Shown piece after piece: positions 1 through 64,000 of a stretch of 64,000 nucleotides of DNA (position 1 is the first letter of the stretch; each line of letters starts with the position of its first letter). The translations under genes and the position numbers were made by a program. Source of the stretch: Malachius bipustulatus (lineage: Eukaryota; Arthropoda; Insecta; Coleoptera; Melyridae). Under the pieces are notes generated by a model, which did not search any database, had not been told where the DNA came from, and saw only the letters and a program-made list of their open reading frames with translations. Where the stretch lies: assembly GCA_910589415.1 (NCBI GenBank), contig OU342638.1, forward strand, positions 10,208,014 through 10,272,013. Reading direction: 5' to 3'.

Positions 1-4
1 AATT

Positions 5-1720
5 ATGGGTAGCAAGACGACAGTCTTCAGTCCGGATCAAGAAAACGAGTTGGTACAACATATTTTTGATTTGGAGACAAGAATGTACGGTTTAACAACA
101 ACAGATCTTCGTCGGTTAGCTTTTCAGCTAGCAAAAAGGAATAATATACCACATCCTTTTTCTGATATAAAAATGGCTGCAGGTAAAGACTGGCTCCACG
201 GTTTCCAAAATCGACATCCCGAAATTAGTTTGCGGAGTCCAGAGTCTACTTCTGCCGCTCGTGCAAGAGCATTTAATAAGCCTGTCGTCACCAAGTTTTT
301 CAATCTTCTAAAATATGTAATGCAAAAACATAATTATCCCTCTCATAGGATTTTCAACGTGGATGAAACGTCGATTTCGACAGTTCCTGGAAGGAATTCG
401 AAAACATTTGCCAAAAAAGGAAGAAAGCAAGTTGCACGCATTACATCAGCTGAACGCGGAATTTCAACAACAGCAGTAATTTGCATATCATCAGCAGGAA
501 ATTTCATACCGCCTATGCTGATTTTTTCCAGAAAACGCATGAAAGCTGAACTAACTGACGGAGCCCCACCAGGAACAGTTTTTGCATGCAATGAGAGCGG
601 GTGGATGAAGCTTGATTTATTCAAGCAATGGTTTGATCATTTTGTAAGCTTCGTTAAACCTTCTAAAGATGACCCTGCACTATTAATTATGGACGGACAT
701 TTATCCCATACAAAGAACTTGGATGTCATACTCAAAGCAAGGGAAAATTTCGTTGCTTTGTTATGTATACCACCTCACACAACCCATAGACTCCAGCCAC
801 TAGACGTTGGGGTTATGTTCCCACTAAATGCATACCTAGACCAAGCTCTAGAGAAATGGAGTAACAGTCATCCCGGAAGAACTGTCACGACATTTCAAGT
901 CAGCACGATCTTTTGTGATGCTTACTTGAAAGCTGCTATACCCACTAACGCTATTAATGGGTTTCGAAAAACTGGGATCGTACCGTTTAATCCAGAAATT
1001 TTTACGGATGCCGATTTCATAGCTGCAGAAGTGACAGACGAACTCAATGAAGAACCAGACGCCCCCATTGAAGGAACTGTGGAAGAAGTAAGTCAAAAAA
1101 GTTCTCTTGCACATCTGAATTCTTCAATAGAACAAACTTCACTGCAAGGACGTCAAGAAAATCCTGTTCCAGGTCCAAGCTCACGTCCAGACACTGTCTT
1201 GTTAGATCCCGATTCTCGGGAACTGGGAATTAACAAAACTTCTTTATTTTCTTTTGCTCCCTCAGTATGTCATCCTCTTCCAAAAATAACTACTAAGAGA
1301 AGCATAAATAAACGCAAGTCAACTGGTGCTATAGTTCTAACAGGTACGCCATACAAGGACCAGCTAGAAAACGAAAAGCTGAAAAAAATTTAAGAGGAAA
1401 AAAGAAAGAAAGAGAGGAAAGACGCCAAAATCAGTAAAGGCAAATCACTAGAGACCTTGAAAATTAGGGGAAAAAATAAAAGAAAGTTGAGAAAAGATTG
1501 TGAGAGTAGCAGTGAAAGTTCTGATAACGCAGAATGCTTATTGTGTTCCGAAGAATTTAAATCTTCAACTGGCGGAGAAGGTTGGATCCAATGCACGAAT
1601 TGTCGCGGATGGGCACACGATGAATGTGCAGGTGTAAGTGACGATGATGATGATTACATGTGTATCAGATGTGCGTTCCAGATTAGAGTCAAGCCAGTAA
1701 ACAAATGTATAAAATTTTAG
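5..1720 (+). pseudogene. pogo-like DDE transposase with a PHD-finger tail, split by one in-frame stop
   Basis: Cut-and-paste transposase of the pogo/Tigger (jerky-like) branch of Tc1/mariner. Residues about 10-85 look like the CENP-B type helix-turn-helix DNA-binding region. The catalytic triad is visible as Asp120 (VDETS), Asp230 (MDGHLSH) and Asp267 (LQPLDVG), giving 36 residues between the last two, as in pogo-type DDD enzymes. The first ORF stops at a TAA at 1391-1393. The same frame stays open from 1394 to 1720, first Lys/Arg/Glu-rich, then a Cys/His-rich segment (CLLCSEEF, WIQCTNC, WAHDEC, CIRC) typical of a PHD finger. The two parts are therefore one former gene cut by a single nonsense change. 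The start is the ATG at 5; sequence beyond the window could extend it. The N-terminal ORF alone still holds the whole catalytic core. Family call is secure; activity is doubtful. Confidence 0.85.
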
Positions 1721-2345
1721 TTGGCTATTTTGTTATTTTTTGTTACTTTATACCTAAACCAAAGTTTTTCAGTTCCTAATGAAGGTTGTTTTTTTTTAAT
1801 GAAAATAATTTCTATTTTGTTATGTTTATTTTTATAAGTTTCTGTTTGTGACAACGATAGTTTCGCTGATAAATACTTGTCGTTAAGTTCTTTAATTTCT
1901 AAGAAATCGTGTTGTTTTCAATAAATTGTGTTATGTTTTCACAAGAAAACATTCATCTTTTATACTTGTACAAGAACAGTTTTACTAATCAACCTTCCCA
2001 AATTTGTTATTATGCCTATAATAATTATTATAGTTGTGGTTGAGTTTTATAATTATTATTAAAGTAAACCATAACTACCACTGTTTAGTGTGGGATCGTT
2101 TTACCCACTTGGAGGGATCATTTTACCTCCACCATAGGGGCATAATGATTCCTTTGTTGGGTGTGAGATATGCCTATTGCTACCAAAGTTTTTGAAGCTA
2201 TCAACACATTTAACCTTACCAAAATGTCAAGTAAACTATGCTTCTTCTTATATAACAATATTTGAGTTTTTAACATTTTCTATAGTTCCACTATTAGATA
2301 TTTTTTCTTAGAGGGATCATTATACCCCACTCTCCCCTACTGGTA
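1721..2345 (+). other. 3' flank of the pogo-like element with probable right terminal inverted repeat
   Basis: AT-rich and non-coding. An AATAAA at about 1920 could be the transposase polyadenylation signal. From 2091 the motif GGGATC(A/G)TTTTACC recurs. The stretch ends with CCCCACTCTCCCCTACTGG at 2325-2343 followed by TA. Read on the minus strand it begins with CAGT, as pogo-family ends do, and TA is the target pogo elements duplicate. I infer this is the right end of the element. The left end lies before the window, so the match cannot be tested here. Confidence 0.5.
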
Positions 2346-2567
2346 CATAATTACAGGTTATGTTATGTTTCAAGTCGCTGCTATTAAACCGTTTATTTGC
2401 AGACAGTCAAGATGGATACCTTCCAAGGCCTGTTTGAGGGACTCGACACACCTCAAATTATGCAGACCTTTAAACAAATATTGGAGGTTTTCACACTGCC
2501 CCAAATAATAAATATGTACCAGCAGGGTGTTTTCGTGAACGGGCCTCAACTGCTCGTGGTTCGAGAG

Positions 2568-2620
2568 GTATTTATTTAGCGAATACGTATATTGCTCTAT
2601 ATTACGAAACATATTTTTAG
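2568..2620 (+). other. Probable spliceosomal intron 1 of the PolB remnant
   Basis: A 53-bp GT-AG interval (GTATTT to TTTTTAG). Skipping it joins two open blocks in phase 0. Without it the first block runs into a stop at 2577-2579. The acceptor has a short T run. Inferred from frame and splice-site fit only. Confidence 0.5.
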
Positions 2621-2900
2621 GTCATTAGACAAAAAATAGTTTTTGAGACTTCAGACAGTCATCAAGATGCAGTATTTAAAAGGGTTATGAGCGATCTTGA
2701 TAACCGTATTAATCCTGAAGAAGTCGACCAAACTATTCCCGTGCTGTTCACTGAAGGTACACAACTCTGCATATCCAGAGGTTGTAACCCTTTTAAGCGA
2801 GAGAACACGATTATATAAAAAATTTAATCTCACGGGGAGACGACTCATGTTTAGGTACAACCCATACGATGGCGCTATTAACCCGTTGGCATATATTCAG

Positions 2901-2959
2901 GTAAGTTTTTTTTTTTTAATATACATTAAACTAAAATGGGTGTGGTGTTATTTTTATAG
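2901..2959 (+). other. Spliceosomal intron 2 of the PolB remnant
   Basis: CAG|GTAAGT donor, long T tract and TTTTTATAG acceptor, 59 bp. Removal keeps the frame (last codon 2898-2900, next codon 2960-2962) and joins two blocks that both resemble the N-terminal part of Polinton polymerases. This is the strongest intron call in the window. Confidence 0.7.
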
Positions 2960-3124
2960 AGAGGTCTAGACAGTGTACTACAGCGGGGATTACGTGGATT
3001 CAACGCTCATGATAGAATCGGTTTGATATTCGACAACTCCGATTTTCCTGAGAGACCGCTAGCAGTGTCGTTTCATCGCAAGGATGAGCTAACGATAGAA
3101 TCCATACTGGGTACTTTAGAAAAG

Positions 3125-3323
3125 GTATATATTCACCTATAATTAAAATAATATAAGCGTATAATTATAGAACCTATAATTATAATATACCTATAATAAT
3201 AAAAAAAGGTATATTATATATATTTTTAGTGTGAAATGATACATTTAGATGATCAAGATATAGCTATAGTTGTTGGACACTCTTCGACATTGTGACTAAT
3301 TGATTTTTTGAACTCCCACCTAG
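3125..3323 (+). other. Probable intron 3 of the PolB remnant
   Basis: GT at 3125 and AG at 3322-3323, 199 bp and very AT-rich. Joining 3124 to 3324 keeps phase and puts the family-typical QSN segment directly after a GTLEK segment. A second AG at about 3229 leaves room for a lost exon or alternative acceptor. Confidence 0.55.
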
Positions 3324-5449
3324 ATATTGCAATCCAATGCATCCTTTTTTACGACGGGAATTCTGACTCTAGCTGTGGACAGGATCGAAATGCCTCGTTT
3401 ATGCGGTTCGATAAGACTCCCGGGGGCGTCGTTTGAAGATTTCTGCAAACGGAAACGCGGGGTATTGGAGGTTAGTAATGCTGATAATATGTGTCTAGCT
3501 TATGCGGTTGTCTTAGGGGTGGCGTATAAAACGGACAAAGCAGGTTTTGAGACTTTAATTAAAAATAAGCGACAGGTAGAAGAGCAAGGGCACCGTCTCT
3601 GCACACTAGCGGGGGTTAACTTAGCTCAGGGGGCTACTATAGAGCAGACGGCTAAATTGCAGACCTATTTATATAGCCAAAATATTGCTTTAATTATTTA
3701 TAATAGTCGCAACGGAAAAAATGTATTTTTTGACGGTTTAAAGAAAACCCTAGTGTCGCCCATCATTATTAATTTATTAATGGAGGGCGAACATGTAAAT
3801 TTAATATTAAGTCTCACAGCCTGCTTCTGTTCCAGTTATTTCTGTGAGCCGTGTCGAAAAAGATATCAGAATAAAAACGATCATATTAATTATTGTCCAT
3901 TTAAATGTCCGTGCTGTCATTCAGCGCATTCTTGTAGTGTTCTCGAGGCTAGAGTCGACTGCTCTGTTTGTTTTAGAACTTTTAGAGGTCCCCAGTGTTT
4001 TGACATGCATAAGCCTGAAATATGTAAAACATTTCGCAGGTGTAAAAACTGTCTAAACACGGTAGTCGGTAATAAAAAACACACTTGTGGCACGAAATAT
4101 TGCTCTTTATGCATGGCTCAGAAGCCTGTAAGACATTGCAAGCCTGTACATGCAACCAAACATATTAACCGTAACAAAAGCCGAGAGGCTAAGAGAAAAT
4201 TTCATTTTAGTCTTTTTTGACTTAGAATGTACCCAAACTAAGAATGTGGGTCTCGATACATTTTTGCATGAGCCTAACCTCTGCGTTGCGCAGCATGTTT
4301 GTCGAAATGTGTTGACGCTGTAATTGATATAACTGTCCCTTGTGTTAGCTGCGGTATTCGGATCCATATTTTTAGAGAGCAGCCTGTAAAAGCTTTTACA
4401 GAATATTTAGCAAAGTTGATGTTAACCGGCCATCACATCACAGTGCTAGCTCATAATATGAAGGGGTATGACGGCTGTTTCATAGCTCGAGAATTATTAT
4501 TAAACCCTCAACGGTGGCATCCAAAATTTATTAGAAACGGTAGCAAATTCATATCTAGTCACTCAAATTGTCAAAACTATAGATAGCTTAAATTATATGC
4601 CTCTTCCCCTAGCCAAACTACCGTCCATATTTAATTTTTCTGGCTGTAAAGGTTACTTTCCTCATTTATTTAACACCCTCGAGAACAGTAATTATTCCGG
4701 CACTTTACCCGACCCCGTCAATTACATGCCTGATAGAATGAGTCAAGAAGAACGCCGTAAATTTTATAGGTGGTATAATGACGAGGTGTCGAGAAATGTA
4801 CAGTTTGACATGAATAAAGAAATCGTGGCATACTGCACTGAAGATGTCAATATTTTAAGAGTTGCCTGTTTAAAGTTTAGGCGATTCTTTTTAGAGGCAA
4901 ACGGCGTAGATCCTTTTCAGGAGTCTGTAACGATTGCGGGGGCCTGTAATCTAGTATTCAGAAGAAACTTTCTGAAATCAGACAGCATAGGCCCGATACC
5001 AACGAACGGGTATCGAATGGCTGATGGACAATCATTGGTAGCATTAAAATGGCTGTACCTGAAAGAAATATCATCACCTCACCCTATTAAACATGCGGGA
5101 AATGGTCTTGAAGTCAGGTTGCCGTCAAATCTACTTGTAGTTGGTTTTTGCGCCGTGACAAACATAGTACATATATGAATTTTACGGTTGTTATTATCAC
5201 GGTTGTAAGAGATGTTATCCCAAACAAACAGACTCAAATTTCGCAGATGACCACTCCGATATTAATATGCTTGCGTTTACCCGCAGGGAAAGAACTATGG
5301 CAAAGCATGATAAGCTCCTATCACTCGCCTACAACCTTGAGACAATTTGGGAGTGTGAGTTTCAGAAACTGATGAAAGATGATGTAAATATAATTTGTGT
5401 AAAAATAATATTGTGATAACGACGATGAAAGAAAAACATGTCATGTTAA

Positions 5450-7567
5450 TTGTTCTTTTCTTCTATTTACAGGATATGGACGTCGAACCATCGTCTGCCC
5501 GTTTACGTTCAACGGGTACATCTCGATAATACAAAACGACACACTGATAACGTCGAAATACAAACTCGTATCGATATTTTCGAATTTGACGACGACGATA
5601 TAACGAACAGTAATGGAAATGACACCGGCATGAAGGAGATAAATGTGGCAGTTCAAACGATTATCGAATCCATGAGTACGAATGATGCGAATCTCCCGCA
5701 TCATTATCGTCGTTATGAAGAAGAGCATCGTTCTGGTCAAAACTATCAAATCTCGGAACAACGGTCCATTGTTATTAATAATAATGTTCACGATGATAAT
5801 TATTGTAGACGTGGCGATGGTGGCAACGGTACGAGATATAACGAAGACGTTTCTGTGTCATATCAGCATGCCGAGCAGGACAATATCAACAGAATGTTCG
5901 ATAAAATTTATAATAATGCGATGACAAGTATACGCGAGAAACGGTCAAATGCGATGACAAGTATACACGAGAAACGGTCAGAGTTCGAGGGTACCGAATT
6001 AGCAAATCTGCCGGATGTATCGGAGTATCCGGCAAATTTGTTGGAATTGGTGGAGAACATCGATGTTTCGAATACCGGCACCATGCCGGATTTGGGAGCA
6101 TTTATGAATAATGACAATTTGATGGAAATACTAAGAGATTGTGACAATGACGGCAGCGTCGAGAATGTAAGCAAGAACAACGTACGAGTTGCCGATCATT
6201 TTATGACCGTCTCGGATCCGATACAAAATTTTGACCAGCAACCGCGATCACCGGTCCATTATCATCCGGTGGAAGGAGTCCGACAATTGAGACAAGCGGA
6301 ACAGAAAATTTTTGCCGAATTCTTTTCGTATAAACCTGTCGTTTGTGCAGACCACGATGACGATGATGATAATGTAAATAATATTGTAAGTAACGATAAT
6401 AGATTAGAAATAAGTTACAGTAGTCCGTATCCAGTCGCATTGACCAGTCGAACGACGATATCGTCACGTACGATGCCCAAGACAAAATGTTTTCTGCCAA
6501 TGTTAACCGTTAACACGTTATATTTGTTATGTCTGCTGGCGATCCGGCGGTTCGGTGTTCAATGCGACGTGGATAGATTGAAACGCACGGCGATTGTCAT
6601 GTTCAACACTAAACAAATAGTAGAACATTTAGAACAGATACGTCCAAAATTAATAGACATATTATTATTGCACGTTTTGTATATGTATGATCTAGATCTG
6701 CCCGTAAATATTGACAATTTTAACGTATCAGCCGATGTTCTGAATAATTTAGAAAATGTTCTGAGTAAATGTTGTCTATATTTACGGGCAGAATCTAAAT
6801 ACACAACGGACGAAGTCCTCGGTATGTATTTCAAAAAAATTAGAATTTTAGCAGGTCAAGATGACGGCACTGTATTTAAAATATATTTGAACGCTATAGA
6901 CGTAGGGAAAACTAAAAGATGTAGAACCAAAGGAACGGCGGTCGCCTGTAAAAAAAGAAAACGATCAACCGCCGGAACGAATAAACATGTTAAAAGTGTT
7001 GAAATCATTACACGAACCGATACCGAATCCGAGGCTGACGAACCTGTTTCAAACGAACATTTACAGACGCTTACGCGTAACGACGTATCACGACCGTACC
7101 CCGACGCAGTCGAAGCCGGAACATCGCAATCGCGTAACGCGAACGAAACAACGACGACAATTTATCATCGTAATCATCATCATGACGGGCAGTTTGCCTT
7201 TGTGAACTGTTCGGTCGACGAGGTGGCCGAATCGGAGTTCGATAAATTTGCATCCGGCAACGACGATGATGATGATGATGTTCGTGTAGATGAGAATTGT
7301 ATCGAGATAAACTCTCGGCGAGACGACGATGCTGCCGATGTAGATTGTCTGAATTCAAACGACGATGATGATGACGAAAACTTCATCATAGATTTGCAAG
7401 AATCGAATGATGACGATGATGATGACTTGTCGTCGCACCCGAACAATGTTAATTACGAAGCGGATCTTTGTGTAATAAACAATACGTTGATAAATAACGA
7501 AAAAGCCGAACGTAAAAAATTGATCACGCGCAATCGGGCCTTAGAATCGTGGATTTCGAACGATTAG
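5450..7567 (+). pseudogene. N-terminal part of a large Asp-rich protein of unknown function, virus-like composition
   Basis: A 705-codon open frame without recognised family. A good splice acceptor (pyrimidine run and TTTACAG) ends at 5473, so the listed start may not be the true one. Residues about 1-330 are polar and low-complexity, with Asp runs and an 11-residue duplicated block. Residues about 345-480 look folded, with hydrophobic and Leu-rich helices and several Cys. Next comes a Lys/Arg patch (about 490-515, KKRKRS, possible nuclear signal). The tail, from about 600, has four runs of five to six Asp. The frame stops at 7565, while a neighbouring frame is open from 7516 onward, so a small indel between 7513 and 7565 probably separates this piece from the next. 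CpG is far commoner than in flanking DNA. Same strand as the PolB remnant just upstream. I infer a captured DNA-virus or Polinton-borne gene. Confidence 0.55.
5915..5980 (+). repeat. Two tandem 33-bp in-frame repeats inside the large ORF
   Basis: The unit AATGCGATGACAAGTATACG... occurs at 5915-5947 and again at 5948-5980 with one difference (CGC to CAC). It duplicates eleven residues (AMTSIREKRSN-like). Being in frame, it fits expansion while the gene was still coding. Confidence 0.85.
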
Positions 7568-7800
7568 AGAAATTGCGATTTTCCACGGTAGACTTCGTAT
7601 CGGTACAAGGAAGCAAGAAACGGAAACGTGTATATAAGACTATTGACGAACAAGTGCGTAAGATGCCGACATTGACAAAGATTCTAGAACAGTGCGATAA
7701 CGACGACTCGTTGTTTAAACCTGATTTAGAAGACGTCATGACGTACCTTTCGGATAAATTGAACAGAGTAGAGTACGAACGGACAATCGTTACTGACAAA

Positions 7801-7949
7801 TGCCCGTATTCACAAACGATAATTTCCTAAATAATTACGTAATCAATTATACCCATCTCACTCTATTGCCAAAAAACTGCATATCTCCATCTCACTTATT
7901 TAATTAATTACGTAATTATTTAGGAAATTATCGTTTGTGAATACGGGCA
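7801..7949. mobile_element. 149-bp MITE (PIF/Harbinger-like) inserted in the large ORF
   Basis: Near-perfect terminal inverted repeats of about 43 bp: left begins TGCCCGTATTCACAAACGAT, right ends with its complement. A 3-bp direct repeat AAA flanks it (7798-7800 and 7950-7952). The insertion brings an in-frame stop at 7828-7830. The 3-bp duplication and the CCCGTATTCA end resemble the MITE at 25057, though AAA is not the canonical TWA target. Confidence 0.8.
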
Positions 7950-8080
7950 AAAGTATTATACAGTGAAATATTTAAAGACATAAACGACGACATCGAGACC
8001 TTTTTAAAATCGCTGCAGAAAGATTTGGACGTCAAAGGCTATGTGCGATTTTCATTTCCTGACAATATCAAACGATTATA

Positions 8081-8824
8081 CAGTGCTTCCCAAAAGTAAC
8101 GGATAAATTCGATAAAACAGAGAGCGCTGTTTTTTGAAAAAAATTTAAAAAACAGGTCGATTTTGTTTTTGAGTTGTTCAACGTTTGACATAATATTGGG
8201 GTATACAGGGTGATGTGCGAAAAAGTGATGACGTCATCGGTATTTTTTTTAAATGACAACCCCTATTTTTTATTTCATTTTTTGATACTTCATTCAATTG
8301 CCAATATGGTAATGTAATCAATTTGTAACCTCAAATTAGGAAATTTCTGAGAAAACAGCTTGTGAGTCGAAATTGTGCACTTTTTACTGATGTCAAAATC
8401 GGAACAATAACGATAAAAATAAAAAAAAAAATCAAATAAAAATTACTGTTTCCATGGTAATTTTATAAGATCTGTCTATTAAATTAAGTTTATTAAATTA
8501 AATCTATTAAATTAAATTATTAAATCTATTAAATCTGTCTAAATAAGTTTTTTTCTGAAAAATGTCCTTATTTAAGTTTACAAAATTATTACATTACCGT
8601 ATTGGCAATTGAATGAAGTATCGGAAAATGGAATAAAAAATAGGGGTTGCCATTTAAAAAAAATGCCGATGACGTCACCACTTTTTCGCGCATCACCCTG
8701 TATACCCCAATATTATGTCAAAAGCTGAACAACTCAAAAATAAAATCGACCTGTTTTTTTATTTTTTCAAAAAAACCGCGCTTTCCGTATTATCGAATTT
8801 ATCCGTTACTTTTGAGAAGCACTG
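8081..8824. mobile_element. 744-bp palindromic TA-flanked element (Tc1/mariner-type MITE) in the large ORF
   Basis: Ends CAGTGCTTC...GAAGCACTG, flanked by TA at 8079-8080 and 8825-8826. The arms are imperfect inverted repeats of roughly 240 bp (8081 to about 8320 against about 8585 to 8824), separated by an AT-rich loop. No transposase. The TA duplication and CAG-type ends suggest mobilisation by a Tc1/mariner or pogo enzyme. Confidence 0.85.
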
Positions 8825-10915
8825 TACATCTTACGAGAGCTCAATCTGAACGACGCGAAAATTGAAACTTTTCTGTGGAAGCACGCTTCTCTCTACATTC
8901 TCAACGGCATGGAAAGTTATACGTACAATATGTACTTGGATCACGTATCGTTAATAGCTAATAAATATTTGATTCCTTTAGGTCCGATTGTAGATTATTT
9001 ACCCAACATTTATACATTGTTGATTCACAATCTTGATAAAATCATAACTTTATTTATTACGTTAAAATTGAAAAATTTTAAAGATATGATAAATAACATA
9101 TTCCAACACGTTCGGGTACCGCGTCTACATTTGAACAATAAAATTCGGATAGTATTTCCAAATAAAATTAACGATACGTATCAACGGCACGTCGATCAAT
9201 TTACGAGCGTTTCGATCGCGAAAGTAGCCAACGTTACGTTGAGCGATGTCGAGTTGTTGAACGTCACCGTTACAACAAACAATAAAACTTCGATCGTAGC
9301 TTTCACGTACGGCAAGCAAAACATCAGGTTACCGAGGTATATCGCACGAGAACTATATTTGTTGCACAAGTGGATCGGCGGAGATCGTGTTGTGCCAAAT
9401 TTTAAATACGTCCGATACGCGAGTATCAATCCAGAGTTACGATTCGCCGGCGAGACGGCTATTAGAGTTGCCGGTCAAGCCTGTTATCATCGCCTGTCGG
9501 ACGTATGTAAAAAGAAACACGCAATAAAAATTGCGAGTTTCGATATGTTTTCTAGCGACATACGCGCCGGTAAATATTTGCTCGTAAATCAGGTTGATCT
9601 CTTTACAACATATTCCAAATTTAATCGATACTACAAGTTAAACGACAAAGAGACTTATGTGACGGACTTATACAAGGACACTATGCGCGTTTCGTTGTCT
9701 TCTGATATATTTCCTTCTGAGACGTTATCATACAAAACTGTGACGTCGTCACCGTTGTCAGGTGATGATGATGATTCGTGCACATTGTACGTGTTCACGA
9801 ACATTTCGTGCAGGCATTACTGGCTTTTGAAAGCTAGCGTAACGTCGATCAATTCACCGTGTTTATTAAAAAAACACATCATTTTAGATTTGTACAGTAA
9901 AGTTTGTATGCTTACGAGACAGATTCCTAATGTAACTATAGGCCAAAGCCACTGTGCTCAGGTAAACTTGTTCATGTACGGTTTTCTGTATAACATAATG
10001 ACAGCTTTTTCGTTGAAGATTAAGCATCTGTCGATGACTCGGTGGGAACGATCGACGACGCTAGCTGAATCTTCCGACTTCGGCAATTTGGCTACGACGT
10101 CTAAAGATCGCGTGGTACAGGAAATATGTCAGAATTATCGAACGATGAGCGCATTCGTCACGCACATTGCAAATAGTTACGGGTTGTCGTTGTTAAAAGA
10201 GACCTGTTTGCAATTATCTATAGATTATATCGATTGCATGAGTGTCGGTCATGCGAACGATGTGATCGCGGATGATGTAAACACGAAGGAAACTTTTAAC
10301 AACAAAATTGAAGAAATTATGACGGTCGTAAATTCCAAGCACGATACCTGTCACGCAGACGTCGGTGTATACGATCTATCCAATCTGCAATTTAAGCCAC
10401 GACCAGTTACACGGCGTACCAACGTAAAAAGCGATAAGATCATATTCGACGTCTTATTCGTTAAAAATTATCTTTACCTATCGTGTGCACAATGTGTAGA
10501 AATATTACATCGAATCGTGACAGTGTATTGTAAAGGGATTCGCGATCGTCGTAGTATACCGGGCAGACGCGGTACTATGGGCTATGTCGAACTACTATTA
10601 CCGACGGACATAAACAAGACGATCGACTTTCGATTGAACCAGGACACGTTGAGAAGCCTCGGAATCACCGGTTCGGTGGCCAGAACGAAAAATTCATCAC
10701 TGTATCGTTCCTATACATTCTACGTAATTCGCACCTCCGCATCAAAATATTTGATCAAAATTACGGGCAACCAAAACTATTATTTCGCAAAGTCCGTCGT
10801 TACACCGACACATGATGATTATGATGATGATGATGACGACGGATCGATAATCGTTATATTATTTTTGTTACCTGGTATACAGTCGTCGACAATCTTGACG
10901 TATTTTATTATTTAA

Positions 10916-11204
10916 TAATTGTTAATTTTTACCGTTTATTATTAATCCAAACTGTGACCCGTCCATTATCGATGACATCGTACGCTTGTTATTATTTGTT
11001 TAGTTTTCGACGAGTATCGATATATATTTAGTACCTGTGTATCTTGTTAAGATTATTTATTTATCGATATGTCGATTATCTGTGATAATGTTAAATATTT
11101 GCAATTCTATTATTACGAATTGCGTAGTAAACGATACCGATTATTATGTATACAGTATTAATGACAATCAGTATTATTTTTTATTTTGTCGTGAAATATC
11201 ACAT
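10916..11204. other. AT-rich spacer between the virus-like ORF and the tandem array
   Basis: No convincing gene or repeat. CpG remains fairly frequent up to about 11160, so this may be the 3' flank of the captured element. AATAAT-type strings could act as polyadenylation signals but none stands out. Confidence 0.4.
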
Positions 11205-11728
11205 TTGCCTTGTGTTGATTAAAAGTGGCATCATTTCAAGCATACCGAGATCGTATTAATAAAGCTTTGGAACCCAAATCCCAATGGACCCAATGACAAC
11301 GAAGTATGTCCGAGTCTTACGTTAACCGGCTCTTTTTCAAAGAGACTTATTAATAATCGCTAATTAGCGATTGGGAAATCTCCCCCTTTATATCATTCCA
11401 ATGAAATTGTTGAGGTGAATGCAGAAACCCCAACCAATGAGGAAATAAATGTCAAAAGGAAGAAATCAATAATGGATTATATCGAAACACAAGTTACAAT
11501 AATTGGAGTTTTAGGTCTTCCTTAGCCTAATTGTACCCAGATTTGAGATTTATTTCAAAATATCTACCCTGGCTAGAATCTTTAAAGTTTAAACCTATAA
11601 AAGACCACTTATTTCTACAAGTCAGGCTTACAAGGCTCCCGGTCACAACACTCCATAACTGTTATTTTAACTAAAGAGGATTCATCTTCAATAAATCTTC
11701 ATTTTGGTACCATATAAATGATATTATC

Positions 11729-12998
11729 TAGGGATGCAACGAATATTCGGCAACTATTCGGCGAGCGTAATATTCGGCCATTTTGCCGAATATTCTATTC
11801 GGCCGAATATTTATATTTGTCGCCGAATATCTCCGCCGAATATGTCTCACTTTTTATGAATGGATTATACCTACATATTTTTCAAGACATTTTAGGAAAC
11901 TCGTAAATAATAATGGCTTGAATCTATTGTTCATCACAGTTAATCCCTTAACAATAGACTACCTATCTACCTGAATATTTTTATAGCTGAATAGGACTCT
12001 TTTTCAAGCATTGACAGAATATTTTACACTTTAATTACAGCATCCTACCTGTAATTTAGCGGGTTTCGTAACTTGAAAAATACTAATTTATACCTACACA
12101 ATAATATTCCTATATTATCATCAATTGGCTATTAATTTTAGGGACTCTTCAGAGAAATTATGAAACAAAAATCAGAGATAACACAGAACGCAGACTTCAT
12201 GATTGTATAAAAATTTAAAAGAATTTCTGTTTTCAAGTGGGTCCTTTCAATTTGTAAACAAACCACTTATACTCAATGGTTAGGGGAAAGGCGAGTATAT
12301 GGTAAAAGAAAAGGACAAAGTTCATATCTACCCATTTCACCAAAAGAGACAAACAACAATAATGGAAATATGGGATGACTTCATGAATCAGATTCCAGTG
12401 TTGACGGTAATGGGCTATAAATCAACAATAAATCACACTTCACCTTTTGAATTTTAGAAATTTCTTATTCATTCTTGAAATCTAACAAATTTAATAACAT
12501 TGTTCCTCTTGTGTTTTATTATAGGGGGGTGATTGATGAACTTATAGAAATTGCTTACACTTTACCTACTCGCTTGAAATTTCAATGACAGGATAGTAAC
12601 AAAAAGATAAAGTACCCAGGTACCTACGTCTAAGAATAATTGATTATTTACTGAAAACTGATCAATAAAGTCAATAAAAATCACCCAACAATAGCGCTGA
12701 AACGGTTCCTTTCCGAGAATTTATTGTTTCATTAGGTACCTAAAATCCAACCTATAAAGCACATGAATGACTGAAAGATGCATGTAAAAAACTGGTTATG
12801 GACAAGTTGGACAACCCTCAAATAAAATAAAGATAAAGAAAAGAAGCCTGTTCGAGCTGACACTGTGGACTCACCAGGAATTAAAAATTTCTCAAAACCA
12901 TAATATTCGGCGGGCCGAATATTCGGATTCGGCCGAATACTAATGGCAGAATATTCGTATTCGGTATTCGGCAAAAATCGGTATTCGTTGCATCCCTA
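11729..12998. mobile_element. Non-autonomous hAT-like element in array copy 1
   Basis: Present only in copy 1; the other copies run straight through. Flanked by the 8-bp direct repeat ATATTATC (11721-11728 and 12999-13006), the hAT hallmark. The ends TAGGGATGCAACGAATATTC and its complement are inverted repeats. Near both ends the string AATATTCGGC recurs many times, like subterminal transposase-binding repeats. 1270 bp, no transposase ORF. Confidence 0.9.
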
Positions 12999-13751
12999 AT
13001 ATTATCAAACCTTGTTATCAAGAATATTGAGTTACAACAATTATTATTGTTCATTTTTAAATCAAGTAACCAGGCCCAACCTGCAAACCTGATATGGGAA
13101 AGTTTACACTTAATTTGTTGTTCCCTTGTCATTATACATCAACGAATTTATTATATTCGGATTCGGTGATCATAATCGCAACTAGCAGGAAGAGGCTGAG
13201 CGAAAGACAGTAACTAAATTAAGATTTTTTGGCAGATGAAAAATATGCTGTAAAAATCTTTTAGTAGCACATTGCTTGCATGTGCTCTAGTAAGTGCCCC
13301 CTCCCCCACTTTTTTCTTCTTAGAGCAACTTCACTTATTCACTTGTATGACGAAATCGGATATGTTTTCCAAGACCTGTATTTAAAAACTTGCATTTTAA
13401 TTTTTTGCTATTTTGTTTAAATTTCTAAAAACTCCTCGATCGACATGAAAATGTTATCAATATTAGTGTATTCTTTTAGCAGCTGATCGTAGGTAGGAAA
13501 TTTCACGAAAGTAGGTACCTACTCATAGAATAGTTTAATGCGTGGTAATAGAACTTGCTGCTCTTTACACAATTTTTTCAAGAGAACAAGAAGGACCTCC
13601 TCTACCCTCCAGTAACCCCCCCCCCCCCCTCTTACCCAGGTGACAATTTAAACAACTAACAACAACGTTGTTGCTTAATATTTAAATACCACGTGCCTAA
13701 AAACAATGTTATTAAGTTTTTATTAAGACTCGGACATTCGGTGCCAACATT

Positions 13752-14664
13752 AGCTGGCCACACACACAGAGGTTAACCCGCCTGTTCTAACCGCTGCAGA
13801 TATGTCTGCAGATAAGTCTGCCGGTTTAATACGCCACAGATCAAACCATCGTGGTCCACTAACGCAAAACAAAAATGCACAGATCAGTCTTCCACAGTTG
13901 ATCTGTCACACGCCAAATCGCTTGTTCGTGGGCAAAACCCACAGATTTATCCGCGGATTAAACTGAAACTGTGGAATTTCGGTTTGACGAAAGTTTTGTT
14001 TTGACATGCGTCATAAACTGCAAGAATAATGCTTAAAATGTTTCGTAATAAAAAAAGGTTCTTTGCTGTGAAATAATAGTTAATGCAAATAATGCAAACA
14101 ATTAATAATGGAAAATAGGGGTGTCACAAAGAGACGTTCTAAATGGGTTAAAAGTTAAGAAAAAAAAGTTGCTTAAGAAAAAGCAACTCAACTTATTTCT
14201 ACTAATAGGAGATAAGAGCAAATGATCCTGAAATGATTCTTTCCGGAAACATCCATCTAAGATTTTGTACTTTCTTACTAACAAAATTTTGACCATGACT
14301 TGCAGTAGGTACCTAATAAAGTTTATCGTAAGCTTTCTTTTTTTGAATTTTTATTCGTGTAATCTTTGCTTTTAATTTTTCATAAAGCGGGATGCTCTTT
14401 GTAAATTTGTATGAGTTTTGTTAGAGAAGAGAACAGCCATTTCGGAAGACATATTATCCAATAAACTTTGACGATTAAAAAAAATGTGTGTACGAACTGT
14501 CTGTTAATTGACGGCCGAAGTTTTCATCCGCAGTGCAAACTGGCAGACAAGTCTGCACAGATGAAATCTGGCACGGCGATTACCCACTAACACAAGGATT
14601 AAACCGTAAGTTTCAACCGCCCCGTTCCAAACTGGCAAATCAACCTCTGTGTGTATGGCCAGCT
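13752..14664. mobile_element. 913-bp terminal-repeat element in array copy 1
   Basis: Absent from the other copies. The inverted ends AGCTGGCCACACACACAGAG and CTCTGTGTGTATGGCCAGCT are near-perfect, flanked by a 3-bp repeat ATT (13749-13751, 14665-14667). Subterminal short motifs around CAGATAAGTCTGC and CTGTGGA occur in both halves. No coding capacity. Superfamily uncertain; the 3-bp duplication fits PIF/Harbinger, although ATT is not its usual TWA target. Confidence 0.8.
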
Positions 14665-15494
14665 ATTGGGTTCAGACTTTGATTTGAAAGACTTTGAATC
14701 GTCTTCTACTGTCAATTTCGATGCAGTAGACAAATGTATTTTCATCGCTTGGGGTCAACCTTTGATATGGTATATTTGAATAATCTTCTGTTGTTAATTT
14801 TGATTCAGTAGACCAATTACAATACTTTTGATAGTATGATGTTAACATTTCATCTGGTAGACTTTGTTATTTCGCATCGCTGGTAGATATTGTTAATGCT
14901 GATTCAGTAGACCAATATGCTTCGAATCGTTTGGTGGAAACGTTTGATCTGGTAGACTTGGAATCATCTTCTGCTATTGTTAATTACTGATTCGGGCTTC
15001 TATTCTCACTTTATATCTGGTACTGTCTTCTGCTATCGATTCTGATACTTTGAATTTTTCAGGATAAGAGTACACTGCTGCCAATTTTTTATCGAGTAAA
15101 CTCTGATTAGTCTTCAATTACCAATCAATCTCTATCCAGTGGATAAATATTTGAATTAACTTTTGTTGCTAGCAGTAAATTATCGATTTGGCAGGATTTG
15201 GATGATCTGCTATCAAATCTGCATGGATGTTTAGATGGACTACCTATCTTTATAAATTCTTCTTAATATTTCTGTTTATAGCAGTGTACATTTGTTTTGT
15301 TGGTTCTGGATCGGTTATAATTTGAGTCGTCTTCTGTTTGCAATCTTCTTACTATTAGCTCAGTTCCTGGTAATAGAACATGTGAGTAATTCTGTTAGGA
15401 ATTGAACAAGACGTACCAAAAACAGTTGTCACTTTTTCTCTCCAACATTGCAGGACATCATCACTTGATAAGTTCTTGAATGGCAGCTTCTGAG

Positions 15495-17705
15495 TTGCCT
15501 TGTGTTGATTAAAAGTGGCATCATTTCAAGCATACCGAGATCGTATTAATAAAGCTTTGGAACCCAAATCCCAATGGACCCAATGACAACGAAGTATGTC
15601 CGAGTCTTACGTTAACCGGCTCTTTTTCAAAGAGACTTATTAATAATCGCTAATTAGCGATAGGGAAATCTCCCCCTTTATATCATTCCAATGAAATTGT
15701 TGAGGTGAATGCAGAAACCCCAACCAATGAGGAAATAAATGTCAAAAGGAAGAAATCAATAATGGATTATATCGAAACAAAAGTTACAATAATTGGAGTT
15801 TTAGGTCTTCCTTAGCCTAATTGTACCCAGATTTGAGATTTATTTCAAAATATCTACCCTGGCTAGAATCTTTAAACCTATAAAAGACCACTTATTTCTA
15901 CAAGTGGCGACTGTTTTCTTCAAAAAAAAAAAAAAAACATGACATGAAGTATACTCATAGGTCCATAACACTGACGCTGTTTCAAAATTTTACAGCTCTA
16001 CTCTACACTGGCAGTTAATAAGAAAAAGTCAGGCTTACAAGGCTCCCAGGTCACAACACTCCATAACTGTTATTTTAACTAAAGAGGATTCATCTTCAAT
16101 AAATCTTCATTTTGGTACCATAGAAATGATATTATCAAACCTTGTTATCAAGAATATTGAGTTACAACAATTATTATTGTTCATTTTTAAATCAAGTAAC
16201 CAGGCCCAACCTGCAAACCTGATATGGGAAAGTTTACACTTCATTTGTTGTTCCCTTGTCATTACACATCAACGAATTTACTATATTCGGATTCGGTGAT
16301 CATAATCGCAACTAGCAGGAAGAGGCTGAGCGAAAGACAGAACTAAATTAGGATTTTTTGGCAGATGAAAAATATGCTGTAAAAATCTTTTCGTAGCACA
16401 TTGCTTGCATGTGCTCTAGTAAGTGCCACCTCCCCCACTTTTTTCTTCTTAGAGCAACTTCACTTATTCACTAGTATGACGAAATCGGATATGTTTTCCA
16501 AGACCTGTATTTAAAAACTTGATTTTTAATTTTTTGCTATTTTGTTTAAATTAAATTTCTAAAAACTCCTCGATCGACATGAAAATGTTATCAATTTTAG
16601 TGTATTCTTTTGGCAGCTGATCGTAGGTAGGAAATTTCACGAAAGTAGGTACCTACTCATAGATTAGTTTAATGTGTGGTAATAGAACTTGCTGCTCTTT
16701 AGACAATTTTTTCAAGAGAACAAGAAGAACCTCCTCTACCCTCCAGTCACCCCCCCCCCCTCTTACCCAGGTGACAATATAAACAAATAACAACAACGTT
16801 GTTGCTTAATATTTAAATACCACGTGCCTAAAAACAATGTTATTAAGTTTTTATTAAGACTCGGACATTCGGTGCCAACATTGGGTTCAGACTTTGATTT
16901 GAAAGACTTTGAATCGTCTTCTACTGTCAATTTCGATGCAGTAGACAAATGTATTTTCATCGCTTGGGGTCAACCTTTGATATGGTATATTTGAATAATC
17001 TTCTGTTGTTAATTTTGATTCAGTAGACCAATTACAATACTTTTGATAGTATGATGTTAACATTTCATCTGGTAGACTTTGTTATTTCGCATCGCTGGTA
17101 GATATTGTTAATGCTGATTCAGTAGACCAATATGCTTCGAATCGTTTGGTGGAAACGTTTGATCTGGTAGACTTGGAATCGTCTTCTGCTATTGTTAATT
17201 ACTGATTCGGGCTTCTATTCTCACTTTATATCTGGTACTGTCTTCTGCTATCGATTCTGATACTTTGAATTTTTCAAGATAAGAGTACACTGCTGCCAAT
17301 TTTTTATCGAGTAAACTCTGATTAGTCTTCAATTACCAATCAATCTCTATCCAGTGGAACTTTGAATTAACTTTTGTTGCTAGCAGTAAATTATCGATTT
17401 GGCAGGATTTGGATGATCTGCTATCAAATCTGCATGGATGTTTAGATGGACTACCTATCTTTATAAATTCTTCTTAATATTTCTGTTTATAGCAGTGTAC
17501 ATTTGTTTTGTTGGTTCTGGATCGGTTATAATTTGAGTCGTCTTCTGTTTGCAATCTTCTTACTATTAGCTCAGTTCCTGGTAATAGAACATGCGAGTAA
17601 TTCTGTTAGGAATTGAACAAGACGTACCAAAAACAGTTGTCACTTTTTCTCTCCAACATTGCAGGACATCATCACTTGATAAGTTCTTGAATGGCAGCTT
17701 TTGAG
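15495..17705. repeat. Array copy 2 (type B)
   Basis: Cleanest reference unit, 2211 bp. Type B marks: GCGATAGG near 15655, AGACAGAACTAAATTAGG near 16335, GAATCGTCTTC near 17178 and CCAGTGGAACTTTG near 17352. It contains the segment of about 130 bp that copy 1 lacks. Confidence 0.9.
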
Positions 17706-19921
17706 TTGCCTTGTGTTGATTAAAAGTGGCATCATTTCAAGCATACCGAGATCGTATTAATAAAGCTTTGGAACCCAAATCGCAATGGACCCAATGACAA
17801 CGAAGTATGTCCGAGTCTTACGTTAACCGGCTCTTTTTCAAAGAGACTTATTAATATTCGCTAATTAGCGATTGGGAAATCTCCCCCTTTATATCATTCC
17901 AATGAAATTGTTGAGGTGAATGCAGAAACCCCAACCAATGAGGAAATAAATGTCAAAAGGAAGAAATCAATAATGGATTATATCGAAACAAAAGTTACAA
18001 TAATTGGAGTTTTAGGTCTTCCTTAGCCTAATTGTACCCAGATTTGAGATTTATTTCAAAATATCTACCCTGGCTAGAATCTTTAAACCTATAAAAGACC
18101 ACTTATTTCTACAAGTGGCGACTGTTTTCTTCAAAAAAAAAAAAAAACATGACATGAAGTATACTCATAGGTCCATAACACTGACGCTGTTTCAAAATTT
18201 TACAGCTCTACTCTACACTGGCAGTTAATAAGAAAAAGTCAGGCTTACAAGGCTCCCAGGTCACAACACTCCATAACTGTTATTTTAACTAAAGAGGATT
18301 CATCTTCAATAAATCTTCATTTTGGTACCATAGAAATGATATTATCAAACCTTGTTATCAAGAATATTGAGTTACAACAATTATTATTGTTCATTTTTAA
18401 ATCAAGTAACCAGGCCCAACCTGCAAACCTGATATGGGAAAGTTTACACTTCATTTGTTGTTCCCTTGTCATTATACATCAACGAATTTATTATATTCGG
18501 ATTCGGTGATCATAATCGCAACTAGCAGGAAGAGGCTGAGCGAAAGACAGTAACTAAATTAAGATTTTTTGGCAGATGAAAAATATGCTCTAAAAATCTT
18601 TTAGTAGCACATTGCTTGCATGTGCTCTAGTAAGTGCCCCCTCCCCCACTTTTTTCTTTTTAGAGCAACTTCACTTATTCACTAGTATGACGAAATCGGA
18701 TATGTTTTCCAAGACCTGTATTTAAAAACTGGCTTTTTAATTTTTTGCTATTTTGTTTAAATTAAATTTCTAAAAACTCCTCGATCGACATGAAAATGTT
18801 ATCAATTTTAGTGTATTCTTTTGGCAGCTGATCGTAGGTAGGCATTTTCACGAAAGTAGGTACCTACTCATAGAATAGTTTAATGTGTGGTAATAGAACT
18901 TGCTGCTCTTTAGACAATTTTTTCAAGAGAACAAGAAGGACCTCCTCTACCCTCCAGTCACTCCCCCCCCCTTCTTACCCAGGTGACAATATAAACAAAT
19001 AACAACAACGTTGTTGCTTAATATTTAAATACCACGTGCCTAAAAACAATGTTATTAAGTTTTTATTAAGACTCGGACATTCGGTGCCAACATTGGGTTC
19101 AGACTTTGATTTGAAAGACTTTGAATCGTCTTCTACTGTCAATTTCGATGCAGTAGACAAATGTATTTTCATCGCTTGGGGTCAACCTTTGATATGGTAT
19201 ATTTGAATAATCTTCTGTTGTTAATTTTGATTCAGTAGACCAATTACAATACTTTTGATAGTATGATGTTAACATTTCATCTGGTAGACTTTGTTATTTC
19301 GCATCGCTGGTAGATATTGTTAATGCTGATTCAGTAGACCAATATGCTTCGAATCGTTTGGTGGAAACGTTTGATCTGGTAGACTTGGAATCATCTTCTG
19401 CTATTGTTAATTACTGATTCGGGCTTCTATTCTCACTTTATATCTGGTACTGTCTTCTGCTATCGATTCTGATACTTTGAATTTTTCAGGATAAGAGTAC
19501 ACTGCTGCCAATTTTTTATCGAGTAAACTCTGATTAGTCTTCAATTACCAATCAATCTCTATCCAGTGGATAAATATTTGAATTAACTTTTGTTGCTAGC
19601 AGTAAATTATCGATTTGGCAGGATTTGGATGATCTGCTATCAAATCTGCATGGATGTTTAGATGGACTACCTATCTTTATAAATTCTTCTTAATATTTCT
19701 GTTTATAGCAGTGTACATTTGTTTTGTTGGTTCTGGATCGGTTATAATTTGAGTCGTCTTCTGTTTGCAATCTTCTTACTATTAGCTCAGTTCCTGGTAA
19801 TAGAACATGTGAGTAATTCTGTTAGGAATTGAACAAGACGTACCAAAAACAGTTGTCACTTTTTCTCTCCAACATTGCAGGACATCATCACTTGATAAGT
19901 TCTTGAATGGCAGCTTCTGAG
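17706..19921. repeat. Array copy 3 (type A)
   Basis: 2216 bp. It carries the type A marks shared with copy 1: GCGATTGG near 17868, AGACAGTAACTAAATTAAG near 18545, GAATCATCTTC near 19388 and CCAGTGGATAAATATTTG near 19563. Confidence 0.85.
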
Positions 19922-22130
19922 TTGCCTTGTGTTGATTAAAAGTGGCATCATTTCAAGCATACCGAGATCGTATTAATAAAGCTTTGGAACCCAAATCCCA
20001 ATGGACCCAATGACAACGAAGTATGTCCGAGTCTTACGTTAACCGGCTCTTTTTCAAAGAGACTTATTAATAATCGCTAATTAGCGATAGGGAAATCTCC
20101 CCCTTTATATCATTCCAATGAAATTGTTGAGGTGAATGCAGAAACCCCAACCAATGAGGAAATAAATGTCAAAAGGAAGAAATCAATAATGGATTATATC
20201 GAAACAAAAGTTACAATAATTGGAGTTTTAGGTCTTCCTTAGCCTAATTGTACCCAGATTTGAGATTTATTTCAAAATATCTACCCTGGCTAGAATCTTT
20301 AAACCTATAAAAGACCACTTATTTCTACAAGTGGCGACTGTTTTCTTCAAAAAAAAAAAAAAACATGACATGAAGTATACTCATAGGTCCATAACACTGA
20401 CGCTGTTTCAAAATTTTACAGCTCTACTCTACACTGGCAGTTAATAAGAAAAAGTCAGGCTTACAAGGCTCCCAGGTCACAACACTCCATAACTGTTATT
20501 TTAACTAAAGAGGATTCATCTTCAATAAATCTTCATTTTGGTACCATAGAAATGATATTATCAAACCTTGTTATCAAGAATATTGAGTTACAACAATTAT
20601 TATTGTTCATTTTTAAATCAAGTAACCAGGCCCAACCTGCAAACCTGATATGGGAAAGTTTACACTTCATTTGTTGTTCCCTTGTCATTATACATCAACG
20701 AATTTACTATATTCGGATTCGGTGATCATAATCGCAACTAGCAGGAAGAGGCTGAGCGAAAGACAGAACTAAATTAGGATTTTTTGGCAGATGAAAAATA
20801 TGCTGTAAAAATCTTTTCGTAGCACATTGCTTGCATGTGCTCTAGTAAGTGCCCCCTCCCCCACTTTTTTCTTCTTAGAGCAACTTCACTTATTCACTAG
20901 TATGACGAAATCGGATATGTTTTCCAAGACCTGTATTTAAAAACTTGATTTTTAATTTTTTGCTATTTTGTTTAAATTAAATTTCTAAAAACTCCTCGAT
21001 CGACATGAAAATGTTATCAATTTTAGTGTATTCTTTTGGCAGCTGATCGTAGGTACAAAATTTCACGAAAGTAGGTACCTACTCATAGATTAGTTTAATG
21101 TGTGGTAATAGAACTTGCTGCTCTTCAGACAATTTTTTCAAGAGAACAAGAAGAACCTCCTCTACCCTCCAGTCACCCCCCCCCCTCTTACCCAGGTGAC
21201 AATATAAACAAATAACAACAACGTTGTTGCTTAATATTTAAATACCACGTGCCTAAAAACAATGTTATTAAGTTTTTATTAAGACTCGGACATTCGGTGC
21301 CAACATTGGGTTCAGACTTTGATTTGAAAGACTTTGAATCGTCTTCTACTGTCAATTTCGATGCAGTAGACAAATGTATTTTCATCGCTTGGGGTCAACC
21401 TTTGATATGGTATATTTGAATAATCTTCTGTTGTTAATTTTGATTCAGTAGACCAATTACAATACTTTTGATAGTATGATGTTAACATTTCATCTGGTAG
21501 ACTTTGTTATTTCGCATCGCTGGTAGATATTGTTAATGCTGATTCAGTAGACCAATATGCTTCGAATCGTTTGGTGGAAACGTTTGATCTGGTAGACTTG
21601 GAATCGTCTTCTGCTATTGTTAATTACTGATTCGGGCTTCTATTCTCACTTTATATCTGGTACTGTCTTCTGCTATCGATTCTGATACTTTGAATTTTTC
21701 AGGATAAGAGTACACTGCTGCCAATTTTTTATCGAGTAAACTCTGATTAGTCTTCAATTACCAATCAATCTCTATCCAGTGGAACTTTGAATTAACTTTT
21801 GTTGCTAGCAGTAAATTATCGATTTGGCAGGATTTGGATGATCTGCTATCAAATCTGCATGGATGTTTAGATGGACTACCTATCTTTATAAATTCTTCTT
21901 AATATTTCTGTTTATAGCAGTGTACATTTGTTTTGTTGGTTCTGGATCGGTTATAATTTGAGTCGTCTTCTGTTTGCAATCTTCTTACTATTAGCTCAGT
22001 TCCTGGTAATAGAACATGTGAGTAATTCTGTTAGGAATTGAACAAGACGTACCAAAAACAGTTGTCACTTTTTCTCTCCAACATTGCAGGACATCATCAC
22101 TTGATAAGTTCTTGAATGGCAGCTTCTGAG
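19922..22130. repeat. Array copy 4 (type B)
   Basis: 2209 bp, with all four type B marks, as in copies 2 and 5. It differs from copy 2 in only a few bases, for example a three-base change near 21056. Confidence 0.85.
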
Positions 22131-24342
22131 TTGCCTTGTGTTGATTAAAAGTGGCATCATTTCAAGCATACCGAGATCGTATTAATAAAGCTTTGGAACC
22201 CAAATCCCAATGGACCCAATGACAACGAAGTATGTCCGAGTCTTACGTTAACCGGCTCTTTTTCAAAGAGACTTATTAATAATCGCTAATTAGCGATAGG
22301 GAAATCTCCCCCTTTATATCATTCCAATGAAATTGTTGAGGTGAATGCAGAAACCCCAACCAATGAGGAAATAAATGTCAAAAGGAAGAAATCAATAATG
22401 GATTATATCGAAACAAAAGTTACAATAATTGGAGTTTTAGGTCTTCCTTAGCCTAATTGTACCCAGATTTGAGATTTATTTCAAAATATCTACCCTGGCT
22501 AGAATCTTTAAACCTATAAAAGACCACTTATTTCTACAAGTGGCGACTGTTTTCTTCAAAAAAAAAAAAACATGACATGAAGTATACTCATAGGTCCATA
22601 ACACTGACGCTGTTTCAAAATTTTACAGCTCTACTCTACACTGGCAGTTAATAAGAAAAAGTCAGGCTTACAAGGCTCCCAGGTCACAACACTCCATAAC
22701 TGTTATTTTAACTAAAGAGGATTCATCTTCAATAAATCTTCATTTTGGTACCATAGAAATGATATTATCAAACCTTGTTATCAAGAATATTGAGTTACAA
22801 CAATTATTATTGTTCATTTTTAAATCAAGTAACCAGGCCCAACCTGCAAACCTGATATGGGAAAGTTTACACTTCATTTGTTGTTCCCTTGTCATTATAC
22901 ATCAACGAATTTACTATATTCGGATTCGGTGATCATAATCGCAACTAGCAGGAAGAGGCTGAGCGAAAGACAGAACTAAATTAGGATTTTTTGGCAGATG
23001 AAAAATATGCTGTAAAAATCTTTTCGTAGCACATTGCTTGCATGTGCTCTAGTAAGTGCCCCCTCCCCCACTTTTTTCTTCTTAGAGCAACTTCACTTAT
23101 TCACTAGTATGACGAAATCGGATATGTTTTCCAAGACCTGTATTTAAAAACTTGATTTTTAATTTTTTGCTATTTTGTTTAAATTAAATTTCTAAAAACT
23201 CCTCGATCGACATGAAAATGTTATCAATTTTAGTGTATTCTTTTGGCAGCTGATCGTAGGTAGGAAATTTCACGAAAGTAGGTACCTACTCATAGATTAG
23301 TTTAATGTGTGGTAATAGAACTTGCTGCTCTTTAGACAATTTTTTCAAGAGAACAAGAAGAACCTCCTCTACCCTCCAGTCCCCCCCCCCCCCCCCCTCT
23401 TACCCAGGTGACAATATAAACAAATAACAACAACGTTGTTGCTTAATATTTAAATACCACGTGCCTAAAAACAATGTTATTAAGTTTTTATTAAGACTCG
23501 GACATTCGGTGCCAACATTGGGTTCAGACTTTGATTTGAAAGACTTTGAATCGTCTTCTACTGTCAATTTCGATGCAGTAGACAAATGTATTTTCATCGC
23601 TTGGGGTCAACCTTTGATATGGTATATTTGAATAATCTTCTGTTGTTAATTTTGATTCAGTAGACCAATTACAATACTTTTGATAGTATGATGTTAACAT
23701 TTCATCTGGTAGACTTTGTTATTTCGCATCGCTGGTAGATATTGTTAATGCTGATTCAGTAGACCAATATGCTTCGAATCGTTTGGTGGAAACGTTTGAT
23801 CTGGTAGACTTGGAATCGTCTTCTGCTATTGTTAATTACTGATTCGGGCTTCTATTCTCACTTTATATCTGGTACTGTCTTCTGCTATCGATTCTGATAC
23901 TTTGAATTTTTCGGGATAAGAGTACACTGCTGCCAATTTTTTATCGAGTAAACTCTGATTAGTCTTCAATTACCAATCAATCTCTATCCAGTGGAACTTT
24001 GAATTAACTTTTGTTGCTAGCAGTAAATTATCGATTTGGCAGGATTTGGATGATCTGCTATCAAATCTGCATGGATGTTTAGATGGACTACCTATCTTTA
24101 TAAATTCTTCTTAATATTTCTGTTTATAGCAGTGTACATTTGTTTTGTTGGTTCTGGATCGGTTATAATTTGAGTCGTCTTCTGTTTGCAATCTTTTTAC
24201 TATTAGCTCAGTTCCTGGTAATAGAACATGTGAATAATTCTGTTAGGAATTGAACAAGACGTACCAAAAACAGTTGTCACTTTTTCTCTCCAACATTGCA
24301 GGACATCATCACTTGATAAGTTCTTGAATGGCAGCTTCTGAG
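22131..24342. repeat. Array copy 5 (type B)
   Basis: 2212 bp with type B marks. Its poly-C run (about 23381-23397) is the longest of the set and its poly-A run the shortest, showing slippage between copies. Confidence 0.85.
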
Positions 24343-25056
24343 TTGCCTTGTGTTGATTAAAAGTGGCATCATTTCAAGCATACCGAGATCGTATTAATAA
24401 AGCTTTGGAACCCAAATCCCAATGGACCCAATGACAACGAAGTATGTCCGAGTCTTACGTTAACCGGCTCTTTTTCAAAGAGACTTATTCAATGATCGCC
24501 AATTAGCGATTGGGAAATCTCCCCTTTTATATAATTTCAATAGAGTTGTTGAACCCAGATTTGAGATTTATTTCAAAATATCTACCCTGGCTAGAATGTT
24601 AAACCTATAAAAGACAACTTGGCGGCTACAAGTGGCAGCTGTTCTCTTAAAAAAAAACATATGACAAGAAGTTTACTCGTAGACCCATAACTCTGGAGCT
24701 GTTTTAAAAGTTTACAGCTCTACTCTACACTGGCAGTTAGTAAGCAAAAGTCAGGCTTACAAGGCTCCCAGGTGACAACACTCCATAACTGTTATTTTAA
24801 CTAAAGAGGATTCATCTCAAGGTGGCAACTAGTCATAATAAATGCAGATCTCCACCAAGCGAAATTCGTGATTCAAACATTCAAAAAACGATTAAAAAAA
24901 GTACGTTCTCTTGTAAATCGATCAATCTCCCCTCTTTGCAAGATTAACCTACAATTACGTTGTCAAGCTTTTTTGTTTGTTTATATTATTGTTATAAAAT
25001 TATAAAGCCTTGTTTAAGCAAGATTTGTAGTTTTACACAACAATGTGTTACACTTA

Positions 25057-25221
25057 AGCCCGTATTCATCAATAAATATAACCTCTGGGGTTATATTTTG
25101 GAACATGCCATTGGTTCAAAATTCGTAGCGTTCGTAGGCTTTGAGCAGTAGACCAATCAGCTGTCAGAAAATTCAAAATATAACCCCAGAGTTATATTTT
25201 GAAGTTTGATGAATACGGACA
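25057..25221. mobile_element. 165-bp PIF/Harbinger-like MITE in the diverged array copy
   Basis: TTA direct repeats at 25054-25056 and 25222-25224. The inverted ends are built on CCGTATTCATCAA, and inner inverted repeats on TATAACC(C)C(T/A)GGGGTTATATTTTG. The length, TTA target and ends all fit a Harbinger-driven MITE. Not present in copies 1-5. Confidence 0.75.
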
Positions 25222-25575
25222 TTAGTAAGTAATAGTCTCACATTTAGAGTGTAACAGTGAAATTTTGTATCATATCCATTTTGGTACCATATAAATGATA
25301 TTATCAAACCGTGTGTTATCAAGAATATTAGATAGGTAACAATAATTTTTAAACAAGTAACCAGGCCCAACCTGCAAACCTGATATGGTAAGTTTACACT
25401 TCACTTGTTGTTCCCTGTCACTATACATTAACGAATTCGGTGATCATCATCGCAACTAGCAAGAAGTAGCTGAGCAAAAGAAAGCAACTAAAACAAGATT
25501 TTTTGGCAAATGAAAAATTTGCTGTAACAATAATTTATAGCAGCACCTTGTTTGCATGTTATCTCGTGAGTAGGC

Positions 25576-26546
25576 TATTGTGTCACCTTCACTTTGTTTG
25601 CATATTACCGCGTATACATTTTAGAACAGGAGAATTTTTTTTTTTAATCGACTCAAAGATGTTCACACCTATTTGCAGCACTCTCGCTACAAGAGTGCGT
25701 TTTCTTGGTTCCAACCCTTAATTATTTTGAAATTAATTTTTGCTGTTAATAAGTCAAAGTCATCACTGATCTGCGTCGTAAGCACGCGATGTTCGTTTAT
25801 GGCGATGTGAGTTCCTTGTCACACAGATTCAGTTCCTCCAGTTGCCATGTCCAGTTCATTTTTTGAAAGGCACGCGACCTCTCTGCTTTGTTGCAGCATT
25901 TGGTCCTTTCTCTTTTCTCACTTATTGTCCGCGTCTTGTATGTAGCCATCTCAGGAACAATCGACCTGTAAACAAAAGTGTCAAATTTAACAAAAAATGA
26001 TATTTCTCAAAAATTTAACAAACAATCATCAATTTGCTATGGTAAAAAACATTTATTATCTAGTAGACACACACACGCGAAAAAAATCAAATCAAATATT
26101 AGTAAACAAACAGTCACTGCCGAAATGATTTAGATTTAGCATTTAGCCTGAATACAAATAATCATCACGTGTTTCGTCCAGCCTAGACTATGACGTGTCT
26201 CCTCTACCGAACCGACAGTCGACACTATAAAACATGTGCTATATCGAAATCTCTGGTCTCTGATTAGAAATCCAGAATATTGAAATCGCCCACACTCCTC
26301 TGTTAACCTAAGGGACAGAATAGGACCGTCTTAAATAGGGGCAAAGTTGCTATTATGCCTATCTCGCTCCAGCACATAGGCAAAGGCATCTTACTCTTTA
26401 ACCCAATTGAAACCAACGAGGTGAAATGCTGCATTTGACCCAAGTCCCAGACCCTCGCACTATTTCCCGGGAACCGAAAATTACAAAAAAAAAAACAACT
26501 ACCTATATGTATAACGGCCGATATTATAAACGCTGGTTAAGTAGAT
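25576..26546. other. Unassigned non-coding stretch right of the array
   Basis: No ORF with domain signal, no paired termini found. A poly-T run at about 25635 and an A-rich run at 26486 are the only low-complexity marks. GC and CpG rise slowly to the right of about 25780. Confidence 0.3.
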
Positions 26547-26608
26547 AGTTAGTTATCTGGCAGTTAACTAACTCCGAAGTTAGTTATCTGGCAGTTAACT
26601 AACTCCGA
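26547..26608. repeat. 31-bp perfect tandem duplication
   Basis: AGTTAGTTATCTGGCAGTTA... occurs at 26547-26577 and immediately again at 26578-26608. A shorter AGTTAG-like string precedes it. Non-coding. Confidence 0.9.
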
Positions 26609-27106
26609 GTCAAGTTTCCGCTTGCCTATTACAAAGCAAGATATCCCCGAGCCTAGCTCGCGGTTACCTATCGCCGGAAGTCGGACATATTTAACTCTAC
26701 GTTGGCGACGAGCCTACACGAACTTCGAATGATCCGCTGTTCGGATGACATCGAGAGAAATGAGAATTTTGCATTTATCTAATCAGACAATTTAATTCAA
26801 ATGATGACAAGGTTAGGCTAGAACATAACCAAACATAATATATCAAATCTGCATTTTCATTACTGTCTACCGTTATGTATTTTATTGTTTGTATTGTAAT
26901 CAATATCAGTTCTCAGCACACAGCCAGTGATAATACGTGAAAATTGAATCGTGTGAAAGATGAATCGTCTTGTCTACGACCCGTAATAAAACCAGTGAGC
27001 GTTTTCAAGCCGTGTTTACCAGTTACAAGCTAATCAAATCAATCTAACACTCAATAACGGCCAACGGAATACTGAAGACTGCATAAATAATAATAATAAT
27101 TCGTAA

Positions 27107-27265
27107 ATGTCAGGCGAAAGGGACGGACAGGGCTCTGCCTCTGCCAATGCGTCCGCCCAACCAGTCCAGTGTCCCAGAGAACAGTGCCCGAGTACTCCAG
27201 TCTCCAGTGTCCGTCGGTTTCAGTTTCAGACCAGCGCTATTCTAGGTCAAAAATTATTAAAATGA
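27107..27265 (+). CDS. Possible short ORF or first coding exon (52 codons), unrecognised
   Basis: An ATG-started ORF in the most GC-rich part of the neighbourhood. It begins MSGERDGQGSASANASAQ and ends QTSAILGQKLLK, Ser/Ala/Gln/Pro-rich at first. The preceding 200 bp looks like an untranslated leader, without stop-dense AT repeats. A possible donor (CTAG|GTCAAA) at about 27243 would make it a 5' exon of a gene whose remainder lies beyond the transposon-filled 27313-36554 region. I do not recognise the product. Codon content and the absence of a transposon explanation are the only support, so chance remains quite possible. Confidence 0.25.
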   Translation: MSGERDGQGSASANASAQPVQCPREQCPSTPVSSVRRFQFQTSAILGQKLLK

Positions 27266-27312
27266 AGTAGGCACCTACCCACCTACATATTATGTAGGTG
27301 GGTCTATAACTT

Positions 27313-27575
27313 TAAGAAGTTACACATCCCCTTAAAGTAGGGTAAAAATTCACATTTATCGATTTTTTTCTTAAATGACTTCAAATTAAAAAAAGACGGC
27401 TAGGTATTCGAATACTACTACCAGGAAGCCTCCATAATTACATAATTTTATCCACCCTTGTTCTCTGCAAGGGTGTGAATCATGCTACCCCTAAAAGTTT
27501 TTTTTCCAGAAGTTTTTTCCTAATAATTTTTTTGTTACCTTTAAATTCACACTATGGAGGGCCAGTTCAATTGAA
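27313..27575. repeat. Left arm of a 9-kb-spaced inverted repeat pair
   Basis: Begins TAAGAAGTTACACATCCCCT and ends at GGAGGGCCAGTTCAATTGA. The complement lies at 36310-36554 with perhaps 85-90 percent identity by eye and small indels. Presumably the two ends of one old element, now pushed apart by later insertions. Its transposon class is unknown and no outer target duplication is visible. Confidence 0.8.
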
Positions 27576-28043
27576 AAAAAAAATGTCTCTTAAAAATTTC
27601 AAGGAAACTCAATACTTTTCCACTAAAGAAATAAAATGAGGGCACGTATTCAAGAAAATGGTGCCCATTTTGAGCACTGTCTTAACCCCTTGAGCCCGGG
27701 TGAGTAATACGCTAGGTACCGCCCACATCCGGCCAGTCGAATCAGGTGCCATACTGGTCCGACTCTTCCCGGCTACAGCTCGCTACCCTGCGTGTACATA
27801 AGGCACGAAATCGTATGCTAACCATATAAATTCAATGGTGTTATAGGAAAATGGACGTTATAGACTTATTTAGTGCATTTACAGTTTTTATTGTCAACTA
27901 CCACACAAATTGGCATTCTGCATTCTTCGAGAAATAATAAGTAGGTACCGTACATACAGTATTTATTTATCTTGTGGTGACATTGAAGTTTATAGTTTAT
28001 CTGAATTATAACGGAAAATCATGTCCAGTGACATGATAGTGAC

Positions 28044-30934
28044 GTGGAGTATGATCCAGCCAATGATACTTGTTCCGACGACGACACATTTTCTGATGAT
28101 TCTGTGCAAAGTGACGATGACTTAGAAAATGAGGTTATTTCTTTTGGTGATTGGAAAATCGTACCACATACCGAAGATGATAGGCAGGTGACGGATCTAA
28201 TAGAGCCAAATATTCAAGATGAATTACATCCAGCCCTAGTTTTAGAAGAAATAATGTCCCCTCTGCAATGTTTTGAAGCATTAGTTACGCAAAAAGTTGT
28301 GTCGTCTTTGTGTACATGTACTAACCGAACGTGCGGCAATGTACTTTGTTGAAGAAACCTCTAAAAACATGAAAGTTCATCATTTAGTTTGGCACGAAGT
28401 GACCGTCAATGAGATGTATGTTTTCATGGCACTGGTTTTTATGCAAGGACTCGTCCATTTGCCAGAGTTATGTGACTACTGGAAAAAAAGCTTTCTTATG
28501 GCTGGACCACAAGTTTTTTCTGCCAGCATAATGAGTAGGGATAGGTTTCTGTCTATTCTAAAATTTTTAAGATTTACGAATCCACATGCCTTCGATAAAT
28601 CCAAACCCCTAACACGGCTTGCAATGTTCTTCGCAATGATAAAGGAGAATACCAAAACAATAATTGATATAGGTAAAACCTGTGCTCTAGACGAATGCCT
28701 TGTACTTTATAAAGGCAGACTACACTTCAAGCAATATATCAAATCTAAAAGGTCACGATTTGGAATCAAATTGTTCGTTATGTGTCCTAGTGATCCCAAG
28801 TTCAGAGGATATACATATAGTTTCGCATTGTATATAGGAAAAGACATTTACAACATCTCGCATATTCCAGGAAGTGCTGCGCTTTCTATGTCTGAACGAG
28901 TTGTGGTATATATGATGTTGGATCTACTCGATGAAGGCCGAGAAGTCGTCCTTGACAACTGGTATGTCTCCGTTCGCCTGGTTGAATATTTGCTGTCGCG
29001 AAATACATATGTGACAGGAACAATTAGGGCAAATAGAGGAGTGCCTAAGGAAATCACTGAACTGCCACTACAACCTGGACAATCGTGCTTTGTTAGAAAG
29101 GGGGATATCCTAGTCGCAAGGTTCAAAGATAAACGAGATGTTTACGTCGTTACATCGAAATTGACTGCTGGTTTTATTGAAAAAGATAAATACTCCCAAA
29201 GTGCTAAAAACACTATAATCTCGCAGAAGTCACACCATGTGGACCACTATAATTTAAACATGGGTGCTGTTGATGCCACGGACCAAGACCTTGAACCATA
29301 TAATGCAGCACGAAAGAGTTATACTTGGTTCAAGAAGATTGGGATTCACATACTACAGAGGATGGTGCTGAATGCCAAATCGATCTATTCCATAAAAAAT
29401 AAAAGACAAATAAGAATGAGAAATTTCACATTATATATATATATTCGTTTGAAATTACAAATTGCAGTCTTACGATACATGTTGTTTAGTTTATTAAATT
29501 ACATATGATTGATTTCGTCGATCATGGGGAAAAGAACGATCTGTAGGATATTCTGATGCGATGTTGACATCATGGTGAAGCATTTGCTTTGAGAGATATA
29601 GTCTAGGGAAAACCCCATTAAAAAACCTAGACACACCATCCTGTTGAGATTGGTTTGAAGTATTCCAATCATTTTGCCCTTCTGAGGTTATCTGGCTGTT
29701 AATGTAGATTTTGTTTACAAGAGCTTCAAATTCTGTAACCAGTCTATTGTTTCGGTGGAAATTTCATGAATTGCTTGAAAACCTCCAGAAAATTTGGTTA
29801 AAGGACATTCATTGACAATGTGATTGATGGATTCTTCAGGATGTCCGCAAATACAGGAAGCGCTTGGTATTAAATTCCATTTATGTAACATTGAATTACA
29901 TCTACCGTGTCCTGTTCTTAAGCGATTTACTTGTACCCAGACTTTCCTTCTTATTTCAAAACCGTTGACTAATGATGAAGGATCTTCGATTAAAGTATTG
30001 TTGAATAAAGAAACACTTTTATTTCGCCAATCATTTCTCCATTCATCTTCAATTTTAAATGGTCGATCCAGGTATGTTTCTAGCCACACAGGTCTTCTTG
30101 ATTTTAATCTCGTTGTTGGAAGATTATTCAGGTCCGATGTTATTGAAAAATCATCTGGAAATGTTCGGTATTTATTCATGATTTTATGTGTTGCTTGTTG
30201 TCTTCGGAGATTAGATGGAGCAATATTTGACAAAACAGGTAACCAAGGGATCGGAGTTGAGGAAATTGTTCCAGTAATAATTCGTAATGTTTGGTTCAGT
30301 TGAATATCCACTTTTGATTGATGTACACTGTTGAGCCATACGGGTGCACAATATTCCGCTGTTGAATAAACAAGTGCAAGAGCTGATGTGCGAATTGTTT
30401 TTGCATTGGCTCCCCAAGTTGTTCCAGCAAGTTTGTATAGAATATTATTCCTTGTTTTTAATTTTTGTTTCACTTTTTCTAAGTGTTGATTATAGGTTAA
30501 AGATATATCCAAAGTCACACCAAGATATTTTGGATTGAAATTATGATCCAGTGACGATCCGTTGAAAGTTATATTTAGCTTTTTAGATTTTTGGTGGTTA
30601 TTGAGATGGAAACATGTAACTTCTTTTTAATTTCACATTAGAATTGTGTGACGGAATACTTTTGAAGAATTCTCCGAATTATTCAGAAATATGCAAGCAA
30701 CATGAATCGAATGAAAAGGCGAAGAGGCAGAAAACTTCATCAGGTTCTTCTTTTTCACAAACAGTAGGACATGAACTCGTTCGTGCAGAACATAATGCCA
30801 GAAGAAGATGTTGGGTGTGCTACAACATTGAGAAGAAAAAATCCATTTTTACTTATAAATGTTGTATTGGTTGTGCGAATAGGCCACCTTTGTGTTCCTC
30901 AGAACATTTTACTTATTATCATGATAATTTGTAA
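28044..30934 (+). pseudogene. piggyBac-like transposase, frameshifted and split by a LINE
   Basis: DDE transposase that cuts and rejoins at TTAA. An acidic Ser/Asp-rich N-terminus (28044-28320) is typical. A frame change near 28320 leads into 28297-29433. Catalytic Asp codons are visible at 28690 (LDEC), 28954 (LDNW) and 29272 (GAVDATDQ), all three in place. The 1195-bp LINE lies after 29433. The remainder, 30641-30934, is in frame once the LINE and one 12-bp duplication are skipped. It encodes a basic segment and the C-terminal cysteine-rich domain (CWVC, CCIGC, PPLC, YYH), which binds the terminal repeats in this family. The ATG at 28021 is in another frame, so a second small indel near the start is likely. 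Dead as it stands. Confidence 0.88.
29434..30628 (-). mobile_element. 5'-truncated jockey/CR1-like LINE inserted in the piggyBac transposase
   Basis: Minus-strand ORF 29715-30518, extendable in frame to about 30626. It encodes the end of a reverse transcriptase (KYLGVTLD, KLAGTTWG, YCAPVW) and a C-terminal zinc knuckle (CICGHPEESINHIVNEC). Flanked by the 12-bp direct repeat AATTTCACATTA at 29422-29433 and 30629-30640. The 3' end lies at the left and has a TA-rich tail rather than a long poly-A. Truncation of the 5' side is normal for target-primed insertion. The ORF is unbroken over 267 codons, so the insertion is fairly recent. Confidence 0.88.
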
Positions 30935-31184
30935 CAATAACAAGAATAAACAAAAAGAAGAATATGTACAATTTTTTTTTTGTCGTTTTGTTTGGAACTT
31001 TTTTTGCCAATATCCGGAACTCTAAAATTGAGGTAGGGACTAGTATCCGTTGCTTTAACACTGCCATAATATTACTATACAAACTTAAACCAAAATGATG
31101 CACATGATGCATCACCGTATATAAACGTTGTCTAGGATTTTCAAATATGATGTAAGTGATGCATCACCGGGCTGTAGGGGTTAA

Positions 31185-31681
31185 ACAAAAGATTGTTAAT
31201 TTAATTAAATATGATTGTGTTTTTTGTTTATTTTTTTGTGCTATTTACTTAATGTTTATTTATTTCTATAAATATTTTACATATTTACATATTTTTATAA
31301 ATATGTATATGAAATCGCAATTTTATAATTGAATCGGTTATTGCTAAAACCCCATACTTAAGTCATTTTTGTGCTCAACCAGGAAACTCTGGGAAGCTAC
31401 ATTTTTGGCATTTTTGCATCGATTAGTGTTCCCGTAAGTCAGCATAAGGCAAATGAGAATAATACAGTATCTCGGTAAACATGTAATGCTAAAACACTCT
31501 AAGTCAATGACTTAGGAGATTTTAGTTATAAATTACGAAATGAAACTGAAAGTATTTTGCATACATGATATAAATAAATAAATATCTTATGGCTGTGGTA
31601 AAGCCCAAGTGTCAGAAGTTTTCAAGTAGCCCAAGGGCCTCTGACGTAACTTAACGACTGCTGTGAAGCAGCCTATCATAT
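31185..31681. other. AT-rich interior of the 27313/36554 element
   Basis: Non-coding. Mostly T-rich and simple (TATTTATTT strings). Because piggyBac begins at 27686 and this resumes after its TTAA, it is probably native sequence of the older element or host DNA. Confidence 0.3.
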
Positions 31682-32215
31682 ACATATGAAGAGCATACGG
31701 GAAAAACGATGAAAGTCCATTTTTTGAAAAATTTTTTCCCTGCAAAGAGCTGCATCTTTTGATACCGAAATAAGCGAGAATATCGCTGACAGTCGCATAG
31801 AAATATGCATTTAAAAATATCGCATACTCGGGAAAAACGATGAAAGTAATTTGAAATAAAGAAAAACATACTTTATAATGTAATAGGTTAAGTTAGAATG
31901 GCCAAAATATTATAATTTTTGCATTTTGTAATAAGAACTGCCATTAAATTTATTACAAAAAAGAGGACTTTCATCAATTTTTCCCATGAAAAATATGTAA
32001 TTTAATTGCATTTCAAGGAATATCTTCAAATAGGCAGATCTGATAGCCGCAAAATATGTTTACATGCATAAGGATAACATAAAGGCAAGTTTATGTGCTT
32101 TTTACTTGCTAAAATACATAACCAACTTTCTAATAATGAGAATTTTACTTAAAAAACCGCTTTTCTGAACAATTAGGATTTTTGGACCTTCATCGTTTTT
32201 CCCGTGTGCTCTTCA
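31682..32215. mobile_element. Terminal-repeat MITE, possible 8-bp duplication
   Basis: Inverted ends around ATGAAGAGCATACGGGAAAA (left) and TTTTCCCGTGTGCTCTTCAT (right). TATCATAT occurs at 31674-31681 and 32216-32223, suggesting a hAT-type 8-bp duplication, but the left end then has five extra bases before the repeat starts. A second GGGAAAAACGATGAAAG lies inside at about 31830. No ORF. Confidence 0.6.
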
Positions 32216-32575
32216 TATCATATCAGTTTTCATGATATGAAAACTGATAAGTCAGTTTTACGTTTACTCTGGTACTCTGGAAATACTGCAGCTAAGAGCC
32301 CAAACGAAGTATACTCATTCTTAACGAATTTCATAAAAAATTATTTACCAAAAAATATTACAGAACTTCGTCTGTTTTTGAATAATTGACCGGGATAGAA
32401 CAAGAACCATTGTTTGGTAAGATTTTGCATGGCATTAGTTGAGACTGGTCGCTTCAAGAAAGTCAAGCAGTTTTTCCCGATACGTGGTCATTCTTTCCTC
32501 CCCTGTGACAGGGACTCTGGCATTATCAAGAGGAGCTAAAAAAAAGTACGACCGGGTTTATAATTTGCATACATA

Positions 32576-33452
32576 CAGGGTGTCCCAGCTTATTCGAAGC
32601 GGTCTCTGTAGGCCAAACGATGAACTTTTTCAAAAAACTTTTTGAAAATTCAAGTACAGAATCACAATGGCCATAATGTAAAATTATTTTGGAGTATACA
32701 GAGTGTCCCATATGACAGTGGCATATCAAAGTTATGTTTTTTTAAATGGAATGCTCCTATGTTATTGCAATTTTAGAATGTCTGAGAAGAGAAAATAAGA
32801 TTGGCTTTCACAGTTGGTGTTTAAATTCAGAAGTTTTTGAGTTATAAACAAGTGAAAATCGTCATTTTTCAAGTTCAAGGCCCTGTATAACGAAAACGGC
32901 TGAACATAGAGAAAAACGGCTTACATGTCCCTATTTTAACTTTTTATGTACTATCCTATGGTATAGAAACATTTGTACTTTCTTTGATTTTTTAATTTGG
33001 TGACGCGTGGAGAAATCTCAAAATTTTTCAAATTTTTTATCACCCTGTATAAACATTTCATCTACATCATAGGATAGTAAATGAAAAGTTAAAATAGGGA
33101 CATGTAAGCCGTTTTTCTCTATCTTCAGCCGTTTTCGTTGTACAGGGCCTTGAACTTGAAAAATGACGATTTTCACTTGTTTATAACTCAAAAACTTCTG
33201 AATTTAAACACCAACTGTAAAAGCCAATCTTATTTACTCTTCTCAGACAATCTAAAAATGCGATAACATAGGAGCATTCCATTTAAAAAAACATAACTTT
33301 GATATGCCACTGTCATATGGGACACCCTGTATACTCCAAAATAATTTTAAATTATGGCCATTGTGATTCTGTACTTGAATTTGCAAAAAATTTTTGGAAA
33401 AAATCTTTCGTTTGGCCTACAGAGACCGCTTCGAATAAGCTGGGACACCCTG
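32576..33452. mobile_element. 877-bp palindromic TA-flanked element
   Basis: CAGGGTGTCCCAGCTTATTC at the left, its complement at the right, TA on both sides (32574-32575, 33453-33454). The arms, about 390 bp each (32576-32968 and 33060-33452), are nearly complementary throughout, with a loop of about 90 bp. The inner part of the arms (GACAGTGGCATATCAAAG) recurs in the elements at 62564 and 63770. No transposase. Confidence 0.9.
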
Positions 33453-33456
33453 TATA

Positions 33457-35581
33457 TGTTACAGTTAAAACCAGTTTTTAGTTAGAACGCGTTATCCCTA
33501 GTTAGAACTAGTTTTTACTAAATGCCTTTGTTAAAACTAGAATTTACTAGAGTTTAAAATTTAATATCAGTTAAAACTAGTTCTTACTAGACAAAACGCG
33601 TTTTTCCGAAGCGAATCAGTTAAAACTGTTCAACCGAGGTTAAAGTTGATCGTACCTTATTCTGATTGGTCGCGAGACGTCTTCTCTGGATATTACCCAG
33701 GAAAGGAATTCCGGCTCCAATAGCGTAGTCAAAAAAGAAGTGATATATTCTTTTTTCGTCTGGCTTCCCAGCTTGAATGTCATCTTGGAGAAGGTCACTC
33801 TAACCCCTTTACAACCTCTGATTTTACCTGTGATAGTGATTTTTATTTGTGGGATATGTCATCCCTTGATGTTACCTGTGATCGTAAGATCAGAGTGAGA
33901 GGAAAAAAATGTCTGACATAACGGGGGATAACAAACTTCGAACGATACTTTTTCAACGTTTTGGGAATTCTTTCGAAAGGAAATAAATATATGGACTTAT
34001 AATACTGTTCACAAGTTGACGAGAAAATGATCTTCTAAAGGGGAAACGCATATGCGAAAGGTAGCCGCATCTTCTCGCGATTTGGATATGAAACTGGAGA
34101 AGGGAAAGATGCCTGAGGAGTAAACATCAAGACACTTTGGTGGACACTGCTAAACAAGGGAACTATAAAGTGACAATAATCCATGCACGAAAAATGCCTT
34201 TATGAACACTCATGCTGATCGCAAACAATTGTCTTTAAAAAATAGTTTAGGCAACACACAAAAACCTAACCCTCATATCACGAATTGGGCCGTCTTCCTT
34301 GTATCCTCGAATACTTTAGATACGAGTAATACATTGACGCAAAGAAAACTTATTTTTCAACGGAGTGCACCATCTTCCATTTCAGATTTTGACCATTTTC
34401 CTATACGCTCATCAGCATAAAAAGACCTCAAAGTTTTAACAAATGTGAGTCGACAAGTAGTGGCATCCTAATTTACCTTTGAGAACTGTTGATAAGGAAG
34501 CTAGCAGCCATAGGAACAAGCCATTTATCCGCTGCGTACGCAAGAAAGGATGTAGGTATACCAAAAAGGTGTCTCTTCAAGAAAAATCGGTACCTTTGTA
34601 GCTCACAATGCCACGATAGTTTGTCTTGCAATAACAAGTAGATCCTCATCCTTTTTTAAGTTTAGGGTTGTTTGATTATTTTTTATTGTATGTTGACCAA
34701 TGTTCCTTAACAATGTTCCTTTTTAGATTTTATCGTTATGTTTCTGTTGACTTGTTTGATTGTTTTATTTACCTTTAATTAATATTATCACCTTGGCAAC
34801 TACTGTATGTCGATATTCCCTAAAATGTTTCTTTAGTAAAGGATTTTTATTTTTACTAGGTAGGTACATGACTCTCTAGTGTACCAGATCTTTTTAAGAA
34901 ATATTTATAAAAAGATATCTTGTTTTCAATCCCAAATTAGTTTCTCTGTTAGTTTTAACTAACGCTCGGAGTAACAACTACAGTAGACTTTCGATAATCC
35001 GGCGGTTACCTTTGTAGCTAACTGCCGGATTACTGGAAACGCCGGTCTACTGGAACGTCTAATGAAAAAGAACCAAATTCGAATGTATGTAAATAAATAC
35101 TTATATTTGAGGATTAAATACTCGTTTGAGGATCTCGACTTTTGCAGCTAAGGTTAATGTTTTGTGTTTTCGTTTATTATTTGCCGACATTGTTGGCTAT
35201 TTTATTTATACAACGCACACACCTACACACCTAAGTGACTTGTGCTAAAATGCGTATTTATCTAGCAGAGAAAACTGATGAAATGCTGAAGAAGCCGTGT
35301 ATGCCGGATTATAGCATAGTCGCGCACCGCTCCTGCCGGATTATAGAGTAGCTAGTATTTTTATGATGAAGGGAAAAAACGCCGGATTACTGGCAGTGCC
35401 GGACTGCCGCAGAGCCGTATTATCGAGCTTTGACTGTACTAGTTTTATCTGAAAATCAAATATATCAGTGGTAAATTCTAGTTTTGACTAGGTATTACTA
35501 GTTTTAACAAAGCCATTTAGTGAAAACTAGTTTTAACTAGGGAAAACTAGTTCTAACGGAAAACGGGTTTTAACTGTAACA
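33457..35581. mobile_element. 2.1-kb TA-flanked element with CTAGTTTTAACT subterminal repeats
   Basis: The ends TGTTACAGTTAAAACC and GGTTTTAACTGTAACA are inverted repeats bordered by TA. Inside both ends, variants of (A)CTAGTTTTAACT and its complement recur at 33480-33620 and 35435-35570, like an array of transposase sites. The core 33650-34960 has no recognisable gene; a 72-codon ORF at 34202 shows no domain. A pogo-type MITE is nested at 34981. It directly abuts the previous palindromic element. Confidence 0.7.
34981..35436. mobile_element. 456-bp pogo/Tigger-type MITE
   Basis: TA at 34979-34980 and 35437-35438. Left end CAGTAGACTTTCGATAATCC, right end complementary (TTATCGAGCTTTGACTG). 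CAGT...CTCGATAATCCGG-type ends are characteristic of Tigger/jerky-related elements. No coding sequence. Confidence 0.8.
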
Positions 35582-35710
35582 TATACACTGAAATCATTAT
35601 CAGAGCAAGTTTGAAAAAAAAGTTCACAGTACACGAAATACGAACTGAGGATATTTTTTATTTCAAAAGTTGATGGTTTGTCGACTAAAAAAAAAACAGT
35701 ACATCAGAAG

Positions 35711-36211
35711 CACGGTGTAAGATAACTAAGGTGTTGGAACAAGACTCCCCAGTGCGACCCGATATCGTCACGCTACATCTGTTTTACCCATTTGTTTTGT
35801 TGCTCTCACTCGCAATGGTTAGTTCTGCCGTACTCTTCACTCGGACAAGCGCACAAGCGCTAGCATAAATGATTCACGCATATTCGCTGATAAACGCGTG
35901 CTCTTATGTTCTAATTTTATTAATATTTAAATGTTAAAATGTCACTCGATGAAATACCCGTTATATTTTCATCGCATCAACTTCTAAAATTAGGCACATC
36001 ACAGTTTCTACCCATTTTTGCTTATCGCTTCTTCAGAAAAAAAATAAATTGAGTTGCATGACACCCTGATAATGGCAATTTGCATGTGTAAGAGCAAGAG
36101 GTCAGAGCCTAGCTGGCAAGACTCTCTCATACACTGAGATTCAGGTTTTCGTCTCGCGCTTTACTGTTGAAATACGTGCTTCGTTCACTCACCTATATAT
36201 CTTACACCGTG
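35711..36211. mobile_element. 501-bp hAT-type MITE
   Basis: Perfect 8-bp duplication ATCAGAAG (35703-35710 and 36212-36219). Inverted ends CACGGTGTAAGATA / TATCTTACACCGTG. No ORF. GC-richer than its surroundings. Confidence 0.88.
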
Positions 36212-36309
36212 ATCAGAAGAAACACAGAACTTAAGCAGACAGGAAAGAGTTACTTTCACAATTTCAAAATTCAACCACTTTGTTCATGATTCTTCAAAAC
36301 CTGGATACC

Positions 36310-36554
36310 TCAATTGAACTGGCCCTCCAAAGTGTGAATTTAGAGATAAAAAAATTTATTAGGAAAAAAGTTCTGGGAAAGAAACTTTTCACATCCTTGC
36401 AGAGAACAAGGGTGGGTAAAATTATGTAATTATGGAGGCTTCCTGGTAGTAGTATTCGAATACCTAGCTGTCTTTTTTTTATTTCAAGTCATTTCAGAAA
36501 AAAAATCGATAAATGTGGATTTTTTACCCTACTTTAAGGGGATGTAACTTCTTA
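36310..36554. repeat. Right arm of the 9-kb-spaced inverted repeat pair
   Basis: Complement of 27313-27575; begins TCAATTGAACTGGCCCTCC and ends GATGTAACTTCTTA. The outward-facing sequences differ, which sets the ends within a few bases. Confidence 0.8.
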
Positions 36555-36719
36555 GGGGAGGCTTTAAGAAATTTTTTTATGGCAAATCCCCATAAAATTT
36601 AACAAGGAATCTCCAGTTGAATTTTCTGCACTGATTAATGAAACAGCCTGTATATAATTTGTCGTGCACTTTCAATTGGAAAGCCTACACCAGTTTAAGT
36701 GGCACTACATGGGGATCTT

Positions 36720-36950
36720 GGAAACGCTAAGAGATACAGGATCGATTAAATTAGAGAAAAGAAAAAAAAAGGAAACTTTCAGTTGTTGCTGAAATATCAT
36801 AGAAAAATTTTAAAATCAAACTTCCTTATTTGTGCCATATCTTTTTTATTATACGAAAATATCCCAATCTTTTTTTCAGATATTTAATAAGCACGAAATT
36901 GTGCAACTTTTCTCTAATTTAATCGACCTTGCATCTCTTAGGGCGGAGTG
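36720..36950. repeat. Inverted repeat of about 40 bp with a 145-bp loop
   Basis: GGAAACGCTAAGAGATACAG at 36719 onward and its approximate complement TGCATCTCTTAGGGCG ending near 36946 enclose a shared TCGATTAAATTAGAGAAAAG block. Possibly the core of another foldback MITE; its outer limits are not clear. Confidence 0.45.
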
Positions 36951-37667
36951 ATAGAACGCTTATTAAATCTCTCATCATTGATTAACCATCACTGGAAGTC
37001 GGAGTGCACGAAAGAGATACACCAGGAATTGATTAACCATCATAATATGATTATTCGATTATTCGTAAGAGGTGGCAACATAGCAATGTTTCAGAAACTA
37101 CCACTACCGGCCTGATAGGTCTGAACTAGTGTGTTCAACAGGGCAACTAAAAAAAAGAAGAAGAATCTTTTCCAACATTTCTAAATTCTAACCCAACAAA
37201 AAAAGTAGATATTGGATATTGTATTAATATTATGAGTAATCTTATAATAATTATTGATTGAAGTGAGTAAGTAATTATTATGAATTAATAACTTCCATAA
37301 ACTTTAAAAATCAAACGACAAACATTACGGTTCAATTCTAAAAGAATTACCTTTAAATAAGTAAAAGGACAATTTTCAAATGTGTACTTACTTGGCAATT
37401 TTATAATACTAATTTTTTTTAGATAATGGATCAAGGAAAAATTACTCCGAAATGGAGAAAAATTTATTGTTAAATTTAGTCGAACAGTGAATATCTACCC
37501 TTATCTTATGATGATTTAATAAACTTTCGCAGTTTCATTTCGAGATACTTGTGATTCAAATTCATCTCAGAACAGCATTGAGTAATTATTTACATCCGTG
37601 GCCGGTCGCATTTCACTACAATTTTTACATGGTTACATTTCAATGTTTTACCTGAAAAAAAGCCGAG
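36951..37667. other. AT-rich non-coding stretch
   Basis: No ORF with domain signal and no paired ends found between the foldback at 36720 and the LINE-like ORF1. A-rich and T-rich runs only. Confidence 0.3.
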
Positions 37668-38029
37668 ATGGCTGCAGGTGACAGGTCATGTGAAGATGTG
37701 CTCTGCCCAGTAAATGAGGAAAACTTTAAAGAGCAATTAAAATGCTGCCAAACTAAGTCAACAGAAGTGTTAGTTTGTTTTGTGTAAACTGTGGAAACAT
37801 TTACCCTACGACTTGTGCAGTTAGAAATAAACTTCAGTGCAATAAAATATGTGATACAAGAATCATATGCTGCCAACAAAGTGCTCAATGTGCAGGAGAT
37901 CTCCAGAGTCCACAAGAGTTAAAAATATGTCTTCAACTACAACAAGAAAACGCTCTACTTAAACTACTGTTAGAGGAAAAGGATGAAAAGTATAGGCTAT
38001 TCACCCTTTCGCTGCTGCGGGATTATATA
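37668..38029 (+). pseudogene. Cys-rich plus coiled-coil protein fragment, LINE ORF1-like
   Basis: An ATG at 37668 opens a frame that shifts once near 37780 and then continues to 38029, where a palindromic element interrupts it. The first part is Glu/Lys-rich with Cys pairs. The second has a zinc-finger pattern (CVNCGNIYPTTC, CNKICDTRIICC) followed by a Leu/Gln/Glu segment (LQQENALLKLLLEEKDEK) that would form a coiled coil. That layout occurs in ORF1 proteins of some insect non-LTR elements, and LINE reverse transcriptase sequence lies about 1.3 kb downstream on the same strand. Assignment is tentative. Confidence 0.4.
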
Positions 38030-39293
38030 CAGGGTGTTCCATAAGTAATGGTCCGTGGTGAAATGGGAGATTCTTGGTTTAAAAATATTACGATCTGACA
38101 CTACTTGCTCTAACAAAATCTTGGTAATAAAAAAGATACAGGGTGACAAAGTTGAGATTTAAAAATTTTCTTTTCAAAATATCTCGAAAAATTGTAAAGG
38201 TACGAACGTGAAAACTTGGGGATAAATGTTCTACGGTATGAGAAATCATAATTTGATATCCGTGTCGATGTATTTTATAGAGGGCGCCACTTAGGCCATG
38301 TTGACGACGTGAATGAACACATAACTTTTTTATCCTTCAGGATATCGCGCATTTTATTGTGAAATATTAAAACTACATCATTGATGAGAAAAAAAGGTAT
38401 ACCGATTGTCAGTCTCAAAAGTTAGTGGTTTTCGAGATAATCACGTTTTAATAATCTCCTGCATTATTTCTATTTTTTTTTAATTATCAGAAATCTTAAT
38501 GCAGTAGGTCGAGATAATAACCAGCATTTTGGAAATTAAACTTTTTTTACTTTGACATTAAAAAAGCAAACAAATGAACCATATTCACCTAAATTCCTAT
38601 ACAGATTCTGAACTAGTCGATTATCAGGTTTCAGTCTGTTTGGATATCGTGGCAGGTTTTTTGCTTGCCCATTGAAGTTTTGTTTGCAATAAATAGAAAT
38701 CATATCTCTCTTATTTGAATTTGAAAAATTATTATGTCTCGGCATTTTTTAATTTTCCAACTACTTTCAGTAAGCAAAAAATTCTGAACAGTATCAGTAG
38801 AGAAAATTATTAACTGTCAATTATCTCGAAAACCACTAACTTTTGAGAGTGACAATCAGTATATCTTTTTTTCTCAAGAATGATGTATTTTTATTATTTC
38901 ACAATAAAATTTATTTATTTATTTATTTATTTATTTACTCGTGCCAACACTATATAAAACAGTAACTACAAATGCGCGATAGCCTGAAGGATAAAAAAGT
39001 TATTTGTTCATTTACGTCGTCAACGTGACCTAAGTGGCGCCCTCTATAAAAAACATTGACACGAATATCAAATTATGATTTCTCATGCCGTAAAACATCT
39101 ATCCCCAAGTTTTCACGTTCGTACCTTTACAATTTTTCGAGATATTTTGAAAAGAAAATTTTTAAATCTCAACTTTGCCACCCTGTATCTTTTTTATTAT
39201 CAAGATTTTGTTTGAGCAAGTAGTGTCAGATCGTAATATTTTTAAACCAAGAATCTCCCATTTCACCACGGACCATTACTTACGGGACACCTG
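38030..39293. mobile_element. 1264-bp palindromic TA-flanked element
   Basis: TA at 38028-38029 and 39294-39295. Left end CAGGGTGTTCCATAAGTAAT; right end complementary but missing one C (GGGACACCTG). Arms of about 490 bp each (38030-38520, 38800-39293) pair with few mismatches. A second internal CAGGGTG lies at 38141 and its mirror at about 39180. A (TTTA)n microsatellite at about 38908-38938 interrupts the right arm. No transposase. Confidence 0.88.
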
Positions 39294-39344
39294 TATACGA
39301 ACATCATATCACTGCTGCGGGCATATTTATACGTTTCGTGAATT

Positions 39345-39714
39345 TAAATTATGGGATCCAGATTCACTTGACAACTATAGGCCGATCTGTATGCTCAGTT
39401 CATTTTCAAAGCTAATTGAGATAGTTGTATACCAGCAGCTTTCTGAATTTTTCAAAAGCCAGAGTCTATTTTCCGAGAGCCAGCATAGCTTCACTGCTGG
39501 CAAAAGCACCGAAACCGCCTTATTTGAAGTAATGAAAAACAAATTCTGGCCTGGATCAGGGTGCCGTGTGCTGTGGAATCTTCTTGGACCTGTCCAGGAG
39601 CATTTTACTGTATCGATTTACACATCCTATTTAAAAAAAAAAACTGGAACATTATGGTGTTCAGGTCCTCGAACTTGCTCACTATTCCGGCATTATACAT
39701 CTATGAAAGCATAA
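39345..39714 (+). pseudogene. LINE reverse transcriptase fragment (jockey-like)
   Basis: Contains the start of the RT domain: DNYRPICMLSSFSKLIE, then QHSFTAGKSTETALFE, matching the conserved NYRPI and Q(H)GF..gkST blocks of jockey/CR1 enzymes. After about 39540 the frame changes. The continuing homology (a CCGIFLDLSRAF-like block with the first catalytic Asp) lies in the 39561 frame, so the 3' half of the first ORF is out of frame. No YADD box follows. A dead fragment. Confidence 0.75.
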
Positions 39715-39776
39715 AATTTCTTTTTAAGCATAGACAATACTTTGAGCCCTATATATCATCGTCTCTCTCGTCTTGA

Positions 39777-40231
39777 AAAGTGAACTTTGTACTCGCATTT
39801 ACCTGGGACTTTCAAAACCTGTGTAAGCTTTCACCTAATAAAAAAAAAACACTGTTGGAAATGTTCTAAAGCCTGGAATCCCATACTATGTGGGACTATC
39901 TGCACAGTGATCCAAACGACTATGTCCCAAATAATAGTTTCAAAATTTGTAGTTATTTTATTGTGCAAATGGGCTTTAAAATGTAACACTACCATGGAGC
40001 GAATAGGGGTGCTCGGAGGGTAAAACATACACTGGCGAACGATTTGTTTGTATCACCAGTCCTTATTGAGGCCCGGTCCCAAACTAATTAGGCATTCGAG
40101 AAGGACAAGGGAAAATTTCCCAAAATCGTCAGAGAATCAATGGGCCATCTCAATGGTAACTACAGGTATAACGAACCAAATTTCTCCCTCGTTACCACCA
40201 TGATACTCCTAGACACAGTTATACATATCGT
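39777..40231. other. Non-coding stretch
   Basis: An A-run at 39839 and otherwise unique-looking sequence. The short ORFs here show no domain. It may be 3' material of the preceding LINE, but nothing proves it. Confidence 0.25.
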
Positions 40232-41011
40232 GTGATCCACAAAATTTTTCATCAACTATTGCCTTGAATAAAATGAAGCATGTCTGCCAGATAAAACACA
40301 AACAATTGGTAGGTGTATAAGTGAACTACTCTGATCAATGATCTACAAATCATAGAACAATAAACAAAAACATGACTACTTGCATAATGAACTTTGTTAG
40401 AAAAAAGAAAAGAAACTAACCTGGAACAGTAACGATATCTGCTGAGTATGTGTGGTGCTGAGTTTCTTACTAATTGCAGTTTGCATTGGTTGTATTTCAA
40501 GGAGGATGAACAATTCGAGCCATTGTAGGGTATCTGTATTACCGACACTGACCCTTACTAGCCTCAGTGTCGCTAATCGTTGTTATCTCAGAAACTCAGA
40601 GAATATTCTGTCTTTCTGAATGAAGATAAAACAATATTCCAATTTGACGTTTCCGTTCGAGTTTAGGTTTTTGAATGTTCCAATTATCATTTACCATTTT
40701 ATAATTTCACTTCCACAGCACAAAAAATAACAAAACTTATGAAGAATGGTGGTCAAAAATGTCATGAATCATAAAAAAGTGATAATTGAGGTAGGTGTTT
40801 TAGTAACATACCAGTAATTTCATAAATTATTGTTTTTCGCAATATCTTTAATATTTTAATGAAACTGACAGGAATTGAAATTAAATATGACATGAGAATT
40901 TGAACTACAAAAGTTATTTCAGAATTATTTTAGTAAAATGAGCTCAGACATGACTGCAATAGCCATCTCTCTCTTCCAAGGCACTAGTTGATGAAAAATT
41001 TTGTGGATCAC
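40232..41011. mobile_element. 780-bp element with 26-bp perfect terminal inverted repeats
   Basis: GTGATCCACAAAATTTTTCA... at 40232-40257 and its exact complement at 40986-41011. No matching target duplication is visible on the flanks, so the class is undetermined. Interior non-coding. Confidence 0.65.
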
Positions 41012-41234
41012 CCGTTAGAATGCCTGAGTGCGACTGGCCATGGATGTAAACAATGACCCAACATTGTTTATCATGTCAGTTTAAATTGGTCAGTAGAGGC
41101 AAATAAAACATTAGAAGCAGAGAATTAAATGGACAATAATACTTCTTCGCAAATAAATCCATAATAAAAATAAATCCATTAAGTTTTAATTGTTTTGCCA
41201 TTCTGATATTTTCTCCTAGTCATCCTTCGTTCCA

Positions 41235-43241
41235 TATCCTCCTTAGAAACAAAAATGTGCTTGAAAATAAGTGCATAAAATCTTTTTTTGTTCAAGAAAA
41301 GTTTAATGTATGGAACAACATTGCTGCTGCCTATAACAGCTGTGCAGCAGATTCGGGCACGAGATCTGCAAAGCAGCTGAAAATTTTGTATTAAAATATG
41401 AAGAGACAGATTAGGAAAGACGTAGCTGTTGGACTAATGTACAGAGTGTCCCATAATATGTGGGCAATCTCCCGGATTTGGGTAAATTTCGTAAAAATAA
41501 ATGAAAAAATAGCTATAAAATTAATTCCTCAGAGGCACCCCTACAAAGATATTAGCTGTTGAAGTTGAGGGTTGAAAATCAATTTTTTGCAACAACTTTT
41601 TTATTTCTTGACCGATTTTGATAATTTTTGGTTTTATTTTGTATTATTTTGGACTGTTTAGAATAGTGTTTCATAATCTTTGGTAGCACATACATAGATC
41701 TCGGGGTGGCATAACCCCCTCATTTACTTGAAAGAAAACAATTAAAATAATAATTTTACAATTTTTTAAGGTTAATTTTATTTTTATTTGATATTTTTTA
41801 CATAAAAAATGTATCCTTATTTATTTCGATAGAGCAAACCGTTATCGAGATAAACGTCATTCTAATAGGTGATGCGTCGCAGGAACTTTCTAAATTTCCA
41901 GTAAATTTTAACAAGATGGTTGAGCTTTGACAGTAAATTGAGCAGGAAACAAAACAATAACTTAATTAAATACACGTCAAATAATGTCAAAGATTTCATT
42001 TCATACAGATTCAATTCTAACTGATTTTAAAATGAGTTACACAAACGCTGAATACGCAGAAAATCAGTTAGAATTGAATCTGTATGAAATGAAATCTTTG
42101 ACACTATTTGACGTGTATTTAATTAAGTTATTGTTTTGTTTCCGGCTCAATTTACTGTCAAAGGTCAGCCATCTTGTTAAAATTTACTTGAAATTTAGAA
42201 AGTTCCTGAGACGCATCACCTATTAGAAGGACGTTTATCTCGATAACGGTTCGCTCTATCGAAATAAATAAAGAGACATTTTTTATGTAAAAAATATCAA
42301 ATAAAAGGGAAATTAACCTTAAAAAAACTGTAAAATTATTATTTTTATTGTTTTCTTTCAAGTGAATGAGGGGGTTATGCCATCCCGAGGTCTATGCGTA
42401 TGTGCTACCAATAATTATGAAACACTATTCTAATAATCCAAAATAATACAAAATAAAACCAAAAATTATCAAAATCGGTCAAGAAATAAAAAAGTTATTG
42501 CAACAAATTGATTTTCAACCCTCAACTTCAACAGCTAATATCTTTGTAGGGGTGTCTCTGAGGAATTAATTTTATAGCTATTATTTCATTTATTTTTACG
42601 AACTTTACCCAAATCCGGGAGATTGCCCACATATTATGGGACACGCTGTATATGCTGTTGGATTGATATCATGTATATCAATGTACCTATGTACATACTA
42701 TTTTTTTTTTAATTTCATTTTGTATAATAAAAACTTAAATTTGTCATTAGTATTTTAAGCATGAAACCTTATAAACTGGTGGAGGGAAGGCTAGCGTTAC
42801 TTCCATAAGTAACGAGTAAGAAAAATTGCTTGCTGAGCTGCAGCAACAAGTTCAGCCCAAATTCTTTTGATCAGGCTGCAGACTATTTCAGTAAATATTT
42901 TCTTCATTACTTAATAAAAATTTTCATTCAATACCCATAAATTAATTAATTATATTATAAACTCAAAAGATCACTGAAGTATGGCCTGATTTTTTAAATT
43001 TACAGGTGATGATGTCGTGACAGAATATGTTTTTGATGTGGAGTCTGAGCCTCTCAAACCTATCCTGAACGTGCCCGAACCTGTCAACGACATACCAGCT
43101 CAGCCCCTTCCCAGTACGGTTCCCAGTTCCCATCTAACAAAGAAGAAACCCAGAACTCGAAACAAAATAAAAGTTCAAGCAAAAACGGCAGACAACTGCT
43201 ACAGATTAATACCATCAATGAGGGAAGAAGGCAAAATTTAA
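41235..43241 (+). pseudogene. Myb/SANT-like accessory gene of a PIF/Harbinger element, split by a palindromic insertion
   Basis: Near 41300-41415 one frame reads WNNIAAAYNS...TRSAKQLK and then KRQIRKDVA, the signature of Myb/SANT-like (zeste-type) DNA-binding proteins that accompany Harbinger transposases. A stop codon sits inside it at about 41389. After the 41442-42648 insertion a TGGGK stretch near 42770 resembles the linker that normally follows. The ORF 43017-43241 (Pro-rich, then KKKPRTRNK) may be a downstream exon, preceded by an acceptor-like TTTACAG at about 43006. It converges on the Harbinger transposase remnant on the other strand, the usual arrangement. Dead. Confidence 0.55.
41442..42648. 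mobile_element. 1207-bp near-perfect palindrome, TA-flanked
   Basis: TA at 41440-41441 and 42649-42650. CAGAGTGTCCCATAATATGT at the left, its near-complement at the right. The two arms of about 580-600 bp pair almost fully, leaving only about 40 bp unpaired around 42045. This is the longest and tightest hairpin in the window. Mobilisation by a mariner-type enzyme is inferred from the TA and the TGTCCCA-type ends. No coding content. Confidence 0.9.
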
Positions 43242-43280
43242 CAATAAAAACTTAATCTGGAAATTAATAAATTGAAAAAA

Positions 43281-43692
43281 TCATAAGTTGCATTTTTCCT
43301 TGTTTAAATAAAAACTGCACCAATTGAAAGTTATTGCTATGAGAGCATTTCTAACTGCATAGTTAGGGTCCTGTTCAATTTCCCGCTCCTGGTTGTACAC
43401 TTCTTCCATGTCTCCTCGTGGAAATATATCATTTTGTTCTTTGCAGATATTATGCAACACTTCACACCTCAACCGTAGTTTCCAATTTAAGACGTAGACA
43501 TAACTGCAAGCACGGAAATCTTCTCTTTAACATACCAAAGAAACGGTCAATAGTGTTTCTAGTAGCTACGTGAGCCCAATTGTATGCTACTTCACCTCGA
43601 CCCTCAGGATGCAGCAATGGAGTTAATAAAAAATAATTTTTACAAGCGTAACCAACATTTTCTAAAATGTAATGCATACATATTGTATACAT
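43281..43692 (-). pseudogene. HARBI1-like transposase C-terminal remnant
   Basis: The minus-strand ORF 43462-43692 reads VGYACKNYFLLTPLLHPEG...YNWAHVATRNTIDRFFGMLKRRFPCL, the conserved C-terminal part of the DDE_Tnp_4 (PIF/Harbinger) domain with its GYAC, TR..IERFFG-like and KRRFPCL blocks. The following ORF 43281-43472 continues with CEVLHNICKE, the expected AxxLHN block, in another frame, so one frameshift lies near 43466. The N-terminal two thirds, with the first catalytic Asp residues, is absent. Confidence 0.8.
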
Positions 43693-43699
43693 TCAAAAA

Positions 43700-44774
43700 A
43701 GCGCACTGTTGAACTTAATCACTTTCTACGCATACATTAACCCTCGTCCTTGTTGCCAAATGTCTCAATGTTTAATACGCAACATTTTAGATGCCCAGGC
43801 ATTGAGGTAAACCGTGATAATAACAGGAACTCACCAGTTTTCGGATATTCAAATAAATGTGGTAGTAGTTAGTGGTGGGCTTGTCTGGATTGGTTGGGAC
43901 GTGTTGTTTACAAAGGGAGATGTTTCCTTGTTGCCCTTCATGTTCCTCTTCCTGGGGTGAAGATCTGCAGACACCGACGATGCAGTTTCCACTTCTACCT
44001 CGTACTTGTACCAAACTAAAAATAAAAATATTAATCAAATTAATGATAACGGACCTATGGTCGTAATAAAAGCATGAGAAAGCCCCCCCCCCCCTCTTAC
44101 AACAAGTAGTATCATTTTTTCGTGGACAATATGTCAATATATCGTAACCATGAGTCCTTGTGATTGCTTTCTGATTTCACCATGATTTGATGAATAAAGT
44201 TAGTTCTCAGGAAGTCGTTGTAGAATTTTAGACATAGAAGTTGAGCTTAGCAAGAAGCTGCTGAGCAGTGTCAACCCAGCTGTTGACTAACTTCCACAAA
44301 ACGTAACAGGTGCCAAATACCTGCTAAGCTGCAACAGGGTTTGTACAAATTCCCTAAAAAAAAATCCCTGACTTTTCAAAGTTTTCCCTGACTTAAAACA
44401 AAATAGTATCCAGAATAAAATATGTTATGAGGCGACCGGGATTGCGGGCATTGGTAAATCCTCATCAACTGGATAAGCCGCCGAGATAACTTTTTGTATA
44501 GAAATACGTTACACCAAATTATATAAAATAATTAAATAATTTGGTGAACACTAAAAACATAAAAAAAACATTTCTCATGGGAATAAAACAAGAACTTTCA
44601 AATGACACGAAAAAATAGTAAGTACCCACTGATGTTCTTAAGCAATAAGAGAAGTTCAATTATTATTGAGCATATTTGCATTATTTGTTTGGCAAAATGA
44701 AATGCAACTTTCTATTTATAAATCTGGTTGGAGACAATATTAAAACGAAATTTATAATCTTAATAATAGTATAT
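43700..44774. other. Non-coding stretch with a poly-C run
   Basis: Holds a 12-C run at about 44085 and AT-rich DNA. Minus-strand ORF 43787-44137 shows no domain and spans a GC-rich patch; it could be decayed transposon sequence. Nothing else supported. Confidence 0.25.
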
Positions 44775-44886
44775 TATGTTACTAGGAGTAGAAGGCGATC
44801 ATTTTGTGTTGAGCGCAATTATTGCAGCCGAGGCAGTGCAATAATTGAGCGAAACACAAAATGAGCATTCTACTCCAAGTGACATA
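44775..44886. other. 112-nt imperfect hairpin, miRNA-precursor-like shape
   Basis: A stem of about 45-50 bp around a loop of about 10 nt (GCCGAGGCAG). The inner stem pairs GTTGAGCGCAATTATTGCA with TGCAATAATTGAGCG...AAC, and the outer parts pair GGAGTAGAA with TTCTACTCC. Mismatches are few. It could be a tiny MITE, a structured end of the neighbouring recombinase element, or a small-RNA precursor. The sequence alone does not decide. Confidence 0.55.
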
Positions 44887-45389
44887 TACGATTTTTTCCG
44901 CAAGCGTTCTAAAATGCGGCAATTATCATACTGTACACACCTTGTAGAACGATCTCATTATGTTACTAGTAACAATATTTTGATTATTGTCCTAGCATAA
45001 TAATAATTAACGTATGACATCGTCAAAATACATTGAATTCGGACAACTGGAAGTACCCGCGGATTATCTAGCTACTATTGCTACGACTATACGCTTTCTA
45101 ATCATGGCGAGTGCTGTCAATCTAGCATAGGGTTAGAGTTCAATGTTCAATGACAAAATGTGTTATTGACATTGACGTAATAAACGTCAACGCATTTTTT
45201 TTAATTTTAATTAATAATTATTCTGAGTGACACTATTAAATTAAAAAGTACATTATAAAATCTACGGTGCATTATAGTTTGTGTTGCAGTCCTTTATAAA
45301 ATATAAAATATGTTCCAAGAAGAAGAAGAGCTACAGGGCACTCCGCCTGAGTTAGCGAAAATTGCAAACTCTACCATCCAGGGACTATA

Positions 45390-48094
45390 CTGAAGTTTCA
45401 GAATAGTAGGCACTAAGTTCTTAGAAATATTACGGACTTAAAGTAAACACATTGTTGCCAGCTTTTAATTCTTGGTGTTTTATCATTTTGTATTTTTATC
45501 ATTCACATGCAGGTAAATGGTTGTAGGATAAAAAATACTGTGTTTTATTTGTTGAGTAATTTTTCTGCTATAATAATTTCACAACATCGATATTTAATAG
45601 CAAAAGATGTAGAATTTCAATGAGGTTCGGTCCCTTAAAATATAATATATGGCAACATTACAGCAGTGTCAACAAGTACAAAGGATAAGCAGGTCCAACT
45701 TGCAGTAAGGTAAAGTAAGATGGATATATATCGAGCATGCTGCCAGTCCGTCCAAGGCAGCTCCGTATTCAGTGGCGTATCGTTCATGCTATTTTCGTGA
45801 GGGGCTGCAATATAACATTTATCGCTCCTTTAAATCCTTAATATTTTATTTTTATGTTTATATTTGCTGAATTATTGAAGCATCACAAAAATTAAAAAAC
45901 GCATGAAAATGAATGAAAAAGAATTCGCGGCAGTGGAATAACCTGAACAAAAAGAAAAGTTGTTTGTTTTGGGCTGTTATTGGATGTCGATCGGGACTTG
46001 TATATTTTTCTCTTTCTGTTTTCTGGTTGTCAGAAAAGAAAAATTAATATTACCGGGGGAAGAAGATTCTCGACTCTCGGGAACAACAAAATTTTGAATA
46101 TTTCATATTGTTCATAGACAATCTGTGAAGTAATTAAGAAATACAAGCTAGAAAAAATCAATATCTTACTAATTTGTTAATAATTAGTTATTAGTTAATT
46201 ATTTGGTAAAATAATAATACAATAATGATTCCTGTTTTGGGAATGAACTGAGTTCCAGGATACAGAAAAAGTTTAACTATAAGAAATTTACGGAATTACC
46301 ATCCCGGAAAAACCCATACCCGGTCGACAATAAAGTGCATAATTAGTGGGGATAGCTTGGTTGCTTTAAGGGTCGCTCATCAGATTTCCTGTCTGAATCT
46401 TATTTCTCAGTTCTCACTGTGGTGTAAACGGGAAAGAAGCAAGCTTCTTTGAGTGCCGAAGTGAAATACTGTTTAAATTTAAAGTTGTGAGCAATATGGA
46501 AGGCGAGAGCAGCCAAAGTAAACGTCGTCGTACGAATTTATCTACAGGAGAAAAAACTATTATATACAACGTGTATTGTGGACTCCGTGAAAGGAATCAA
46601 AGTATGTTGGTAAACGATGTAGTTGCTTTGTGTAGTGATTTAACCAAAGTGTCAACTAGGAGTGTACACCGAATCTTGAAAACTTTCAAAGAGTCCAAAG
46701 GCGGAACAGAAAAGGTAGCTGAAAATATTGAAACAAGGGGGAGAAAACGCATTGACATTGATGATGACATAAAATACGCCGTTCGGAGAAAATTTCATTC
46801 GTTCTTTTTCCGAAATGAAATTCCAACATTAAAAGCAATCGCTGCCGAAATCAATTCGGATGACGCAATGCCGAAAATATCGCGACGTGTCTTATTGCGG
46901 ACATTAAGACAAATGAACATAAGGCATATGAAAAGGCAGAGAAAAAGTCTTCTTATAGAAAGAGAAGAAATAATTTTGTGGCGGAGAAATTATTTACAAA
47001 AAATTCGAGAGTATCGTCGTGAAGGGAAGAAAATATATTTCTTAGACGAAACTTGGCTGAATCAAGGTCATACTGTTTCGAAAATTTGGCAAGATTTGGA
47101 AATAACAAGCCGTCGACAAGCTTTTTTTGAAGGTTTTTCCACAGGACTAAAAGCGCCAGCGGGCAAGGGGCGGAGGCTCATAATAACTCACATAGGTAGT
47201 GATTCGGGTTTTTTGGAAAACGGATTGCTACTTTTCGAATCGAAGAAAACTAGTGACTACCATGAGGAAATGGATGCGGAAAAATTCGAAAGCTGGTTTT
47301 TAAAAATTTTACCAAGCCTTGAGCCAAATTCGGTCGTGGTAATGGACAATGCTTCCTACCATAGTCGACGATTGGAGCCATCGCCAACAACTGCATGGCG
47401 AAAAGGTGACATCATTAACTGGCTGGCTCAAAGAAATATACCATTTGATGACAACATGTTAAAAGTGCAACTATTAAACATCGCAAGGGCACAAATACCT
47501 CATTTTAAGAGATATGCTGTCGACGAATTGGCTCGCGAGTGCAACATCATTGTACACCGCCTCCCTCCTTACCACTGTGAACTGAATCCTATAGAACTTA
47601 TTTGGGCTCAAATAAAAAACCAAGTGGCGAAACAAAACGTGACCTTCAAGATGGATGAAGTGAAACGCCTGCTAGCTACTGCAATAGGAGATGTGACGGC
47701 TGAAACATGGAGAAACTGCATCCGACATACTACAAAAGAAGAAGACAGAATGTGGGATCTAGACACAATAGTTGATGTTTCGGTTGAGCCATTAATTATC
47801 AACTTGAACGATAACGGTGATCGGGATAGTTGTCCATCATCCGACGATTTTTCTTCTGACGATGACTAAGGTACTATTTTTTTCCTATTTTCTTTGCTAT
47901 TTTTATTTTTGCTATATGCTATATTATTTACTATATGCTATATTATTTGGAAGTTTACAATTATATTTCTCAATAAATTCATTATTGTCTGAACCTATTT
48001 TGATATTTTGCGTCCGCCACTGAATGCTCCAACTGAGCGCTTATACGTCACGACCACTTCCGAGAACTTAGTGCCTACTATTCTGAAACTTCAG
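45390..48094 (+). mobile_element. Apparently complete DD82E Tc1/mariner-type transposon
   Basis: Perfect 32-bp terminal inverted repeats (CTGAAGTTTCAGAATAGTAG...) at 45390-45421 and 48063-48094, flanked by TA at 45388-45389 and 48095-48096. One long uninterrupted transposase ORF lies inside. At 2705 bp it is larger than common Tc1 elements, with a long AT-rich 5' region. All parts needed for mobility seem present. Confidence 0.92.
46496..47869 (+). CDS. Intact IS630-Tc1-mariner transposase with DD82E spacing
   Basis: 457-residue transposase. A GTG nine bases upstream is in frame, but the ATG at 46496 is the natural start. Residues about 1-130 hold a helix-turn-helix DNA-binding region, basic at first (KRRRT). 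Catalytic residues: Asp184 in FLDETWLNQG, Asp284 in VVVMDNASYHS, Glu367 in PYHCELNPIELIW. There are 82 residues between the second Asp and the Glu, unlike the 34-41 of ordinary Tc1/mariner enzymes. An IS630-Tc1-mariner lineage with DD82E spacing (called Sailor in the literature, as I recall) exists; assignment to it is inference. The C-terminus is an acidic Ser/Asp tail. No stop, frameshift or lost catalytic residue is visible. A polyadenylation signal AATAAA follows at about 47973. Confidence 0.93.
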   Translation: MEGESSQSKRRRTNLSTGEKTIIYNVYCGLRERNQSMLVNDVVALCSDLTKVSTRSVHRILKTFKESKGGTEKVAENIETRGRKRIDIDDDIKYAVRRKFHSFFFRNEIPTLKAIAAEINSDDAMPKISRRVLLRTLRQMNIRHMKRQRKSLLIEREEIILWRRNYLQKIREYRREGKKIYFLDETWLNQGHTVSKIWQDLEITSRRQAFFEGFSTGLKAPAGKGRRLIITHIGSDSGFLENGLLLFESKKTSDYHEEMDAEKFESWFLKILPSLEPNSVVVMDNASYHSRRLEPSPTTAWRKGDIINWLAQRNIPFDDNMLKVQLLNIARAQIPHFKRYAVDELARECNIIVHRLPPYHCELNPIELIWAQIKNQVAKQNVTFKMDEVKRLLATAIGDVTAETWRNCIRHTTKEEDRMWDLDTIVDVSVEPLIINLNDNGDRDSCPSSDDFSSDDD

Positions 48095-48446
48095 TATAAT
48101 ACCATCAAAATCGCGAAAAATTTATGATTTTGCTTACCAACGTTTCATTAAATGGGCCGATGAACAGAAGGTGCCCGATGGTGTTTATACGGAAAACGTA
48201 ATGTTGGCTTATTTCTCCCATTTGTCACACAAATTGAAGAGCTCATCCATGTGGGCTCAATTTTCAATGATTAAAACTGAATTGAACATCAAGCATGACA
48301 TTAACATTAATAAATATGCCAAACTAACTGCATTTTTAAAGAGAAATGGTGAAGGGTACATACCAAAAAAATCGAAAGTGCTCACCAAACAACAGTTTGA
48401 TACATTTTTAACAGAAGCACCAAATAATGTTTATTTAGCCTCAAAG

Positions 48447-48510
48447 GTAATACAATTAATTTAATAAGAAAATCATATATGTTCTATAATAATGGATTAT
48501 TCTTTTGTAG
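48447..48510 (+). other. Intron of the tyrosine recombinase gene
   Basis: AAG|GTAATA donor and TTCTTTTGTAG acceptor, 64 bp, phase 0. Reading through would meet TAA at 48463, while removal joins two domains of the same family. Confidence 0.75.
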
Positions 48511-49320
48511 ATCCTATTAATTTTTGGAGTATCAGGGGCGTGTCACTGTGATGAGCTATTACACTTAAATGTGGACGATATTGAAGATTTGGGAACTTTA
48601 ATATTAGTTAAAATTGTAAATACCAAAACAAAAAAACCACGTTCATTTACAATTATTGGCGATTTTTATACAAGAATGTACAGAGAATATGCCGCTCTTC
48701 GCCCAAAAGACTTTAATTTATCCAGATTTTTCATTAAATATCAGAACGGAAAGTGTCACCGTGTGGTAATGGGCATTCATAAAATTTCAAACACTTCCAG
48801 AGAAGTTGCCACTTATTTGAAATTACCGAACTCAAATGAATATACCGGGCACTGTCTCCGGCGCACTTCGGCTACCATTCTTGTTGACAACGGAGGGGAT
48901 ATAACAAACTTGAAGAGGCATGGGGGGTGGAAATCAAGCTCTGTAGCAGAGGGCTACATTAACGACTCCTTAGCAAACAAAAATGATACTGCTATGAAGA
49001 TACTCAGCCCAAAAATTAATACTAATTTAAGTGAAAATCTGCCTCATGATCCGAATACTAAGGCAATTTCACTACCATTAATTGAAAACACCGCAACTGA
49101 TGTCTTTCCAAAACTTAATCAAGAATCTGACGCACTCTTAGAGCATGGTTGTTCTCATACACAAAAACAAATAACTGTTGAAACTGGTTTAGCAAGCAGT
49201 GGCTTAAACATTCAGAATTGTAAACTTGAAAATTGTTCATTCCAAATTACTGTAATAAATAAATAGATAAATAAATAAATTCAGAAAATTTTATGTTTCA
49301 ATACTACGCTTGCGGAAAAA

Positions 49321-49737
49321 CATACAAACTGTTTAAACTGTCATTACTGAAGAGTTAAAAAATATAAAAAATCCGAATGTCCAATAAAAAAATACCACTC
49401 CTAAAACATAGGCAGTGAAGATTGGATGGAATTTTGCTCTACCATTTACTGTCCATTCGTCCGACCAAAATTGCATTTTAAAGTTTTGTCTCATAATATG
49501 AAAATTATCGAAAATATAATAATGTTTCAATTATTGGAACATTCATCACACAGTAAAAAAAAAGTACCACCTTAAAAACCACCCTGTAGAATCTTGAAAG
49601 TATCCATATGTCATAAAAAGTTTTGCAGTTTCTCACCATAATGGGCCCCATGATCTAGATCTCAATAAAGCATTGTTAATCAAGCTCCTCTAATAAATAT
49701 ACACCTGAATGGACAGAAGTCAATGTTGTAGTCGTAT
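49321..49737. other. AT-rich non-coding stretch
   Basis: Nothing supported. A minus-strand 65-codon ORF has no domain. It may include the 3' end of the LINE fragment to the right, which lies on the minus strand. Confidence 0.25.
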
Positions 49738-50363
49738 CTAATGAAATTGTGATTTTGGGTGACAGTCATGACTACATTTAGAAATATTCACTGAATTTTT
49801 TGCACACCAGATCTGAAGATTATTCATGTCGCTGTGTAGAGCATCATAGTCGGAAGATGATGCTATGTAGGGGATCAAATCATCCGCATATAGCAAATAA
49901 TGACAACTAAGGACATAAGAGACATCAGTGATGAATATCAGGAAGAGCTGCAGTGGTCCGAGATTAGAACCCGGGGGAACTCCTGAGGTAACAAGAGAAA
50001 TGTCCGAATCGAATCCACCATACAAGAAACATATCGAGTTCTGTCTTGCAGGTAAGATCTAAAAACAAAAATGAGCTGATCATTGAAATCAAATGAAGAA
50101 AGTTCAACTAATAAGAATTGAATCATCCAATTTGTCAAAAGCTTTAAAAAAATCCTTGTAGGCAACATATTCACCTGTCCCTGTTGGTCCATACAACTCG
50201 CAAGATAATCAGTAAAGGTGTCTAAATTAGAAATGGTTGAACGTTTTGGCATGAAACCAAGTTGTTTATCAGTCAACTGATCTTTAATTGAAGAGTGCAA
50301 GTAGCCACACAAAAGCATTTCAAAAATCTTTGCGAAGAGGTATTGGACCAGTGACTTCAGCAC
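49738..50363 (-). pseudogene. Decayed jockey-like LINE reverse transcriptase
   Basis: The minus strand shows a FAKIFEMLL...QLGFMPKRSTISNL block (50363 downward) and, in another frame, a GVPPGSNLGPLQLFLIF block and the catalytic YADD box (HYLLYADDLIPY, about 49890). These are the central fingers and palm motifs of non-LTR reverse transcriptases. The frames switch around 49980-50025. Both ends are missing, and neither ORF1 nor endonuclease is attached. Confidence 0.8.
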
Positions 50364-51671
50364 AATCTCCGAGTGTTCCGGGTCCTGTGAGCAAATTCAG
50401 ATAAATTTTGATTTCATTTCTTGAATAAAATAATTACGTGACACACAAACACTATTTCTTTTAGATTTGCATGCTCTGCGGGCAAACTGCTCTTAATTTA
50501 CTACGAAAATTATTAAACTTTTATATGATTTACGGCCTATTGCAAGTATCCCATTATTGGCAGAATGCGTTTTTGAGAAATCAAATGCATATAATTTACA
50601 AAATCACCCTATACCTGATGGCCGCTGCCTTCTTTTCCTTCTTGTTGGCAGACTTCTAATCAGATTCTCTCCCCGCACCTCTGTCCTCTTCAAATACGGG
50701 GAAGTAGGGCGGACTCGTTGCGAGCTGTTCTTGGCATTATATCCAATGTAGGGGCCTCCTGTTCGCACCCTCCCGCCTGAGAGATGGCAGTTTTCAACAG
50801 GGACAACTGTAGATCCATTTTCTCTCAAGGTCAACGTTACTCCCGGTCATCGGCCCGACCCCTGCTGAAGCAGATGCTGGTGTGGAAGGACACAGACTCT
50901 TCTTGTCCATACTGCCTGAAACAGAATCTAATATTATTTAAAGTTCCAAGTACAACATGACTGGTTCAATTTCTTTTGCTTTTTTGCAATTTTTTTATAC
51001 CAGAGAAATCCGAAAATCCCACTTGGTTTCGAATCATTTGCACAGTTTTTTGGGTAAAGCATTAAACTAATCTAAACTCTATCAATGGAAACAAAGGAAT
51101 GAAAACAATAGAGTTTTCAGAATTCGATTAATCAAAATAAGGAACTTGGCCCGAATCCTCGGATTAGAAAACGTTGACCTTATCAGGTATGTAAGGAATT
51201 CGCACACACAAAGGGACTAAGGTATGAAGATCAAAATTGACATTGAAGCATGATAATGTTCGCAAGGGTCATTTTTTTTATGAAATGGCGATCACCAGGC
51301 CTTCTAGATAAAGAATTATAATTAAGAATAGGCAAATCTTGGACAGAGGTTCACGTGTATTCCAGGTAATCAAGGTCCAAAAAGTTAAAGTTAGTACAAC
51401 TCAAATTGCACAATCAATTTTGACCTTATCAATCAAATTGTGCAAAATTTTGTTCACTTATTAATCTCATTAACATTTTTTGTGCTAGCCTGATGCAAAG
51501 CTAGCACAACTATTTTGTTTATCGAACTTGAGCCATTATCCCGTGTGTGTTTTATGCAAATTTTGTGCAAAACTTTTCAACAATTTAGTCATCGGTATCT
51601 TTTAAATTACCAGTTGTGCCAGCTTTAAGGTAAGACGATTATTTTTTGTATTTTACTTACAGCTGAAGAAG
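50364..51671. other. Unassigned stretch with a GC-richer patch
   Basis: 50640-50890 is notably GC-rich for this window but has no domain-bearing ORF; the antisense ORF there is Arg-rich and looks accidental. 51300-51600 has several TTGTGC(A/C) strings. No terminal repeats were found. Confidence 0.3.
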
Positions 51672-52830
51672 GTGTATAAAAGCACTCCTCAAAATCTTGA
51701 CAGTATAAAGTTTAATTTTTTAAAACTAAAAAGGCATGCAGGAAATGCAAAAATAGGCGAAAAATTTCCTGTTAACAAGTCGTTGGAGGTTTCGTTTTTG
51801 AGAAACAGGGTGTTAAAAGTTCTTCAAAAAAATTTTTTTTTAATATGCAGCATGGTCTCACCAGGGTCGATATCAAGCGAAATGTCAATTCTGTAGAGGC
51901 TGATATACATCAGATATCCAAAATAAAGATGGAGGCATTTTAGTTGAATGTAAAAATCTTCTGAAGATAATGCAAAACTTGTGAGGTTAGTCGGTGAAAA
52001 ATTAGCAGCTTCTTCCTATACAGTGAATGCAGTCCATGGTCTACACCACAGAATAAGAATTGTTGGCATGACTGAAAAGTATAGTGAAACTGAACTACAA
52101 GATTACCTGACTAGAATTAACAAAAATATATTTATTGCTAACTCAGTTTGTAAGGTGATAAGGGTAAGTAGCACCAAAAATTGCCGTACATATAAGAAAG
52201 TAAATGACACCGCTGCTTAGTCCGATTTTAAAATTCTTAGAGCAAAAATTAAGCGTGACATAAAGCCTGCATACAATGCCTACTTGAAGAGCATAGAAGG
52301 GGACATTAATAAAGACACAAAAAAGTTTTGGGTCTATGTAAAGTCTAAAACTAATTCTCCTGCTGTTCCAAATAGAATTTCTTACAATGGAAGTGAGTTT
52401 GAAGATCCTGATGACATTGTGAACTCGTTCACTGAATTTTTCGGATCAGCCTACATGTCTTCCAATAACACTGAATCCACTGTTAATAATCGCCTTCACG
52501 GTGGATCGGCTTTCTCTATTCCATATTTTGGCAGGAGGGAAGTACTCGAGGCACTAAAGCGTATCAAGTCCAACCTAACTACTGGACCTGATGGTATTCC
52601 GGCATTCATTTTGAGAGACTGTACAACTGTATTCGCGAGACCTTTGGCAATTATATACAATATCTCCATAAAACAGGGTATCTTCCCGGATATGTGGAAG
52701 AAATCCTAGATTAGACCAGTATTTAAATAGGGAGAAAGGGAGATAGTCAACATGGATTTATGAGGGGTCGATCTACTGTGACCAACCTCTTCTGCATTAC
52801 CCAATACACATCTGAAGCCACTCACAAACA
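51672..52830 (+). pseudogene. Internally deleted jockey-like LINE (ORF1 joined to reverse transcriptase)
   Basis: 51672-52215 holds decayed ORF1-like sequence, including an RRM-like block (HRIRIVGMTEKYSETELQ, about 52040). The ORF 52284-52709 starts with the pre-RT segment (DTKKFWVYVKSKTN) and reaches GPDGIPAFILRDCTT and FPDMWKKS, the first RT blocks. Next comes QHGFMRGRSTVTNL at about 52750, so the intervening NYRPI region is missing. The apurinic endonuclease domain normally between ORF1 and RT is also missing. A stop at 52707 and frame changes make it dead. Confidence 0.75.
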
Positions 52831-53208
52831 ACTAGAGAGGCCGATTACTTTCATTTCTTAATAGAAGACCAGTTGCCGATTAATTCGGAGGATCTTAGAA
52901 AGGAAATTAGAAGGGATCCTGTGCTAAGTAAGGTATATCTGTATGTGTGAGATGGCTGCTGGCCTAATGAGATGGCTGGAGAGTTTCAGCCATTTCACCG
53001 TAGACATTTTGAACTAAGTATTGAAAATGGATTGGTTATGTGGGGCTATAGGGTTTTGATTCCTAAAAGATTCAAAAAGCAACTGTTGGAGGAAATTCAT
53101 GGGGCTCACTATGGTATAGTAAAAATGAAAGCGTTAGCAAAAACGCCAAATAAAGTAAACCTCATTAAGTTTCCTGAAGGTCGTTATGCTTTTGATAGAG
53201 TACACTAA

Positions 53209-55040
53209 TGCCCGGTTGTTCAAAAAATAATTGCCAATTAATCTGAGATTAATCTATGATTAAGCAACAGGTATTGGGTCAAAGAGCGAATAATCTATGA
53301 TTAATTAAACATTATTCTAATAATCAACTCCTGAGATAATCATTGATTAATTAATGATTAAGGATCATTTCGGTTGTTCAAACACAAATCTTTGATTAAT
53401 CATTCGTAAATCAATAATTATTGTAATTATAGATATTTGAGTGATTAACTGTAAATTATGGTAGGTTTTAAAGTTATTTATTAGATATTTCTTGCATAAA
53501 TAATGAAAATTTATTAATTTCTTCTTGTTTATAAAGCGTGTTTGTGTTTTTTTTTATTAATAAATTCAAAAATAGTTGTAAATTACATTGGAAAAATACC
53601 CAATTATTAAACTTGAAATGGAATCGGATCTATCTTCACTGAGTGACTTCGAAGAAGAACAGGAATTACCTTTACGGAAAGTTCGTGTTATAAGAGAGAG
53701 AAAAAATCGTTTCGAAATGTTTGATGAATTTGAATTTAAGCAACGATATCGATTAAATAAAGCTCTGGTTCACGAATTCGGGGACCAGAATTAGGTCCAG
53801 GCACTAGGGCAAATTTGATAACGTTGAGATTTTATGCAACGGGTGTATTTCAACAGTTGGTAGGTGATGATGTGAATATACATTAATCTACCGCATGTCG
53901 AATAATTCACTCTGTTACAAGAAGAATTGCATCACTATCGCGCAGACATATTAATTAAGATGCCAGAAAAGGTGGAAGAATTGACCGAAGTACGAGCAGG
54001 TTTTTACCAAATTGCTGCATTTCCCAGGGTTGTTGGAGCTGTCGACTGCACCCACATAAAAATTGGGGGACCCAATGCTGAATTGTATCGCAACAGAAAA
54101 GGCTACTTTTCTTTAAATGTTCAGTGCATATGTGATGCAAATTTAAAGCTACGCAACATTATTGTTAGATGTAATTGTTGTACAGAACTCGGAGTTGCTG
54201 CTCGGTTCGTATTCCGGAGTCTGCCCAACAATTATATTCGTCCATCACTATTTTTGACCACGCCTGCTTTTTTGTCTAAAAAGAAAGTCTTTATCGACTG
54301 ATTTTCTACTATTTCAACGTATCTGGAAGGAAAGGAAAGACATAGGTAATGAAAAAACAGGAAATTGGAAAGTGGAACCAGAATGCAAAGGCAAAATCTT
54401 GTGAGATGTCAGGAGCTTATTAGATGGCAATTTCACTTACTTTCCAACAATTCAAAATAATCTTTGCTTCTTTTGCTCTGAGAAATTGCTCCGTTTCTTC
54501 TCCATAATTATTAGATACTACCAAAAATTGTGTCTCTCGAATTTGACTTTAAAAAATTTTCCAATTAATGGTTAAATAAAATAAGTTATTTCATAGGGAA
54601 TAAATATGACCTATAGAGACAAACAGGATACCTGATCAAACCTATTTATATAATGATTTACCTATTATATTGCAATATAATAATTTTACAATATACCTAC
54701 GTAAAACAATAAAATTCAATTTCATTTTTAAATGCAATGCAATACAAATAATTAATAATATTTTTTATTATTAATGACATTAATGTATAATGTAATGTTA
54801 GTTGTATTGTTAGTTTTAGCACTATCCATTTTTATTGTAAAACGAAACAGAAGAACCAGTAATTTATTGCCATATTGCCAGATTCGCATTCATTGATCGC
54901 TGATTAATCTCTGATTATGAAATTAGAGATTAATCAGTTATCATTTGTCTCGGTGCAACCCAATCTATCAATAATCTATGATTAGCAATAATTGATAATT
55001 TTGTAATTACTCATTAATTGGAGATTTGAACAACCGGGCA
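53209..55040 (+). mobile_element. PIF/Harbinger element inserted in the Gypsy integrase
   Basis: Terminal inverted repeats TGCCCGGTTGTTCAAA / TTTGAACAACCGGGCA. Right flank TTA (55041-55043); left flank TAA (53206-53208), consistent with a TTA duplication carrying one change, since the Gypsy frame wants Leu there. Subterminal ATTAATC-type strings recur at both ends. 1832 bp with a decayed transposase inside. Confidence 0.85.
53588..54301 (+). pseudogene. HARBI1-like transposase, frameshifted
   Basis: The ORF 53588-53794 (first ATG at 53618) is an acidic leader, then the RFEMFDEFEFKQRYRLNKALV block typical of the DNA-binding N-terminus. After a gap, 53927-54301 carries FPRVVGAVDCTHIKI with the first catalytic Asp and YRNRKGYFSLNVQ. 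The expected RWPGS.HD block appears only in another frame after about 54175, so at least one frameshift follows. The C-terminal Glu region is not recognisable. Non-functional. Confidence 0.82.
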
Positions 55041-55362
55041 TTAGATTTCTTAGGGCCGTTTAAAGACCATGTTTATTTATTAATCGTAGATTCATATTTT
55101 AAATGGCCGGAGGTTTATAAAATTAATAAAATGGATACTCCAAGTACCTTAGAAAAACTAAGGGAGTGTTTTGCGAGGTTCGGGCTACCTAGTACTTTGG
55201 TTTCGGATATTGGGCCTCAACTAGTTAGTTCTGAATTTGAGGAATTTTGTGTTAAAAACGGCATTAAACATGTAAAATCTCCTCCTTATCATCCGGCAAT
55301 CAACGGGGCTTCCGAGAACGGGGTGAAATCTTTTAAGAATGCTCTAAACAAACTTCTCATGG

Positions 55363-55626
55363 TGTGGCGTCTTTTGACTTTGCACTGGTGTTTAATTAAA
55401 GTGGACTGTATTTTATTTTAAGTTTATTAGATTAACTAATATGTGAAGCCACAAATATACAACAACAATTTCTAATACGCTCTATCTCTAATTTTTACAT
55501 TTTTCTTCATAATAAATAATTAATAACAACTCGTCATGACGACGATTCTCGTCTATTTTCTAAGACTAATAGAGTTTAAAAAAGGACAACTGAAACTGGC
55601 CCACTCCTTTGAAAGAGGCTTAAACA
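55363..55626 (-). repeat. 3' long terminal repeat of the BEL/Pao element with polypurine tract
   Basis: In element sense it starts TGTTTAAGCC and ends GCCACA, giving TG...CA ends over 264 bp. Immediately before it lies the purine tract CCAAAGGGGGGAGGA (55627-55641), the usual plus-strand primer. An AATAAA-type signal lies inside. No second copy is present for comparison, so the borders rest on the TG/CA ends, the tract and the Gypsy break. Confidence 0.7.
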
Positions 55627-55676
55627 TCCTCCCCCCTTTGGAAGTCCTTGGCTTTCAAAATGATTAATAAACACTT

Positions 55677-57655
55677 TCATTTGACGCGAAGTTGAAGTTC
55701 ACTGATGTACTCCTTCATCCATCTATTCCAAAAATGTTGATGCAATTTTTGAATGTGTTGATAGTGGGAAAGTCTCGATTCAGGAATATGATGTAAATCT
55801 GGATCAGCAACTGTCGTATATGGACGGCCAATTAAGAAATGTGCCGGAGTTAATGGAATGAGATCCTCAGGATTGGAAGAAATTGGAGAAAGGGGTCTTG
55901 AATTTAAAGTTGCCTCTATTTGCGTTATTAACGTGTAAAAACTGCTCAAAGGTTAGAAGGGCATTACCAGCAACACATTTCAAGTGATGCTTCATACTTT
56001 TAACACCTGCTTCCCATAATCTACCTTGGTGAGGAGAAGCAGGAGGAATAAAACTCCATGATATGCCTTCATTTTCTGAAAATTCATTAATCTTTCTTTC
56101 GTTGTTTGTCAAAAATGTATTTAGTTCTTTGAGTTCTGCATCTGCTCCAATAAAATTGGATGCATTATCGGAGAAAATTTTATGTGGTTTTACACGTCTT
56201 GCCGTGAAGCGACGCAAAGCAGCAATAAAAGCTTCTGTAGTCAGATCAGAAACTATTTCTAAGTGTACTGCTTTAGTACAAAAACATACAAAAAGACTTA
56301 CATAACATTTAGTCACCTTAAAACCTCTCCCCTGTCTGTCTTTAATATGAAAATATCCAGCATAATCGATTCCAGTAATATAGAATGGTGGTGAGGGTGT
56401 AAGACGTTCAGTTGGCAGATTTCCCATTAATTGTTCGTTAATTTTAGGTTTTTTTTTTTTTTTTTATTTAAAAAGGAGGGAGCATCGGTCTTAACTATGT
56501 AGGTAAGACAAAGTCGCTCCACTCCCGTAACACGGGATTTCGAGTATCTTACTCATTCACCCAGCCTCAAGTATGCCTTTTATAAATTTAAACGTTCGGT
56601 CGCTTGTTGTATTTTTCACATACATTCGAAAATGCATCCGAAAAATAACACGAGCCGGTGAGTCCCGAACTCGCGACCTTAGGCTCGGTAGGCAGCGGAC
56701 TTAACCACTAGGCTACGCGAGTCTCCAATTTTAGGTTTTGCTCTAAAACATTTAACACAATCATGAACTGTTTTTCTCGCTAAATTTCTTCCAGACAGTA
56801 TCCAAAACTTTTCTCTTATACTGTATAGAAGCATTTGCGGACCAGAATGAAGTGTCAAAATATGATAATATTCAAGAAGTAATTTTGTAAATCGATGGTT
56901 ACCCAATAAAATGGGATGCTTTTTATTATAAGGTAAGCTTGTGTAGTCAAGTCTACCTCCAACACGCAAAATGTTTTTTCCATCAATAAATGGATTTAAT
57001 TGAGACAAATTTCCTTTGGTTATAGCCTTTTTATTTTTTAGTATTATTATTTCATTGGGAAATGTCTGAGTTTGGGCAATTCTGATTAAAACATTAAACG
57101 CATTGTTTAATTCAAAAGCTTTTAAAGCACCACTAAGAACTTCCTGTTTTGATTTTGAAGAGTTAGTGATAAATCGAAGACAGTATGACATGATTCTTAT
57201 CAATTTATTGAAATTTGAATAATTATCAAAATTAAATGATTCAGGAACAGTCTTTGCAAGGAGACTCATTGTCGCCCCTCTCAGTTCAGGCATATCAGAA
57301 ATGGAATTTGGAAGCACCGGCCAACTTGAAGAATCATCAAGGATAAATAATGGACCGTGCCACCAGGATTTTAAGTTTGATAATTCTTGAGGACTCGTAC
57401 CTCTACTTAAAATATCAGCGGGTTTCAAAGCGCTTGGTACATACTTCCAGTTTTCCGGCTTTGTGAAACTTTGTATTTGAGAAATTCTATTGGCAACAAA
57501 GGTTTGTAGTAAGCTTGGACTCATTGATATCCAACTCAGCACAATTGTAGAATCACACCAATAGAATTCATTATTTATGGGCAAATTTTTCGTTATATCT
57601 CTTGGTCGACTATTACCTTCCCAATGATTCGGAATTTGGAGATGTAGAATGTGCA
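55677..57655 (-). pseudogene. BEL/Pao polyprotein fragment: RNase H, integrase zinc-binding and catalytic domains
   Basis: Read on the minus strand from 57655. The RNase H part has FYWCDSTIVLSWI. Next come VANRISQIQ and PADILSRG, typical of Pao polyproteins. Then LRVGGRLDYTSLPY, KHPILL and a zinc-binding HxxxH-CxxC (CVKCFR) region. A SINE interrupts at 56726. After it the integrase core reads GIDYAGYF (first Asp), FSDNASNFIGA (second Asp) and GRLWEAGVKSMKHHL (Glu). A small indel near 55930 moves the C-terminal part (IEATLNSRPL, LTPAHFLIG, HFWNRW) to another frame. It ends at 55679 just before the polypurine tract. RT and upstream domains are missing. Confidence 0.85.
56453..56726 (-). mobile_element. 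tRNA-derived SINE inserted in the BEL element
   Basis: On the minus strand the first 70 nt form a tRNA-like head: box A GTAGCCTAGTGGTTAAG and box B GCGAGTTCGGGACTC, the internal RNA polymerase III promoter. An unrelated body follows, then a poly-A tail (the T run at 56449-56464 on the plus strand). The 13-bp direct repeats AATTTTAGGTTTT at 56440-56452 and 56727-56739 mark the insertion. It is about 274 bp, normal for a SINE. The tRNA-like head is diverged, so this is not a functional tRNA gene. Confidence 0.88.
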
Positions 57656-58110
57656 TTAAAAACACATACAAGACTTTACACTGATGAAGATTTTATGCAT
57701 GTCATGAGGACATGCCGTCGCCGTTTATTGTGAATAGATTTCAAATCAATTGCTCCGGTTCAAAATTTAGTGACTAATCGAAAATCTGATATTGAAAAAA
57801 ATAAAATTTCATGGCCAAAGACTTTTGAATAGAATTGAAAAGAAACTGTCCCACCAAACTCTTTATGAAATCAAACCTTTGTGATGATCCAAAAGAAGTA
57901 GATAGGGGCCTAAAAGGACGTAAAAATAGATGACCGTGAACTGTCAGCTCCTAAGCTTCAGGATCTTAAAGATATGTTAAAACTAGTTCCAAATGATTCA
58001 AGGCCTTTTTATCAGTTTCTCAGACACGTTCAGGTTGGTGATTTTAGTGATGATGTCGATGGATTTGGATCACTGACAGGCATTGATTTTGAGCCGGTAG
58101 AAGAGAAGTA
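57656..58110 (+). pseudogene. Possible transposon-encoded protein remnant
   Basis: Several short plus-strand frames read like one decayed protein. The clearest piece (about 57955-58110, KLQDLKDMLKLVPNDSRPFYQFL, ending ...FEPVEEK) is a plausible C-terminus followed by a stop. I do not recognise the family. It forms the right border of the truncated BEL copy. Confidence 0.25.
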
Positions 58111-59945
58111 ATTATTGTAAGAGCCTACGAAGTGTATTAGAGAATTTTTTTTAATTTCTTTTATTATGACCAAAGGAGGAAACAATTTTTTTGTTTATGT
58201 GATATTAGGAATTTTTTTTTTTTTTGATAATAATTTCAGTTTGTCACAGAGTTTTCTAATAAAAGTTTACCAAAAACGCTTATTTTCAAGTCTTTTTCCC
58301 GGAGTTCGTAAATCATAAGGAACATAACATTGCATTTATTTCTTTTACCCTGTAGAAGGATGAGAACTAAAAATAAATATTCACTCTATGTTGGAAAAAA
58401 GAAATTTGTATCAACAAAATATAAAAAATACAAAAATTAGCTATAAAAATATGAATCTGCTTGAGACAGATTTTACTCAAAGTAGTGTTAATGAACGTTA
58501 AAACTTTATTGCATAACGGTGTCCATTTATGAGATTGATGCGTAAGGAGGTTTTTGAACACTGTGCCTGTATCCCAAAAAAATGAAACTCACCATCAAAA
58601 AAATCAAAAAACTGCATCATTGTGTTGTGGTCCAGTCCGATGTGCCACCAGCTTGCACTCGGTCAACATCCCCCTTGATCGACTACCTGCCAAGCGAAGC
58701 GGCATCTGCGGTGACGGTGAGTGCCATAGCTAGGGCTCCTAGGATCCAGATTCGTTGAACGAAGAGGTCATTTGCATCAACAGAGCCATTTTGCTCTTCT
58801 CGGCCGTGGGAGGTATTGGAGGTGCCCCGGTATTACATCCTGTGGAAAGACTTTATTTAGACCGGCGACTCTATAAAATAAAACACTGCTCGTCTTACCC
58901 AATTATACCTTATACCTTCTACAGTTCATAAGGGATCACATTTACATCTCCTGGTCCTGGCAGTAAATAAAGTTTCGACTTTATTCCCACCTTCAATCCA
59001 GAATATTTTGCAAGGTCTGCTTTACTTCCCTTCTTGTTCTTGTTATCAAGAAATAGGAACTGACTTCATATTTGTACGCATTTTCTTGATCGTTTTCTGG
59101 TCGTGTTCAGATATCCAAGACAGTTACTCACATGACATCGACACTGAAATGAGTAAGATATAGTGTAAATAAAGGTTTTTAACACAAAACAGATATTTTA
59201 ATACACTAAAGAGTTATATACAGAATAAATGCTATACAGCTGTTAATAAGTTACTCCCCCAAGTTGGTATTATGTGCAAATTTGAAAGTTCTGGAACAGT
59301 TACTTTTTTTTGTTAATTTATTTATTTATGGTCCTTGGAAACAAAAAGTTTATATCAGGAACCTACGACATAATTCTAATCAAATTAACAGTAACACAAC
59401 ATCAATAATAATAACAAAAAAAAAAAACACTAATAAGAATAAGCATAATAACACTATAACAAAATAAAGAAATGGTCTATTTTCTATGTTTTAATTTGCT
59501 GAACCCAAAAAGGGAATTTAAAGGGAAATTCCCTTTAAATTCATTGCTTAATGACAAAAACTGTCAAGACAATAATTATTATTGATAATTATACCAAATG
59601 GTTTCATTATCTAACAATCAGGAAAGGCTCGTCTTTCGGGGGTAAAATGTTTAAAAACCGCTTTTTTTAACAGGGGTACAAAAACCGCGGAAGATTTTGC
59701 ACTACTGCACATGTAAGTAAGTAGAAAATTTGTTCACGTTTTTTTTTTTTAGTTTGGAATTTGGATCCAATATAGCAGAAAAACAAAAAAAAATAGGATA
59801 ACTGACATGCAATAACAAAAATAAAATTCCTTGGGAATATAGAAAGTTATCCCCAATCAAAATCAGGCAAAATTTTGGGGTGCCTCACTTTCATTTTTGC
59901 AAAATGTAGTCTTATGAAAAATTAAGTTTTAAAAAAATAATTAGA
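58111..59945. other. Non-coding stretch
   Basis: No domain-bearing ORF on either strand. It includes a GC-richer patch at 58620-58860, which may be old coding or repeat sequence, and poly-T/poly-A runs. A perfect 29-bp palindrome (GAATTTAAAGGGAA, centre A, complement) lies at 59514-59542. Confidence 0.3.
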
Positions 59946-60460
59946 TTGGAATTTGAAGAGTAATAATTGTGAGAAAAAAGGAAAAAAAAAAGGGTGAAAA
60001 TAATGATTTGAAAGCACAAAAGAGAAGAACAAAGAGATAGCAACGAGAACATAAAGAAATCAGAAGGGAATAAATTATAAAGAGAAAAAAAGGTTGTCAG
60101 AAAGAAATAGAGGAGAAGGATAATTAGTTTATGGAAATAAAGAAAATCAAGTTGAAAAGAAGTGAAAGAAACTTAGAAGACATCAAGAAAATTTGGAACT
60201 TAAAATTATATTTAAAAAGGAAGAAGCAGGAAAATCATTTTTGAGAACCTGTGAGAGACAGGTTCAAGGAAGTTTGATAATTTGTAAAGAAGAAGAGAAG
60301 CAGCGAGAGACGAAGAGAGAGAAAGAGAGAATTAGAAGATCAGGAAAAAGTGAAGCGAAGCAGCGAGATACAGATAGTGAAAGAGAGAATCAAAAGACTA
60401 GAAAAATATTTCTAGGGAGAAACAGCAAGAGATAGAGAGAAATAGAAGACTAAAGATAGG
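59946..60460. repeat. Purine-rich (A/G) tract of about 500 bp
   Basis: The plus strand is overwhelmingly A and G with scattered C and T, built of GAGA, AAGAAA and AGCGAGA-like strings. Two related blocks around GAAGCAGCGAGA lie near 60297 and 60357. The 80-codon ORF inside is all Arg/Lys/Glu and looks like a by-product of composition. Such tracts can form triple-stranded or nucleosome-poor DNA. Confidence 0.6.
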
Positions 60461-60631
60461 TTAAAAAAAGGATATTGTAAGATTTTGGCATTATAATTAG
60501 TTTTAAATTATTACAGTGTAGTTTTAACAAATTTTAAGATTCAGAGAGCTGGAAGTAGGTTTTGTATTTTTTTTTTTAATAAACATTTTGTCAAGTTACA
60601 AAAGTCATAAATTAAACGATTTATTTCATAC

Positions 60632-61788
60632 TAATACCAAATACGCTAAAATATTAATACCGGACACTCCTATACCTATAGCATTGCAACAGGTTGCGTC
60701 CACTTTAGCAGCGCCACCAAGCATGAACTGGGACCACTAAAAATTAAATTTGGTGAAACATAGCGGGAGTTTTAAATATCAACGCTGAATAGAAAAGCCC
60801 TTAAAATTAATTAGACGGAATAGACGGAGGAAATTGGGACGAAGAATTAATACAACAATAAACAACAAAGTTTTCAATATGTTCATTATATTAACAATAA
60901 TTAACTACTATTACACACAATATTATTAATATCTTTAGGTAGGTATATTTCAAAAAGATTGAATCGCTATATACCTAAGTGTAAGCCTTTTATTTGCCGC
61001 AATTCCAATAATGTGCTTCCTTGCAATTTTAAAGGTCTATTATTTGCTGGATTAACAAAATTTTCCTCTTTGAAATGATCAGTACAAAATAATATGGTGA
61101 GAAATCTGCTTCGACACTCCACACTTTTTCAAAATTTCGTCATTCATCGATGTTATTATAACCTATTTCTTGTTCCTATTTCCATCAGCATAGTTATAAA
61201 ATATTAATAAGTTTATTTACGCGGCTTCTAAAGTTAACTTTATACATAATTCTTTATTCCTGCTTGGAATACCGTGGAAAGATCTGGACATGCTTAACAA
61301 TCCATAGTTGGAGCAACCGCACACAGCACACAGCACATATTTTCCAGACATTATGTTCACTTTAATACAGCGGTACATTATAAATGCCTATTTAACTAAT
61401 TGATTATGAATAAAACACTAATGTTTTATAAAATTCTACTGTATATTGATGGATGATAGAAACGTTACACGTGTTTCGCTACTTTTCATGTAGCATCTTC
61501 AGACGTATTTAACTGCGTACGCAACAAAATTATCCGCTGATATAATGCTTTGAGAGTAACTTTAAATTGAAATTATACTTGAAACTAAAACGTTCAATTA
61601 CTAATGACAAATTATTAATAATAATTAATTATCATTGACTGCAGCTGTCAAAAACCGTGAAAAGTTACCTAACTTTGAATTTAAAAACAGCTTAGTGGTC
61701 CCAGTTCCTGCATGAGGGCGCTGTAAAAATGGACAGAGGTTTTGAGAGGAAGTGTCCGGTATTAATATTTTAAGGTATTTGCTAATAC
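60632..61788. mobile_element. Terminal-inverted-repeat element of about 1.15 kb
   Basis: Left CTAATACCAAATACGCTAAA and right TTAAGGTATTTGCTAATAC are inverted. Inside them AATATTAATACCGGACACT and its complement extend the arms to about 100 bp, with weaker pairing through the GGCGC(T/C) and AACTGGGACCACT segments (60719-60740, 61692-61722). No ORF. The exact ends and target duplication are uncertain. Confidence 0.6.
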
Positions 61789-62561
61789 ATTATAACCAGA
61801 TAAACGCTTCGTTACCGTAACTATAAACATACTCATTAGGGTGCAGCGTTAAAATAAATTTTTTATTTGGAAATTCTAACGGGGATCAAAATAAGGGATT
61901 TTAGGTTAGAATAACAAAATAATGCAAAAAAAATAAACCAAAATTTTTTTTCCACCCCCGCAAAATTTTTATTTTTTTTTTATTTTTTTTTGTTTTAATT
62001 TCAATGCGTAATGGGACAGAATGTATCAAATTTCAAGAGCAAAAGTCACCAGTTGTTTTTTTTTTTTTTAGTTGCAAAGATGTTTTCCACTCCCGCAGCA
62101 ACATACAAAAATTAATACCTAATTTTGAGAAAAATAATTGATACACTTTTAACCGGGCATCCACACGCTGGCCCAACTATTTGGCGAAACATTCACTGAA
62201 TCATTCACCGAATCATTCGTGTACAAACTTGCCGTCCACACGTTGGCGATTGCAGTTGGCTTCAGGCTTGGTCGAACTACAGGCGAACGACCATAGCGAA
62301 TTCATAATCACAGATAACGACAGTGGCGGCGTTATGTGTCTTGAATTTCCACGGGAATTGAAAATGTAAAATTGTTTTGCCATATTTATGCAAGCTCAGC
62401 TCTGATAATTTTTCTTTTTATAATTAATAATTGTTCTTTATATCTCACTAGTAGTGCGGTAATAGACTTAGCGTACTAGTGCGGTAATATGGATTCTTAT
62501 CCAAAGTAACTTAGATGGGTGGGATGATAAGTGCTCTTTATTTAATGATTGTAGATAAATA
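61789..62561. other. Non-coding stretch with short direct repeats
   Basis: Poly-A/T runs at 61920-62070. CCACACG(C/T)TGGC occurs at 62161 and 62245, and CTAGTAGTGCGGTAATA / TACTAGTGCGGTAATA at about 62448 and 62473. A 62-codon ORF at 62181 has no domain. Confidence 0.3.
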
Positions 62562-62563
62562 TA

Positions 62564-63459
62564 CAGGGTGGGGCGCGACGAACGCCTCGGTCTGTGTAGC
62601 CTAAATCGTGCACAATTAAAAAAAAAATTAAATTGAGTCTTATACAGGGCCGTAGTGCCTATAACTTAAAATTATTTTTTACTATACAGCATGTCCCATA
62701 TGACAGTGGCATATCAAAGTTTTGTTTTTTTAAACAGAATGCTCCTAACTATGTTATCGCATTTTTAGATTGTCTGAGAAGAAAGAATAAGATTGGTTTT
62801 TACAGATGGTGTTGATGTAAATTGAAAAGTTTCTGAGTTATAAACAAGTGAAAATCGCAATTTTCGAAGTTCAAGGCCCTGTACAACGAAAACGGCTCAA
62901 GATAGAGAAAAACGGCTTACATGTCCGTCTTTTAACTTTTTATTTACTGTCCTATTGTACAGAAACATTTGTACGTTCTTTGTTTCTTCTTATTTGGCGA
63001 GGCGTGGAGAAATCTCAGATTTTTTCCAATTTTTTTATCACCCTGTATAAACATTTTATCTACATCATAGGATAGTACACAAAAAGCTAAAATAGGGACA
63101 TCTAAGCCGTTTTTCTTTATCTTGACCCGTTTTCGTGGTACAGGGCCTTGAACTTCAAAAACGACGATTTTCACTTGTCTATAACTCACAAACTTCTGAA
63201 TTTAAACACCAACTGTAAAAGCCAATCTTATTTTTTCTTCTCAGACAATCTAAAAATGCAATAACATAGGAGCATTCCATTTAAAAAAACATAACTTTGA
63301 TATGCCACTCTCATATGGGACATGCTGTATACTTATAAATAAATAATTTTAAGTTGTGGGCACTACGACCATGTATAAAATTAGACCCAATTCAAATTTT
63401 TTTCAAATTGTGCACGATTTAGGATACACAGACCGAGGCGTTCAACGCGCCCCACCCTG
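62564..63459. mobile_element. 896-bp palindromic TA-flanked element
   Basis: TA at 62562-62563 and 63460-63461. Ends CAGGGTGGGGCGCG...CGCGCCCCACCCTG. Arms of about 400 bp. The inner arm sequence (GACAGTGGCATATCAAAG, GAATGCTCCTA, TTCAAGGCCCTGTA) matches the 32576 element, while the outer 120 bp differs, so the two share a core with different ends. Confidence 0.88.
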
Positions 63460-63769
63460 TATCATTTTATATTTTTATATTTTTATATTTTATTTAATTA
63501 AAGCCTTATAATTAGTTTTTTCACATTTCTTTCTAGCGATTTTGATTTTATTAATCGATTTCTACGTATGTATTGAAAAAAAATTGATTTTATTTTCGAC
63601 AATTTACCACCATAATACAGTTTTTTTATCGCTGGCGCCCGAACTAATTTTTTTTTTATGAAACTGATTACCTATGCCATTCCGTGGTCCTATATCAAGT
63701 ACACAAATCCGCAAAGTTTCAGTTTAAAATTAAGCTCTATTTAGGGGGTGGACACTAGTGTTGGGACAC

Positions 63770-64000
63770 CCGGTACAGGGCCTTGAACTTGAAAAATGGC
63801 GATTTTCACTTGTTTCTCACAAACATCTCAATTTAAACACAAACTGAAAAGGCCAATCTTTTTTTTTCTTCGAGATCAATCTAAAAGTACAATAACATAG
63901 GAGCATTCCATTTAAAAAATAAACATAATTTTAAGTTGTAGACACTACGACCCTGTATAAGACCCAATTTAATTTTTTTTTTATCGTGCACGATTTAGGC
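63770..64000. mobile_element. Partial copy of the same palindromic family at the window edge
   Basis: From GGTACAGGGCCTTGAACTTG at about 63771 it follows the right-arm sequence of the 62564 element (ATAGGAGCATTCCATTTAAA, then CACTACGACCCTGTAT) to the end of the window, with deletions. Its other arm is not seen. Confidence 0.75.

What the first reader, a model, noticed from the sequence alone, without database searches (positions are those of the whole stretch)
5450..10915. A virus-like gene of about 1,500 codons, silenced by two dated transposon insertions
Seen directly: three open segments (7549-7800, 7953-8080, 8827-10915) become one 823-codon frame when a 149-bp MITE (AAA duplication) and a 744-bp palindromic element (TA duplication) are left out with one duplication copy each. 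A 705-codon ORF precedes it, one indel away. I recognise no family. CpG-rich composition, Asp runs and adjacency to a Polinton-type polymerase suggest a gene from an endogenised DNA virus or an unusual Polinton cargo. The perfect frame on both sides of each insertion means it was intact when the MITEs landed, so decay is recent.
Basis: partly seen in the sequence, partly recalled or inferred. Interest (0 to 1): 0.88.

Follow-up and report, generated by a model that had tools for sequence, protein, structure and literature searches.

The report
Broken virus gene in arthropod chromosome
This stretch is the decayed copy of one gene from an apparently undescribed baculovirus-like DNA virus that entered an arthropod's chromosome, and an intact version of the gene sits on a separate, circular, virus-like piece in the same genome assembly.

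Summary
Window 5410-11206 is a CpG-rich block foreign to its surroundings. It carries one long gene broken by a 149-bp MITE, a 744-bp palindromic element, a one-base frame change and a loss of about 260 bp near its start. The decisive find is outside the window. The same assembly holds contig C50 (175,934 bp). Its last 11,211 bases repeat its first 11,211 exactly, so it reads as a circle of about 164.7 kb. It encodes P74 and PIF-1, signature proteins of the class Naldaviricetes, and an unbroken 1,660-codon version of this gene. The gene is therefore an endogenised viral gene, not Polinton cargo. Further broken copies lie on the same chromosome (C16): ten in a tandem array (unit about 5.5 kb) and two diverged single copies. 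Fragments of two other viral genes also lie on C16. Copies differ under strong constraint (dN/dS 0.09-0.27) and share no host flanks where compared. That fits several captures from successive related viruses better than one capture followed by neutral decay, though a past host function is not excluded. The product matches no known family. Kind: known (endogenous viral element). New: virus lineage, gene, array, concentration on one chromosome.

The parts
5410..11206 (+). Virus-derived block (endogenous viral element); equivalent to C50 about 12.57-18.12 kb in reverse orientation
   Evidence: Homology to the C16 array spans 5410-11206, to the viral contig 5442-11191; CpG o/e about 2.0 inside (inserts apart) against 0.82 outside
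5450..7567 (+). Open frame of 705 codons: acidic, Asp-rich N-terminal part of the viral gene (its first codons lie before the 5' deletion, in another frame)
5497..5498 (.). Site of a loss of about 260 bp relative to the array copies (about 286 bp relative to the virus)
   Evidence: array positions 8240 and 8501, virus positions 1926 and 2213, flank the same window point; not tested in the 11.99-Mb copy
7516..7567 (+). Overlap of the two reading frames; a one-base frame change lies here
7516..7800 (+). Continuation of the gene in the second frame, up to the MITE
7801..7949 (.). 149-bp MITE with 49-bp terminal inverted repeats, AAA target duplication; absent from the array, the 11.99-Mb copy and the virus
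7953..8080 (+). Gene segment between the two inserts
8081..8824 (.). 744-bp palindromic element, ends CAGTGCTTC/GAAGCACTG, TA target duplication; absent from the array, the 11.99-Mb copy and the virus
8827..10915 (+). C-terminal part of the gene (most of the 699-codon frame), the more constrained half
10916..11206 (+). 3' flank of the viral gene, still virus-derived
   Evidence: array 89.6% over 11032-11206; short matches to the virus
4504..5178 (+). Polinton-type B-family DNA polymerase fragment near the left edge of the block; host mobile DNA, not part of the viral gene
   Evidence: PF03175, 9.7e-12; 'Polinton-type' is recalled, Pfam says organellar and viral type B

Best explanation
The block is an endogenous viral element. 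Shown: it is a collinear, broken copy of one 1,660-codon gene, plus short flanks, that is unbroken on a contig which reads as a circle of about 164.7 kb and encodes P74 and PIF-1. Inferred: DNA of a nuclear, circular double-stranded virus of the class Naldaviricetes was joined into germline chromosome C16, probably by end-joining repair. The gene then lost function by small indels, a deletion and two transposon insertions. Inferred with less certainty (about 0.5): several related viruses gave the same region to this chromosome at different times (window copy, array progenitor, the 11.99-Mb copy, the 37%-identical copy), and one of these was later amplified into ten tandem units. In the virus the protein most likely acts as a large structural or nuclear regulatory protein, with a variable acidic N-terminal half and a constrained C-terminal half of about 850 residues; this last step is a guess. 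The confidence given is for the endogenous-virus part.
For: tblastn of the 699-aa window piece gives 42 matches, all on C16 or C50 (a scored list, so a floor); C50 at 81% within a 1,669-codon open frame. C50's ends repeat exactly (where proteins are found at both ends). P74: Pfam 1.4e-40 and 7.7e-36; PIF-1: 7.6e-21; kinesin motor 5.9e-76. CpG o/e 2.29-2.61 in ten C50 pieces and about 2.0 in the block against 0.82 in the rest of the window. Broken gene: inserts, frame change, deletion. Separate captures: window against array dN/dS 0.27 at dS 0.235, 0 stops in 1,459 codons of the window copy; with the virus as outgroup, window-private single changes 50 N, 82 S, 0 stop against 71.5% N, 24.9% S, 3.6% stop for random change; array-private 16 N, 23 S, 0 stop; the only matches between window and six C16 pieces outside the block are short dispersed repeats at window 32.7-33.4, 37.6, 40.0 and 62.7-63.9 kb, and none with the left flank in translation. 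Array stretches 99.6-100% alike, step about 5.5 kb, ten copies.
Against: The product has no convincing homologue outside this genome; the few Pfam and PHROG matches are below cut-off or near chance, so its role is unknown. That C50 is an episome rather than an integrated piece rests on assembly redundancy alone; no read depth was seen. Low dN/dS would also be produced by a past host function. The window and array copies are each other's closest kin (90% identical), and each has a frame change within the same few bases, which could hint at something shared. Only about 57% of the circle was read, and two of its ten pieces (L011, L012) hold few long frames.
Confidence: 0.9

Rival explanations
1. 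One capture, then host domestication: the viral gene served the host, duplicated locally on C16 under purifying selection, and all copies broke only recently. (Competes with the 'several captures' step, not with the viral origin.)
For: All chromosomal copies found lie on one chromosome, all on the + strand; dN/dS below 0.3 between the four copies compared; a tandem array is typical of local duplication.
Against: No unbroken full-length chromosomal copy among those seen; no shared flanks where compared; host copies keep virus-like CpG (1.85-2.01 in coding sites) although dS to the virus is 0.7-2.6, which long residence in this genome (window outside the block 0.82) should have eroded.
Confidence: 0.2
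2. One ancient integration of a whole virus genome into C16, later broken up, with only a few pieces left. (Also competes only with the 'several captures' step.)
For: A fragment of PIF-1 (11.569 Mb) and three of the 285-aa neighbour gene (2.599, 2.614 and 12.0016 Mb) also lie on C16; the last is about 8 kb from the 11.99-Mb copy of the long gene.
Against: P74, the P33-like protein and the 512-aa protein have no chromosomal match; one integration does not explain copies that diverged under constraint.
Confidence: 0.25
3. Unusual Polinton (Maverick/adintovirus) cargo gene.
For: A Polinton-type polymerase fragment lies next to the block.
Against: The homologue is on a P74/PIF-1 contig; the left flank with the polymerase has no translated match in C16 pieces L020, L021, L025-L028, nor to the right of the block in the window.
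Confidence: 0.02
4. Host gene family captured by the virus (transfer from host to virus).
For: More copies in the host than in the virus.
Against: The chromosomal copies carry the virus's CpG-rich make-up, unlike their surroundings; none of those seen has an unbroken full-length frame.
Confidence: 0.03

Closest known systems
Endogenous elements of labial gland disease viruses and AmFV-like viruses in ants (PMC12548425; passages, section 12)
   Same: Broken naldavirus genes in arthropod chromosomes, independent captures followed by duplication, dN/dS below 1 for most, and for one ant a separate virus scaffold recovered from assembly data
   Different: Here another, unnamed host; a gene of no known family; ten tandem units; the clear chromosomal pieces found here lie on one chromosome
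Apis mellifera filamentous virus (PMC4517127) and AmFLV (PMC11019937) (passages)
   Same: Large double-stranded DNA, pif genes, a kinesin-motor gene
   Different: AmFV about 498.5 kb and 50.8% GC, AmFLV 152.7 kb reported as linear; C50 about 164.7 kb, 34-41% GC in the ten pieces read. No direct sequence comparison with these named viruses was possible here
Nudiviridae (size range from a passage of PMC11019937; gene set from passages of PMC10271883)
   Same: Circular genome in the 90-230 kb range, P74 and PIF-1
Polinton/Maverick elements (recalled)
   Same: A polymerase fragment lies next to the block
   Different: The gene belongs to a P74/PIF-1 contig, and the polymerase flank is not shared with the other copies compared; capsid genes and terminal repeats around the block were not looked for specifically

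Membership tests
Endogenous viral element | Lies inside a host chromosome with host DNA on both sides | tested here: met
   Window is C16:10208014-10272013 of a 40.4-Mb contig; mobile-element frames on both sides
Endogenous viral element | Homologous to a viral gene | tested here: met
   81% identity to a gene on the P74/PIF-1 contig
Endogenous viral element | Signs of decay | tested here: met
Naldaviricetes (for contig C50) | pif0/p74 and pif1 | tested here: met
   Pfam, above the curated cut-offs
Naldaviricetes (for contig C50) | pif2, pif3, pif5 | tested here: inconclusive
   No such Pfam match among the 40 C50 proteins scanned; about 43% of the circle was not read
Naldaviricetes (for contig C50) | Circular double-stranded genome | tested here: met
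   11,211-base exact terminal repeat; by assembly only, no reads seen
Naldaviricetes (for contig C50) | p33 sulfhydryl oxidase | tested here: inconclusive
   Baculo_p33 E 0.037, below cut-off; no P33 match in PDB
Naldaviricetes (for contig C50) | DNA polymerase B | tested here: inconclusive
   No Pfam match among the 40 proteins scanned
Lefavirales | lef-4, lef-8, lef-9 | tested here: inconclusive
   Not recognised by Pfam among the 40 proteins scanned
Naldaviricetes (for contig C50) | Rod-shaped nucleocapsids, nuclear replication | not testable with these tools
   -
Polinton cargo | Gene travels with Polinton genes | tested here: not met
   Polymerase flank not shared with the six C16 pieces compared
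MITE (7801-7949) | Short, non-coding, terminal inverted repeats, target duplication | tested here: met
   copy number in the genome not tested

The most novel reading that the evidence does not exclude
The host has repeatedly taken up, and in one case amplified tenfold, the same gene region of a virus lineage that still infects it, because the copies act against the virus, as templates for antiviral small RNAs or formerly as an interfering protein.
Probability: 0.15. Interest if true: 0.85.

Novelty: new member of a known kind. Interest (0 to 1): 0.58.

Why it matters
It pairs, in one assembly, a virus that appears to be carried now with copies of its gene captured earlier, which lets virus and host rates be compared directly. 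It adds a deeply diverged naldavirus lineage (P74 33% to its nearest in the collection searched). The ten-unit array of a single viral gene, and the concentration of pieces on one chromosome, make the question whether such copies are kept by chance or for defence testable by small-RNA sequencing.

Tried and rejected
Family, structure and database searches with the pieces gave nothing usable. Pfam: none for the 705- and 104-aa pieces, one match below cut-off for the 699-aa piece (0.068); three below cut-off for the unbroken viral protein, best 0.0013 to an ATG1-like MIT domain. PHROGs: three matches between 0.027 and 0.17 for the 705- and 104-aa pieces. PDB: none for the 699-aa piece or a six-row alignment of the C-terminal part. 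Protein collection: none for the 699-aa piece (its length limits exclude full-length relatives) or residues 850-1650 of the viral protein; the 705-aa piece was not searched there. IMG/VR: none for either long piece. The structure prediction of the 699-aa piece was useless (mean pLDDT 32) and was not searched further. IMG/VR scans with the polymerase fragment and P74 gave nothing, nor did tblastn of one C50 protein in the phage collection. A 10-kb viral DNA piece (L014) gave seven listed matches: one 90-bp PIF-1 fragment on C16 and six short ones on C14, C1 and C7 (E 1.9e-11 to 7.4e-4), which I take for simple-composition matches but did not resolve; one of six candidates went unscored and C50's own stretch is not in the list, so it is incomplete. 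A second 10-kb piece had candidates that could not be scored. AlkB-like matches on C16 were not counted as viral, because AlkB genes also occur in hosts.
Full report
What is there. Window 5410-11206 is a foreign block. Its CpG observed/expected ratio is about 2.0 (1.98 left of the MITE, 2.04 right of the palindromic element) against 0.82 for the rest of the window (profile). Its open frames of 705 and 699 codons far exceed chance: in 60 simulated 64-kb sequences of the same dinucleotide make-up the longest frame was 240 codons. Codon preferences, learned from parts of these same frames and so not independent, mostly follow one frame along 5476-7500 (one overlapping segment, 5701-5850, prefers another), a second along 7576-7800, and the expected frames on both sides of the palindromic element.

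The match that settles it. The pieces have no convincing relative in Pfam and PHROGs or IMG/VR; the C-terminal piece has none in PDB or the protein collection, nor has the C-terminal half of the unbroken protein. Searching the window's own assembly (544 Mb, 52 contigs) with the 699-aa piece gave 42 matches, all on two contigs (the tool calls its counts lower bounds). One is C50, 175,934 bp, where the gene is unbroken: 1,669 codons from stop to stop, 1,660 from its ATG, at C50:13103-18082 on the minus strand. The last 11,211 bases of C50 equal the first 11,211 (100%), and proteins are found at both ends. This is how an assembler writes a circle, here 164,723 bp. Of the ten 10-kb C50 pieces, L009 and L013-L018 are dense in long frames on both strands and L010 is half filled by this gene; L011 and L012 hold few, partly because of a repeat array, and the first 2 kb of L011 are not CpG-rich.

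What C50 is. Forty C50 proteins were scanned. Pfam recognises, above cut-off, P74 (1.4e-40 and 7.7e-36), PIF-1 (7.6e-21), a kinesin motor (5.9e-76), a helicase-type AAA domain (3.7e-9; Viral_helicase1 2.7e-8) and an AlkB-type oxygenase (3.8e-22). Weak, below cut-off: a chitin-binding domain (0.00096; VP91 carries one, recalled), Baculo_PEP_C (0.0033), XPG_N of flap endonucleases (0.023) and Baculo_p33 (0.037); the flap-endonuclease reading is echoed by PDB at 0.26. Homologues of pif genes are described as signature genes of Naldaviricetes (PMC10271883, passages). The nearest near-full-length P74 in the protein collection is 33% identical (nine found, unnamed). A kinesin gene is also reported in AmFV and AmFLV (PMC4517127, PMC11019937, passages). 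I place C50 in Naldaviricetes and leave order and family open, since lef genes and DNA polymerase were not recognised and 43% of the circle was not read.

The other copies. All chromosomal copies of the long gene that were found are on C16, + strand: the window copy (10.217 Mb); ten tandem copies between 11.359 and 11.413 Mb, the first cut short, with a step of about 5.5 kb and 99.6-100% identity in the stretches compared; a copy at 11.989-11.993 Mb; and a diverged copy at 11.413-11.414 Mb, 34-52% identical in protein. The 11.99-Mb copy has an open run of about 1,015 codons, pieced from two frames that meet at the edge of two fetched pieces; one search prints 1,531 for this frame, which I could not reconcile. 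Six viral genes were sought genome-wide as proteins (PIF-1 by its first 419 residues). Three have chromosomal pieces, all on C16: the long gene, PIF-1 (90 bp at 11.569 Mb) and the 285-aa neighbour gene (2.599, 2.614 and 12.0016 Mb). Three have none: P74, the P33-like protein and the 512-aa protein. A 10-kb DNA query added short, unresolved matches on C14, C1 and C7. C16 is 40.4 of 544.3 Mb. The remaining genes of C50 were not searched.

How the copies relate. Codons of the virus, the window copy, one array unit and the 11.99-Mb copy were compared in the frame of the viral gene, skipping gapped codons. dN/dS is 0.18 (virus-window), 0.17 (virus-array), 0.09 (virus-11.99 Mb, dS 2.6 and so near saturation), 0.27 (window-array, dS 0.235), 0.14 (window-11.99 Mb) and 0.14 (array-11.99 Mb). 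The C-terminal part (codons 801-1660) is more constrained (0.09-0.19; virus-11.99 Mb could not be computed) than the N-terminal part (codons 1-640: 0.21-0.36). Against the virus the window copy has 0 stops in 1,459 codons, the array unit 4 in 1,541, the 11.99-Mb copy 1 in 1,380. With the virus as outgroup, changes private to the window copy are 50 replacement, 82 silent, 0 stop, and 23 codons with several changes; private to the array unit, 16, 23, 0 and 6. Random change would give 71.5% replacement, 24.9% silent and 3.6% stop. With no stop seen, neutral change in the window copy is at most about 1.9% per site (95% bound). So most of the divergence built up while the gene worked. Since no working chromosomal copy was found and the copies keep viral CpG (1.85-2.01 in coding sites against 2.26 in the virus), the simplest place for that is the virus line. 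This implies separate captures: the array's progenitor earlier (short private branch, more lesions), the window's copy later. Repeated capture followed by duplication is described for related viruses in the ant Harpegnathos saltator, and dN/dS below 1 for most such genes in ants (PMC12548425, section 12).

Order of damage. The two inserts are missing from the array, the 11.99-Mb copy and the virus, so they hit the window copy after it separated. The window copy and the array units each carry a one-base frame change within the same few bases, but not the same one (seven places in array units seen, all alike). This is odd and unexplained. Whether the window's frame change came before or after the MITEs cannot be told. 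The 5' deletion at 5497/5498 is missing from virus and array; the 11.99-Mb copy was not tested there.

Against the Polinton reading. The polymerase fragment (PF03175, 9.7e-12) lies just left of the block. Translated comparison of the whole left flank with C16 pieces L020, L021 and L025-L028, which flank or carry other copies, found no match, nor does it resume to the right in the window.

What remains open. Function of the protein; whether C50 is truly an episome (read depth not seen); host identity (not determined; arthropod is inferred from the virus class and the mobile elements); why pieces concentrate on C16 (sex chromosome, piRNA locus, or local duplication of an early capture). Literature searches (listings) showed no paper that I could link to this virus or array, but without a host name this is a weak negative.

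Noticed in passing
window 15961-16299, 18171-18509, 20387-20725, 22594-22932: Four 112-codon frames about 2.2 kb apart, suggesting a large direct repeat of about 2.2 kb
   Followed up: no
window 28285-29508: Transposase frame of 407 codons (DDE_Tnp_1_7, 1.7e-59), the piggyBac type (recalled)
   Followed up: no
window 46397-47869 and 48511-49266: DDE_3 transposase-like frame (2.3e-13) followed by a tyrosine-recombinase-like frame (Phage_integrase 1.8e-8)
   Followed up: no
window 7516-7567 and array units in L021-L024: Window copy and array units carry different one-base frame changes within the same few bases of a roughly 5-kb gene; possible hot spot or coincidence
   Followed up: partly
L011:167-832 (C50:20167-20832): Frame resembling the macro-domain protein OARD1 (recalled, no search run) in a stretch with host-like CpG inside the viral contig; perhaps a captured host gene
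   Followed up: no
L012:5575-9684 (C50 about 35.5-40 kb): 90-codon frames recurring at multiples of 167 bp: a tandem repeat array in the viral contig
   Followed up: no
L021:580-805, L032:6887-8062 (C16): Three fragments 48-64% identical to the viral AlkB-type oxygenase; viral remains or host genes, unresolved
   Followed up: partly
L021:3843-4193 and L025:4266-4626: A 362-bp element lies in inverted orientation at the left edge of the array and right of the diverged copy (91.7%)
   Followed up: no
window 5466-5483 and L010:8075-8092: A TTTACAGGATATGGAC stretch that looks like a 3' splice site directly before the ATG is kept in window and virus; the viral gene may be spliced
   Followed up: no
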